From positions 1 through 48,225 of the forward strand of contig CAMJJG010000015.1 of assembly GCA_946406035.1 (NCBI GenBank): DNA of 48,225 nt, read 5' to 3'. Origin of the DNA: an uncultured Prevotellaceae bacterium (GTDB lineage: Bacteria > Bacteroidota > Bacteroidia > Bacteroidales > Muribaculaceae). The notes under the pieces were generated by a model. The model saw only the letters and a list, made by a program, of their open reading frames with translations. It was not told the origin of the DNA and ran no database searches. Positions 1 through 48,225 of this stretch are shown here, piece after piece. Every line of letters starts with the position of its first letter. Within the stretch, counting starts at the first letter, position 1. The position numbers and the translations under genes are program-made.

Positions 1-2
1 TC

Positions 3-431
3 TGGCAGAAGGCATCGGCAGTACCAATGACCGAACGTCAGACCCAGATGCTCAACCTCTTTCTTGATGGCTATGAGGCAAAGATAACATCAAAGACTTG
101 GGCAACATTGGCAAAGTGTTCGAAGGACACTGCCATACGTGACATCCAGGACCTCGTGAAAAAGAATGTCCTGATAGAAGACATTCCTGGGGCAAAGCGC
201 CCAAGTTATTCCATCGTATATGATGCAGAAGACATGACGCAGTTCTTCACAGATATAAGCATTACGGAGGAGAATGGCATTCCTTATCTCAATGCTTTAT
301 ATAAAGGTAAGAAAACTATCTGCGAAAGAATTTTAAGGCTCGATGCAGACAGATACCAGAATGGTGATTTGCCTTTGTCCAATCTTCTCAGTAAATACTG
401 CTCGTATATCGTTGCAGGCAATAGGGAATAG
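3..431 (+). CDS. Fic family protein, C-terminal part (5' end outside window)
   Basis: The reading frame is open from base 3 to the stop at 431, so this is the 3' end of a longer gene whose start lies to the left. The residues before the first ATG (WQKASAVP) join smoothly to TERQTQMLN. This matches, from memory of the family, the linker and winged-helix region that follows the Fic domain in Fic/DUF4172-type proteins. The stretch SKTWATLAKCSKDTAIRDI reads as a helix-turn-helix, followed by about 70 less recognisable residues. The HPFxxGNG catalytic motif of Fic (AMP transfer to hydroxyl side chains) would lie upstream and cannot be checked. Codon use is AT-richer than most of the window, which fits an accessory gene. 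The family assignment rests on the winged-helix segment alone. Confidence 0.6.
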   Translation, partial: WQKASAVPMTERQTQMLNLFLDGYEAKITSKTWATLAKCSKDTAIRDIQDLVKKNVLIEDIPGAKRPSYSIVYDAEDMTQFFTDISITEENGIPYLNALYKGKKTICERILRLDADRYQNGDLPLSNLLSKYCSYIVAGNRE

Positions 432-461
432 CATAATAAACAGATAAATCGGGATTTAGTA

Positions 462-1031
462 ATGAATACAGGAATTGAGAGCGGATACATGCCGGCAAGG
501 ACCGGTAAGATATTACAATCAAAATTGGATTCTTTGAAGAGTGAATCCAATTGGACAGGAATGATAAGAATGCTCAAAAGGTATGCGATGAGATATCCTA
601 ATGAATACTATATTTACCAACAATTGGCTGCAACTCTTTATTGTGATAGTGTTTCTCAATTCAAATTAGCCTATAAATATGCAGAGCGCGCGATGAAAAT
701 CGAGCCAGATGATGACCTCAATATATACACTTATGCGTGTGCGCTCTATTATGTTGGCCAGCTTGACAAGTCATTAGAATACTTCACAAAGATTATAAAT
801 AAGGACATACACGAAATAGCATACGGAGAGCATGGAGAGGGGGTTCGGTATGCCAAACAACTGATAAACGACTCTGTTTATATGTCTGGAGTTGTATGTC
901 AGGACATGCATAGATACAATGACGCAAAAGACTTTTTCATGCGCTATATTGAAAGTAAAAAGCCCTTTCAATATAGCGACTTTACTAAAAAACAAGCGAT
1001 GAATCACTTGTTGGAATTGGCAAATAAGTAA
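462..1031 (+). CDS. TPR-like hypothetical protein
   Basis: This 189-residue protein has no signal peptide or membrane segment. Residues about 45-110 look like two degenerate tetratricopeptide helical hairpins: YIYQQLAATLYCD, then AYKYAERAMKIEPDDDLNIY, then the ALYYVGQLDKSLEYF segment. A further hairpin may lie near 150-170 (HRYNDAKDFFMRYIE). Such repeats usually mediate protein-protein contacts, and no enzymatic motif is visible. The gene starts 30 bp after the Fic-type gene on the same strand and is probably co-transcribed with it. Like that gene it is AT-rich compared with the conserved genes to the right. I do not recognise a specific family, and a partner or regulator of the Fic protein would be only a guess. 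Confidence 0.6.
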   Translation: MNTGIESGYMPARTGKILQSKLDSLKSESNWTGMIRMLKRYAMRYPNEYYIYQQLAATLYCDSVSQFKLAYKYAERAMKIEPDDDLNIYTYACALYYVGQLDKSLEYFTKIINKDIHEIAYGEHGEGVRYAKQLINDSVYMSGVVCQDMHRYNDAKDFFMRYIESKKPFQYSDFTKKQAMNHLLELANK

Positions 1032-1130
1032 ATTCCAATTTATCGAAAAACATGAAGATGACATAGAAAAAGATAATTCTGCTGCAAAATCACGCTTAAA
1101 ATGTGCAGAATGAGTCTAAAAAGAGGTGCC

Positions 1131-1266
1131 AGAGCTATAACTAACTTCGTAAGTGGCGATACTCAGTATTGCTTTGCCACCGTGTAGAGCACGGTCGAGG
1201 AGTAAGTTAACTCTGTGACATATCAAGTAAATGAGGGACTTGTCCGTGTGGGCAGGTCCCTCTTTT
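1131..1266 (+). ncRNA. candidate structured small RNA
   Basis: An intergenic stretch can fold into a closed multi-branch structure. AGAG (1131-1134) and TAACTT (1142-1147) can pair with AAGTTA (1204-1209) and CTCT (1211-1214). They enclose two hairpins, GTGGC/GCCAC (1153-1157 with 1176-1180) and CGTG/CACG (1181-1184 with 1190-1193). The element ends in a strong terminator. No TAnnTTTG promoter box was found just upstream, so it could also be a 3' UTR of the TPR-like gene. No known RNA family was recognised. Confidence 0.3.
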
Positions 1267-1269
1267 ATT
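1233..1269 (+). terminator. Rho-independent terminator
   Basis: GAGGGACTTGTCC (1233-1245) pairs with GGGCAGGTCCCTC (1250-1262) over 13 bp with two G-U wobbles, around a GTGT loop. It is followed by TTTTATT. It would end transcripts from the Fic/TPR pair or from the candidate small RNA. Confidence 0.8.
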
Positions 1270-1459
1270 GGGTTCGACGTGCATGTCATACATTTGTGGT
1301 CGTGCTTTCAGCATTGGGAAACGCTGTGAGCTTCAAGTGGGTCAGAGCAGGTCTTTAGACTCGCTCCCAGGCAGGTGGGCCCAGTATATAATCGGCTCGG
1401 GCTATCTGTGTCAGTCAGAGATGAAGGGCACAGAAATGATTTTCCTCCGGGCACTTACT

Positions 1460-2461
1460 CTACTTGAGGAACTCGGCTAGTTTGTTGGCGAGGGCGTCAC
1501 CGGTGAGGTCGCGGGCCTGGATGGTGCCATCGGGGCCAAAGACGATGATGTGGGGTATGCTCTTGATGCCGTAGAGGTCAGAGGGCTCGTTGAGTTGCTG
1601 GGTGCCGATGATGACAGGCCAAGTGATGTTGAGCTCCTCAATGGCCTTGCGGGTGTCGTCGGGGTTGTCCCACACGGCAACGCCAATCACGTCAAACTTG
1701 TCGCCATACTTGGCTGTGAGTGCTTGCAGCTTGGGAATCTCGGCACGACAGGGCGGGCACCAGCTAGCCCAGAAGTCGACGACGGTTATTTTGCCCTTGG
1801 CCACATAGTCCGAGAGTTTCTGAATCGAGCCGTCCTGGGCGGGCACCTGAAAGTCGGTAAACTTCTGTCCCACAGCGGTAACGGTCAGTTGGTGAGAAGC
1901 TCGTTTGATCTTCTTGACGCGCACGAGCTGGGCATACTCGGCGGGTGCCTGCTTGAGTATGTCGTCAATTTGGGACTCGGTAAAGTCCTTGTACATCAAG
2001 TAGTTGCAGAATGCCCAAGGGCCGATGGCATTGTCCTTGTTTTGCTCATAGAGCTTTTTTAACCCTTCGGCATAGCGGGCATCACTCTCGGCCTCGGTGA
2101 TGGTTGAGTCGTTGGCGATCTGTTCCATGTCCTTGCTCCATGCTGCCATCTTGTCGTTGAGTGGGCTGATGGCAGTGCCCTGTGCGATATCGAGTTTGAC
2201 CTCGCCCTGTTCGACGATGAACCCATAGCGGTTGCCGCCAACGAGCAGACGGGCAAAGAATCCCTCGTCGGCAGTGCCCTCAAAGGTGCACATCTGGTTC
2301 TCGACGGTGGCGCTGAGCAGTGTGTCGCCCGTGTCATAGTTGGTCAAGAAGGCGGTCTCGCCATTGGCGCTCTCGTCGGGGAAGGTGACCGTCACTTTAT
2401 ATCCCTTGCTGCACGATGCGAGCAGCAACATGGCTGTAATGAAAAATCCAATTTTCTTCAT
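1460..2461 (-). CDS. TlpA-like thiol:disulfide oxidoreductase lipoprotein
   Basis: This is a 333-residue envelope lipoprotein. A signal peptide ends in the lipobox LLASC (Cys17). An N-terminal domain at about 20-100 resembles DUF4369, and a helical linker at 105-190 resembles those of Bacteroidales TlpA proteins. The C-terminal thioredoxin fold (about 195-333) carries the redox motif WCPPC with Cys235 and Cys238 and the cis-proline of SIPH at 303. Family members reduce or exchange disulfides in periplasmic proteins. The gene is the third in a minus-strand run, 64 bp behind the NagZ-type fusion with no promoter seen in the gap, so it is probably co-transcribed. Its substrate cannot be told from the sequence. 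The next gene has several cysteines in its secreted parts, but a link is speculative. Confidence 0.88.
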   Translation of the reverse strand: MKKIGFFITAMLLLASCSKGYKVTVTFPDESANGETAFLTNYDTGDTLLSATVENQMCTFEGTADEGFFARLLVGGNRYGFIVEQGEVKLDIAQGTAISPLNDKMAAWSKDMEQIANDSTITEAESDARYAEGLKKLYEQNKDNAIGPWAFCNYLMYKDFTESQIDDILKQAPAEYAQLVRVKKIKRASHQLTVTAVGQKFTDFQVPAQDGSIQKLSDYVAKGKITVVDFWASWCPPCRAEIPKLQALTAKYGDKFDVIGVAVWDNPDDTRKAIEELNITWPVIIGTQQLNEPSDLYGIKSIPHIIVFGPDGTIQARDLTGDALANKLAEFLK

Positions 2462-2525
2462 AACAATCGATTGTTGTGTATAGTATCTAATAATAATAAA
2501 TAATCTCTCACAATTTACCTTTGGC

Positions 2526-5500
2526 TTACTGCCTTATAGCCTTGTAGATGAGCGTATTGATGTGGGAACGGGCGCTGATGCGGCCAAAGTTGGGGTTGTT
2601 GCGTGTGGGGCTGACGCGGTTGCTCAAGAAGATGTAGAACATGTCATTCTTGGGGTCCACCCAGAAGCAGGTGCCCGTGAATCCCGTGTGACCATAGGTC
2701 TCGGGTGTTGCCTCGGGGCAGGTGTTGCTCTCGCTGGGGTTGCCCACGACAGGTTTGTCAAATCCCAGTCCGCGATGGCTGTTGGGGCTCTTTTGGGTCG
2801 TAAAGGTCTCGACGGTAGATGCCTTGAGAAGCCTTGCGCCGCCATAGGTACCTCCATTTAGCCACATCTGGAATAGTTTGGCCAGGTCATTGGCGTTGCT
2901 GAATAGTCCGGCATTGCCTTGCACGCCGCCCGAGAAAGCCGCCAGCTCGTCGTGGACGTAGCCGTGGATGTGCTGCCGACGCAGGAAGGTGTCGTTCTCG
3001 GTATAGGCGATCTCGTCGCGTGAATACTTGCTCAGGGGCCTGTAGAGGGTGTGATAGGCTCCAAGAGGCGCGAAGATGTAGTTGTTCACATAGTAGTTGA
3101 GCGGCGAGTGGGTCATGCGCTGCACGGCATCGGCCAGGAGCGAGAAGTTGCAGCAGCTGTAGAGGTATTTCTTCTTGCCCAGCTTGGCGTGGTAGATGCG
3201 GTTCATGACCGAGTCATAGGTTACTCGTCCGCCCCAGATGCCGTCGGCAATGGCGATGTTGAATCTATCGGTCTTGACGGTCGATAGGATGTCGGTGCGC
3301 AGCTTGGCGTCCTTGTGTCCCCATGCCCCGTTCATGACCTTGATGGGGTGGGTGGCATCCTCGGCGCCGGCGATGAGCACTCCGCTGTAGGTTTTGGGGT
3401 CCATCATCATCTTCCACATGTCGAGCGACGCGGGCATGCCCGTCTCGTGATACAGCAGGTCGCGGAAGGTGATGTCTTGCTTGTCGCCGTCGCGCAGGCC
3501 CGGGATGTACTCGCTGGCCTTGTCATCGAGGCGGAACTTGCCATCGTCATAGGCCTTCATCACACCGCTGATGGTGCCGGTGGCCTTGGACACCGACGCA
3601 AGCCCAAAGAGTGTGTTATCGTCCACCTTGATGTTGCTGCCATAGTCGATGGTGCCAAAAGACCCCTTGTATATGACCTTGCCATGGCGGGCGACAATCA
3701 CCTGGCAGCCGGGGAAGGCATGTTGCAGCACGCCCAAACGGCACACCGAGTCGATCTGAGCCGTCAAGCGGTTGTCAAGCCCGACCTCGGCAGGAATGGA
3801 GTAACCCAGGCGGTTGGCGGCATAATGGATGCCGTGGCCGGCATCGTATCGGGTTTTCTTGCCATCAAAGCTCAGCGAGATGGGCAGGTTGCCGTTAGCG
3901 GCATTGCCGCCAAAGATGGTCTGGGCGGCATAGTCCTCGGCGAGCGTCGAGTTGTCGTAGGTGAGCACGACGGCCTTGACGTGCTTGTGGGTGATTGCTT
4001 TGCCAAATTTCTTGATTTCGTAGGGCTTGCACGTGAGCACCGCAATGACGTTCTTGCACTTCCTGGCAACGGTGTCGAGTGCCGTGCGGTTGGCATCGTC
4101 GGCACCGTTGACCTCGACGATGATGGTGTTGAAGTGGCCATCGTGCAGCTGCTCGGCGAGCTGGGCGGCGCTGCCGGCCTTGGCCAGGTCAAAACGCTTC
4201 ACCTGGGCGTAGTCGGCGCAACGGCGGGTGAATGTCGATGCCGTCCCCTTCTCGTTGCCGATGGTGGCCACGGCGATGTGGCGGCTCTGCAGGTTGTGGA
4301 TGGGCAGGATGTTGTCGTTGTTCTTGATGACGGTGATGCTGCCGGCGGTGAGTTGTCGCTTGAGCACCTGGGCATGCTGTGAGTTGACGTCGCTGGCCAG
4401 GTTGGCTGTGTTGACGTGCTGGCGGCTGGTCAGGTTCAGGGCATACTTGTAGCGCAGCATCTTCTTGCAACGCTCGTCGATGACGCTCTGATTGATGGTG
4501 CCCTTGTCAACAGCCCGCATCACGGCGGCGATTTCGTCGCCGATGTTCTCGGGCATGAGCAGCACGTCGTTGCCAGCCAGCAGGGCATTGACACATGCCG
4601 AGCCCTTGAGCATCTGGGTCGCGCCCTTCATGTTCAGCGCATCGGTAAATATGAGGCCGTTAAAGCCCATCTCGTCGTGCAACAGCGAGGCCACACAGTC
4701 GCTCGAGAGGCTAGTGGGAGCCTTGCCGCCATCGATGGCGGGCACGAGCAGGTGGGCCGTGAGGATGCCGCTCAAGCCAGCGTCGATAAACTTGCGGAAC
4801 GGAACCAGCTCGCAAGTGTTGATTTCCTGTAGCGTCTTGTTGATGACTGGTAGTGTCTTGTGAGAGTCCTCGCTGGAGGATCCATGACCGGGAAAGTGCT
4901 TGCCGACGGCCATCACCCCGCCATCCTCGAGGCCTCGCGCAAATGCGATAGCATGCCTGGCCACCAGCTCGGGACTCTCGCCAAACGAGCGGTTGCCAAT
5001 CACGGGATTCAGGGGGTTGTCGTTCACGTCAAGAACCGGGGCAAAGTTGACCTGAATGCCCATGCGACGGCACTGTCGTGCCACCTCGCGACCGTACTCA
5101 TAGAGCAGCATGTCGTCGTCGAGGGCTCCCAGGATGAGGTTGCGCTGGAAGTTGGGCACCTCCTTGAGTCTCATGCCCAGTCCCCACTCGCCATCGATGG
5201 TGATGAGCAGGGGCACCGTGGCGAGCGACTGTGCCAGGTTGGTGACCTCGGCCTGTTCGGCGATAGAACTTTCCTCATAGATGAGTCCGCCCACCAGATG
5301 CCGTGTGACGAGGTCCTTGACCAGGTCGCGTGTGGCATCGTTGCCGCGAGGGGTGACAGCTGCGACGATGAGTTGGCCGATGCGTGCCTGTGGTGACATG
5401 GCCTCAAACACGCTGTCCACCCACTGATTCATGGCCACGGGGTCGACATGATTGAACAGATTGGGCAGTTTAGCCGATTCTCGAGCTGTCGCGCTCATGC

Positions 5501-5549
5501 AGGTGGCCATCACGGCCATTACCATTAAAATCCGATTGAATTTGGTCAT
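2526..5549 (-). CDS. GH3 beta-N-acetylhexosaminidase fused to beta-lactamase-type serine hydrolase
   Basis: This 1007-residue exported protein joins two enzymes. A signal peptide covers about residues 1-22. The GH3 half (about 40-370) has the NagZ signature KHFPGHGSSSEDSH starting at 217, whose Asp/His pair acts as acid/base in NagZ, and the nucleophile Asp303 in FTDALNM. A GH3 C-terminal alpha/beta domain follows (about 395-580). The last 400 residues are a class C beta-lactamase/DD-peptidase fold with Ser652-Val-Ser-Lys655 (SxxK) and His954-Thr-Gly956 in place of KTG. The middle YxN motif reads Tyr797-Ser-Cys. NagZ removes N-acetylglucosamine from muropeptides, so a role in peptidoglycan recycling or remodelling is likely. 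The same fusion type is known in Bacteroidota. It lies 67 bp after the 5'-nucleotidase gene, in the same predicted operon. Confidence 0.9.
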   Translation of the reverse strand: MTKFNRILMVMAVMATCMSATARESAKLPNLFNHVDPVAMNQWVDSVFEAMSPQARIGQLIVAAVTPRGNDATRDLVKDLVTRHLVGGLIYEESSIAEQAEVTNLAQSLATVPLLITIDGEWGLGMRLKEVPNFQRNLILGALDDDMLLYEYGREVARQCRRMGIQVNFAPVLDVNDNPLNPVIGNRSFGESPELVARHAIAFARGLEDGGVMAVGKHFPGHGSSSEDSHKTLPVINKTLQEINTCELVPFRKFIDAGLSGILTAHLLVPAIDGGKAPTSLSSDCVASLLHDEMGFNGLIFTDALNMKGATQMLKGSACVNALLAGNDVLLMPENIGDEIAAVMRAVDKGTINQSVIDERCKKMLRYKYALNLTSRQHVNTANLASDVNSQHAQVLKRQLTAGSITVIKNNDNILPIHNLQSRHIAVATIGNEKGTASTFTRRCADYAQVKRFDLAKAGSAAQLAEQLHDGHFNTIIVEVNGADDANRTALDTVARKCKNVIAVLTCKPYEIKKFGKAITHKHVKAVVLTYDNSTLAEDYAAQTIFGGNAANGNLPISLSFDGKKTRYDAGHGIHYAANRLGYSIPAEVGLDNRLTAQIDSVCRLGVLQHAFPGCQVIVARHGKVIYKGSFGTIDYGSNIKVDDNTLFGLASVSKATGTISGVMKAYDDGKFRLDDKASEYIPGLRDGDKQDITFRDLLYHETGMPASLDMWKMMMDPKTYSGVLIAGAEDATHPIKVMNGAWGHKDAKLRTDILSTVKTDRFNIAIADGIWGGRVTYDSVMNRIYHAKLGKKKYLYSCCNFSLLADAVQRMTHSPLNYYVNNYIFAPLGAYHTLYRPLSKYSRDEIAYTENDTFLRRQHIHGYVHDELAAFSGGVQGNAGLFSNANDLAKLFQMWLNGGTYGGARLLKASTVETFTTQKSPNSHRGLGFDKPVVGNPSESNTCPEATPETYGHTGFTGTCFWVDPKNDMFYIFLSNRVSPTRNNPNFGRISARSHINTLIYKAIRQ

Positions 5550-5616
5550 TGTGTAATAGAAAATGTGATCTGTATTTAGTACTCGCGAGAGGGTGGGGCG
5601 GAAGAGTTAAAATATC

Positions 5617-7134
5617 TTATTTCTTCTGGATTCTCACCTCATTTTTAGCGTCAATTTTCTTGCCGGCGGCTTGCAGTGCCTTGACGTAGGAGAGGATGTG
5701 GTTGCCATACTTCTGGGTATCGACAAACAGGCGCTTGCAGCGGGTCATGGGCGTCATGTAGTCGCCGCCGTTGGCCAGGTAGTCGATGGTGGCAACGACA
5801 TAGGTCTTGCTGGGGTCGATTTTCTTGCCGCCCACGGTGGCCTTGACCAGTTCACCCTTGTCGTTGTAGGTGGCGCGCAGCTCCTTGCTCACGGCATCGC
5901 CGCCGCGGCCGCACATGATCTTGACGCACTCGATGAACTCATTGCCTGGCATCTCGAGCACTACAAACCGGTTGTCAAACGGGAACATCGAGCGTATGAC
6001 ACCCTCGGAGACCGTTCCCTTGGGCATGTCCATGCGAATGCCGCCCTTGTTCATGATGGCGCAATCGATGTGCTTAATGCCCGAGAGCTCCTTGATGATA
6101 TCCATTGTGGCGTCGCTCACCCAGTTCTGGGCGGCATCGCTCGAATTCTTCATGAACCGCGCGCTGGTGCACACGGGGTTGTTCATGATGCTGTCCACAC
6201 CATGGCGGTACTGGTCGAGCCATGCATTCATCGCCGTGTAGCGGCTTGCCTGCTCGTCCCACGAGGCATCGACGTCGATGTGGTTATAGATGATGTCGCC
6301 AGTCTCCAGGTCCAGGTCATAGGTCGATACCAGCTTGCCGCTCTTGCCGTTCTGGCCGATGGGAATGAGCTTGCCGTCGGCATTGGCGATGCGTGACCAC
6401 TCGCTGCCAGGCTTGATGACCGTGTGGGAGTGGGAGCTGATGACCATGTCGATGTAGTGGCTGCGCCCGATGATGAGGGTGTCGTTGGGCTCGCTGGGCT
6501 CATAGCTGCTGTAGCCGATGTGTGACACCATGATGGCATAGTCGACGTGCTGCACCTGCTTGAGGTAGCGTGCGGTGGCGTCGGCCACATCAGGGGCTGA
6601 GAGGTAACGCAGGTTGGCGCAGTTCATGTCGGCAATCAGGCCAGCGGGATTGACGTTGATGCCAAAGAAGCCGACGCGCTTGTCGCCCACGGCCTTGATC
6701 CAGTAGGGCTGGAAGAGTCCGTCGAGCGGTGTGGCGCTGAAGTCATAGTTGGCGCTCATCTTCACAGCGTCCACCTCGCGGTAGTGTGCCGCCAGTTCCT
6801 CCATGCCGTTGTCAAACTCATGGTTTCCCGGGATAATCGCGTCATAGCCGAGCGTGTCCATCAGCGCAAATTCCACATCGCCGCGATAGAGCGAGAAGAA
6901 CAGCGTGCCCTGAACAGCGTCGCCGGCGTGGATGAGCGCCGTGTGGGCGTTGGTGGCCCGCAGGTGGTCATAGATGGCCCTGCGGCGTGCCACACCGCCC
7001 TTGCCGTCGCTGGCGGGGTCGATCTGGCTGTGGGTGTCGTTAACAGCGATAATCATCAGGTGCTCGGCGCGCAGGGCGGGAACGACCATGAGTGCACACA
7101 GGCACATGAGCAGGAGGTAGCGTGATTTTGCCAT
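5617..7134 (-). CDS. Bifunctional metallophosphatase/5'-nucleotidase (UshA type)
   Basis: This 505-residue exported enzyme has the calcineurin-like metal site in its N-terminal half: NDTHS (Asp33, His35), GDAVQG (from 71), GNHEFD (from 103), VSHIG (from 203) and SHSHT (from 234). The C-terminal half ends with the nucleotide-binding YLANGGDY segment typical of 5'-nucleotidases. It should hydrolyse nucleotides or related phosphoesters in the periplasm. I start it at the ATG at 7134 (MAKSRYLLL), which gives a normal signal peptide. An ATG at 7161 would lie only a few bases from the transcription start predicted from the promoter at 7173-7204. It is the first gene of the run leading into the NagZ-type fusion and the TlpA-like gene. 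Many Bacteroidales carry the two halves as separate genes; here they are joined. Confidence 0.9.
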   Translation of the reverse strand: MAKSRYLLLMCLCALMVVPALRAEHLMIIAVNDTHSQIDPASDGKGGVARRRAIYDHLRATNAHTALIHAGDAVQGTLFFSLYRGDVEFALMDTLGYDAIIPGNHEFDNGMEELAAHYREVDAVKMSANYDFSATPLDGLFQPYWIKAVGDKRVGFFGINVNPAGLIADMNCANLRYLSAPDVADATARYLKQVQHVDYAIMVSHIGYSSYEPSEPNDTLIIGRSHYIDMVISSHSHTVIKPGSEWSRIANADGKLIPIGQNGKSGKLVSTYDLDLETGDIIYNHIDVDASWDEQASRYTAMNAWLDQYRHGVDSIMNNPVCTSARFMKNSSDAAQNWVSDATMDIIKELSGIKHIDCAIMNKGGIRMDMPKGTVSEGVIRSMFPFDNRFVVLEMPGNEFIECVKIMCGRGGDAVSKELRATYNDKGELVKATVGGKKIDPSKTYVVATIDYLANGGDYMTPMTRCKRLFVDTQKYGNHILSYVKALQAAGKKIDAKNEVRIQKK

Positions 7135-7172
7135 AATAAAAATAAGGTGTGAAAAGTTCATGTTTCAATCGG

Positions 7173-7204
7173 CAAATTTACAAAACAATTACCAATGTCA
7201 CAAG
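7173..7204 (-). promoter_or_regulatory. Promoter of the 5'-nucleotidase operon
   Basis: On the minus strand TAAATTTG (7180-7173) matches the Bacteroides -7 consensus TAnnTTTG. CTTG (7204-7201), a 3/4 match to the -33 box TTTG, lies 20 nt upstream. The predicted start is near 7166, which favours translation from 7134. Confidence 0.6.
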
Positions 7205-7235
7205 CCTGAAACCCAAACTGGAGAATAAAACATGA

Positions 7236-7281
7236 AAAAAACGGCGACAGCCGCCACTGCCACGAGGGCAGTGCGGCTGTC
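7236..7281 (-). terminator. Rho-independent terminator of the large modular gene
   Basis: Bases 7246-7261 and 7266-7281 form a 15-bp stem with one bulge around an ACGA loop. Read on the minus strand it is followed by GCCG and six T residues (7241-7236). It sits about 40 bp after the stop of the 1689-residue gene. Confidence 0.85.
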
Positions 7282-7320
7282 AGCACGAGTGGATAGTGTG
7301 ATTAGACCGTCAGTCTCTCA

Positions 7321-10300
7321 TCAGGGCATAAGCACCTTGCTTGAGGAGCGACTGCCATCACTATAGGTCGTCACGATGATGTTCAGTCCGTTGAAGGGCT
7401 TGTCGCTCTCCACGCCCATCAGGTTGTAGTAGCGCTTGCTCACCGGTGTGCGGGCGACATTCACTTCCTTGACCGTTGTCACGTTGCCCAAGTCAGCGCC
7501 GTTAGAGTCCTCGTTGCTGCCACGCAACGGGAAGACGATGAACTTGCTGGTTGCCAAGTCGTCATAGGGCGCAAATGCCATGTCAAGCCAGGTGGTGTTG
7601 CTGCGGCGCGGTGCATTGGACACGTGATCGGGATTTTGGGGATTGTTTCCTTCATTATATCCATCACCCTTATACACGCCAGGCGAGTATTCAACATCGT
7701 CTAACTTGTCGCCGTGAGCATAGCGGATGATAGCCAAAATCTTATAGGCCTGGCCGGGCTTGAAGATGCGGTACCACGGCTCTTGTTCGCGACCTTGTTG
7801 AGCGTTGGGGTCGTTGGGATTGAAGGGGATCTCCATGTCCTCGAACAGCGACCAGTTGACCTGGAAGGCGCCATATTGCTTGTAGCCGTTGCTGAAGGGG
7901 CCGTATGTCGTTCCCCAGGCGCCATACGGGTCGTTAGGATCAGATCCGTCCCACAATTGTCCCTTGCGGTTCCAGTTCATGGGCACATAGAATGCGCCGG
8001 GCTCGTTAGGCTCTGTAATGCATTCCGGGGTGCCAACAATGTTATCGGGATCGGGATGGTAAAACACAGCCCAGGTGATGTAGGCCACCTCTTGGGGCTT
8101 GGGAGCTACATAGAACATCTTGTAGAGCGTGGACTCATCCTCCTCGGTATCGACAACAATCTGGTTGCCCTGCTGGTCGGTACCCATGATGGGCCTGGTC
8201 TTGTGAACACCATTGTAGGGGCCTTGTGCCCACTCCTGGTGCACGTAGTTGAACACAACCGAGTCGTTGAAGTGAGGTGCGATGTACACGTTTTTCTCAT
8301 AGTTGTAGGCGTTACCCGGAGCCGCGATGTTGGTAATGTGCATCTGCGGATTGACGTTGTTCACAATATTACCCGACATGGTGCGGCCAGGAATGATGCG
8401 GCCCACATATTGCTCGAGGTAATGTTGATCATTGATTAAGATATTGTTCTCGATATCCTCGTACGTCATCTGGTCGAAGTTGCCGCTCTGGTTGACATCG
8501 CCGTTGCTCTTGGCATTGGCGTTGTCAAAGTTGGGCGAGATGATGATCTTCACCCAGTTACTCTGGTCATAGTAGGTGCGCTTGAGCTGTACCTGGGAGC
8601 CGCCGGGATAGGTCGAGCTCGTGGTGTGGGCACAGATGTCATAGACGTAGTCGATCGTGCCCTCGGGCATCCTCGACTTGGCGGCATAGTTCTCCATGTC
8701 CTTAGCATACAGGGCACCGTGTACCTTGAGGGTCTCGAGCGGATTTCCTGATTGGTCAGTAACCAGAATCTCGGTCACGGCATTCTTGTCATAGTAAACG
8801 CCCACCAGGTCGTCCTCGACCGTGTATTTGGGTCCATAGACAACGCCGCTGTTGATGATGGCGCTGAGCGAGTTGCCCAGGTAGATCAGTCCCAGGTAGT
8901 CATAGCAGGCTCCGTTGTTAAAGACAAGGTCGCCCGTCTGCTGGCGCACGTTGTCGCCGGCCTCGCCTTCGCTGCCGCCACCCAGTCCGTTGTCAAAGAT
9001 GACATTGGTGGGAATCATGTCATAGTCCTCAATCAGGCCGAAGTCGTAGCACCACACCTCATAGCCAGCCTCGTCATAGCCGACAAAGGTGCACTTGGAG
9101 CCGGGGTAGGGACGGGTGAACTCGACAATGTTGTCGCCCACTTCATACCACGCGTAGCAGTAAACCGAGTCCCAGCCGGTGGTGTTGGTGTAATAGACGT
9201 AGTAGTGGTCCTCGAGCATGGTCTCGCAATCGCTCACGCCTCCCGCGCTCACCTGGTAGTAGTCACGGGTCACCTCCATCAGGCTGTCGCAGTGCTGGGC
9301 ATTGTCCTGGCGGTTGCTGGTGGCGTCCTCGTCAATCCATGTGAGCCAGATCTCGCCCGAGCGGCGAATAATCTTCTGTGACTTGAGGTCATTGGCATTG
9401 TTCTGACGGATGAAGTAGAACTCGCAGATCGAGTTGCTCACGCTCCATGCATACCACTGCTTGCCGTCGATGGTCGTGGTGTCGTTTATGTCCTTGAGGT
9501 AACCGTTGCCCACGTAGCCCTGTCCGTCGATATCGACCTCGCCGTCATAGGTGTAGTTGGTGGGACCATCGACTGCGACTGTGTAGGTTTGATTATTTTG
9601 ATTCCTGAGGTTGAGCTTGTTCCAAGCATAGATGCCGCCGCGCTTGCCCTCGAGCGTCTGGCCCTGATAGGTGCCGCCGGCGGGGTCAAGCTCTACATTC
9701 GAAGTCTTCTGAAGATAGATCTTGGTCTGGGTCTTGGTGCCGCCATCGGCGGTGCGGCGCAGGGTCACGGTTCCCTTTTCCAGATTCACCACGACGATAT
9801 ACTTGCCGGTGGCGCCCACAAAGTGGTAGTTGTTGGTAGTGTTCTGATTTAACTTCTGGCCATAGTTGACCATGAAGTCGTTGATCTCATAGCCGTTGTC
9901 GTCGGCTCCCCATGTATTCTCGCCGGTGGGTTGTTCGGCAAACAGGAAGTAGTCGCCCTGGTTGAGCGTGATGGTCGCCTGATAGACATTACCGTCTACC
10001 GTGGTCATCATTGTGCTGTTGTCCTGCCAGTTCCAGTTCACGCCATAGGCGATGTACATGTCATGGTTGCTGCGGGCTATTTTCACCTTGCGGGTCGAGG
10101 GGTTAAAGAAGATGTCATAGGCACCCTGGCGATCAACATACCAGTTGTGGTTCTCGCCACTATAGGGTACATAATCCATCCAAGTGTCGATCCAGTCCTC
10201 GGTGATGGCCCAGTTGCTCTCGCCGTTGGAGCTGAAGCGGTTGGCATTGGTGGTCTCCCAGTCGGTGCTCTTCTCGCCCAGATAGGTGGCAAAGGCGAAG

Positions 10301-12390
10301 TTGCTGTTGGCCGTGAGAACCACATTTCTCCGCACATAACAACCTTCTATTGCATCATACATCATCGGTAAACCGGCATTAGCGGCCCATTGCTGGGTGT
10401 TGGCATAGCCGATGACATAGACATTGCTGATGGGATCTGGCTCGATAAGGGTAACCGTCGCATCCACGGTACCGGTCGAGCTGTCGTAGGTCACCGTAAC
10501 GGTATAGGTGCCAGGGATGTGGACGTCAAATGTCTTGTTGTCGCCATCGGGATGCCAGGTGCCGTCGCTGCAATACACCTTGTAGGAGTACAGAGAGTCG
10601 GGGATGAGGTGAACTTGGGCCGCGGTCCAGGTATAGATGCCGTTATCCAGGGTCATCTGGGTCTCGGTGCCAGTGCTCCAGCCGTTGGGGAAGATATTGG
10701 TATCCTCGCCCGTGACATAATAGGCGATAGCGGCGTCGGCCTCAGCGTTAGGGCCGCTGACGGTGCTACCGCCACCATAGGTGAAATAGCTGGTGCCAGG
10801 CTGCAAGGTCAAATCGGCAGTCTGGGTCGAGCTGGAGCCGTTCTCGTTAAAGATGGCGTTGATGGTCGATGAATAGGAGCTGTAGGTCACCTGGTAGTAG
10901 GTGTAACCGTTAATCTCCTGTGAGGTTAGGCTCGACAGCGCGGTGCCGCCAGTGCTTCCCTCCCAAGCATCCGAAAGAGTGCCGTTGGAGTCCCAAGCAT
11001 ACAGGTACACGTTGCCGATAGGCTCGGTGCCATCGTAGCGCACGTAGATGTCGTAAGTATAGATCGGGTCGGCCTGAATCAGCGTTGCCACAGCATTCAC
11101 GTTGGTGCCGTCGAAGGTGAACACTACATTGTAGGTGCCGCTGGCATCTACGCTGAACGTGGCGTTATTGCCGCTGGGGTGCCAGGAGTTGTCACTGCCC
11201 AGAACCTTGTACTCATAGTTGGTGCCTGCTACCAAATGGACGTTGTTTGCGGTCCAGGTATAGGTGCCGTTGTTGTCAATCATTAGGTTCTCGGTGCCAG
11301 TGCTCCAGCCGTTGGGGAAGATAGTGGTGTTCTCGCCCACAACATAATAGTCAGCGGGAGCTGCGGGAGCTGTACCTACAACCTTGAATCTTGAGTGGGC
11401 GATGTCAAAGGTGATGGTAACTTGACCGGGATCCACCGTAATGTAATAGCTGTTAGCGCTCTTTTGAGTAGTGGTCCATGTTCCATCCACGTTCACTTCA
11501 GCATTGCCGCCAGTGGGGCCATAACGGTGGTTGGCGTTAAAGTCGTCCCAACTGTTGCTGCCACCGTCGGCGAAGGCGAAGTAGTAAGTGCCTGCTGTAG
11601 TGACATTATGGCTGTAAGTATAGACATCATTATTTTCATCATAGGTCATGGCGGTGGTAGGAGCGTAACTCCATCCACTAGGCACCAGACCACCGTCACC
11701 CGTGATATAATAGTTAGGGGTGACAGGAGTAACAGACTTGGGGGTAACGATGGCAGTGACTTCCTTGCTGATGACATTGAACGTGTAAGTAATATCATAC
11801 TCACCAGCCGAGGGAATATTGTAACTAACGTTGCCTCCAGCGCTGTTGCCATACCATGTGTTGCCATTATAGACCACTTTGAACTCTTTGTTGCCTGATG
11901 CCGTGTAATTGACAGTGCGGGTCAACTTGAGGGTACAGGCATCGCATGTGGTCATTCCATTATTGCTGTCATTGCCTGACCAGCTGGAACCCAGCGCTTG
12001 CGTGTCATTGCCTGCCACCACGACATTGAACGTGCCGTAAAGAGCCACATTATGGGAACTGTTGTTATAAACAAACACCAAACTATTGGTGCCGTTGGCA
12101 GTAAAACTGAGGTTGCTGCTCGGATACCAAGAACCGTTGTCAACAACCTTGTACTCGGTGGTGCCGCTCAACGTCACGTTTGGCTTTGCCAGGTAGTAAT
12201 CGTTGGAACTGCCATACCGCGTCATCTCGTTCGAGCCGTTGGCGTTAGCGGACCAGCTGGCGCCAAACAGTGACGTGTTGTCGCCTGCTACCACAATGGC
12301 CGCATGCAACTGCGGCACGGTCGCAGCCAGACATAACATCAAGGCCAATAGCCTCCATGTTGTTTTGGTTAGAAATTTTACCTTTTTCAT
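7321..12390 (-). CDS. Giant secreted multi-module alpha-glucan-binding-like protein
   Basis: This 1689-residue protein has a signal peptide (about 1-30, ending LHAA) and then a chain of beta-sandwich-like modules. Modules starting at about 33, 123, 226, 347 and 557 open with a V-A-G/Y-x-G-[DEN] motif and resemble the X25/SusE-type domains found in amylopullulanases. Those at 347 and 557 share the same FPNGWSTGTE core. A segment at about 445-540 (VYLYAWDSNG) and one in the C-terminal half (YYTNTTGWDSVYCYAW, later VIFDNG and LVFNNG) look like CBM26 starch-binding modules. No catalytic domain was recognised. The last 80 residues (YYNLMGVE, then SDGSRSSSKVLMP) resemble C-terminal tails seen on many secreted Bacteroidales proteins, including sorting domains. 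It stands alone, between its own promoter region and a terminator. A surface glucan-capturing role is inferred. Confidence 0.75.
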   Translation of the reverse strand: MKKVKFLTKTTWRLLALMLCLAATVPQLHAAIVVAGDNTSLFGASWSANANGSNEMTRYGSSNDYYLAKPNVTLSGTTEYKVVDNGSWYPSSNLSFTANGTNSLVFVYNNSSHNVALYGTFNVVVAGNDTQALGSSWSGNDSNNGMTTCDACTLKLTRTVNYTASGNKEFKVVYNGNTWYGNSAGGNVSYNIPSAGEYDITYTFNVISKEVTAIVTPKSVTPVTPNYYITGDGGLVPSGWSYAPTTAMTYDENNDVYTYSHNVTTAGTYYFAFADGGSNSWDDFNANHRYGPTGGNAEVNVDGTWTTTQKSANSYYITVDPGQVTITFDIAHSRFKVVGTAPAAPADYYVVGENTTIFPNGWSTGTENLMIDNNGTYTWTANNVHLVAGTNYEYKVLGSDNSWHPSGNNATFSVDASGTYNVVFTFDGTNVNAVATLIQADPIYTYDIYVRYDGTEPIGNVYLYAWDSNGTLSDAWEGSTGGTALSSLTSQEINGYTYYQVTYSSYSSTINAIFNENGSSSTQTADLTLQPGTSYFTYGGGSTVSGPNAEADAAIAYYVTGEDTNIFPNGWSTGTETQMTLDNGIYTWTAAQVHLIPDSLYSYKVYCSDGTWHPDGDNKTFDVHIPGTYTVTVTYDSSTGTVDATVTLIEPDPISNVYVIGYANTQQWAANAGLPMMYDAIEGCYVRRNVVLTANSNFAFATYLGEKSTDWETTNANRFSSNGESNWAITEDWIDTWMDYVPYSGENHNWYVDRQGAYDIFFNPSTRKVKIARSNHDMYIAYGVNWNWQDNSTMMTTVDGNVYQATITLNQGDYFLFAEQPTGENTWGADDNGYEINDFMVNYGQKLNQNTTNNYHFVGATGKYIVVVNLEKGTVTLRRTADGGTKTQTKIYLQKTSNVELDPAGGTYQGQTLEGKRGGIYAWNKLNLRNQNNQTYTVAVDGPTNYTYDGEVDIDGQGYVGNGYLKDINDTTTIDGKQWYAWSVSNSICEFYFIRQNNANDLKSQKIIRRSGEIWLTWIDEDATSNRQDNAQHCDSLMEVTRDYYQVSAGGVSDCETMLEDHYYVYYTNTTGWDSVYCYAWYEVGDNIVEFTRPYPGSKCTFVGYDEAGYEVWCYDFGLIEDYDMIPTNVIFDNGLGGGSEGEAGDNVRQQTGDLVFNNGACYDYLGLIYLGNSLSAIINSGVVYGPKYTVEDDLVGVYYDKNAVTEILVTDQSGNPLETLKVHGALYAKDMENYAAKSRMPEGTIDYVYDICAHTTSSTYPGGSQVQLKRTYYDQSNWVKIIISPNFDNANAKSNGDVNQSGNFDQMTYEDIENNILINDQHYLEQYVGRIIPGRTMSGNIVNNVNPQMHITNIAAPGNAYNYEKNVYIAPHFNDSVVFNYVHQEWAQGPYNGVHKTRPIMGTDQQGNQIVVDTEEDESTLYKMFYVAPKPQEVAYITWAVFYHPDPDNIVGTPECITEPNEPGAFYVPMNWNRKGQLWDGSDPNDPYGAWGTTYGPFSNGYKQYGAFQVNWSLFEDMEIPFNPNDPNAQQGREQEPWYRIFKPGQAYKILAIIRYAHGDKLDDVEYSPGVYKGDGYNEGNNPQNPDHVSNAPRRSNTTWLDMAFAPYDDLATSKFIVFPLRGSNEDSNGADLGNVTTVKEVNVARTPVSKRYYNLMGVESDKPFNGLNIIVTTYSDGSRSSSKVLMP

Positions 12391-12425
12391 CTGTAATTAA
12401 GTGATTAAAAATATGTTAATTCGTT

Positions 12426-12433
12426 CAAAGTTA
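12426..12433 (-). promoter_or_regulatory. Possible proximal -7 box (TAACTTTG)
   Basis: A full match to TAnnTTTG on the minus strand, 36 bp before the start codon of the modular gene. No TTTG lies at the usual distance upstream, so it may be activator-dependent or chance. Confidence 0.35.
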
Positions 12434-12546
12434 ATATATTAGCACGCAGATGCATGCATCTTGAATCATCCTCGCTTGAATTCTGGTTGGAATCATGTGC
12501 CGAAGATACAAGAAGATACAATTAACATCTACAGTTTTTCAGCGAG

Positions 12547-12554
12547 CAAATATA
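12547..12554 (-). promoter_or_regulatory. Possible distal -7 box (TATATTTG)
   Basis: A full match to TAnnTTTG on the minus strand with a predicted start near 12540, giving a leader of about 150 nt. No -33 TTTG is visible. The palindrome at 12611-12624 lies about 57 bp upstream, a position suited to an activator. Confidence 0.4.
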
Positions 12555-12610
12555 ATTGAATGTTATTATAATAATGTGGTGGAAAACAACCTGTTAACAT
12601 TTTTTATATA

Positions 12611-12624
12611 TGCAAACGATTGCA
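12611..12624. promoter_or_regulatory. LacI-family operator-like palindrome
   Basis: TGCAAACGATTGCA is an imperfect palindrome with the central CG step and TGCAA arms typical of LacI/GalR/CcpA-family operators. It resembles the CAAACG-type sites of maltose regulators. It lies about 220 bp before the modular gene's start codon. No lacI-family gene is in this window. Confidence 0.45.
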
Positions 12625-12852
12625 CATTTTTATTATAAAAAGTGGGAGGGCACACCGGAACTGTATTGACACACTGTCATCAGATTGCGTTATGCTCGAG
12701 AAATCAAACCATTATATTATCGCAGTCCGACGGATGCCTATGTAAACTATTCGATTTCTTGCGAGCTATCCATGGAACGCTCGTAGAGTCAGCAGACAGT
12801 TGAGGCGTGGTGTACTCTCCCTAGGGTGGTTTTCATGGTATTAGATTATGGT

Positions 12853-13956
12853 TCAGGAGACTTGCAGCAGCTTGGCGATAGCAGCCGCGGTGTCGGGGTT
12901 GTCGGCGAGGAATTGCTTGGCAGCTTCCCGTCCTTGCCCCAAGCGCATGTCCTGCCAGCTGAACCAGGCGCCGCTCTTCTTGATGATGCCGGCCTCGACA
13001 CCCATGTCGATGAGCTCACCCTCGTGGCTGATGCCCGTGCCGTAGATGACGTCGAACTCGGCCTTGCGGAAGGGTGGGGCGACCTTGTTCTTGACGACCT
13101 TGACACGCGTCTGGGCGCCGAGCACGCGGTCGCCGTCCTTGATGTGCGCCAGGCGGCGGATGTCCAGACGCACACTGCTGTAGAACTTCAAGGCGTTGCC
13201 GCCGGTCGTTGTTTCGGGATTACCGAACAGCACTCCCAGCTTCTCTCGCAGCTGGTTGATGAAGATGCAGCAGGTGCGCGTCTTGGCGATGGTGGCGGTG
13301 AGCTTCCTGAGCGCCTGGCTCATGAGGCGGGCTTGGAGTCCCATCTTACTCTCGCCCATCTCGCCCTCGACTTCGGCCTTGGGCGTGAGGGCGGCGACGC
13401 TGTCGATGACGATGACGTCGATGGCTGCCGAGCGGATGAGTTGATCGGCGATTTCCAGGGCCTGCTCGCCGTTGTCGGGCTGCGAGATCCACAGGTTGCG
13501 CGTGTTCACGCCCACGGCCTCGGCATAGGAGCGGTCGAACGCGTGTTCGGCATCGATATAGGCCGCGATGCCGCCCTGTTGCTGGGCCTGGGCGATGGCG
13601 TGTAGTGCCAGCGTGGTCTTGCCCGACGACTCGGGGCCATAGATCTCGATGATGCGTCCCCGCGGGTATCCGCCCACTCCCAGGGCGCGGTCGAGGGCGA
13701 TGGAGCCGGTGGGGACAACATCGACGTCCTCGACACTATCGTCGTTCATGCGCATGATGGCGCAGTGGCCAAAGGCTTTCTCGATCTTGGCGACGGCGTT
13801 CTGCATGACTTGCAGCTTCATGGGGTCGATCTCGACCGAGCGCGGCATGTGGGGCGCCGTCTCGCTCACGTGGTTGCTCACGATGTCGGGCGTGGCGATG
13901 CTCAGCACCTGTTGCCCGTCAATCATCACTTCTTGTTTTAAGATTTGCTCTGTCAT
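12853..13956 (-). CDS. recA: Recombinase RecA with extended N-terminus
   Basis: RecA coats single-stranded DNA, drives strand exchange and triggers the SOS response. The core is clear: Walker [10 protein letters not shown] (residues 107-115), Walker B VIVIDS, the [15 protein letters not shown] segment, and the DNA-binding loop region [21 protein letters not shown] start it at the ATG at 13956 (MTEQILKQ), giving 367 residues. The frame stays open further upstream, to 14025, without a better start. Even so, about 45 residues precede the usual RecA beginning ([20 protein letters not shown]), with an internal Met37 as an alternative start at 13848. The DNA of this extension is GC-rich and codon-like, so it appears to be translated. 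The protein ends AKLLQVS without the usual acidic tail. asnS lies upstream on the same strand, behind its own terminator. Confidence 0.95.
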
Positions 13957-14013
13957 AGTTGTTATATCGTTATTATGGTGAATAATTTCGTTTGACAGTG
14001 CAAAGGAAAAGCA

Positions 14014-14040
14014 TCCCTGTGCCAAATCTTGGCACGGGGA
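14014..14040. promoter_or_regulatory. Inverted repeat in the recA promoter region
   Basis: GTGCCAA-ATC-TTGGCAC (14019-14035) is a perfect palindrome, extended by TCCCT/GGGGA to a 12-bp stem with one G-U wobble. It covers the place where a -33 box would sit for the weak minus-strand -7 box TTCCTTTG (14008-14001), 58-84 bp before the recA start codon. It could be an SOS or other operator. Followed by TTTT on the plus strand, it also has terminator shape, but no plus-strand gene ends here. Confidence 0.4.
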
Positions 14041-14064
14041 TTTTAAATGATATTAAATGGCATG

Positions 14065-14106
14065 AAAAATCAGGCCGAGCGGGATGAGTACCTGCTGCGG
14101 CCTGAT
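14065..14106 (-). terminator. Rho-independent terminator of asnS
   Basis: ATCAGGCCG (14069-14077) pairs with CGGCCTGAT (14098-14106). Read on the minus strand the stem runs into a T tract (14069-14065). It lies 24 bp after the asnS stop and separates asnS from recA transcription. Confidence 0.7.
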
Positions 14107-14129
14107 GTATAGGGTTGGCGTCGAGTGGA

Positions 14130-15524
14130 TTAGAACTCGGCGTTGTTGGGAGTGCGGGGGAACGGGATGACGTCACGAATGTTGGCCATGCCGGTCACGA
14201 ACAGGATGAGGCGCTCGAAGCCCAGACCGAAGCCGCTGTGAGGCACGGTGCCAAAGCGACGGGTATCGAGGTACCACCACATGTCCTTCATGGGGATGCC
14301 GCGACGCTCGATCTCGCTCATGAGCTTGTCGTAGTCGGCCTCGCGCTCGCTACCGCCGATGATCTCGCCGATCATGGGGAAGAGCACGTCCATGGCGCGA
14401 ACGGTCTTGCCGTCCTCGTTCTGCTTCATGTAGAAGGCCTTGATCTCACGCGGATAGTCGGTGAGGATAACAGGGCGCTTGAAGTGCTCCTCGACGAGGT
14501 AGCGCTCATGCTCGCTCTGCAGGTCCACGCCCCAATCCACGGGGAACTCAAATTTCTTCTTGGCCTGCTTGAGGATCTCGATGCCCTCGGTATAGGTCAA
14601 GCGGACGAACGGCTCCTTCAAGACGCTGTGCAGACGGTCGATCAACGTGTTGTCATACATCTTGTTTAGGAACTCGATGTCCTCCTGGCAGTGCTCCAGC
14701 GCGTAGTTGACGCAGTACTTGATGAACTCCTCGGCCAGGTCCATGTTGTCGGTGATGTCATAGAAGGCCATCTCGGGCTCAATCATCCAGAACTCGGCCA
14801 GGTGGCGCGGGGTGTTGCTGTTCTCGGCGCGGAAGGTGGGACCAAACGTGTAGATGGCACCCAGCGCGGTGGCGCCCAACTCACCCTCGAGTTGGCCCGA
14901 CACGGTCAGGCTGGTCGATTTGCCGAAGAAGTCCTTCGAGTAGTCGGTCTTGCCCTCCTCGGTCTTGGGCAGGTCGCTCAGGTCGAGTGTGGTCACTTGG
15001 AACATGTCGCCGGCGCCCTCACAGTCGCTGGCGGTGATGAGCGGCGTGTTCAGGTAGAAGAAGCCCTTGTCGTTGAAGAACTTGTGGATGGCAAATGCCA
15101 AGTGGTGACGGATGCGGAAGATGGCACCGAAGGTGTTGGTGCGCATGCGCAGGTGAGCCTTCGAGCGCAGGAATTCCAGCGTGTGGCCTTTCTTCTGCAA
15201 GGGGTATTCCTCGGGGTCGGCTGTGCCGTAGATCTCGATAGTCTGGGCCTGTACCTCAACGGTCTGGCCTTTACCCTGTGACTGGACGAGTTGGCCCTCG
15301 ACGTGCAGGCTGGCGCCTGTGGTGATGGGACGCAACTCCTCCTCGGTGAATTTCTCGAGGTCGATGACGATCTGCAGGTTGTTGATGGTCGAGCCGTCGT
15401 TCAGGGCGACAAACTGCACAAACTTGTTACCGCGTCGGCTGCGGACCCAGCCCTTGACGCACACCTGCTGTCCCACCAGTGCGGGATCAAAGACGTCAAC
15501 GATTTTAGTACGTTTCAATGCCAT
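14130..15524 (-). CDS. asnS: Asparaginyl-tRNA synthetase
   Basis: This 464-residue class IIb aminoacyl-tRNA synthetase charges tRNA-Asn with asparagine using ATP in the cytoplasm. The N-terminal OB-fold anticodon-binding domain (about 15-105) contains [10 protein letters not shown] and [10 protein letters not shown]. The catalytic domain shows motif 2 ([19 protein letters not shown]) and motif 3 ([10 protein letters not shown]), and ends [10 protein letters not shown] as bacterial AsnRS proteins usually do. The length is normal for the family. Having a dedicated AsnRS means the organism need not make Asn-tRNA by transamidation. The gene lies 81 bp after the pseudouridine synthase gene. A 9-bp inverted repeat fills part of that gap and no TAnnTTTG box was found, so read-through from the upstream gene is possible. 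Confidence 0.97.
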
Positions 15525-15562
15525 TGTGATAAGTTGTATAACCGTGTTATTGTTTATAGGAC

Positions 15563-15589
15563 CTTGACCCGACGGTGTGCCGGGTCAAG
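15563..15589. repeat. Perfect inverted repeat between rluB-type gene and asnS
   Basis: CTTGACCCG (15563-15571) and CGGGTCAAG (15581-15589) form a 9-bp stem with a 9-nt loop. No T tract follows on the minus strand (it continues GTCCTATAAAC). It may be a weak terminator, a processing site or an asnS leader element. Confidence 0.45.
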
Positions 15590-15605
15590 TGTCGTGTTGT
15601 GTTGA

Positions 15606-17093
15606 TTATTCAAATGAGTTCTGCTTCAAGAAGTTGACCTCTTCCTGGGTGAGGTAGCGCCAGCGGCCGCGCGGCAGGTTCTTCTTGGTCAGACCGGCGA
15701 AGTAGACGCGGTCCAGCTTCACCACGTGATAGCCGAGCGATTCAAAGATGCGGCGCACGACGCGGTTGCGGCCCGAGTGGATCTCGATGCCGGCCTGCTT
15801 GCGGTCGGTGGGGGAGACGTAGCTCACGGCGTCGGCGTGGATGGGGCCGTCGTCGAGCTCAACGCCGTCGGCGATGTGCTGCATGTCCTCCTCGCTGATG
15901 GGCTTGTCGGTCCACACCTGGTAGATTTTCTTCTTTACATATTGCGGGTGGGCCAGTTTGGCAGCCAGGTCGCCATCGTTGGTGAGCAAGAGCACACCGG
16001 TGGTGTTGCGGTCGAGGCGTCCCACGGGATAAATGCGCTCTTCACAGGCGCCCTTGACCAGATCCATGACTGTCTTGCGGCCATTGGGGTCGTCACTGGT
16101 GGTGACGCAGTCCTTGGGCTTGTTGAGCAGGATGTAGCACTTCTTCTCGGTGGTAACAACCTCGCCGTTGTACTTAACGACGTCCTTGGGCGTGATCTTC
16201 ATGCCCAGTTCGGTGACAACGACGTCATTGACCATGACGAGACCCTTCTGGATATATTCATCGGCCACACGGCGCGAGCAGATGCCGGCGTTGGCCATGA
16301 ACTTGTTCAGGCGAACCTCCATGTTGGGATCGATAGCGGGCTCCTCATAGATGATGCGTTGGGGCTTGGGCGTGAAGCGCATCTGGGGCTTGGGACCCTT
16401 GCGCTGGGGACGCTGTTGGTAACCGCCGCCCTGGCGTTGCTGGTAACCGCCGCCCTGGCGCTGCTGGTAACCACCGCCCTGGCGCTGCTGGTAGCCGCCA
16501 CCCTGGCGCTGCTGGTAACCGCCCTGGCGCTGCTGGTAACCGCCCTGGCGCTGCTGATAACCGCCCTGGCGCTGCTGGTAACCGCCCTGACGCTGCTGGT
16601 AGCCGCCCTGACGCTGCTGGTAGCCGCCCTGGCGCTGCTGGTAGCCACCCTGGCGCTGCTGGTAGCCGCCCTGGCGCTGCTGGTAACCACCCTGCTGACG
16701 GGGCTGGTAACCGCCTTGTTGCTCTTGATTTATTGCATTGCCCTCGGCGTTGGGGTCTTGCTCACCAGCGGCCTGAGGTTGCTGATAACGTTGTTGATAT
16801 CGAGGCTGGTAGCCGCCCTGTCGCTGCTGGTAACCGCCCTGACGCTGCTGATATCGGGGCTGGTAGCCACCTTGACGCTGCTGGTAGCCTTGACGGTGAT
16901 ATCCGCCCTGCTGACGGGGCTGATAGCCTTCCTGTTGCTGGTAACCTTCGGGTGATGTGGATTCTTCTCCCTGATGCGGCTCATGAGCATTATACTCTAC
17001 TTTCTCGTAGCGACCATTCTCCATGTTCTCATCAAGATTTGCGTTGGCCTCTCCAATCCTTGGCCTTTTCGGTTTCTTCAAATTCTCGTCCAT
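15606..17093 (-). CDS. RluB/RsuA-type rRNA pseudouridine synthase with Q/R/G/Y repeat tail
   Basis: The C-terminal 235 residues are a normal pseudouridine synthase. An S4 RNA-binding domain (about 260-310, RLNKFMANAGICSRRVADEY) is followed by the catalytic domain with GRLDRNTTGVLLLTNDGDL, where Asp361 is the catalytic aspartate. Such enzymes modify a uridine in 23S rRNA helix 80-93 regions (RluB) or similar sites. The first 235 residues are low complexity: about a dozen perfect QQRQGG(G)Y units at 135-227 and a second, looser block at 56-103. Short repeat-rich extensions are known on Bacteroidota homologues, and this one is long. I start at the ATG at 17093 (MDENLKKPK) because the residues upstream of it are not family-like. 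A consensus promoter lies at 17217-17248. Confidence 0.9.
   Translation of the reverse strand: MDENLKKPKRPRIGEANANLDENMENGRYEKVEYNAHEPHQGEESTSPEGYQQQEGYQPRQQGGYHRQGYQQRQGGYQPRYQQRQGGYQQRQGGYQPRYQQRYQQPQAAGEQDPNAEGNAINQEQQGGYQPRQQGGYQQRQGGYQQRQGGYQQRQGGYQQRQGGYQQRQGGYQQRQGGYQQRQGGYQQRQGGYQQRQGGGYQQRQGGGYQQRQGGGYQQRQGGGYQQRPQRKGPKPQMRFTPKPQRIIYEEPAIDPNMEVRLNKFMANAGICSRRVADEYIQKGLVMVNDVVVTELGMKITPKDVVKYNGEVVTTEKKCYILLNKPKDCVTTSDDPNGRKTVMDLVKGACEERIYPVGRLDRNTTGVLLLTNDGDLAAKLAHPQYVKKKIYQVWTDKPISEEDMQHIADGVELDDGPIHADAVSYVSPTDRKQAGIEIHSGRNRVVRRIFESLGYHVVKLDRVYFAGLTKKNLPRGRWRYLTQEEVNFLKQNSFE
16410..16695 (-). repeat. 21-bp (and 24-bp) in-frame tandem repeats encoding QQRQGG(G)Y
   Basis: About twelve head-to-tail units of 21 bp (seven residues) or, in four units, 24 bp encode QQRQGGY or QQRQGGGY. 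The units are nearly identical in DNA, with a few third-base changes. A second, more diverged block lies at 16784-16928. Such arrays can gain or lose units in frame, so length may vary between strains. Confidence 0.9.
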
Positions 17094-17216
17094 AATTGCT
17101 GTCGATAGTTTGGTTAGAGTTTGACAAATGAAAATGTGTATATAATTTAGTGGCCTCGCGGCCGTTTTATAAACTTTGTAATATAGTCTTTGTATTTTTA
17201 GCACTGCAAAATTACA

Positions 17217-17248
17217 TTAAACTTTCCTATTCCCCAAAAAAATAAGGA
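17217..17248 (-). promoter_or_regulatory. Consensus Bacteroides promoter of the pseudouridine synthase gene
   Basis: On the minus strand TTTG (17248-17245), a 20-nt spacer, then TAATTTTG (17224-17217) match the -33/-7 consensus fully. The predicted start is near 17210, giving a leader of about 117 nt to the ATG at 17093. Confidence 0.75.
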
Positions 17249-17334
17249 AAATTAATAATTGAGCCCATTTTCTGGAATATCCAAGTCCCTAAAGGGCAGC
17301 CTCGCTACTTTATAAACCATCGAGGTAAAAGAAT

Positions 17335-17373
17335 AAAAACAGGCTGGAACAACCATGAGTGGCGCTCCAGCCT
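17335..17373 (-). terminator. Rho-independent terminator of mdh
   Basis: AGGCTGGA (17341-17348) pairs with TCCAGCCT (17366-17373). On the minus strand it is followed by GTTTTTATTC. It lies 40 bp after the mdh stop. Confidence 0.8.
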
Positions 17374-17413
17374 TGAGACTGTGTGAATAATCAAGCCCTG
17401 TCGGGCCTGTGGA

Positions 17414-18403
17414 TTACAGGTTGGGATTGATCTTGTTCCACTCGCTGATGGGAGGCACGATGCCCAGGTCAACGAGCTCGTCACGCATGTGGCACAGGTG
17501 TTCGTAGCTGGCGTCGAGCTTAGCATTCTCCTCGGGCGTGCCCTGGGGAACCTTGTAGGTAGCGCCGTTCTCGTCGAGCACGGTGTCCATGGCCATCATG
17601 ATGTGGTTGTACTTGTCGTTGCTCACGTAGGTGCCAACGGGGAAGCGGAACTTCTCGCCGCCCATGACCGAACGGATCATCTCTACCGACATCTGGGCCG
17701 GGCTCTGGAATGAACTGCGGCCGCGCAGTTCGATGATCTTGGCGCCACCCTTGGTGACGTCGGTCTTCATCTGCTCCCACTCCTCGGCGGGGAACTCGTC
17801 GGTGCCGATGATGTCAGTCAGCTTGCGGCCAGCGATCTCGACGTGGCTGCCGAACACTGCCATCTGCTCGCCGTGGCCACCATAGGTAGCACAACCGGTG
17901 ATCTCGTTGCGCAGGACGTTGAACTTCTTGGCCAGGGCGCTCTGCAAGCGGGTGGTGTCGAGAGCGGCCAGGGTGGTTACCTGGTTGGGCTTCAGGCCGC
18001 TATAGAGCAGGGTTACCAGACCCGTCAGGTCGGCGGGGTTGAAGATGATGATGACGTGCTTCACGTCGGGGCAATAGGTCTTGATGTCCTTGCCCAGGCC
18101 CTCGGCGATCTCGCAGTTGCCCTTGAGCAGGTCCTCGCGGGTCATGCCGGCCTTGCGGGGAGCGCCACCGCTCGAGATGATGTACTTAGCACCGGTGAAT
18201 GCCTCTTTGGGGTCGGTGGTTGCAGTGATAGTCACATCATTGAAACCGCTCTGGCGCATCTCCTCGGCCACGCCCTCGGGCGAGAATACGTCATACAAGC
18301 AGATGTTGCTGGTCAAGCCCATCGTCAGGGCGGTCTGTACCATGTTAGAGCCGATCATGCCGGCGGCGCCGACGATGACCAATTTGTCGTTAGTTAATGC
18401 CAT
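17414..18403 (-). CDS. mdh: Malate dehydrogenase
   Basis: This 329-residue cytoplasmic enzyme interconverts malate and oxaloacetate with NAD(H). In fermenting Bacteroidales it serves the reductive branch leading to succinate and propionate. The Rossmann motif GAAGMIGSN lies at residues 12-20. IIFNPADLTGLVT and the catalytic region TYGGHGEQMAVF follow the Bacteroides-type Mdh closely, from memory of that family. The start (MALTNDKLVIVG) gives the usual short N-terminus. It is a single-gene unit: the promoter box TACCTTTG lies at 18468-18461 on the minus strand and a terminator at 17335-17373. It is divergent from recR, and the two promoters share the 181-bp gap. Confidence 0.95.
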   Translation of the reverse strand: MALTNDKLVIVGAAGMIGSNMVQTALTMGLTSNICLYDVFSPEGVAEEMRQSGFNDVTITATTDPKEAFTGAKYIISSGGAPRKAGMTREDLLKGNCEIAEGLGKDIKTYCPDVKHVIIIFNPADLTGLVTLLYSGLKPNQVTTLAALDTTRLQSALAKKFNVLRNEITGCATYGGHGEQMAVFGSHVEIAGRKLTDIIGTDEFPAEEWEQMKTDVTKGGAKIIELRGRSSFQSPAQMSVEMIRSVMGGEKFRFPVGTYVSNDKYNHIMMAMDTVLDENGATYKVPQGTPEENAKLDASYEHLCHMRDELVDLGIVPPISEWNKINPNL

Positions 18404-18460
18404 GATTTGTTTCCTCTTTCTTATTTAATCTTTAATAATTACGTTGAAATTTTACCACCG

Positions 18461-18468
18461 CAAAGGTA
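18461..18468 (-). promoter_or_regulatory. -7 box of mdh (TACCTTTG)
   Basis: A full match to TAnnTTTG on the minus strand. The predicted start is near 18454, about 50 nt before the mdh ATG. No exact TTTG lies 19-21 nt upstream. Confidence 0.5.
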
Positions 18469-18555
18469 GTGCTTTTTTTTGGGAGAGCCACAAGCAAAAT
18501 GCAACTTATTATGATTAAATATTGTGAAATCGGCCCCAATGCGTGACAAAATGAC

Positions 18556-18563
18556 TAACTTTG
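18556..18563 (+). promoter_or_regulatory. -7 box of recR (TAACTTTG)
   Basis: A full match to TAnnTTTG with a predicted start near 18570, 15 nt before the ATG at 18585. It rules out the longer TTG-started frame at 18561, which would begin inside the promoter. Confidence 0.55.
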
Positions 18564-18584
18564 CCCTCTCAACGATTAAGGTTC

Positions 18585-19214
18585 ATGGAACAGGAATTTG
18601 CATCAAGGTTATTGGAGTCGGCGGTCAGTGAGTTCGCCAAGTTGCCGGGCATCGGCCGCAAGACGGCCCTGCGACTCGTGCTGCACTTGTTGAAGCAGGA
18701 CGAGCAGGAGGCGGTCAACTTTGGCGAGGCGATCATCAAGATGCGCCGCGAGATACGCTATTGCAAGGTGTGCCACAACATCAGCGAGACCGAGGTGTGT
18801 CCCATCTGCAGCAACCCGTCGCGTGACGCGAGCACCATCTGCGTCGTCGAGAATGTCAAGGACGTGATGAGCATCGAGAATACCCACCAGCACCATGGCC
18901 TGTACCACGTGCTGGGCGGCCTCATCTCGCCCATGGACGGCATCGGCCCCGGCGACATCGAGGTCGATAGCCTCGAGGAACGCGTCAAGCAGGGTGGGGT
19001 GAAGGAGGTCATCCTGGCCCTGAGCGCGACGATGGAGGGCGACACCACCAATTTCTACATCTTTCGCCGCTTGGCGCCGTATCCTGACGTGAAAATCACC
19101 ATCCTGGCCCGCGGCGTGAGCGTGGGCAATGAGATCGAATATACCGACGAGTTGACCTTGGGCCGCTCCATCATGAACCGCACCCTCTTCAGCGACACCT
19201 TCCACAAGGAATAA
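18585..19214 (+). CDS. recR: Recombination mediator RecR
   Basis: RecR works with RecO and RecF to load RecA on gapped DNA. The protein has 209 residues, close to the usual 200. An N-terminal helix-hairpin-helix reads [20 protein letters not shown]4 zinc finger follows, with CKVC and CPIC pairs. The Toprim domain begins [17 protein letters not shown], followed by the ISPMDGIGP segment typical of RecR. The start at the ATG at 18585 ([12 protein letters not shown]) is set by the promoter box at 18556-18563. It is divergent from mdh. An AT-rich inverted repeat downstream (19237-19272) may limit read-through into the small gene that follows. Confidence 0.96.
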
Positions 19215-19236
19215 CGTTAAAAGTAAAAACAATTAA

Positions 19237-19272
19237 TACAATTATTAATCATCGAAAAATCAGATAATTGTA
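19237..19272. repeat. AT-rich inverted repeat after recR
   Basis: TACAATTAT (19237-19245) and ATAATTGTA (19264-19272) are perfect inverted repeats around an 18-nt loop, followed by TTTCTTG. It could be a weak terminator of recR or an operator for the next two genes. Confidence 0.4.
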
Positions 19273-19335
19273 TTTCTTGTGTTTCTTGTTTTCATAATAA
19301 TGAAATAAAACGATAGTGATTGTCGTTTCTAGATT

Positions 19336-19473
19336 ATGGCCGACAACGATTTTGCATACCGCCAGGAGGACGCCGAGAAGCGTCGTCGCCGCCGCGAGCA
19401 GGAACGGCAGCGCCGCCTGCGCCACGCCCGCGAGGAATACATCAAGAAGAAACAGAACCTGGAAAACGACTAA
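19336..19473 (+). CDS. 45-residue highly charged small protein
   Basis: The ATG at 19336 opens a 45-codon frame ending TAA at 19473, six bases before the ATG of the membrane protein gene, so the two are almost certainly translated from one message. The product begins MADNDFAYRQ, has an arginine block (KRRRRRE), and ends KKKQNLEND. It is predicted to be one continuous charged helix with no membrane segment. Codons are GC-rich like the neighbours, and short Arg/Glu-rich proteins of this kind are often missed by annotation. I do not recognise a family. Its tight coupling suggests a partner of the following membrane protein, but that is an inference. Confidence 0.6.
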   Translation: MADNDFAYRQEDAEKRRRRREQERQRRLRHAREEYIKKKQNLEND

Positions 19474-19479
19474 CCAGTC

Positions 19480-20328
19480 ATGAGCATAAGCAAAATACTG
19501 GTGCGTGCCTATTGTGTGCTGGAATTTGTTGCGGCACTTCTCGTCACGGCACTGGTGATCGGCATGCGCGTGGCTGACCCGATTCATGACCGTGCCGAGT
19601 ACCTCGACTATTGGGAGATGGGGCTAATCGGGTTGGCATGGATGTTCTTCATCAGCTTGCCCGTCATCCTTATCTATCTCATCTCGCTGGTGCGTGCCAT
19701 CCCGATGCACACCCTCAGACAGAAAGCCATGATTGCCATCCACGTTCTCAATGTGGCATTATGGGTGGTTTTCTACCTCGCATTGCCCAAGACTGAGCCC
19801 TGCACTGCTGCCGAGATGGAGCGCCATTACATCTCTCATCAAGACCAGATCCATGACCTGATTGCCTATACCAAATCGTGCCTGAACGACTCTACTGCTA
19901 TCCATTACGAGATCAAGCATGGCGGTGACACAGCACTCAGTGCCAACAACTTTGGCGGCCAGTGGAATGTCTACCTTGATGACAAGGACTCGGTGCTGCT
20001 GATCACCGGCATCACACACGCACAATTTGACACCATCACTGCCATGATGAAGAAAGCAGGAGTTACGGGCCTTGATATCAACCGTGGCGGCTACAACCGC
20101 AAGTCCAGCCTCGTCTACCGTTACTATGGGTCCACAAGCTATGAGTACGTCATCAACCACGACCTCTCACAGCAGGTAGACACTACCGGTGGCCCGCTGG
20201 GCGACCTGCAGGACATCGCCTATAATGATAGTATCCATTTCCAGAGCCTGGGCGGTCTCGTGTGGCACGGTTTCCCTGACCACGACCAATACAACAAGAA
20301 GGGGCAAAGCGTAGCCAGTAGTCAGTGA
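19480..20328 (+). CDS. Hypothetical membrane protein
   Basis: This 282-residue protein has three hydrophobic segments in its first 110 residues: about 13-33 (FVAALLVTALVIG), 50-75 (GLIGLAWMFFISLPVILIYLI) and 85-105 (IHVLNVALWVVFYLAL). A soluble domain of about 175 residues follows, probably outside the membrane. It contains a repeated alpha/beta pattern (IHYEIKHGGDT, then VYLDDKDSVLLITGITHAQFD) but no motif I know. It follows the 45-residue gene by six bases and ends 50 bp from the convergent miaA. The function is unknown. It appears to be an ordinary, well-translated gene judging by its GC-rich codons. Confidence 0.7.
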   Translation: MSISKILVRAYCVLEFVAALLVTALVIGMRVADPIHDRAEYLDYWEMGLIGLAWMFFISLPVILIYLISLVRAIPMHTLRQKAMIAIHVLNVALWVVFYLALPKTEPCTAAEMERHYISHQDQIHDLIAYTKSCLNDSTAIHYEIKHGGDTALSANNFGGQWNVYLDDKDSVLLITGITHAQFDTITAMMKKAGVTGLDINRGGYNRKSSLVYRYYGSTSYEYVINHDLSQQVDTTGGPLGDLQDIAYNDSIHFQSLGGLVWHGFPDHDQYNKKGQSVASSQ

Positions 20329-20378
20329 ATCCCCCTCGTTGGCATTTTAATCCAAATATTGGTTGTTTTTGCTGTTGA

Positions 20379-21323
20379 TTAGTTGTCCTTGTTGTCTGAT
20401 AAAGTGTCGGCGAGGGTGAGGACCTGGGCGGTGAAGTCGTCGGGCGGGAGGGTGCTGGAGAGCCAGTGGATGGGGGTGCCGCGCTTTTCCATACCGCGGA
20501 ACCAGGTCATCTGGCGCTTGGCGAACTGGTGGATGGCGATTTCGAGTTGGCGGAACATCTCCTCCTCGGTCAACTGGCCGATGACATACTGGGTGACGAA
20601 TTTGTATTCCAGCCCATAGTATATCAAGTCCTCGGGAGCGATGCCCTCGTCAATCAGGCGACGCACCTCGTCGATCATGCCCTCGTCCAGACGGACACGT
20701 AGGCGGCGGCTGATGCGGTCGCGCCGCGTGTCGCGATCCACCTCGACGCCGATGACCAGGGCGTTGGCCATGGGGTGAGGCTCGGTGAGTGCCTTGAGTT
20801 CGGGGTGCTGCTCATAGTAGCGGCATATCTCGATGGCACGCGTAGCGCGTGCCACAGTGTCGATATCGCTGTTGTTACGCAGGGTCTTCATCGTCTTGAG
20901 CAGGGCGGTCAGTTCGTCGAGCGACTTCCCGGCCAGTTCGGTCCGCAGTGCTTCATTGCGGGGCACGGGTGGCAACTTGATGCCCTTAACGACGGTCTCG
21001 ACATACATGCCCGTGCCGCCGCACATGATGACGGGCTTGCCCCGCCCGCGGATGTCGTCATAGGCCCGCTCGAAGTCCTCGAGGAACTCATAAAGGCTGT
21101 AGCGGTAGCCAGCGGGGCGGATGTTGATGAGGTGATAGGGCACGTCGCCATACTCGGCCAGGTCCTTGCCTGTGCCGATGTCCATGCCGCGGTAGATCTG
21201 CCGCGAGTCGGCGCTGATGATCTCGCCGCCGATGGCCTGGGCCAGATGCACGGCGCGCGCCGTCTTGCCCGTCGCCGTCGGCCCCGTCACTACAAAAAAC
21301 ACATCACGATAGTCCATATCCAT
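20379..21323 (-). CDS. miaA: tRNA dimethylallyltransferase
   Basis: MiaA transfers a dimethylallyl group to the N6 of A37 in tRNAs reading UNN codons, which improves decoding. The P-loop is GPTATGKT (residues 14-21). DSRQIYRGMDIGTGK follows, as in the family, with FNP-like HLINIRPAG and the GGTGMY segment. The C-terminal region has YYGLEYKF and the QFAKRQMTWFRG motif that contacts tRNA. I start it at the ATG at 21323 (MDMDYRDVF), 25 bp after the peptidase stop; the frame upstream of that lies inside the peptidase gene and is not conserved in character. At 314 residues it is a normal length. It is the third gene of the bcp, DPP4, miaA run. Confidence 0.95.
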   Translation of the reverse strand: MDMDYRDVFFVVTGPTATGKTARAVHLAQAIGGEIISADSRQIYRGMDIGTGKDLAEYGDVPYHLINIRPAGYRYSLYEFLEDFERAYDDIRGRGKPVIMCGGTGMYVETVVKGIKLPPVPRNEALRTELAGKSLDELTALLKTMKTLRNNSDIDTVARATRAIEICRYYEQHPELKALTEPHPMANALVIGVEVDRDTRRDRISRRLRVRLDEGMIDEVRRLIDEGIAPEDLIYYGLEYKFVTQYVIGQLTEEEMFRQLEIAIHQFAKRQMTWFRGMEKRGTPIHWLSSTLPPDDFTAQVLTLADTLSDNKDN

Positions 21324-21348
21324 ACTTGATTTACCCTGCAGGGAGAAG

Positions 21349-23517
21349 TTACTTGAGGTACTGGTCGTAGAACTCGAGGGCGCGCTTGTAGACCACGTAG
21401 CGGGCCGAGCAGTCACGGATGCTGTGGTTCATGTTGGGGAACACCATCATGTCACACGTGCGGTTCATGTCGACCAGCTTGGAAACATACTGCATGGAGT
21501 TGACGATGTGCACGTTGTCGTCGGCGCTGCCAAACATGATGAGCACGCGGCCGTTGAGGTTCTCGGCACGGTTGAGCGGGAAGTTGCTGTAGCCCTCGGG
21601 GTTCTCCTGGGGCGTGCGCATGTAGCGCTCGGTGTAGATGCTGTCATAGAAGCGCCACGTGGTCACCGGGGCGATGCTCACGCCGCAGGCATAGTTGCTG
21701 CCCGGCTCGCTCATCGCCATGAGCGTCTGGAAACCGCCGTAACTCCATCCCATGATGCCGATGTGCTCACCATCGACCCACGGCTGGCTGGCCATGTATT
21801 GGGCGGCTGCCACGGCGTCCTCGGTCTCATATTTGCCCAGGTTCAGGTAGGTCACCGACTCAAACTCCTTGCCCCTGAAGCCCGTGCCGCGGCTATCGAC
21901 CTCACACACGATGTAGCCCTGGGTGGCAAAGTACTGTTCCCAACCCATGCGCCACTTGTTGAGCACCTCCTGTGAGCCGGGGCCGTTGTAATGCTCCATG
22001 ATGACGGGATATTTCTTTGTCGGGTCAAAGTCCACCGGCTTGATCATGTAGCCGTTGAGCGTGTAGCCGTCGTGCTCCATGGTGAAGAACTCCTTCTTGG
22101 GCACATCGACAGCAGTGTAACGGCGGGCATACTCCTCGTTGAGCTGCAGATCGCGCACGCGGCGGCCCTTGCGGTCATAGATGCGGTACTGGTTGGGCGT
22201 CACGGCGTCGCTATACACGCCGACGTAGTAACTGAAGTCGCCGTTGAACATGGCCGAAGCTGTGCCCTGGCCGTCGACTGTCGAGGGAGCCAGGCGCGTC
22301 ACCTTGCCCTTGGGGTCGACACACTCCACGACGCGGTTCAGCGGTCCGCACGAGGCCTGGTAGTAGAATCGCTTGGTCGCCTTGTCATAGCCGTAGAACT
22401 GGGAGATGATCTTATTGTTGTCGCCCGTGAGCTGGCGCATGAGATTACCCTGCAGGTCATACTGGTAGAGCTGCATGTAGCCCGAGCGCTCGCTGGGGAT
22501 GACAAAGAAGTCTTTCTCGTATTGCACCTGCTGGCTGGTCTCGGCATCGACCCAGGTGTCGGACGTCTCGTGATAGACCTCAAGGGCGCTGCCCGTGCGC
22601 GGGTTGACGGCATAGATGCGCAGGTCGTTCTGGTGACGGTTCAAGCGCTGCACCATGAGCCTGCTGGGGTCGGGGCTAAAGGTGATGTGGCACACGTAGT
22701 CTTCCTCGTCCAGAGGCACGTTGAGTTTCTTGAAAGTGCCGTCGACCACGTCATAGCAGTGGACGCTCACGATAGAGTTCTTCTCGCCGGCAACGGGATA
22801 CTTGAAATCGTAGCGGCCGGGATAGAGTGCATACTCGTCACGCGGGTTGCATGTGCCCTGATAGATGACCATCGAGGCCATCTTGACCTGGCTCTCGTCC
22901 CAGCGCAGGAAAGCCAGCGAGCGGCTGTCGCTCGACCAGTTGAGGGTGTTGAGCATGCCCAGTTCTTCCTGATATACCCAGTCGGGCACACCGTAGATGA
23001 TGTTGTTCTTCTTGCCGTCATGGGTGACCTGCACTGTCGTGCCGTCCACGAGGTTGCGCACGTACACGTTGTTGTCCTTGACATAGGCGACGCGCTTGCC
23101 GTCGGGCGACAGGGTGGCGATTTCCTCGCCGCCGCCATCGCTCAGGGCCTTCATCACCCTGGCCTTCAGGTCATAGACGTAATAGTCGGCACTGAAGCTG
23201 TAGCGGTAAATCTCCTGCGAGTTGTTCCACAACAGCACATAAGCGCCGTCGGCCGTGACTTCAAAGTCGTCCCAGCCGGTAACCAGCTCGTTGCTGGTGT
23301 CAACAAGCACGCTCTCGTCTCCCTTGGCATAGCCGATGCGATAGATAGCGTTGCCGTCGTCGCTCAGCCGGTAGAAGTAGCGGCCGTCGCTCTTGGACGG
23401 TTGCATCGCCCCGATGCCACGGGGAGAGCTGCCGCGCAGCACACATTCCTCAAGAGTCAATGCGTTGGCCCCCATTGCAATCAGGAGGGTCGCAAGTGTT
23501 AAAAGTATCTTTTTCAT
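21349..23517 (-). CDS. Dipeptidyl-peptidase IV-type S9 serine peptidase
   Basis: This 722-residue exported enzyme starts at the ATG at 23517 (MKKILLTLATLL), giving a clean signal peptide. The beta-propeller domain (about 25-460) has DWVYQEELG, with the Glu184-Glu185 pair that in DPP4 binds the free N-terminus of substrates, and KYPVAGEKNS, close to Porphyromonas DPPIV as I recall it. The alpha/beta-hydrolase domain has GWSYGG (Ser592), GSADDNVH (Asp666/667) and NMNHS (His698). It should release X-Pro or X-Ala dipeptides from peptides in the periplasm or at the outer membrane, for amino-acid supply. It lies between bcp (36 bp upstream) and miaA (25 bp downstream), on one predicted transcript. 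Confidence 0.92.
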   Translation of the reverse strand: MKKILLTLATLLIAMGANALTLEECVLRGSSPRGIGAMQPSKSDGRYFYRLSDDGNAIYRIGYAKGDESVLVDTSNELVTGWDDFEVTADGAYVLLWNNSQEIYRYSFSADYYVYDLKARVMKALSDGGGEEIATLSPDGKRVAYVKDNNVYVRNLVDGTTVQVTHDGKKNNIIYGVPDWVYQEELGMLNTLNWSSDSRSLAFLRWDESQVKMASMVIYQGTCNPRDEYALYPGRYDFKYPVAGEKNSIVSVHCYDVVDGTFKKLNVPLDEEDYVCHITFSPDPSRLMVQRLNRHQNDLRIYAVNPRTGSALEVYHETSDTWVDAETSQQVQYEKDFFVIPSERSGYMQLYQYDLQGNLMRQLTGDNNKIISQFYGYDKATKRFYYQASCGPLNRVVECVDPKGKVTRLAPSTVDGQGTASAMFNGDFSYYVGVYSDAVTPNQYRIYDRKGRRVRDLQLNEEYARRYTAVDVPKKEFFTMEHDGYTLNGYMIKPVDFDPTKKYPVIMEHYNGPGSQEVLNKWRMGWEQYFATQGYIVCEVDSRGTGFRGKEFESVTYLNLGKYETEDAVAAAQYMASQPWVDGEHIGIMGWSYGGFQTLMAMSEPGSNYACGVSIAPVTTWRFYDSIYTERYMRTPQENPEGYSNFPLNRAENLNGRVLIMFGSADDNVHIVNSMQYVSKLVDMNRTCDMMVFPNMNHSIRDCSARYVVYKRALEFYDQYLK

Positions 23518-23553
23518 TATGATCAATATCTCTTATCTATTGCCTCTAATCTG

Positions 23554-24009
23554 TTAACTATTAACCACTTCAAGTATCTGGTTGGCACTATCCTTGGTCT
23601 TCACTTTATCGATAATGTGCTTGACGATTCCGTTCTCGTCGATGATGAAGGTAGTGCGCACCGTGCCCATGTAGGTGCGACCGGCCATCTTCTTCTCGCG
23701 CCACACGCCAAATGCCTGGTTCAGCCGCGTGTCCTCGTCGGCAATGAGCGGGAAGGGCAGGCTGTATTTGTCGGCAAACTTCTGGTGGCTCTTGGCGCTA
23801 TCCTTGCTCACGCCCAGCAACGCAAAGCCGGCCCGCTTCAGCGCGCCGTAGCCCTCGGCCAGGCTGCAAGCCTCGGCGGTGCAGCCGGGGGTGTTGTCCT
23901 TAGGATAAAAATAGATGATGAGTTTCTTGCCTGCAAAGTCACTTGCTTTTATCTCGTTGCCGTTCATGTCAACGCCCAGGTCTTCGGGTATCTTGTCTCC
24001 GATTTTCAT
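23554..24009 (-). CDS. bcp: Thioredoxin-dependent thiol peroxidase (Bcp/PrxQ)
   Basis: This 151-residue cytoplasmic peroxiredoxin reduces hydrogen and organic peroxides using thioredoxin. The active site is NTPGCTAEAC, with peroxidatic Cys43 and resolving Cys48 five residues later, the arrangement of the atypical PrxQ group. VSKDSAKSHQKFADKY and the RTTFIIDENG segment are family-typical. The start at the ATG at 24009 (MKIGDKIPEDL) is fixed by a fully consensus promoter at 24045-24076. It is the first gene of the run that continues into the DPP4-type peptidase and miaA. An anaerobe of this group uses such enzymes against oxygen exposure. Confidence 0.95.
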   Translation of the reverse strand: MKIGDKIPEDLGVDMNGNEIKASDFAGKKLIIYFYPKDNTPGCTAEACSLAEGYGALKRAGFALLGVSKDSAKSHQKFADKYSLPFPLIADEDTRLNQAFGVWREKKMAGRTYMGTVRTTFIIDENGIVKHIIDKVKTKDSANQILEVVNS

Positions 24010-24044
24010 AATGTCATTTAGTGTTAAGATTGTTATTCTAGGTG

Positions 24045-24076
24045 CAAATTTAGTGTAACATGGGCGAAGTGCCAAA
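24045..24076 (-). promoter_or_regulatory. Consensus promoter of the bcp operon
   Basis: On the minus strand TTTG (24076-24073), a 20-nt spacer and TAAATTTG (24052-24045) match the Bacteroides consensus exactly. The predicted start is near 24038, about 30 nt before the bcp ATG. Confidence 0.75.
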
Positions 24077-24212
24077 TTATTTGGCCTTTTCCTCGCACCG
24101 CATTTAAAATATTTTCAGGTTCAGCTTCAGTATCGTTTCCGTTTTTTACAGATGGAATACACGTGTTGTTCATTTTAATCCCAAAGACTGATACCATCTT
24201 CAGTTTTTTTAG

Positions 24213-24220
24213 TACTTTTG
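24213..24220 (+). promoter_or_regulatory. -7 box upstream of the acyltransferase pseudogene (TACTTTTG)
   Basis: A full match to TAnnTTTG, about 60 bp before the ATG at 24281. No -33 TTTG is at the usual distance. Confidence 0.4.
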
Positions 24221-24280
24221 CGGCTGTCTAAGAGATTAATCAACGTAAATTCCAAGGTGTGAAGTCACGCCGCAATAGAA

Positions 24281-25339
24281 ATGGATAGTCAAGTTTTATC
24301 AAATTCTGGCCAGCAGTTGCCAACCGGCACCAAGCGAATCGAATATATAGACGCCCTGCGAGGCTTCACCATATTTTTGGTGGTTTTGTATCATGTTGCC
24401 TTTGTGTGCTTTAACCTACCTATAAAGCAGACTAATTTTCATAGGTTTTTTGTTCAGGTTCGAATGCCTATGTTTTTTTTAATTAGTGGCTTTGTTCTTT
24501 ATAAATCTAGCGTGGTGTGGAATGCGAGGCAGATTGTTGCTTTTTTCAGGAAAAAGATTCCAGTTCAATTATTGTCGCCGTTATTGTTCTTTGTTGTGTT
24601 TATGCATGTTTGGACAATAGATTATAGAGATGGTTTTTTCAATGATCCCAAGTATGGATATTGGTTTACATATGTTTTGTTTATCTATTATGTGATATAT
24701 GCTGTTGTCCGTTTTATTATCAGAACTAATAAATCCGATATAGTCCTTTTGGTAATTGGAATTTGTCTGCTGCCTGTGGGGTGGCCCCGCTTGGCGGAAT
24801 TCATTCCAGTGCCGGTTGAAATTTTGAGTTTCTTGAGTTTCCAACATTGGAAGTATTTTCTTTTTTTTGTTTTAGGTACCCTGCTGAAATAGTACTATAG
24901 CCAAGTTATAGCAATTATAAATGGCAATTGGTTACTAACTATTTGTATTGTTTTTTATTTCATGATTAATGCTTATAAGGATGTAATTCCTGTTCATCGT
25001 GAAATTAAAGCCTTTTTCTTAACAATCGCGGGTCTAGTAATTCTTTTTTCATTCTTTTATAAACAGCAGGATTTGTTTTCTAAGAAGAATCGATTAGGGT
25101 GCACAATGCAATACATGGGAAGAAGGACTCTTGATGTCTATTTAATTCATCATTTTTTGTTGCCCAGGAACCTGACGATTGTTACCGTGTTCAAGGATCA
25201 TCCCATGCCGGTGCTGGAGTTTGCGGCATCGTCGGCGTTGGCGATCTTGATTATTGCACTGTGCCTGCTGGTGAGCAACGTCATCAGGTTGAGCCCGTTC
25301 CTGGCTCACTGGCTGTTTGGCGTGAAAAAGGCCTCGTGA
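24281..25339 (+). pseudogene. Acyltransferase-3 family membrane protein interrupted by in-frame TAG
   Basis: Two pieces, 24281-24892 and the continuation through 25339, lie in the same reading frame and are separated only by one TAG codon at 24890-24892. Reading through gives about 352 residues, the normal length for acyltransferase-3 (OafA/YrhL-type) proteins. The N-terminus has RIEYIDALRGFTIFLVVLYH, the family signature with the catalytic His, then FFLISGFVLYK. The second half continues the series of membrane helices and contains GRRTLDVYLIHHFLL, a typical late motif. Intact members O-acylate surface polysaccharides. About 24400-25180 is strikingly AT-rich while both ends are GC-rich like the neighbours. 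The stop may be a real nonsense mutation, a recoded codon or a sequence error. The first is most likely. Confidence 0.75.
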
Positions 25340-25382
25340 CAAGCAATAAGCCCGTTAAATTTTGCGAAATAAAGTCGATGTC

Positions 25383-25414
25383 CTTGTACATATTAAAAAA
25401 AAGGCGTAATTTTG
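25383..25414 (+). promoter_or_regulatory. Promoter of bamD
   Basis: CTTG (25383-25386, 3/4 match to TTTG), a 20-nt spacer and TAATTTTG (25407-25414). The predicted start, near 25421, makes an ATG at 25423 almost leaderless and favours the ATG at 25444. Confidence 0.6.
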
Positions 25415-25443
25415 CAGGCTAAATGCGCAAAATCAACTTTTCG

Positions 25444-26250
25444 ATGATAAAGAAATTGACGGTAATAATGGCTCTGGCTTGTGTGTTGGCGGGCTGTGGC
25501 GAGTACAACAAGGTGATGAAAAGCAGTGACCTTGAGTACAAGTACGCCTATGCCAAGAAGGCGTTTGAGAACAAGCGTTATGCCCAGGCCTATACCATCT
25601 TGACCGACCTGGTGCCTGTCTTTCGTGGCACACCCCATGCCGAGGAGTCGCTATATCTGTTGGCGTTGAGCTACTATGAGAACAAGGACTACATCAGTGC
25701 CGGTTCCTATTTCAAGCAGTACTACCAGCGTTATCCACGTGGCCAGTATGCCGAGTTGGCCCGGTTCTATGCCGGATATGGGTTCTATCTGGATTCGCCT
25801 GATCCCCAGCTGGATCAGTCCGAGACCATTCGTGCCATGGAGGAGTTGCAAGCCTTCTTGGACTATTTCCCCAAGAGTGACAAGGCCTCGATAGCCCAGA
25901 GCGCGGTGTTTGAGTTGCAGGACAAGTTGGTGCTCAAGGAGTTGCAGAACGCTACACTGTATTACAACCTGGGCAATTACATGGGCAACAACTACGAGAG
26001 TGCTGTCATCACCGCTCAGAATGCCATCAAGTCCTACCCCTATAGTAAATACAAGGAGGACCTGGAGATGCTCGTGCTGCGTTCGCGATACAAGGAGGCG
26101 AGCGAGAGCGTCATGGAGAAGAAACTGGAGCGATTCCGCACGGTTATCGACGAGTATTACTCGTTTATCAACGATTATCCCGAGAGCAAGATGCGCAAGG
26201 AGGCCGACAACATCTTCAAGATCGCCAACAGGTATGTAAACGGCCATTAA
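25444..26250 (+). CDS. bamD: Outer membrane assembly lipoprotein BamD
   Basis: BamD is the essential lipoprotein partner of BamA that helps fold beta-barrel proteins into the outer membrane. The start at 25444 (MIKKLTVIMALACVLAGC) gives a lipoprotein signal with Cys18. The rest is a chain of TPR-like hairpins: YAYAKKAFENKRYAQAYTIL, then EESLYLLALSYYENKDYISAGSYF, then the RYPRGQYAELARFYAGYGFY segment. This is the usual BamD arrangement, at 268 residues. A frame start at 25423 is possible but lies too near the predicted transcription start. The omega subunit gene follows 51 bp downstream, an order common in Bacteroidota. Confidence 0.93.
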   Translation: MIKKLTVIMALACVLAGCGEYNKVMKSSDLEYKYAYAKKAFENKRYAQAYTILTDLVPVFRGTPHAEESLYLLALSYYENKDYISAGSYFKQYYQRYPRGQYAELARFYAGYGFYLDSPDPQLDQSETIRAMEELQAFLDYFPKSDKASIAQSAVFELQDKLVLKELQNATLYYNLGNYMGNNYESAVITAQNAIKSYPYSKYKEDLEMLVLRSRYKEASESVMEKKLERFRTVIDEYYSFINDYPESKMRKEADNIFKIANRYVNGH

Positions 26251-26301
26251 GTTCAATAAAAAGAGAATAACAACACATTATATAATAATTTCAAGTAAGA
26301 C

Positions 26302-26634
26302 ATGGATTACAAGAAAACAAACGCGCCACTCACCACTACCGTTCATGACATCATCGAGATGGCAGAGCCCACGGGTAACATCTATGAGACCGTGTGCATT
26401 ATCAGCAAGCGAGCCAACCAGATTGCTGCCGAGATGAAGTCTGACCTCGAGAAGAAGTTACAGGAGTTTGCCACCCTTAACGATAACCTCGAGGAGATCA
26501 GCGAGAACCGTGAGCAGATCGAGATCTCGAAGTATTATGAGAAGTTGCCGAAGCCCACGCTGATAGCCACTCAAGAATATCTCGAAGACAAGCTCGCTTA
26601 TCGCAATCTCGCTAAAGAAAAAGAAGAATTCTGA
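26302..26634 (+). CDS. rpoZ: RNA polymerase omega (Rpb6-type) subunit
   Basis: This 110-residue protein is the Bacteroidota form of the omega subunit, which supports assembly of the beta' subunit of RNA polymerase. The core is NIYETVCIISKRANQIAAEM, matching the conserved RANQI helix of the Rpb6/omega family. A charged helical tail ends KPTLIATQEYLEDKLAYR, as is typical after the core in this phylum. Position directly after bamD supports the assignment. A strong terminator follows 8 bp after the stop, so bamD-rpoZ is a two-gene unit. Confidence 0.88.
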   Translation: MDYKKTNAPLTTTVHDIIEMAEPTGNIYETVCIISKRANQIAAEMKSDLEKKLQEFATLNDNLEEISENREQIEISKYYEKLPKPTLIATQEYLEDKLAYRNLAKEKEEF

Positions 26635-26641
26635 TTGATGA

Positions 26642-26670
26642 CGGTGCCTCTCAAGGGCGCCGTTTTTTTT
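26642..26670 (+). terminator. Rho-independent terminator of bamD-rpoZ
   Basis: CGGTGCC (26642-26648) pairs with GGCGCCG (26656-26662) with one wobble, followed by eight T residues. Confidence 0.85.
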
Positions 26671-26816
26671 GGCGGTTTGCTCGAGCCGTGATATGGCGTT
26701 GGCTCCTAACCCTGCGGGCGAATTGAGTTGAATGGAAATGAATATGTGATTTGGTATAATTAATTGGCTCGATTAGCGATATCAGCTCTAAAAGAACGTT
26801 TGTGGACCGCAACAAT

Positions 26817-27524
26817 TTATTCGAGCCGCGCGGCTGCTAGCGTGAAAACCGAGACGCTCACGCCGTTGATGCCCTTGAGCAACTGGGCACAAGCTGTGAG
26901 GGTCGACCCCGTAGTGATAACGTCATCTACCAGCAGGATGTGTTGGCCAGCCAGTTGCTGGGCTTGGTTGTTGAGCGCGTAATTGCCCTGTATGTTCTGC
27001 CATCGCTCGAGTGCCCCCTTGTGGGTCTGGGTGGAGTGGGGGCGCACGGCCCTCAATGCCTCGACATATTGCACACCCAGGGCCCTGGCGATGCCACGGG
27101 CCAGATACTCGCTCTGGTTGTAGCCGCGATGGGCGAGCTTGCTGCGGTGTAATGGCACCGCCGTCACCACATCAATGCGGTCAAAGAAGTGGCTGCTGGC
27201 CATGTCGCCCACGGCGCGGGCGGCCAGCCATTGGCCCATCAGGGGCATGCCGTGATACTTGATGTCGTGGAGGATGCTGGCATAGGGCGCCCCTTTCTCG
27301 TAGAAGAAATAGGCGGTAGCCCGCTCGATGGGCACCTTGCCGGCAAAGTGCTGCTCCATTGTGTTGAAATCGGTCTCCTCATATCGAGTGCGCGGCAACT
27401 TGGCCAAACAACGCCTGCACAGCCATTTCTCGTCGCCATCGAGAGCCTGGCGGCACACGGGGCAGACGCGCGGCATGGCCACATCGGCCGCCGCTTGCAG
27501 CCATTGTTTAATCGTCTTGATCAT
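26817..27524 (-). CDS. comF: ComF family phosphoribosyltransferase-like protein
   Basis: This 235-residue protein has a zinc ribbon (Cys21, Cys24, Cys36, Cys39) and a type I phosphoribosyltransferase fold with the PRPP loop ILLVDDVITTGST near residue 200. AVPLHRSKLAHRGYNQSEYLA is the ComF/GntX signature. In naturally competent bacteria ComF helps import DNA. In others its role is unclear, possibly in DNA uptake or nucleotide salvage. Its start overlaps the end of recX by 17 bp, so the two are translationally coupled. It is the last gene of the patatin, recX, comF unit. Confidence 0.9.
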   Translation of the reverse strand: MIKTIKQWLQAAADVAMPRVCPVCRQALDGDEKWLCRRCLAKLPRTRYEETDFNTMEQHFAGKVPIERATAYFFYEKGAPYASILHDIKYHGMPLMGQWLAARAVGDMASSHFFDRIDVVTAVPLHRSKLAHRGYNQSEYLARGIARALGVQYVEALRAVRPHSTQTHKGALERWQNIQGNYALNNQAQQLAGQHILLVDDVITTGSTLTACAQLLKGINGVSVSVFTLAAARLE

Positions 27525-28005
27525 CGAGGGCGGTCACTCGTTTAACACATTGGCTGGCGATAGCAGTCTCAAAGCCCCGTGAGGCGGCAAAGCGCATCAT
27601 GGCCGCCCATGCGGCACGTGGCTCGCGCTGGTTGAGTGAGCGCCATTTGGCACGCAGCAACTCGGTCAGCCGCCCGATGTACTCATCGTCGTCGATAGCG
27701 GCTGCCATGGCCTGTTCGATAACCGGGGCGGGAATGCCTTTTAGCTTGAGCTGGTAGGCGATTTTGATTCTTCCCCAGCCATTAAACTTGAAGCGATCCT
27801 TGATGAATGCCGTTGCAAACCGCTCATCGTCAACAAATCCCTGCTCGGTGAGCTTGTCCATGACCCTGCTGGCGTCGCTAGCCGACAGCCCCCACTTGAT
27901 GAGCTTCGAGCGGATGTCGGCTGGGGCCTGCTCGCTGCGTGCGCACAATGCTGCGGCACGGTTCATGGCTTGGGTCGCCGTGAGCGGCTGTCTGGGACTA
28001 TTCAT
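27508..28005 (-). CDS. recX: Regulatory protein RecX
   Basis: RecX binds RecA filaments and limits their growth. The protein is helical, with three RecX-type repeats: RAAALCARSEQAPADIRSKL, then DKLTEQGFVDDERFATAFI, then the GWGRIKIAYQLKLKGI segment. FVDDERFA is the most typical motif. I use the ATG at 28005 (MNSPRQPL), giving 165 residues. An ATG at 28032 would overlap the patatin gene further and adds nothing conserved. recX is not next to recA here (recA lies about 14 kb away) but sits between patatin and comF with overlaps at both ends. Confidence 0.9.
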   Translation of the reverse strand: MNSPRQPLTATQAMNRAAALCARSEQAPADIRSKLIKWGLSASDASRVMDKLTEQGFVDDERFATAFIKDRFKFNGWGRIKIAYQLKLKGIPAPVIEQAMAAAIDDDEYIGRLTELLRAKWRSLNQREPRAAWAAMMRFAASRGFETAIASQCVKRVTALDDQDD

Positions 28006-28882
28006 TGCGGGTTGGCGTTTCGATGGGTGCATTCAAGAACTTCTTGAGGTCATCGAGTTGTGCGAGGGCCTGCTCGCGCCCTTGCTGATAGACGCGGTTC
28101 ATCTCCTCGGGGTCGTGAGTCGTGCGACTCACGTCGAGTGGCTTTAATGGTCTGAAGACAAATGCGTTGCCCTTGCGCTCCTGTTCCTTGACATATTGCA
28201 GCTGCTTGTTGTAGAGGGCGGGACGGTGTTGCAGTGCCTCGATGACTTTGGGCCACTTGCGCAGCAGCGGCTTCATGAGCCAGAGGCCGTGCTCGGTGGT
28301 TTTGCGATAGCCGTCCTCGCGGGTGAGAACGACTACATTGCGATTGTATCCCTTGTTGATCATGAATTCCAGGGGAATGGAATCGGCGAGGCCGCCGTCG
28401 AGCAGCAGGTGCCCTCCCACCTCGACGGGCTGTGCCACCACAGGCATGGAGGCCGAAGCGCGGATCCACTCAAAGCAGTCGTTATCGACCCTGTCCAGCC
28501 GATGATACACGCCCTGTCCTGATTTCACATCAAAGCACACGGCATAGCACTCCATGGGCGAGTCCTCGAAGGCATTGTAGTCAAACACATCATAGTGGGT
28601 GGGAACCAGATGGTAGGCAAACCAGGCATTGTAGTAGTTGCCGGTCTTCAATAGCGACATGATGCCGCTGTAGCGCTTGTCACGGGCAAACCGCACGTTG
28701 TAGCGCAGTGCGCGGCCCGCTTGCCGTGACTTGTAGTTGCAGCCAAAGGCGATGCCGGCCGACACGCCCACCATGCCGTCTAAATAGATGTGGTTCTCCA
28801 TGAGCACGTCCAGGATGCCACAGGTGTACATGCCCCGCATGCCACCTCCCTCAAGCACAAGTCCTGTTTTATCAAATGCCAT
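27998..28882 (-). CDS. Patatin-like phospholipase
   Basis: This 294-residue cytoplasmic lipid hydrolase has a Ser-Asp dyad. The oxyanion loop GGGMRG lies at 12-17, the nucleophile elbow GVSAG has Ser41, and the DGG motif has Asp162. This is the bacterial YjjU-type branch, without signal peptide. It is likely an acyl hydrolase of phospholipids, with substrate unknown. I start at the ATG at 28882 (MAFDKTGLVLEGGG), 12 bp inside the longest frame, since the family usually begins close to the glycine loop. A consensus promoter lies at 28921-28952. The stop overlaps the recX start by 8 bp. Confidence 0.9.
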   Translation of the reverse strand: MAFDKTGLVLEGGGMRGMYTCGILDVLMENHIYLDGMVGVSAGIAFGCNYKSRQAGRALRYNVRFARDKRYSGIMSLLKTGNYYNAWFAYHLVPTHYDVFDYNAFEDSPMECYAVCFDVKSGQGVYHRLDRVDNDCFEWIRASASMPVVAQPVEVGGHLLLDGGLADSIPLEFMINKGYNRNVVVLTREDGYRKTTEHGLWLMKPLLRKWPKVIEALQHRPALYNKQLQYVKEQERKGNAFVFRPLKPLDVSRTTHDPEEMNRVYQQGREQALAQLDDLKKFLNAPIETPTRNE

Positions 28883-28920
28883 ATTTCTAGTCAATGAGAA
28901 TAATAGTTGTTATTGAACGG

Positions 28921-28952
28921 CAAAATTAATGAAAGTTTTCTGAAACGGCAAA
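28921..28952 (-). promoter_or_regulatory. Consensus promoter of the patatin-recX-comF unit
   Basis: On the minus strand TTTG (28952-28949), a 20-nt spacer and TAATTTTG (28928-28921) match fully. The predicted start is near 28914, about 32 nt before the ATG at 28882. Confidence 0.75.
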
Positions 28953-29102
28953 TGTTATCAGTCACGCTGTGGGGCATTGGCTCGCGTTAGTGCTATCAGA
29001 CTCCCCGTTAACATGTTTTTTGGAAAATATTTATCAATATGTGGCATGAAACCGCCAGAATTTTGCTAATTTCGCCAATGTTTTCAACCTTTAATGACCA
29101 AA

Positions 29103-29756
29103 ATGAAGAAATTAGACACCTTACTTGCCGAGAAATTGATGCAGATCAATGCCATCAAGTTACAGCCCGATAGCCCATTTGCATGGGCAACTGGCTGGAA
29201 TTCACCCATCTATACCGACTTGAGGATGACTTTGTCCTATCCCGAGGTGCGAAACCTGATTAAGGTGGAGATGGCAAGACTCATCATGGAGAATTACGGT
29301 GATGCCGACGTGATAGCCGGAATCGCTACCGGGGCGATTGCCCATGGTGCGCTGGTGGCCGACTCGCTGGCGATGCCCTTTGTGTATGTGCGTTCCACGC
29401 CCAAGGATCATGGCCTGGAAAACCTTATCGAGGGAGACATCAAGCCGGGGCAAAAGGTGGTGCTCATCGAGGATCAGCTCTCGACGGGCAATAATTGCAA
29501 GAAGTGCCTCAATACCGTGCGCGATGCCGGCGGTATCGTCGTTGGCGCAGTGGTGATTTTTGATTATCAGTTCTCGATTGCCGCCAAGGCCTTGAAGCGC
29601 GCCAAGTTGCCCATCATCACGCTCACCAACTTTGAGACGATGCTCGACGTGGCCATGGATAGTGGCCATCTCACCCAAGCCGATGCCGATGCCCTGCAGC
29701 AGTGGCACAGCGACCCCGAGAACTGGGCTCCCGCAGGCTTTGACACGGTTGATTAA
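29103..29756 (+). CDS. pyrE: Orotate phosphoribosyltransferase
   Basis: PyrE joins orotate to PRPP to form OMP in pyrimidine synthesis. The 217-residue protein has the N-terminal IKLQPDSPFAWATGWNSPIY substrate loop, the flexible loop RSTPKDHG, and the PRPP-binding motif VVLIEDQLSTGNN. In most homologues the last motif reads EDxxxTGG/S, so the NN ending is a small variation. I use the ATG at 29103 (MKKLDTLLAEKL), which aligns with the usual start; an ATG at 29094 is also in frame. The nearest upstream box, TAATTTCG at 29067-29074, is a 7/8 match to TAnnTTTG. It is followed by an SRPBCC gene and a glycosidase on the same strand. Confidence 0.95.
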   Translation: MKKLDTLLAEKLMQINAIKLQPDSPFAWATGWNSPIYTDLRMTLSYPEVRNLIKVEMARLIMENYGDADVIAGIATGAIAHGALVADSLAMPFVYVRSTPKDHGLENLIEGDIKPGQKVVLIEDQLSTGNNCKKCLNTVRDAGGIVVGAVVIFDYQFSIAAKALKRAKLPIITLTNFETMLDVAMDSGHLTQADADALQQWHSDPENWAPAGFDTVD

Positions 29757-29801
29757 TGACAAGCAGCAGTAGTAGTATTTATCCGCTAAAACCCCCTAAC
29801 A

Positions 29802-30245
29802 ATGGAATCATTCAAGAGTGCTCCCCATGCCATCGCATGTGATGCGGCAACGATATACAGCAAACTCACTAATCCCTCGCTCATCCAGCAGCAGATCGAG
29901 GCTCATGCCGACAAGATTGACGAGACCGCCCGTCAGCACCTCGACACGGTCAAGTTTACCCAGGACACCATCGCCATCCAGTCGCCGATGGGCGAGGTGA
30001 CGCTAGCGCTCGACCACGAGAACAGCGTTGAGGGGCAACGTGTCGTCTACACGGCGTCCCAATCGCCGGTTCCCATCAACATGGTCATTAACCTTGAGCC
30101 GCAGCCCGATGCCACGACGATGAGTACGGCCGAGCTGCAGCTGAATCTGCCTTTCTTTCTGCGCAAGATGGTCGAGGGGCAGCTGCAGGAAGGGGCCAAC
30201 CGCTTCGGCGAGCTGCTGGCCCGCATTCCGTTCGACAGGCTTTAA
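29802..30245 (+). CDS. SRPBCC (START-like) family protein
   Basis: This 147-residue protein lacks a signal peptide. It has the expected layout of the SRPBCC helix-grip fold: a first strand (ESFKSAPHAIACDAATIYSKL), a central run of strands (DTIAIQSPMGEVTLALDHE) and a long C-terminal helix (EGQLQEGANRFGELLARI). The fold binds small hydrophobic ligands. No specific ligand or function is known to me. Homologues next to pyrE are familiar from Bacteroides genomes, where they are also uncharacterised. It lies 45 bp after pyrE and 17 bp before the glycosidase gene. Confidence 0.75.
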   Translation: MESFKSAPHAIACDAATIYSKLTNPSLIQQQIEAHADKIDETARQHLDTVKFTQDTIAIQSPMGEVTLALDHENSVEGQRVVYTASQSPVPINMVINLEPQPDATTMSTAELQLNLPFFLRKMVEGQLQEGANRFGELLARIPFDRL

Positions 30246-30262
30246 CCAAAATTCGATAAGTT

Positions 30263-32818
30263 ATGAAACGATATTTTATAATGGTGCTCGCGGCTGTGCT
30301 GCTATCGGGCACAATTACTTGTGCCTGGGGCTATGGTATGCCCAAGCGGGAATTCCGCTCGGCATGGATCGCCACCGTGTGGGGCCTTGACTGGCCGTCG
30401 CAGGGGGCTGGCGCCACCAAGCAGATGCAGCAGATGGATCGCTTGCTCGACTCGCTGCGGGTCAATAACTTCAACGCGGTGAACTTCCAGGTGCGGTCGA
30501 TGTGTGACGCGATGTATCAGTCCAGCCTGGAGCCATGGTCAAGTTTCCTGACCGGCCAGCGTGGGCAGTATCCTGGCTTTGACCCGTTGCAGTATGTAGT
30601 CGAGGGGTGCCACAAGCGCGGCATGGAGTGTCACGCGTGGGTCAATCCTTACCGCTGGAGCACTGGCTCCAACTGGAATACGCCTCAAGATCAAGAACTC
30701 AAGGAGGACGGGTGGCTCTTGACCCATGAGTCGACCGTGATCCTGGACCCGGGTCAACAACGCACCATCGACCGCATTGTTGCCGTTTGCAAGGAGATCA
30801 TTACCAACTATGATGTTGATGGTATCCTCTATGACGATTACTTTTATCCTCAAGGCATTCCCACCGATGCAACCGCCGGCGACTATGACGAGTGGCAGGC
30901 TTCGGGAACGTCAATGACCTTTGGCGACTGGCGCCGTGACAACGTCAACCGCATGGTGCGGGCCGTCTATGACATGATACAGCAGACCCGTCCCGAGGTG
31001 CGTTTCGGCATCTCGCCGGCAGGCGTCGCCGCCAGCAGTTCGGCAGTCGCCAGCCAGTATGGCGTGGATCCGTGTCCCGCGGGTAGTGACTGGCAGTATA
31101 ACGGCATCTTCAGCGACCCGTTGGCCTGGTTGTCGTCGCATAGCATCGACTATATCTCGCCACAGGTTTATTGGAAAATCGGCGCTACCGCCGACTATGG
31201 CAAGATCACGCCCTGGTGGGGCAAGGTCGCCAAGAAGTTTGAACGCCATGTGTACATATCCTCGTCGATTTCGTCAATTACCAGCGCCTCTACCCAGGAG
31301 CAGTACAAGGAGTATGCCGACGAGGTCGAACTCAACCGCACGAGCTCGCTGGACGAGAATCCCGGTGCCATTTTCTACTCCTGCAAGTATCTGTATGCCA
31401 TGAACCGCAATTCGCTGGGGCATTACTTGAAGAACACGGTGTTCACGCGTCCCGCGCTGCCGCCCGTGATGGCGTGGAAACCGCAATACAACCCGGGCGT
31501 GGTGCAAAACCTCAAGCGCGTGGGCAACCAGCTGCAGTGGTACGGCCAGGATAACGCGCGCTACACGGTTTATGCCATGCCGATGACGATGAACACCTCG
31601 ACCTTTGCTTGGCAGGTCGATTACCTGCTGGGCATGTGCTATGACCAGTGGTTTGACATTCCGGCCCAGTATCAGCAGGGCTATCAGTACGCTGTGTGTG
31701 CGATGGACCGCGTTGGCAACGAGTGGGAGCCAGTATTCTTGAGCGTGGAGCTTGACCAGCTGGGTGATCCCGAGCTCGTCTCGCCCGAGGATTGCGAGTG
31801 GACCAATGCCCCCTTTGAGTTCAAGTGGCATCCGGTTGATGGCGCTACGAGTTATTTGGTCGAGTTGACGTTGTCTCCCGAGTTCGCCAGTGTGCTGGAA
31901 CGCGTCAGCGTGACCGATACCGTGGCCAGCAATCTCTTGTTCGGCAAGCTCGAGCATCGAGGCGTGCTGTTCTGGCGCGTGCAGTCGTGTGCCGACAGTT
32001 GCTATAGCGGCGTGAGCGAGGTGCGTAGCATCACTACCATGTTGCTCACGATTCTTGAGCCAGCCGACGGCAGTGAGGAACTGGAGGCCCCCGTGACCAT
32101 CTCGTGGTATAACTGCGGCAGCACCGAGGCGGCGACGCTTCAGGTCGCTAGCGATGACAGCTTCGCGTCGCTGGTGTTCAGCGGCTCCTCGTCAACTGGT
32201 TCGCTCGTTATCCCCGATGGAGTGCTTGAACCCGGCAACACCTATTTTGCGCGTGTGCTTCTCACTGTCGATGGCATTGCGATGACCAGCAATGTCGTGC
32301 GTTTCTCGGTTGCTCATGCTGCGGCCCACTTTGCCGTGCCCGTCGATGGCGGAACGCTCCATGCCGGGCAGCACATCACCCTGCAGCCACAGCAATGGGC
32401 CACCAGCTATGTTATCGAGGTTTCTCCGAGCGCGACCAGTTGGGCCCGCAATCGCTTCATCGAGACGTTGAAGGATGGCCGTTACCAGTCCACCCTGCCG
32501 GCTGGGGAAATCAAGGTCAATGGCAAACTCATGGAGGATGGTGCCACCTATTATGCCCGCAGCAAGACCAGCTACCTCGACTTTGACGGCAATTCCCATA
32601 CCACGGGTTACGGCCCCGTTATCTCGTTTGTTTATCGCATGGACGATGCCGTGCCAGGCGATGTTAACAGCGATGGCGAGGTCAACATTGCCGACGTCAA
32701 CGCCGTTATCGACTTGATCCAGTCTGGCGCATTCATCCCCGCCGGTGACGTCAACAGCGACGGCGAGGTCAATATCGCCGACATCAACTCAGTCATCGAC
32801 CTCATCCTCAATGCTTGA
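30263..32818 (+). CDS. GHL10-type (family 10-like) glycosyl hydrolase with dockerin-type tail
   Basis: This 851-residue exported protein has a signal peptide (about 1-23). A TIM-barrel domain at about 28-385 is of the GHL10/YngK type: REFRSAWIATVWGLDWPS, then CHAWVNPYRW, then the DVDGILYDDYFYP strand and FGISPAGV. In related proteins this domain is linked to hydrolysis of glycans, including peptidoglycan-like ones. Two fibronectin-like beta domains follow (about 505-600 and 605-690), then one more beta domain. The tail (about 785-851) has two copies of GDVNSDGEVNIAD, a dockerin type I repeat pair. The gene begins 17 bp after the SRPBCC gene, so it may be read from the pyrE transcript. No cohesin is present in this window. 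Confidence 0.85.
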   Translation: MKRYFIMVLAAVLLSGTITCAWGYGMPKREFRSAWIATVWGLDWPSQGAGATKQMQQMDRLLDSLRVNNFNAVNFQVRSMCDAMYQSSLEPWSSFLTGQRGQYPGFDPLQYVVEGCHKRGMECHAWVNPYRWSTGSNWNTPQDQELKEDGWLLTHESTVILDPGQQRTIDRIVAVCKEIITNYDVDGILYDDYFYPQGIPTDATAGDYDEWQASGTSMTFGDWRRDNVNRMVRAVYDMIQQTRPEVRFGISPAGVAASSSAVASQYGVDPCPAGSDWQYNGIFSDPLAWLSSHSIDYISPQVYWKIGATADYGKITPWWGKVAKKFERHVYISSSISSITSASTQEQYKEYADEVELNRTSSLDENPGAIFYSCKYLYAMNRNSLGHYLKNTVFTRPALPPVMAWKPQYNPGVVQNLKRVGNQLQWYGQDNARYTVYAMPMTMNTSTFAWQVDYLLGMCYDQWFDIPAQYQQGYQYAVCAMDRVGNEWEPVFLSVELDQLGDPELVSPEDCEWTNAPFEFKWHPVDGATSYLVELTLSPEFASVLERVSVTDTVASNLLFGKLEHRGVLFWRVQSCADSCYSGVSEVRSITTMLLTILEPADGSEELEAPVTISWYNCGSTEAATLQVASDDSFASLVFSGSSSTGSLVIPDGVLEPGNTYFARVLLTVDGIAMTSNVVRFSVAHAAAHFAVPVDGGTLHAGQHITLQPQQWATSYVIEVSPSATSWARNRFIETLKDGRYQSTLPAGEIKVNGKLMEDGATYYARSKTSYLDFDGNSHTTGYGPVISFVYRMDDAVPGDVNSDGEVNIADVNAVIDLIQSGAFIPAGDVNSDGEVNIADINSVIDLILNA

Positions 32819-32876
32819 CTAGTGTTTAATAGAATAGAAAAGGAACTCTTGCCTTTCTATCACCGTGGATGGGGTG

Positions 32877-34385
32877 TCAATGTTGTAAATGATGTTGTCC
32901 TTGCTGCTTGAGCAGCAGGATGGCGAGCGATGCGGCGAGGCCGTAATAGACGGCATCGCCAGGCATGTCAGTGAATTTGGCCATGAGCATGGCGGCAACA
33001 CCCACGGGCATCGAGAGCAGCATGCCGCCGGGTTGGAACCGCCCGGGACACCACAGGGCGAAACATAGCGGTAGCAGGATGGCAACTGCGCGCAGGCCCA
33101 GTGACAGGAAGCCCAAGTCGTTGATGAAGGTGCCGTGGAACAGCAGGGTCGCGATGACGGCTGCCGTGAGGATGTCCACAATCGACAGGCGTGTTTGGGC
33201 CAGTTGGGATAGCGGAGCCGACGTCATGCCCATGCGGCGCTTGAAGTTGCCGTAAACGTCGCGCACAAGGATGGTCGCCGCTCCCAGCGACAAGCCGCTG
33301 CCACACCCCAGGATGTTGATCAACATCGTTCCCAGCATCAGGCCTCCAAGCCATGCGGGCAGATACTTGAGGATGAAGGCGGGAAATGCCTGCGCCGAGT
33401 CCTCGATGACCCCGATTCCGGCAGGCAGTGTCTCGCCAGCAGCCTGTAGCATATTAAGTTCCTGGGCCGTGACGAAGTGGCCGCGCATGTAGATGCCCAC
33501 GAGCGTGCATGCCGCGCCGATGATGGGCATGAACAGTGAGCACAGCAGGGCACCGCGGCGCGCCTTGCGTGTGCTGGCCGCCGACCAGATGCACTGCGCA
33601 TAGCTCTGGGTGCACACCACGCCCAGCACGAGCGACAGGCAGCCGCCCAGGTCCTTGAACACACCACGGGCAAACATGCTGCCATAGCGCTGGTGGATGC
33701 TCTCGGCATCGGTGAGGCCGTTGAACTGGGCCAGGGCAGGGGAGTGATAGATGCTGTCCACGCCCTCGCGCAGGCCCGTCATGCCGCCTGCGACATGCCA
33801 CACCACCACGCCAGCTGCCAGCGAGGACAGGTACAGCAAGACCAACTTGACGATGCCGCCGGCGCCAGCACTGCGTATGCCGCCAAAGAGCACCATCAAC
33901 ATGATGAGCACAGCGCCCGTGATCGACGCCCACAACGTGGAGATGCCAAACAGACTGCCAATCATCGCCGACGATGACAGCACCTGGGACATGATGCTGA
34001 TGAAAATACCGATCAGGAACAGGATGGAACCGACGGTTTCGGCCTTGTGGCCATACTCGCGGCTGACCACCTCGAGCAGCGTGTTGCAGCCGCTGCGGCG
34101 CAAGGGCCCGGCGTAGAATAGGCCCAGTACTAGCGCTCCCAGGCCGGCACCGATGGTAAACCACCATGCCGACAAGCCGTAGCAAAACGCCAGTTGCGCC
34201 GTGCCGATGGTGGATTGCCCGCCAGCCAGCGTGCCCAGCAGAGCGCCGCACACCATCCAGGACCCCGAGTTGCCACCAGTGGTGAAACTGTGTGCGTCCT
34301 TCACATGACGTCCCGATAGCCAGCTGACCGCCAGCAGCAGGACGATGGTCAATATCACTCCTGTGAGATGTATAGTCGATACCAT
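32877..34385 (-). CDS. Sodium:solute symporter family transporter
   Basis: This 502-residue inner-membrane protein has about 13 hydrophobic helices and the layout of the SSS family (TC 2.A.21). The first helix begins HLTGVILTIVLLLAVSWLSG, and GALLGTLAGGQSTIGTAQ is the typical unwound helix-1 region with sodium ligands. Such proteins import sugars, amino acids, nucleosides or other solutes with sodium, and the substrate cannot be told here. It is divergent from the amylase gene. That invites the idea of a sugar substrate, but its promoter box (TAATTTTG at 34421-34414) lies outside the twin-motif element, so co-regulation is not shown. It converges with the GHL10 gene, 58 bp apart. Confidence 0.85.
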   Translation of the reverse strand: MVSTIHLTGVILTIVLLLAVSWLSGRHVKDAHSFTTGGNSGSWMVCGALLGTLAGGQSTIGTAQLAFCYGLSAWWFTIGAGLGALVLGLFYAGPLRRSGCNTLLEVVSREYGHKAETVGSILFLIGIFISIMSQVLSSSAMIGSLFGISTLWASITGAVLIMLMVLFGGIRSAGAGGIVKLVLLYLSSLAAGVVVWHVAGGMTGLREGVDSIYHSPALAQFNGLTDAESIHQRYGSMFARGVFKDLGGCLSLVLGVVCTQSYAQCIWSAASTRKARRGALLCSLFMPIIGAACTLVGIYMRGHFVTAQELNMLQAAGETLPAGIGVIEDSAQAFPAFILKYLPAWLGGLMLGTMLINILGCGSGLSLGAATILVRDVYGNFKRRMGMTSAPLSQLAQTRLSIVDILTAAVIATLLFHGTFINDLGFLSLGLRAVAILLPLCFALWCPGRFQPGGMLLSMPVGVAAMLMAKFTDMPGDAVYYGLAASLAILLLKQQGQHHLQH

Positions 34386-34413
34386 GAGTTATCCTTATTG
34401 TTAGTAGGGGGTG

Positions 34414-34421
34414 CAAAATTA
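34414..34421 (-). promoter_or_regulatory. -7 box of the symporter gene (TAATTTTG)
   Basis: A full match to TAnnTTTG on the minus strand with a predicted start about 22 nt before the ATG at 34385. No exact -33 TTTG is seen. Confidence 0.5.
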
Positions 34422-34507
34422 CAAAAAAATGCTTTTCCAGTTGTGAAATTGACCCGCGTCAGGGACCAAATTCCCCATAAATTGCCTCTGGAATCAGGTC
34501 GATTGTC

Positions 34508-34636
34508 GAGAAATCGGTTTAGATTTTTAGACCCGTGTTATGGAGGTAAAATATTGTGGATAAATGGATTGTGTTTTTGAAAAGTTTAGATTTTTCGTTG
34601 TAATGAGAGCGAGAAGCATTTTTATGTGTACCTTTG
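34508..34636 (+). promoter_or_regulatory. Twin-motif activator-type promoter of the amylase gene
   Basis: In order: GAGAAAT (34508-34514), TTAGATTTTT (34519-34528), a second TTAGATTTTT (34586-34595), and the -7 box TACCTTTG (34629-34636). The two ten-mers start exactly 67 bp apart, and the second starts 43 bp before the -7 box. No -33 TTTG is at the usual place, which fits dependence on an activator. The same arrangement precedes susC (38355-38483). The predicted transcription start near 34643 excludes a longer amylase frame beginning at 34626. Confidence 0.7.
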
Positions 34637-34673
34637 TAAAAAATCTGGAACATATTTTATGATTATAACCAAA

Positions 34674-36560
34674 ATGAAGCGGACTCTATCTCTTACTTTT
34701 GTATTGATGGTAACCTTGCTAGCTGGTGCGGCCGTATATGAGCCGTCGCTGGTGAGCGACAGCGAGGTGTGTGTGTTCTTTGAGGCCAATAGCACGGTGG
34801 GCGACGCACCCAAGATATGGGTGTGGGAAGGCAATACCGATGGCCGCGATTATGTGGGTACCAGCTGGCCTGGCCCGTCGATGACCTATATGGGCGACAC
34901 CCAGAGCGGCAACAGGATTTACAAGTGGACCTATAGCGGAACGCTGGCGATGCCCACTGGCCTGATTTTTACATGGAATAACCAGTCGGACCGCGTTGAC
35001 GGTTCGTTTACCAATCATGGCTACTATGTCATGGGGCAGTTGAGCAAGTTGATTGGCGCTGGCGAGAGCACCTATGTGCCCAACCAGAACGTCATTTACC
35101 AGCTTGACCTGTATAACTTCACCAGTCAGGGAACGCTTGCTGCAGCCCAGCAGCGGCTAGACTACCTCCAGGACCTGGGCATCGACATCATCTGGCTCAT
35201 GCCCATCCATCCCCGTGGTGTGTTGGGCCGCATCGGCACATTGGGTAGTCCATACGCCCCCCGCGACTATCATGCCGTGAACAGCGACTTTGGCACCATG
35301 GCCGACCTCAAGTCCTTTGTCACTGCGGCCCACCAACGCGGCATGCAGGTGTGGCTCGACTGGGTCGCCAACCACACCGCCAAGGACAACGTGTGGATTA
35401 CCGAGCATCGCGATTACTATAACTCGACCCTGACCAGTCCCAACGGCTATGGCGACGTGTATCAGCTCGACTACAGCAAGGAGGCAACCCAGCTGGCCAT
35501 GATCGAGGCGATGACTTACTGGATCGACCAGGCCGACATCGACGGCTATCGATGCGACTACATCAGCAGCACCACGATTCCTACCAGTTTCTGGACCCGC
35601 GCCATCAGTGCATTGAAGAATTACAAGCCAGGCAAGACCATCACCATCATGGGTGAGGGCGACATGGCCAATAGCGTGCAGCGCCTGCTGGGCTGCGGCT
35701 GGGATTATGACTATGCCTGGAACTTCCAGTCGTCGCTTGTCAACAACAAGAATAACCCCTCGGGGGTGCTCACGCAGTGCCGCAACCTGGTGAGCGACCT
35801 GCGCTTCATCGACCTGAGCCGCATGGTCTATCTCACCAACCATGACCAGAACTACAACAGCTCGATGAACTCGCAATATGGCAACAATGTCTATGCCTTT
35901 ACCGTATTGACGTTCACACTCTATGGCATGCCCATGCTCTATAATGGCCAGGAAACCGGCTACCTGCTGTCGCGCAAGCTGGACTACTTCAACCGTACGC
36001 CCATCAACTGGAACACCGTCGATAGCAAGATGCAGAGCACCGTCAAGGCCCTCACGGCCCTCAAGCACAGTTGTGACGCCCTGATTGACAACGCCGACCG
36101 CGCCAGCGAGGTTGAATTCCTGGCCACCGGTAACAACAATGTCATCGCCTATCAGCGCAGCCACAAGGCCCAGAAGTGCCTCGTGGTGCTCAACTTGGGC
36201 TCTAGCACTGTCAATACCATCGTCAGCGGGCTCGAGGCCGGCGGGTGGAAGCTCGCCATCGATGTGGAAAACATTTCGGCCGGTTTGACATCTACCCCCG
36301 TTAACTTGTATGCCACCCAGAGCTTCTCAATGCCAGCTAACGGCTTCAAGGTGTATGTGAAGGGCGAACCCGAGCCCGACTTCATCAGGGGCGACGTCAA
36401 CAATGACGGCGAGGTCAATATCGCCGACGTGTCGTCGTTGGTCGACGTCCTGCTGGGCGGCCAAGCCGATGCCGCGACCATGCAACGCGCCGACGTTAAT
36501 GCCAATGGCGAGGTCAATATCGCCGACGTGTCGTCGTTGATCGACATCCTGTTGTCGTAA
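34674..36560 (+). CDS. Secreted GH13 alpha-amylase with CBM26-like and dockerin-type modules
   Basis: This 628-residue protein starts at the ATG at 34674 (MKRTLSLTF), chosen because the predicted transcription start lies near 34643. After a signal peptide comes a CBM26-like starch-binding domain (about 30-120: VCVFFEANS, KIWVWEGN, LIFTWNNQ). The GH13 barrel has all four conserved regions: DWVANH (229-234), GYRCD with nucleophile Asp295, MGEGD with acid/base Glu328, and LTNHD with Asp391. A C-terminal beta domain and two dockerin-type repeats (GDVNNDGEVNIADV) end the protein. It should cleave alpha-1,4 bonds of starch outside the cell or at its surface, the role SusG plays in Bacteroides. The SusR-like regulator gene follows 57 bp downstream. 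Confidence 0.92.
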   Translation: MKRTLSLTFVLMVTLLAGAAVYEPSLVSDSEVCVFFEANSTVGDAPKIWVWEGNTDGRDYVGTSWPGPSMTYMGDTQSGNRIYKWTYSGTLAMPTGLIFTWNNQSDRVDGSFTNHGYYVMGQLSKLIGAGESTYVPNQNVIYQLDLYNFTSQGTLAAAQQRLDYLQDLGIDIIWLMPIHPRGVLGRIGTLGSPYAPRDYHAVNSDFGTMADLKSFVTAAHQRGMQVWLDWVANHTAKDNVWITEHRDYYNSTLTSPNGYGDVYQLDYSKEATQLAMIEAMTYWIDQADIDGYRCDYISSTTIPTSFWTRAISALKNYKPGKTITIMGEGDMANSVQRLLGCGWDYDYAWNFQSSLVNNKNNPSGVLTQCRNLVSDLRFIDLSRMVYLTNHDQNYNSSMNSQYGNNVYAFTVLTFTLYGMPMLYNGQETGYLLSRKLDYFNRTPINWNTVDSKMQSTVKALTALKHSCDALIDNADRASEVEFLATGNNNVIAYQRSHKAQKCLVVLNLGSSTVNTIVSGLEAGGWKLAIDVENISAGLTSTPVNLYATQSFSMPANGFKVYVKGEPEPDFIRGDVNNDGEVNIADVSSLVDVLLGGQADAATMQRADVNANGEVNIADVSSLIDILLS

Positions 36561-36617
36561 ATCCTATAGTTCTGTACTAATAACGATGATTGCTGTGCCA
36601 AAATGAAGAATTAGGGA

Positions 36618-38273
36618 ATGAATAGCATTATAAAAAAGATGTTGCTACTGTCGGCGCTGATGTGGCTAACGGCAACCAGTAGTGCTATGGGCAGTTCGCG
36701 CGAATCTGATTTCTCGCGGCTGGATAGCCTGATAGCCGCTCAACCCCAAATCGTCGCCGCCAAGGAAGCCCATCTGGCCCAGATGAAGGCCACCATGGAC
36801 AACACGGGCACAGCAATCACCCGTTATCACGCGATGAAACGGCTGTATGAGGAATATTCAGCCTATCAATATGACTCGGCCTACGCTTGCGTGAGCCAAT
36901 GCCTGAGACTCGCCCAGTCGATGGGCGATAGCCGACTGATGAACGATAGCCGCCTGAACATGGCGCATATTCTATCTACTGCCTGCCTCATGGACGAGAC
37001 TCGCAAGACCCTGGAGCAGGTGGACACCACCACCCTGGATGCCGACCAGCTCATCAAGTACTACCGCACCCAGATTGACCTGCTCATCTACCAGGCCGAG
37101 TATATGCAGGGCACACAGTATGCTGGCGCCTATGTTCAGCGCCAGATGGACCTGCGGCGCCGCTTGACGTCTATTGCCCCTCCCGACGGCAATGTGTATT
37201 ACCTGATCACCGTAGCCGAGGGCTATGCCGATGCCGGCAACTATCAGCAGGCCATCCTGTTGCTGGACAGCCTGGCCAAAGGCCATAAGAGCGGAGACCG
37301 CATGTACTCGGTCATCGTCAGCACCATGGCCTATTACTACTCGCAGCTGGGCGACAGAGAGCGACAGATGCAGTGTCTGATCCTCAGTGCCGAGAGTGAC
37401 CTCGAGGGCTGCATCCGCGAGAACACCTCGCTCAGGACGATTGCCGACCGCCTGTTCGATGAGGGCGATATCGACCGTGCCTACCGTTATATGCGCGTCG
37501 CCGTGGACGATGCCAACTTCTATGGCACGCGCCTGCGCAACATACAGGCCTCGCTCATCGTCCCCAAGATTCTCACAGCCTACCAGACCAAGCAGGAGCA
37601 GAGCCATCGCAACATGATGTGGCTGCTCGTGACCATATCGGTCATCGCCCTGCTGCTGGTGGGAGGCGTCATTGCCATCTACCAGCTGCTGATGCGCTAC
37701 CGCCGCCTCAACGAGCAGAAGCGGGCCATCAACGAGCAGTTGCGGCAGGTCAATGACCAACTGGGCGACACCGTCGAGCAGTTGCACGAGAGCAACGCCC
37801 TGCTGCGCGAGCGCGAGAAACTCAAGGAGGAGTACATCGCACGATTCCTGACCCTCTCGAGCCGCTTTATTGACCGTGGCGAGGAGCAGCGCAAGGCACT
37901 TTATCGCCTGTACCGTGACCGCAAGACCGAGGACCTGGCTCGGGAGTTAAAGAGCACCCACTCGGGCAGCGAGAACGCCCAGTTGTTCTATGAGAACTTT
38001 GACAACGCTTTTCTCAACATATACCCCAACTTTGTCGATGAGGTGAACAAGCTCCTGCAGGAAGACGGGAAAATCGAGGTCAAGCAGGGCAAGCGCCTGA
38101 CCACCGAGTCGCGCGTGCTGGCGCTCATTCGCATCGGCATCACCGATAACCAGAACATTGCCAACATCCTGCGTGCCAGTCTCACCACCATCTACACCTA
38201 TCGCTCCAAGCTCAAAGCCCGCGCCATCGACAAGAATGACTTTGAGGACCGTGTCAAGTCGCTTGATTGCTAG
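36618..38273 (+). CDS. SusR-like membrane-bound transcriptional regulator (DUF6377 type)
   Basis: This 551-residue protein has a signal-like hydrophobic start (about 6-25). A helical TPR-type sensor region (about 30-320) lies presumably in the periplasm, then one membrane helix (about 334-358) and a coiled coil (about 360-405). The C-terminal domain begins EYIARFLTLSSRFIDRGEE and ends with a LuxR-like helix-turn-helix: GITDNQNIANILRASLTTIY at about 510-530. As I recall it, SusR of B. thetaiotaomicron, the maltose-responsive activator of the sus genes, has this same layout. The gene lies between amylase and susC, whose promoters share an unusual twin motif, so it is the natural candidate for binding that motif. 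No promoter of its own is seen, so it is probably co-transcribed with the amylase gene. Confidence 0.85.
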   Translation: MNSIIKKMLLLSALMWLTATSSAMGSSRESDFSRLDSLIAAQPQIVAAKEAHLAQMKATMDNTGTAITRYHAMKRLYEEYSAYQYDSAYACVSQCLRLAQSMGDSRLMNDSRLNMAHILSTACLMDETRKTLEQVDTTTLDADQLIKYYRTQIDLLIYQAEYMQGTQYAGAYVQRQMDLRRRLTSIAPPDGNVYYLITVAEGYADAGNYQQAILLLDSLAKGHKSGDRMYSVIVSTMAYYYSQLGDRERQMQCLILSAESDLEGCIRENTSLRTIADRLFDEGDIDRAYRYMRVAVDDANFYGTRLRNIQASLIVPKILTAYQTKQEQSHRNMMWLLVTISVIALLLVGGVIAIYQLLMRYRRLNEQKRAINEQLRQVNDQLGDTVEQLHESNALLREREKLKEEYIARFLTLSSRFIDRGEEQRKALYRLYRDRKTEDLARELKSTHSGSENAQLFYENFDNAFLNIYPNFVDEVNKLLQEDGKIEVKQGKRLTTESRVLALIRIGITDNQNIANILRASLTTIYTYRSKLKARAIDKNDFEDRVKSLDC

Positions 38274-38354
38274 CGGCCGTTGCTACACCCCTCGGAACCC
38301 CGCCGGGAGGCTCTCCTGATTGCTCAACACATGGTTTGCAGGTAACTTTTCTCT

Positions 38355-38483
38355 GAGAAATTGATTAGATTTTTGAGGGATGGCATCTGTTTCAATATGT
38401 TGATTTTCAGATGGGTAATTTATTTAGCGGGTTAGATTTTTATTTGAAGGTGTTGGGCTGTATTGGTCTTCACTTTAACTTTG
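38355..38483 (+). promoter_or_regulatory. Twin-motif activator-type promoter of susC
   Basis: GAGAAAT (38355-38361), TTAGATTTTT (38365-38374), a second TTAGATTTTT (38432-38441), then the -7 box TAACTTTG (38476-38483). The ten-mers start 67 bp apart, as at the amylase promoter, and the second starts 44 bp before the -7 box. GTTG (38452-38455) lies 20 nt before the -7 box as a weak -33. The predicted start near 38490 leaves a leader of about 65 nt. Confidence 0.7.
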
Positions 38484-38555
38484 CGATTGCTTAACATTGA
38501 CCCCACTGTGTCGATTGAAAAGAATAAGTATTATCAACCAATATTTTAATCATTA

Positions 38556-41519
38556 ATGAGCATGAAGAAATGTAAAACAGGAATGCTGCAACGCATGCTG
38601 CTACTGTGCGTTGCGCTGATGTTTACCCTGGGCATTTCGGCGCAGACGCTGACCCTTACCGGCCACATTGTGGATGAGACGGGTGAGGATCTGATCGGCG
38701 CCAGCGTTGCCGTCAAGGGTACATCCAACGGAAGTGTGACCGACTTTGAAGGTCGATTCACTATCGAGAATGCACCAAGTAACGGAAGCCTGGTCGTCTC
38801 TTACATCGGTTTTGAGACCCAGGAAGTGGCCATCAATGGTCAGACCCATTTTGAGATTACGCTCGTCGAGGAGCGCTCGCAACTCAACGAAGTGGTCGTT
38901 GTGGGTTACGGCTCACTGGCCAAGAAGGAAATCTCGAGTTCGGTGGTACAGATTGACAAGAAGCAGTTCAACCAGGGTGTTGCCAGCGACCCGCTCGCAC
39001 TAGTTGCCGGCAAGGTGGCTGGCCTTAACGTGAGCACCAGTGCTGCTGCCAACCCCAACTCGATGACCGATTTCCAGATTCGAGGCGCTGGTTCACTCAC
39101 TGCATCCAACGGTCCGCTCATCGTCATCGACGGCATCGCCGGCGGTGACCTGCGCAATATCGCGACTCAGGATGTCGAGAGCATTACAGTGCTGAAGGAT
39201 GCCGGCTCGGCTGCCATCTATGGTACCCGCGGCGCCAATGGCGTCATTCTGGTGACCACCAAGAAGGGTGCCGGAGCTCCTGGAGTGACCACGGTAACCT
39301 ACGACAGCTATATCGCCACTAACTTTGCCAAGCCCAAGCCCGACATCCTGACGACCGACGAGTTCCGTCGTTCACGCCGCGGCCAGGACTATGGCGGTGA
39401 CACCAACTGGTGGGACGAGATCACCCGCCCCATGAGCTACAACTTGAACCAGTATCTGTCGATCGACAGTTCGACCAAGAATGGCTACTTTGGGGCTTCG
39501 GTCAACTACAAGCGCGGCAATGGTCTGGACATCGTCTCGGGCCGCGAAGAGTATGGAGCACGCTTCGTCGGTGAGCAGCGTGTGCTGGACAATTTCCTGC
39601 AGTTCAACGCATCGCTCTCGGGCCGCAAGGTGCATGAGAAGTGGGGCAACGACGGCCTGTTTGACACGGCCCTGACAATGAACCCCACCATTCCCGTGTT
39701 TAATGAGGACGGTACTTATTACCAGCCCAACAGTCCCACCGACATCCACAATCCGGTCAATGACCTGAAGAACAACGTGAGCAACGGTGACCGCATCTAT
39801 CTGTTGGGCAATGGTGACGTCAAGCTCAACCTGATCCAGACCGACAAGCACTACCTGAACACATCGCTCAGCTATGCCTTGCAATACAACGACTTGAAGT
39901 CCAACTTCTACACTCCCAGCACCTCGAGCGAGAGTTACTGGAACGGATATGCCGGCCGCGCCAACATCAATTACCAGAAGTGGTGGACCAACCGCGTGGA
40001 GTGGCTGGGCAACTACACGCTCACCCTCGACGACCACCAGCTGAAAGCCGTTGTGGGCTACTCGTGGGAGCGTACCCGCTGGGAGCAGAGCGGCAACGAG
40101 AACATGGGCTTTGTGTATGACAGCATGGGCTATCACGGCATTGGCAACGGAACCTATCTGCATGATGGCAAGGCCAACTTGTGGGCCGGCTCATCAGAGT
40201 CCACCCTGATTGGCTTCTTTGGCCGCTTGAACTACAACTATCGCGACATGCTGTTTGCAGCGGTGTCGATGCGCCATGAGGGCAGCACCAAGTTCGGCAC
40301 CAACAAGAAGTGGGGTAACTTCCCGTCGGCCTCGCTGGCATGGGAAATCATCCGCACCCCGTTTGCCGAGGGCCTGTCCCAGACGTTCCAGAGTCTCAAG
40401 CCCCGCATCTCCTATGGTGTGACGGGCCGCAGCGACTTCAACGCTTACCAGTCACTATCGACCTACAGTAGCTATGGTGCCTATTATATCGATGGCGAGT
40501 GGGTCAACGGCTATGCACCGTCGGTTAACGCCAATCCCGACCTGGCCTGGGAGAAATCCACTGCCTTTAACGTGGGTGTGGATTTTGTGGCCCTGGATAG
40601 CCGCCTGCGCGGTAGCGTCGAGTATTATGACCGCCGCAGTCAGGACCTGCTCTACAACTATACCGCACCGCAGCCCCCGTTCATCTACAACTCCATCCTG
40701 GTCAATGTGGGCACGACCAAGAATACCGGTGTAGAAGTCGTGCTTGACTATGACGTGCTCACCAACAGCGCCTTCAAGTGGACCACTGGCATCAACTGGA
40801 GTACCGGCACGACCAAACTGACCAAGCTCTCGAGTGACGTCTATCAGATGAGTTATCTTGACCTGTATCGCAAGCCCGGTGTGGGCACGAGCGAGTATTT
40901 CTTCCGTGTCGAGGAGGGAGGCACCATCGGTCAGTATTACGGCTTTGAGCACGCCGGCATCGATGAGAACGGCCTGTTCCTGGTCTATGACAATGAGGGC
41001 AATGCCGTGTCCGCCGCTCAGGCCGATCCAGCCTATAAGCGCAACATCGGCAATGGAGCACCCAAGCATTTCCTCTCGTGGACCAACTCGTTCACCTGGG
41101 GTAACTGGGACTTGAGTATGCTGATGCGTGGCGCCTTTGGCTACAAGATCTTCAACATGCGCCGTTATGGCATGGGTCTGAAGGGCTGCGGCACCGACAA
41201 CGTGTTGGCAAGTGCCTATACCGACTATGCCGACGTGAGCGCCGGTGGCAGCATCATCTCGAGCTATTTCCTCGAGAAAGGCGACTACTTCAAGCTCGAC
41301 AACGTGACCCTGGGCTACACCTTCATGCCCAAGAAGCGCAATCTGCTAGAGAGCCTTCGTGTCTATCTGTCGGCCAAGAACCTGTTCACCCTCACGGGCT
41401 ACAAGGGCAACGATCCCTCGATCGTCACCTCGACCGGCATCACCCCTGGCATTGACTCCAACAGTGCCTATCCTCAGGCTTACCAGTTTACACTGGGTGT
41501 GACCGTTCGTTTCCATTAA
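38556..41519 (+). CDS. susC: SusC-family TonB-dependent outer-membrane receptor
   Basis: This 987-residue protein forms the outer-membrane pore that, with the SusD lid, imports oligosaccharides using TonB energy. The signal peptide ends near residue 30 (GISAQ). A carboxypeptidase-regulatory-like domain (about 33-115, GHIVDETGEDLIGASVAVKG) leads to NEVVVVGYG, typical of the SusC group. The plug domain contains PLIVIDGIAGGDLRNIA and IYGTRGANGVILVTTK. The remainder is a beta-barrel ending TLGVTVRFH with a terminal aromatic/His residue. SusD follows 15 bp downstream and a starch-binding lipoprotein after it, so the substrate is most likely starch or maltodextrin. The promoter shares the twin motif with the amylase gene. 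Confidence 0.95.
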   Translation: MSMKKCKTGMLQRMLLLCVALMFTLGISAQTLTLTGHIVDETGEDLIGASVAVKGTSNGSVTDFEGRFTIENAPSNGSLVVSYIGFETQEVAINGQTHFEITLVEERSQLNEVVVVGYGSLAKKEISSSVVQIDKKQFNQGVASDPLALVAGKVAGLNVSTSAAANPNSMTDFQIRGAGSLTASNGPLIVIDGIAGGDLRNIATQDVESITVLKDAGSAAIYGTRGANGVILVTTKKGAGAPGVTTVTYDSYIATNFAKPKPDILTTDEFRRSRRGQDYGGDTNWWDEITRPMSYNLNQYLSIDSSTKNGYFGASVNYKRGNGLDIVSGREEYGARFVGEQRVLDNFLQFNASLSGRKVHEKWGNDGLFDTALTMNPTIPVFNEDGTYYQPNSPTDIHNPVNDLKNNVSNGDRIYLLGNGDVKLNLIQTDKHYLNTSLSYALQYNDLKSNFYTPSTSSESYWNGYAGRANINYQKWWTNRVEWLGNYTLTLDDHQLKAVVGYSWERTRWEQSGNENMGFVYDSMGYHGIGNGTYLHDGKANLWAGSSESTLIGFFGRLNYNYRDMLFAAVSMRHEGSTKFGTNKKWGNFPSASLAWEIIRTPFAEGLSQTFQSLKPRISYGVTGRSDFNAYQSLSTYSSYGAYYIDGEWVNGYAPSVNANPDLAWEKSTAFNVGVDFVALDSRLRGSVEYYDRRSQDLLYNYTAPQPPFIYNSILVNVGTTKNTGVEVVLDYDVLTNSAFKWTTGINWSTGTTKLTKLSSDVYQMSYLDLYRKPGVGTSEYFFRVEEGGTIGQYYGFEHAGIDENGLFLVYDNEGNAVSAAQADPAYKRNIGNGAPKHFLSWTNSFTWGNWDLSMLMRGAFGYKIFNMRRYGMGLKGCGTDNVLASAYTDYADVSAGGSIISSYFLEKGDYFKLDNVTLGYTFMPKKRNLLESLRVYLSAKNLFTLTGYKGNDPSIVTSTGITPGIDSNSAYPQAYQFTLGVTVRFH

Positions 41520-41534
41520 TCGATTAATAGACCA

Positions 41535-43364
41535 ATGACTATGAATAAGATCAAATATTTCATGATTGCGATAGCACTGGGTGTCACTGCACTATCGTCA
41601 TGCACCGATCTCGACGAGAAGGTGAATGACCGCATCGATGCTACTGTGTATTACCAGAATGAAGCCAGCGTGAAGGGCGCCGTGGCCGCCATCTACAATC
41701 AGACGTCATCGACGCTCGCTGGCGAGAATTTCTTCCACCTGAGCGAGTACCCTGCCGACCAGCTCACCTGGCGCGTGTGGAACGGTGGCCAGTGGGGATG
41801 GGACGAGGCCATGAAGACCGTGCTCTCGTGGCATAACTGGAACAGCGAGTCCACCATTATCCAGAATGCCTGGTCAAGTGCCTGGACAGCAGTGGGACTG
41901 GCTAACCTGTTGCTCAACGACCTTGAGGGCCTGGACGCTGCAAGCCTGGGCATGACTCAGGATAAGCTCAACCAGTATGTTGCCGAGGTGCGTACCATAC
42001 GCGCCTGGAATTATTACTGCCTGTTTGAACTGTGGGGTGGCGCTCTGCCCTTGAACATCAGTGCCGGCAGTGAGGTTCCTGGCACCGCCGATCCCGACTG
42101 GGATACCTCTTGCAAGAAGATTTACCAGTTTATTGCCGATGAGCTCGATCAGACTGTTGACCAGCTTGCCCGGGAGGACGGGTCACGCAGCACCGTCAAT
42201 CGCGCCAACCAGGCGATGAATCGCCTGCTCAAGGCTCGCTTGCTGCTCAATGCCGAGGTCTTCATCAACGAGGCTCACTATGACGAGTGCGAGGCGCTCT
42301 CCAAGCAGATCATCAACGGCGAATACGGCCGCTACTCGCTTGCCGAGAATTACCGTGACCTCTACAGTATCGACAACGTGAAGTGCCCCGAGGTGATCTT
42401 TGCTCTCGCTGCCGAGGACGGCATGGGCGCCGCCAATGCCATCAGCAATGTTCGCACTATGGTGGGCATGTGGTATGGCTATGCCGACTACTTTGGGCAG
42501 TCCTATGACGGCATCGGCGCCTGGAACTGTGTGTGCCTCGTGCCCAGCTATGACAACTCGGGCACCGTTCTGCCAACTGGTGGCAGTGAGGGCGCCAAGT
42601 GCTTCCTCGATGCACCTTATAACGACAAGCTGGGAGCCCCCTATGAGCGCTTTGACGATCGCGACATACGCAAGCAGAACTATGTATATAATGTGACAAC
42701 CCGCACTCACGGACCCGGTATGTTCCTCAAGGGCCTGATGCGTGCCAACTTTGGAACGGGCGACGTGCTCAAGGCCGATGCCGACCGCGATGGTCAGGAT
42801 CTGGTGTATGTCGATCAGGTGGGTACCTTCCTCAACCAGGGACGCAACCTCGAGCCGGTGATGAGCCCGCGTTGGGGTGAGACCAATTCGGGTGTCCGTC
42901 TGGTAAAGTATCCGCTCTATCCCACCGACGATGCCGGCGGCTTCAAGTCGATTGATGACGTGCAGTTCCGTCTTGCCGAGGCCTACTACAACGTGGCCGA
43001 GTGCGAGATGCGCAAGGGCAACAGCGGTGAGGCTAGGAACTATGTCGATGCTGTGCGTCAGCGCTATTTCACTGCCGCCAATCGTGCGTCGGCTCTCTCG
43101 GTTCCCGGTCCCGGCTTCTCGAGCTTTGACATGGACTGGATGCTCAGCGAGTGGGGCAAGGAGTATCTGGGCGAGGGCAACCGCCGTCGCACCGACCTGC
43201 GCCGTTTCAACAAGTTCACTCAGGGCACCTGGTGGTTCTGGGGCCGCGCTACCGAGGCCGGTGTTGATTTGCCTGCTCAGCGTAGCACCAAGTATGAGTG
43301 GTACCCGCTGCCTCAGTCGGCACTGTCGGTCAACCCGGGCTTGATCCAGAATCCCAATTATTAA
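41535..43364 (+). CDS. susD: SusD-family nutrient-binding outer-membrane lipoprotein
   Basis: This 609-residue lipoprotein has a signal peptide ending at the lipobox ALSSC (Cys23). The SusD/RagB features are clear: an N-terminal helical region with FHLSEYPADQ, then the EVRTIRAWNYYCLFELWGGA helix, where the RAxxY motif typical of SusD proteins sits. The C-terminal RagB-type domain has RLAEAYYNVAECEMRKGN and ends YEWYPLPQSALSVNPGLIQNPNY. SusD caps the SusC barrel and binds starch at the cell surface. An ATG at 41541 is an equally good start. The gene is coupled to susC (15 bp gap) and followed 27 bp later by the SusE/F-like gene. Confidence 0.95.
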   Translation: MTMNKIKYFMIAIALGVTALSSCTDLDEKVNDRIDATVYYQNEASVKGAVAAIYNQTSSTLAGENFFHLSEYPADQLTWRVWNGGQWGWDEAMKTVLSWHNWNSESTIIQNAWSSAWTAVGLANLLLNDLEGLDAASLGMTQDKLNQYVAEVRTIRAWNYYCLFELWGGALPLNISAGSEVPGTADPDWDTSCKKIYQFIADELDQTVDQLAREDGSRSTVNRANQAMNRLLKARLLLNAEVFINEAHYDECEALSKQIINGEYGRYSLAENYRDLYSIDNVKCPEVIFALAAEDGMGAANAISNVRTMVGMWYGYADYFGQSYDGIGAWNCVCLVPSYDNSGTVLPTGGSEGAKCFLDAPYNDKLGAPYERFDDRDIRKQNYVYNVTTRTHGPGMFLKGLMRANFGTGDVLKADADRDGQDLVYVDQVGTFLNQGRNLEPVMSPRWGETNSGVRLVKYPLYPTDDAGGFKSIDDVQFRLAEAYYNVAECEMRKGNSGEARNYVDAVRQRYFTAANRASALSVPGPGFSSFDMDWMLSEWGKEYLGEGNRRRTDLRRFNKFTQGTWWFWGRATEAGVDLPAQRSTKYEWYPLPQSALSVNPGLIQNPNY

Positions 43365-43391
43365 TCGCAACTTGAAACAAATGATAACGAT

Positions 43392-44810
43392 ATGAAAACA
43401 AGGAATATATATAGTCTGATAGTGGTGATGCTGGCTGCACTGACGGTGACAACCGGTTGCTCCAGCGACGAGGACATCATCTTTGACCACGAGCGTCAGC
43501 AATTTGAGACGCGCGCCGACCGCATCCTGCTTGAGTTCATTGCCCCCTATGGCACGGCTGTTGACGAGGAAATCTACATCATGGGTGCGTTCAATGGCGA
43601 CAGTGCGTCGATGGGCAAGGAGGAGTGGAAACTCATGAAGGCTCCTGGCAGCGACATCAAGTGGGGCATCTATCTCGATCCTGCCACGTTTGTTAACGGT
43701 AAGACGCTGGGCGACGGTTTCCGCTTCTACAGTGCCACCCAGGGCACAGAGTTCACCGTGAAGGGCGAAATAGCAAACCACAATGACAATCCCGGACTGG
43801 GCACATTCACCAATGTGTGGGGTGAACGCTGGGAGAGCTATTACTGGAGTGGAGAGGGTCCCGAGATCGAGCACGATGGCTATGTGGTCTATGTGCTTGA
43901 CGAGACGGGATGGGCCAACCTGAACCTGTACATGTGGGGTGACGTCAACGATCTGAACGGTGGTTGGCCGGGTATGACACCCACGGGCAAGCAGTCGATA
44001 GGCGGTACCCAGTACACTTACTTTGACATGGGTGCGGCCAACACTGGCTTGAACGAGAATCTGATTTTCAATAACGGTGAAGGCAGCCAGCTGGCCGACT
44101 TTGCCTACACCATCGACCACGACGTGTATCTGCGTGTCACAGCCAGTGGCGTCGAGGAATTGGGCGAGCCGACAGTAGTCGCTCACGACGGGTTTGCCGT
44201 GTTTGTGGTCAACAAGACGGGATGGAATGCGTTGAACCTGTACATGTGGGGCGACGTGAACGACCTGAATGGCGGCTGGCCAGGTATGGTGCCCACGGGC
44301 GAGCAGACCATCAAGGGTGTGACCTATACCTACTTCGACATGGGTGCTGCCAACACGGGCCTGAATGAGAATCTGATCTTTAACAACGGTGAGGGCTCTC
44401 AGCTGGCCGACTTTGCCTATACCATCGACCACGACGTCTATCTTGAAGTGACAGCCAGTGGAGTGACCGAGATTGATCCCGCGACCTATACTGGTGGCGG
44501 TGACACGCCCGAGCCCACACCTGGTGAAACCCACTACATCTATATTGACGACCAGACGGGTTGGGATGCCATCACTCTGTATGCCTGGGGCGACAAGGAA
44601 TTCTTTGGCGGTTGGCCAGGCGTTGCACCCACGGGGAGCAAGACTGTTGACGGCGTGAACTACACCTACTGGGAGTTTACCAGCAATGGCGAGACCGAGC
44701 ACCTCATCTTCAACAACAACGGTGGTGGGTCACAAACGCCCGACTATGATGTTGTGCTTGATCGTGACTACTACCTCACCGTGACCGCTAGCGGTGTGAC
44801 AGCAAGATGA
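43392..44810 (+). CDS. SusE/SusF-like surface lipoprotein with three CBM26-type starch-binding modules
   Basis: This 472-residue lipoprotein (TTGC, Cys23) replaces SusE/SusF in this locus. An N-terminal domain (about 40-155, RILLEFIAPYGTAVDEEIYIMGAFNGD) resembles SusE-type domains. Three CBM26-like modules follow at about 164-253, 267-358 and 381-469. Each has TGWxxxxLYxWGD, GGWPGM/V and LIFNN, the aromatic and polar positions that bind alpha-glucan in this family. Modules 1 and 2 are almost identical in protein and very similar in DNA (43881-44150 against 44190-44465), a recent duplication. Module 3 is more diverged and is joined by a Gly/Pro-rich linker. It should hold starch at the cell surface. 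Two hairpins after the stop close the susCDE unit. Confidence 0.88.
   Translation: MKTRNIYSLIVVMLAALTVTTGCSSDEDIIFDHERQQFETRADRILLEFIAPYGTAVDEEIYIMGAFNGDSASMGKEEWKLMKAPGSDIKWGIYLDPATFVNGKTLGDGFRFYSATQGTEFTVKGEIANHNDNPGLGTFTNVWGERWESYYWSGEGPEIEHDGYVVYVLDETGWANLNLYMWGDVNDLNGGWPGMTPTGKQSIGGTQYTYFDMGAANTGLNENLIFNNGEGSQLADFAYTIDHDVYLRVTASGVEELGEPTVVAHDGFAVFVVNKTGWNALNLYMWGDVNDLNGGWPGMVPTGEQTIKGVTYTYFDMGAANTGLNENLIFNNGEGSQLADFAYTIDHDVYLEVTASGVTEIDPATYTGGGDTPEPTPGETHYIYIDDQTGWDAITLYAWGDKEFFGGWPGVAPTGSKTVDGVNYTYWEFTSNGETEHLIFNNNGGGSQTPDYDVVLDRDYYLTVTASGVTAR
43881..44465 (+). repeat. Tandem duplicated CBM26-type coding modules
   Basis: The segments 43881-44150 and 44190-44465 encode near-identical modules. 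Shared runs include LNLYMWGDVNDLNGGWPGM and the AANTGLNENLIFNNGEGSQ segment. The DNA differs mostly at third bases. Confidence 0.85.
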
Positions 44811-44825
44811 TTTCTGTTTCCCTCG

Positions 44826-44866
44826 TCAGGGCAGAATGCTAACCTGCTTCTGTTGTTCTGCCCTGA
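44826..44866 (+). terminator. Hairpin after the SusE/F-like gene
   Basis: TCAGGGCAGAA (44826-44836) pairs with TTCTGCCCTGA (44856-44866) over 11 bp with a 19-nt loop, followed by TGGGTTTTA. It is the first of two stop structures. Confidence 0.6.
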
Positions 44867-44876
44867 TGGGTTTTAT

Positions 44877-44914
44877 CGGGAGGTGTTAAGCGACAACAAT
44901 GCCTCCCGTTTTTT
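44877..44914 (+). terminator. Rho-independent terminator of the susCDE unit
   Basis: CGGGAGG (44877-44883) pairs with CCTCCCG (44902-44908), with an inner TGTT/AACA pairing, followed by six T residues. It separates the susC-D-E unit from the GH97 gene. Confidence 0.8.
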
Positions 44915-44968
44915 AAAAATGCATCATAAAGGTTAGCGTTCGTGAGGTGAGGATTAAAAAATTGTTAC

Positions 44969-44976
44969 TATATTTG
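44969..44976 (+). promoter_or_regulatory. -7 box of the GH97 gene (TATATTTG)
   Basis: A full match to TAnnTTTG with a predicted start near 44983, about 32 nt before the ATG at 45015. It lacks the TTAGATTTTT pair found before amylase and susC. Confidence 0.5.
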
Positions 44977-45014
44977 CAATCGTAAATGAAAAATTAACAA
45001 ATGTAATTATCGAT

Positions 45015-47006
45015 ATGGTAAAGAAATTGATACTCTGTGTGTTGATGTGCATGTCGCTGGGTGTGATAGCGAGTGCCCGAGACATAAAGCTGTCGAGCCC
45101 CGACGGGTCGCTCACGTTAATCGCCGGTGTTGACGGCGGCCAGGCCTGGTATGAGGTGAAGCGTGGCAGCGAGGCTGTCATCAACCGTTCACAACTGGGA
45201 TTTGTGCTCAGCGATGGCGACCTCAAGGGTAACTTCAAGATGGGCAAGGTGACCCGCACGTCGCTCGACGAGTTGTGGAGCCAGCCCTGGGGCGAGGATG
45301 CCGTGGTGCACAATCATTACAACGAGATGCGGGTGCGCCTGCACGAGAGGGGCGGCATGAAGCGCTACATCGACGTGGTGTTCAGGGCGTTTGACGACGG
45401 TGTGGCCCTTCGCTACGAGTTCCCGCGCCAGCAGGGCCTTCAGGACTTTGTCATTGTTGACGAGGTAACGCAGTTTGCCCTGCCCAGCGATGCTTATGCC
45501 TGGTCGATTCCCGCGTTGACCCCCTATTATGAGGGTATCTATACCCGTGAGCCGGTGAGCAAGAAGGGCAATATGTCGGCTCCCGTCGCCCTTGAGGTCA
45601 ATGACTCGCTCTACATGGCCGTCATGGAAGCCAACCTCACCGATTACTCGACGATGAACCTTGCCCACGAGGGCACGACGCTCAAGACCGATCTGGTGCC
45701 CTGGCAGAACGGCGATCGGGTCAGGGTGGGGGACACCCGTGTGTCGCCCTGGCGTGTCGTGATCATCGGTCGCAAGGCTGCCGACATCCTGTTGTCGCGC
45801 ATGGCCCTGAACCTGAATGACCCCTGCCAGATCGAGGATACCTCATGGCTGAAGCCGACAAAATATGTGGGCATCTGGTGGGCGCTGCAGAAACAGAAGT
45901 GGACCTGGTCCCAAGGCGATCGCCACGGTGCCACCACCGAGCACACCAAGCGCTACATCGACTTTGCCGCGCGCCATGGCCTGGGAGGCGTGCTGGTCGA
46001 GGGGTGGAACTATGGCTGGGACACCGACTGGACCCGTCATGGCGACGGATTCAGCTTCACCCGTGCTTATCCCGACTATGACCTCGAGGGCCTGTGCCAA
46101 TATGCTGCCGAGCGTGGCGTGCGCATCATCGCCCACAACGAGACCGGCGGAGCCGCCCAGAATTATGAAGACCAGCTCGAGGATGCCTATCGCCTGTATG
46201 AGCGTCTGGGCATCAACACCGTCAAGACAGGTTATGTCAACAGCCACTTCTACAACGGCGAGTTGCAGCACTCGCAGTGGGGCGTGCGCCACTTCCGCAA
46301 GGTGATAGAGACCGCCGCGCGCCACCACTTGATGATTGTCAACCACGAGGGTGCCATGCCCAGCGGCTTGCAGCGCACGTGGCCCAACCTCATCGCTACC
46401 GAGAGCATGCGCGGCCAGGAGTACAACGCCTTTGACCGCGGGGGCGGCAATCCGCCCTATCACGAGTGCATCCTGCCGTTCACGCGTGGCCTGGGCGGGG
46501 CAATGGACTTCACTCCAGGCATCTTTGAGTACCGCAACGACTCGGTGCCCGGCACCCGTCCCCAAAACACGCTGGCTCACCAGCTGGCCGAGTATGTGGT
46601 CATTTACAGCCCCGGCCACATGGCCGCCGACTTGATAGAGAACTATGAGCACCAGCCCGCCTTCAAGTTCATCGAGGACGTGCCCACCAACTGGGAGCGG
46701 ACCGTCGTTCCTCATGCCTCGATGGGCGAGTATGTGACCTATGCGCGCCAGGAGCGCGGTACCCGCAACTGGTACATCGGCAGCGTGACCGATGCCCACG
46801 AGCGCGACCTGACGTTGTCACTGGATTTCCTGGGTGACGGCGCCTATCATGCCATCATCTATGAGGACGGTCCCGATGCCGATTACCGTGACAATCCCTA
46901 TGCGATGACCATTCGCCGCCTGGATGTGGACAAGACCAGCGTCATCCGCCTGCACCTGGCTCCCGGCGGGGGCTGCGCCATCCAGATTCTCGCCAATCCC
47001 GAGTAG
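45015..47006 (+). CDS. susB: GH97 alpha-glucosidase (SusB-like, inverting type)
   Basis: This 663-residue exported enzyme has a signal peptide (about 1-21, ending IASA). It has the three GH97 parts: an N-terminal beta-sandwich (to about 280), a barrel beginning KYVGIWWALQKQKW, and a C-terminal beta domain. Glu376 (HNETGG), Glu445 (VNHEGAMPSG) and Glu469 (RGQEYNA) are spaced 69 and 24 residues apart. These are the spacings of the catalytic Glu439, Glu508 and Glu532 of SusB, as I recall them, so it belongs to the inverting branch and not the retaining alpha-galactosidase branch. It should release glucose from imported maltooligosaccharides in the periplasm. In B. thetaiotaomicron susB lies before susC; here it closes the locus behind a terminator and its own promoter box. 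Confidence 0.93.
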   Translation: MVKKLILCVLMCMSLGVIASARDIKLSSPDGSLTLIAGVDGGQAWYEVKRGSEAVINRSQLGFVLSDGDLKGNFKMGKVTRTSLDELWSQPWGEDAVVHNHYNEMRVRLHERGGMKRYIDVVFRAFDDGVALRYEFPRQQGLQDFVIVDEVTQFALPSDAYAWSIPALTPYYEGIYTREPVSKKGNMSAPVALEVNDSLYMAVMEANLTDYSTMNLAHEGTTLKTDLVPWQNGDRVRVGDTRVSPWRVVIIGRKAADILLSRMALNLNDPCQIEDTSWLKPTKYVGIWWALQKQKWTWSQGDRHGATTEHTKRYIDFAARHGLGGVLVEGWNYGWDTDWTRHGDGFSFTRAYPDYDLEGLCQYAAERGVRIIAHNETGGAAQNYEDQLEDAYRLYERLGINTVKTGYVNSHFYNGELQHSQWGVRHFRKVIETAARHHLMIVNHEGAMPSGLQRTWPNLIATESMRGQEYNAFDRGGGNPPYHECILPFTRGLGGAMDFTPGIFEYRNDSVPGTRPQNTLAHQLAEYVVIYSPGHMAADLIENYEHQPAFKFIEDVPTNWERTVVPHASMGEYVTYARQERGTRNWYIGSVTDAHERDLTLSLDFLGDGAYHAIIYEDGPDADYRDNPYAMTIRRLDVDKTSVIRLHLAPGGGCAIQILANPE

Positions 47007-47030
47007 CGCGTCATCAGGGACAAGAAAACC

Positions 47031-47070
47031 AATTGTGGCAATGCACACTAGTGCTTGTCACAATTTTTTT
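47031..47070 (+). terminator. Rho-independent terminator of the GH97 gene
   Basis: AATTGTG (47031-47037) pairs with CACAATT (47059-47065), extended inward by CAA/TTG and GCAC/GTGC pairs, followed by a T tract to 47070. Confidence 0.8.
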
Positions 47071-47143
47071 ATGATTTGTATGGTCGTTGGGGCAAATAAG
47101 CGTGATTTTTTCGTGAAAATTCATTGAATTCCGAAAAAATGTT

Positions 47144-47151
47144 TAATTTTG
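47144..47151 (+). promoter_or_regulatory. -7 box of the second susC (TAATTTTG)
   Basis: A full match to TAnnTTTG. The predicted start near 47158 leaves a leader of about 310 nt before the ATG at 47469, far longer than at the other promoters in this window. Confidence 0.5.
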
Positions 47152-47157
47152 CGCCGT

Positions 47158-47468
47158 GTCCCTCTTGTGTAAGGGGCATGAGTTGTATTCCAACTGATGA
47201 ATGATGAAGTTTGAAAAAACTAATTAATGAAAGGACTTAAAGTGATAGAAGTAATCGGTAAAGGTGTGACCTAGTAGTGTCGGGTCATGCCAGGAAACCT
47301 TGACTAATTCACATGTGTCCGGCATTAACCGGAATTCAACCAAGCGTCAGCAACTTAGAGCGCGATTGCTGATACACAACACCTTAGAGATTATCAACAT
47401 TATTTCCCAGGCTGGGTCGGGTAAGCGCTCGCTTGAATCAGTCCGTGGATTAACTAATTGTTTACTGT
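47158..47468 (+). promoter_or_regulatory. Long, hairpin-rich 5' leader of the second susC
   Basis: This 311-nt stretch has no long ORF of its own. It has a run of perfect stems: CCCT/AGGG near 47162, TGACC/GGTCA spanning the stop of a 15-codon ORF (about 47267-47287), TCCGG/CCGGA (47318-47333), and TCAGCAA/TTGCTGA (47347-47372). The arrangement suggests control in the leader by attenuation, a small RNA or a translated short ORF. No known riboswitch was recognised. Confidence 0.4.
47227..47274 (+). CDS. Possible 15-residue leader peptide
   Basis: ATG at 47227 to TAG at 47274 encodes MKGLKVIEVIGKGVT, within the transcribed leader of the second susC. Its stop codon lies inside a predicted stem (TGACC/GGTCA). 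No run of one amino acid points to classical amino-acid attenuation. It may be translated, or be a chance frame. Confidence 0.3.
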   Translation: MKGLKVIEVIGKGVT

Positions 47469-48225
47469 ATGAAGAGACTTTTATCTACTCTCATGGCGAT
47501 ATGCCTCATCACGATGAGTGCATGGGCCAGCAAGACCGTTACTGGTAAGGTCGTCAGTGCTAGTGACAATGAGCCGTTGATAGGCGCCACCGTGCAAGCC
47601 ATCGGCTCATCACAGGGTACTTCTACCGACCTCGACGGTCAATTCACAGTAACCGTCAACGACAATGTGACCCAGCTGCGCATCAGCTGCGTGGGTTACA
47701 AGACCCAGGTTGTTGCGGTATCGAGTTATGTAACTGTCGCCCTCGAGGATGCCAACACGACGCTCGACGAACTCGTGGTCACGGCGATGGGTATTAAACG
47801 TGAGGCTAAGGCCCTGGGTGTATCGGCTACGCCCATCAAGGGTGATGTCATCGCCCAGGCCCGCACCAACGACATCATGTCGAGCCTTGCCGGTAAGGTG
47901 GCTGGTGTGCAGATTGCCGAGACCTCGTCCGACCCCGGTACGTCCAAGTCGGTCATCATTCGTGGTGTGAGCTCGCTCTCGGGCAGCAACCAGCCGCTGT
48001 ATGTAGTGGACGGTGTGCCCTTGAACAACTCGGCAACCTACAGCAGTGATGGTCTGAACAGCGGTTACGACTTTGGTAACGGTGCCAGCGCCGTCAACCC
48101 CAACGATGTCGAGAGCATGACCATTCTGAAGGGTGCCGCAGCTACCGCCCTGTATGGTAGCCGCGCCGGTGCCGGTGTCATCCTGATTACCACCAAGAAG
48201 GGTACCAAGCAGAGCCGCGGCGTGG
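47469..48225 (+). CDS. Second SusC-family TonB-dependent receptor, N-terminal part (3' end outside window)
   Basis: The ATG at 47469 (MKRLLSTLMAICLITMSAWA) opens a frame that runs past the window end after 252 codons. After the signal peptide there is a carboxypeptidase-regulatory-like domain (GKVVSASDNEPLIGATVQA). The segment LDELVVTAMGIKREAKALG, typical of the SusC group, follows. The plug contains QPLYVVDGVPLNN and LYGSRAGAGVILITTKKG. The barrel is not yet reached. It probably starts a further polysaccharide-utilisation locus whose susD lies to the right; the substrate cannot be inferred. It has no TTAGATTTTT pair upstream, so it is likely controlled differently from the starch locus. Its leader is unusually long. 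Confidence 0.92.
   Translation, partial: MKRLLSTLMAICLITMSAWASKTVTGKVVSASDNEPLIGATVQAIGSSQGTSTDLDGQFTVTVNDNVTQLRISCVGYKTQVVAVSSYVTVALEDANTTLDELVVTAMGIKREAKALGVSATPIKGDVIAQARTNDIMSSLAGKVAGVQIAETSSDPGTSKSVIIRGVSSLSGSNQPLYVVDGVPLNNSATYSSDGLNSGYDFGNGASAVNPNDVESMTILKGAAATALYGSRAGAGVILITTKKGTKQSRGV

Follow-up and report, generated by a model that had tools for sequence, protein, structure and literature searches.

Regulators of the SusR family govern the locus that serves as the founding example of polysaccharide utilisation loci. Promoters of Bacteroidota carry a TAnnTTTG element at -7 and TTTG at -33, and the Crp-like regulator BT4338 is called Cur in papers. IHF-assisted promoters of Proteobacteria usually have their bend located between a sigma-54 promoter and an activator upstream of it. 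The twin-box SusR operator itself is not new. Ravcheev et al. predicted it in 2013 for Bacteroides, as direct repeats 67 or 77 bp apart, measured centre to centre, with what their text calls a 'non-conserved spacer' (PMC3878776). That text places the repeat 5' of SusR-controlled genes and proposes a dimer on two distant boxes; the sites described here have this arrangement and invite this proposal, and the spacing classes of 67 and 77 recur within a single genus in our data. Going beyond the 2013 text, we describe a class with 65-bp spacing, a correlation between box type and recognition helix, and a palindrome that is conserved and nearly fixed in its register. The SusR mechanism was still called undefined in the relevant part of a 2019 paper (PMC6874557). 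In the open-access literature, a scope that leaves aside subscription papers and the 2013 supplement, we found no earlier description of the central element and nothing on SusR together with IHF. For IHF in polysaccharide utilisation loci of Bacteroides, the open-access text that we found was confined to work on fructooligosaccharides.

The window, that is, the whole 48,225-nucleotide stretch of DNA that was analysed, contains a starch locus on the plus strand. A GH13 alpha-amylase with a dockerin-like C-terminus (34659..36560; Pfam Alpha-amylase 121.9 bits, Dockerin_1 38.8 bits), for which starts at 34659 or 34674 are possible, is followed by the regulator gene described below, susC (38556..41519; a TonB-dependent transporter, TIGR04056 619.4 bits), susD (41535..43364; PF07980 148.8 bits), a CBM26 starch-binding protein in the SusE-like position (43392..44810; CBM26 72.7 bits) and a GH97 glycosidase (45015..47006; PF10566 320.3 bits). 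The first-pass annotation had described exact TTAGATTTTT pairs 67 bp apart before the amylase gene and susC, and the coordinates bear this out on the plus strand: box 1 and box 2 lie at 34519..34528 and 34586..34595 in the amylase operator and at 38365..38374 and 38432..38441 in the susC operator. These are the only four copies of TTAGATTTTT in the window (0.02 expected in shuffles), and the TTAGATTTTT-N57 pair occurs twice with three mismatches allowed (0 in shuffles), so the window holds no further copy, as had been supposed. GAGAAAT also precedes both first boxes as described, 1 bp nearer the box at the second site. Alignments of amylase-side and downstream-side sites place a GAAA upstream element at 34510..34513 and 38357..38360 (+), respectively. 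On the amylase side, G at -8 is present in 32/33 sites, A at -7 in 30/33, and A at -6 and at -5 in 28/33 each, while downstream-side sites have A at -6, -5 and -4 in 12/16, 13/16 and 13/16. Directly 3' of box 2 in the susC operator lies a TTTGA element (38443..38447, +) that is conserved in both promoter sets. The window's amylase site has no clear copy of it.

A single TTAGATTTTT is not rare in the window's own genome (2.23 Mb, 74.7% complete), with 13 copies against 11 in a reversed control. With spacers of N55-59, the pair was found only at the two window sites (control 0). Outside the window, the same genome has a degenerate third pair, TTAGATTTAT / CTAGATTTTC, at 67 bp. Across 101 congeneric genomes, exact pairs fell at N57 in 23/23 cases when N52-62 was allowed, and reversed controls gave 0. 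A box-only scan around 80 SusR genes returned a gap of 57 in 51 of 135 pairs (the next gap had 4), compared with 7/78 for four permuted boxes together (6/30, 1/28, 0/12 and 0/8 singly). Six of those seven permuted-box pairs came from one permutation, which has a T-run in common with the real box. Random genomic hits unlinked to starch genes, or a lack of conservation in relatives, had been named as evidence against a shared operator; where tested, the exact pair was unique to the two starch promoters in its own genome and was conserved in relatives.

These counts depend on the samples. All 50 listed loci were analysed for regulators scoring 449-480 bits, the band that includes the window's own, 10 of 29 listed loci for 436-449 bits, and 20 loci from the 43 matches above the SusR cut-off among those listed. 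The wider relatives are the best 80 of at least 594, a set from which near relatives of the window's genome may be absent, and many sites are orthologous, so that counts overstate independence. At the thresholds used, no pair was present on the susR strand in 16/50 loci of the window's band and in 5/20 loci of the 77-bp class. Two of those 16 band loci do have pairs: in L120 the spacing is 66 bp and the position is the usual one, and in L145 the pair is on the opposite strand. With up to 2 mismatches allowed, no box pair was found in 22/75 congeneric loci, in 50/108 other loci (counted after removal of the duplicates L177 = L211 and L194 = L226), or in 15/16 proteins with other helix variants, duplicates removed. 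In a de novo search of 30 SusR loci from an order-wide sample no pair predominated, with a maximum of 3 loci, and one of 24 Flavobacterium loci, L234, had no pair at ≤1 mismatch per box.

Between the two promoters, where the first-pass annotation had placed a SusR-like gene, lies a regulator of the DUF6377 type (36618..38273, +), with matches to PF19904 (256.4 bits) and NF058541, the SusR equivalog (456.6 bits), as well as weak LuxR-type matches including a GerE trace. It belongs to the same family and starch setting as SusR of B. thetaiotaomicron (BT3705). Its NF058541 score is below the curated cut-off of 480, and the protein is therefore filed as SusR-like and not as SusR itself. The features of such regulators are present: the DUF6377 domain, a TPR-like part, a predicted membrane helix and a C-terminal helix-turn-helix (HTH). 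In a structural model, the TPR-like N-terminal part is followed by a long helix (305-433) with a putative membrane segment and by the HTH (496-535), which reads ...TTIYTYRSKLK.

Several lines of evidence point to this protein as the reader of the boxes. Operator-model matches of at least 30 bits in the 101 genomes lay no more than 8 kb from one of the SusR genes listed in 40 of 52 cases, although such zones make up about 0.8% of the DNA, assuming a mean genome of 2.8 Mb. Every genome with a match of at least 25 bits carries a SusR gene above 350 bits (37 with both, 0 with a match only, 35 with SusR only, 29 with neither; Fisher p 8e-8). Searches with the trained model are biased towards the 23 sites used to train it; box-only or blind searches underlie the tests of the centre described below. 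Of the 50 loci in the window's regulator band, an amylase relative is present in 35, with a site before it in 33/35, while the 15 loci without amylase had an upstream site in 0/15. Conversely, loci with an upstream site had amylase in 33/33, and those with a downstream site had a susC start in 14/15. Box type also follows the HTH recognition helix: YTYRS occurs with TTWGATTTTT 38:1 and YNYR with CNACTTTTTN 68:3 (one duplicate removed; L259 was kept out of the protein alignment for one in-frame stop, its site being retained). The correlation has p 8e-25, uncorrected for descent; taxa outside the genus alone gave 2:1 and 53:1 (p 0.006). SusR proteins above the 480 cut-off were present in 43/101 genus genomes, among the matches listed, and the analysed loci of this kind have 77-bp CCACTTTTTA operators in 15/20. 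Adjacency, co-occurrence and the box-to-helix correlation together support the shared SusR-type direct-repeat operator that had been proposed, with binding as a prediction, and the twin boxes are very probably docking sites of the starch-sensing SusR-like regulator. That some other regulator reads them seems very improbable. Many relatives have several SusR paralogues per genome, any of which could be the partner, but the window's own genome shows a single full-length SusR match (of its two matches, the one listed has 456.5 bits), and the same three lines of evidence favour the SusR-like protein.

The first-pass annotation had held that the spacers differ, which they do, and that only spacing and motif are kept, which overlooked a conserved spacer centre visible in alignments of many sites. 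It cannot be seen from the window's two sites by themselves, whose spacers share 2/18 bases before the centre, 11/25 within it and 6/14 after it. Across sites, the spacer contains a 25-bp palindrome, YAAnnnnYTGnnnnnCARnnnnTTR, with its dyad 40-41 bp after the start of box 1. Site alignments position it at 34547..34571 (+; TAAAATATTGTGGATAAATGGATTG, dyad 34559) in the amylase operator and at 38393..38417 (+; CAATATGTTGATTTTCAGATGGGTA, dyad 38405) in the susC operator. In a dyad scan of centres from 24 to 55.5, the best centre was 41.0, scoring 0.449 against a mean of 0.282 (sd 0.038) for all centres; in Flavobacterium the best was 40.0. Core columns, which were chosen on the 23 exact sites, average 0.94 bits on the amylase side and 0.93 on the susC side, compared with 0.22 and 0.25 elsewhere in the spacer. 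When sites of other classes were scored with a matrix derived from the 67-bp class, the best score fell in the same register in 15/15 sites of the 77-bp paralogue class, at register 26 in 23/23 Flavobacterium 65-bp sites, and at register 26 or 27 in 16/19 other sites of 65-67 bp, some of these 16 scoring as low as -4.6 bits. This register test was run without L272 (77 bp) and without the 76-bp pair of L288. Within the window, the full palindrome with 3 mismatches allowed was found three times (0.23 expected), at the susC site and two others, the amylase site being absent from this set.

From these comparisons, the conservation of the central palindrome is solid, and the 'non-conserved spacer' of the SusR operator does not hold for these sites. 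It is hardly credible that the operator is simply the one described in 2013 (PMC3878776), in the terms of that text, with a centre conserved through common descent only; many sites are orthologous, but the same spacers have diverged elsewhere, and the register of the centre is retained at promoters that are not orthologous, among paralogues and in another class of the phylum. The boxes differ between classes while the centre is the same, so the centre is not a copy of a box. We also considered a degenerate third TTAGATTTTT copy midway and rejected it, since the 77-bp class, with other boxes, keeps the same centre. SusR itself might occupy the centre through weaker half-sites, two dimers or a tetramer covering the region. 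An A five bases 5' of TTA, before box 1 and in the centre, gives a faint likeness of half-sites, and in the structural model the long SusR helix could dimerise. We regard this as improbable: when the recognition helix changes, the boxes change with it, TTAGATTTTT giving way to CCACTTTTTA or CTACTTTTTT, and the centre does not. Because the centre is unchanged when the boxes change, something other than the box reader probably binds it.

The candidate that we lean slightly towards, judging by sequence likeness, is IHF. The centre resembles the IHF consensus, WATCAANNNNTTR, in both orientations, and 61/64 genus sites match it within 2 mismatches, against 1.8 in shuffles, with a consensus-level chance of 0.01-0.09. 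In one orientation, matches within 2 mismatches were present in 46/49, 15/15, 23/23 and 12/14 sites (shuffles each <1.5). The comparison was made post hoc, and shuffled class consensuses match as well at any position with p 0.011 for Flavobacterium, 0.019 for the 77-bp class and 0.09 for the 67-bp class. Other-taxa sites with 67-bp spacing matched within 2 mismatches in 0/5 cases. The amylase-operator centre has 2 mismatches forward and 3 in reverse, while the minus strand of the susC-operator centre, 38405-38393, is exactly WATCAANNNNTTR; the exact consensus alone occurs twice in the window with 1.04 expected, so it is not rare. The own genome contains four stretches that are DNABII candidates, and of the three scanned, two have higher scores with IHF models than with HU models, although far under the IHF cut-offs (best 61.7 vs 115 and 47.6 vs 111 bits). 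As described in parts of PMC8421141, IHF kinks DNA at points 9 bp apart, bends it by 160 degrees and covers a 35-bp site, so the boxes would fall just outside such a footprint. The same source describes IHF sites as usually asymmetric, unlike the palindromic element here. For the HU of Porphyromonas, the portion of PMC3969353 bearing on this point reports no clear preference among DNA forms.

A symmetric 25-bp palindrome is also of a size typical of dimeric factors, and the centre could instead be the site of another dimeric regulator, such as a global sugar regulator, that co-activates with SusR without bending, an explanation we consider unlikely. BT4338, the carbohydrate master regulator, binds palindromes at many Bacteroides sugar promoters, according to the sections of PMC6989115 that treat it. 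Its 22-bp palindrome is likewise found at sugar-utilisation promoters, but its consensus, wwwTATGTTnTAnAACATAwww, has the half-site spacing TG-N8-CA, whereas the centre has TG-N5-CA; a BT4338 site (TATGTTnTAnAACATA) was rejected on this comparison, made by eye with the published consensus. The centre keeps a near-fixed register although the box spacing changes by 1-2 or 10 bp, which is more in keeping with an architectural role. An IHF-type site at the centre would resemble IHF-assisted promoters of Proteobacteria in having a bend site beside activator sites and a centre like WATCAANNNNTTR, and would differ from them in that the bend lies between two boxes of one activator, the promoter is of the Bacteroidota type and the centre is palindromic.

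The promoters stand in fixed relation to box 2. As described in the first-pass annotation, TAnnTTTG elements start 43 bp after the second box at amylase (TACCTTTG, 34629..34636, +) and 44 bp after it at susC (TAACTTTG, 38476..38483, +), and one or other distance was seen in 64/64 sites of the genus. The reported lack of a good -33 box was confirmed: TTTG at the usual -33 spacing was present in just 2/49 such genus promoters, which makes the missing box a class feature. The window promoters, with a TAnnTTTG -7 element and without the -33 TTTG, fit the activator-dependent Bacteroidota type. A Bacteroidota -7 consensus is mentioned in a passage of PMC6989115.

In the explanation that we favour, each site would be a three-part activator operator made of two direct-repeat boxes and a central palindrome. 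The SusR-like regulator encoded between the promoters, predicted to be anchored in the membrane, would read the boxes with its C-terminal HTH, and an IHF/HU-type (DNABII) bending protein would most likely bind the centre, whose dyad lies some 41 bp downstream of where box 1 starts. The bend would fold the boxes together, a SusR dimer tied to the inner membrane would hold both, and the half bound to box 2 would be placed near the -7 element, offsetting the missing -33 contact. Periplasmic maltooligosaccharide would be the switch-on signal, with the amylase, the susCD-CBM26-GH97 genes and a distant secreted protein as the predicted targets. As a whole we hold this explanation to be reasonably probable; counting against it, with 10.5 bp to a helical turn, a distance of 67 bp does not make up an integral number of turns. 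More tentatively, bending and bridging by SusR may extend across Bacteroidota, with a DNABII palindrome 40-41 bp after box 1 and a dimer spanning 65, 66, 67 or 77 bp, the 10-bp jump between classes being one added helical turn in the box-2 arm only. If true, nucleoid architecture would be hard-wired to the sensing of glycans at the membrane. The conserved middle element would explain the large distance between the boxes and allows the mechanism to be probed with point mutants and phase-shift mutants, and the box-to-helix correlation offers a route to predicting SusR regulons in other species. Here, the operator already suggests that an uncharacterised protein belongs to a starch regulon; the candidate orphan regulon member is a protein of 1,298 aa.

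The window has four copies of the 10-mer TTAGATTTTT, starting at 34519, 34586, 38365 and 38432, which form two pairs with a spacing of exactly 67 bp each. These pairs lie in the promoters of a GH13 amylase gene (34659-36560; dockerin-like C-terminus) and of susC. Between them is the gene for a DUF6377 SusR-like protein (36618-38273; 456.6 bits against the SusR equivalog model, cut-off 480), after which follow susC, susD, a CBM26 protein and a GH97 enzyme, in that order. The first-pass annotation had placed two exact 67-bp pairs before the amylase gene and susC, and our search bore out all four positions, confirming the observation. A single TTAGATTTTT copy is ordinary in the 2.23-Mb assembly that holds the window (13 copies versus 11 for the reversed control). 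A genome-wide search for the pair, with 55-59 intervening bases, returned the window's two places only (control, 0). As previously described, TAnnTTTG begins 43 and 44 bp past the starts of the second boxes. The C-terminal end of the amylase gave a dockerin type I match of 38.8 bits; a cellulosome would not be expected in such a bacterium, which makes this match curious.

The spacing is kept in relatives. A search of 101 genomes of the genus, the window's own included, for exact box pairs with any spacer of 52-62 bases succeeded in 20 of them. The spacer was exactly 57 bases in all 23 exact pairs (reversed control, 0). A sequence-only model built from these 23 sites matched 91 places in 46 of the 101 genomes (E up to 0.01). 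Forty of the 52 places scoring at least 30 bits have a listed SusR-family gene no more than 8 kb away, surroundings that make up roughly 0.8% of the DNA if 2.8 Mb per genome is assumed; the remaining 12 are on contigs without any listed SusR-family gene. With thresholds of at least 25 bits for a place and more than 350 bits for a SusR gene, 37 genomes had both, none a place only, 35 a SusR gene only and 29 neither (p = 8e-8). The distances of the sites peak at ~2.1 kb upstream of susR or at up to about 130 bp after it, as in the window. This linkage and co-occurrence support the interpretation of the pairs as SusR operators.

A box-only check around 80 SusR genes (20 of the 43 listed above the cut-off, the full 50 in the window's score band and 10 of 29 in a third band), with gaps of 20-110 and up to three mismatches, gave a gap of 57 in 51 of 135 pairs and the next commonest gap in 4; four permuted control boxes gave 7 of 78 pairs. 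For the window's band (50 loci), an upstream site was present in 33, a downstream site in 15 and both in 14, while neither was found on the susR strand in 16. The proposed link to starch genes is also seen here: a relative of the window's amylase occurs in 35 of the 50 loci, including all 33 with an upstream site, and of the 15 loci with a downstream site, 14 contain the start of a susC relative. Two loci have the amylase relative without the upstream site, one of them with a 66-bp pair there, and 15 have neither.

The spacer holds a conserved centre between the two boxes, at 34547-34571 and 38393-38417 in the window. Two mutually non-orthologous sets of sites, 33 on the amylase side and 16 on the downstream side, share the conserved mid-spacer columns A30 A31, T37 G38, C/T44 A45 R46 and T52 R53, counting box 1 as 1-10. 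These core columns, picked on the first 23 sites, have mean values of 0.94 and 0.93 bits (amylase and downstream side) versus 0.22 and 0.25 in the rest of the spacer. They form a palindrome with its dyad at 41.0, the best among the centres tested. At the level of aligned sequence, conservation of the centre is solid. The two window sites alone would not reveal it, with identities of 2/18 before, 11/25 in and 6/14 after the centre. Elsewhere in the window, a palindrome with three mismatches (12394-12418) lies immediately upstream of the minus-strand ORF 7321-12390.

The centre recurs in operators of other spacing. Within the genus, a blind search around SusR paralogues with high scores found CCACTTTTTA boxes at a spacing of exactly 77 bp in 15 of 20 loci (L097-L116), oriented relative to the promoter as in the 67-bp class. 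These 77-bp operators lie divergent to the susR genes of those loci, which score over the equivalog cut-off. A centre matrix trained solely on the 67-bp class, and tried at 40 offsets per spacer, matched best at the same register in 15/15 77-bp spacers (z 14.6 versus shuffles). This shared register places the additional 10 bp between the centre and box 2; by this alignment, about one helical turn is added on the box-2 side. In a phylum-wide sample of 80 named loci, the best 80 of at least 594 relatives, a blind search found a ACTACTTTTTT-type pair at 65 bp in 24/24 Flavobacterium loci, with the centre at register 26 in all 23 sites having at most one mismatch per box (dyad 40.0). The 65-67 bp sites of other taxa have it at 26 (65 and 66 bp) or 27 (67 bp) in 16 of 19, some with low scores. 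The Bacteroides species B. cutis (L290) has a 67-bp pair with two mismatches directly after susR, where a different box type fits equally well at 66 bp.

Promoter elements are similarly fixed. In both classes of the genus, TAnnTTTG starts 43 or 44 bp past the start of box 2 in 64/64 sites, and TTTG stands at the usual -33 spacing in just 2 of 49, in keeping with the missing -33 box noted in the first-pass annotation. Flavobacterium sites have TA[GA]nTTTA at 42-43 (23/23), and 14 of 19 sites in other taxa have TAnnTTTG at 42-44. From this geometry we infer that box 2 is positioned where an activator could touch RNA polymerase.

The predicted structure of the SusR-like protein comprises a TPR-like N-terminal part, a 129-residue helix (305-433) that likely contains a membrane segment, and a C-terminal HTH. 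Its best solved structural matches are TPR proteins. The C-terminal part alone shows weak likeness to LuxR/NarL-type HTHs (E above 0.3) and scores 14.2 bits with Pfam GerE, under its cut-off. After removal of one duplicate locus, box type tracks the recognition helix of the SusR encoded next to it: YTYRS goes with TTWGATTTTT 38 to 1, and YNYR with CNACTTTTTN boxes 68 to 3 (p = 8e-25, uncorrected for descent). Outside the genus the counts are 2:1 versus 1:53 (p = 0.006). No box pair was found in 72 of the 183 distinct loci where the helix could be read. Since box and helix covary while the centre is constant, the most likely reader of the boxes is SusR, and that of the centre another factor.

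The IHF consensus, WATCAANNNNTTR, can be read in either half of the palindrome, and the halves share the dyad base. Allowing two mismatches in at least one orientation, the consensus is present in 46/49 67-bp, 15/15 77-bp and 23/23 Flavobacterium sites, and in other taxa in 12/14 sites at 65-66 bp and 0/5 at 67 bp; shuffles gave 0.2-1.4. The Flavobacterium forward half is exact in 12 of the 23 sites. In the window, the susC site matches exactly (minus strand, 38393-38405) and the amylase site with two mismatches; the B. cutis centre has one mismatch. Shuffled consensuses attain the observed match with p of 0.011 (Flavobacterium), 0.019 (77-bp class) and 0.09 (67-bp class), so identification as an IHF-type site is suggestive. 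IHF is described as bending DNA by 160 degrees over a site of 35 bp, through two kinks 9 bp apart (PMC8421141); such a site centred at 41 would stop short of both boxes. The window's own genome has four stretches of DNABII (HU/IHF-type DNA-bending) proteins. Three were scanned: two are nearer IHF than HU models, both far under the IHF cut-off, and one is nearer HU. One stretch has IHF as its best solved relative. A DNABII bend site is our best inference for the centre. Two tandem DNABII genes lie on contig 42 of the window's genome (locus L209, 1501-2970), the second with a long C-terminal extension that includes a hydrophobic stretch. An exact IHF consensus at 12702-12714 of the window, near the palindrome at 12394-12418, is at chance level. 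TTWGATTTTT operators of the 67-bp class were also seen in a Candidatus Azobacteroides MAG (L226, identical to L194), with an exact IHF consensus in the centre, and in a Dysgonomonadaceae MAG (L227), with one mismatch.

Ravcheev et al. 2013 (PMC3878776) predicts SusR-like operators, without experiment, as direct repeats spaced 67 or 77 bp apart, with a long non-conserved spacer and a dimer as binder. The annotation's proposal was therefore already known in outline. Both spacings equal those of the genus classes here, whereas the spacer called non-conserved there holds a conserved central palindrome in our sites. We found no mention in the open-access papers searched of the central palindrome, of its nearly constant register in the different spacing classes, of the 65-bp class or of the box-helix correlation.

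The regulon may extend further. Fourteen fetched loci have a model match outside the amylase-susR-susC layout; in 13 of them an open frame of 1,295-1,298 aa begins 160-253 nt past the start of the match, and the remaining locus lies at a contig edge. Another SusR paralogue is found 5-5.5 kb away in two of the 13 (L093, L094). The window's own genome contributes a third, degenerate SusR-type site on contig 2 (62363-62439; box starts 62363 and 62430), followed by a 1,298-aa ORF (2528-6421 of L083, which spans contig 2, 60000-68000), a layout repeated in 12 other fetched loci. This contig-2 protein has weak matches to DUF4886, CBM26 and a secretion tail. All three large proteins scanned match DUF4886 (26-32 bits, one just under the cut-off). 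A secretion tail in 3/3 and CBM26 in 2/3, both below cut-off, suggest that the protein is probably secreted and perhaps starch-binding.
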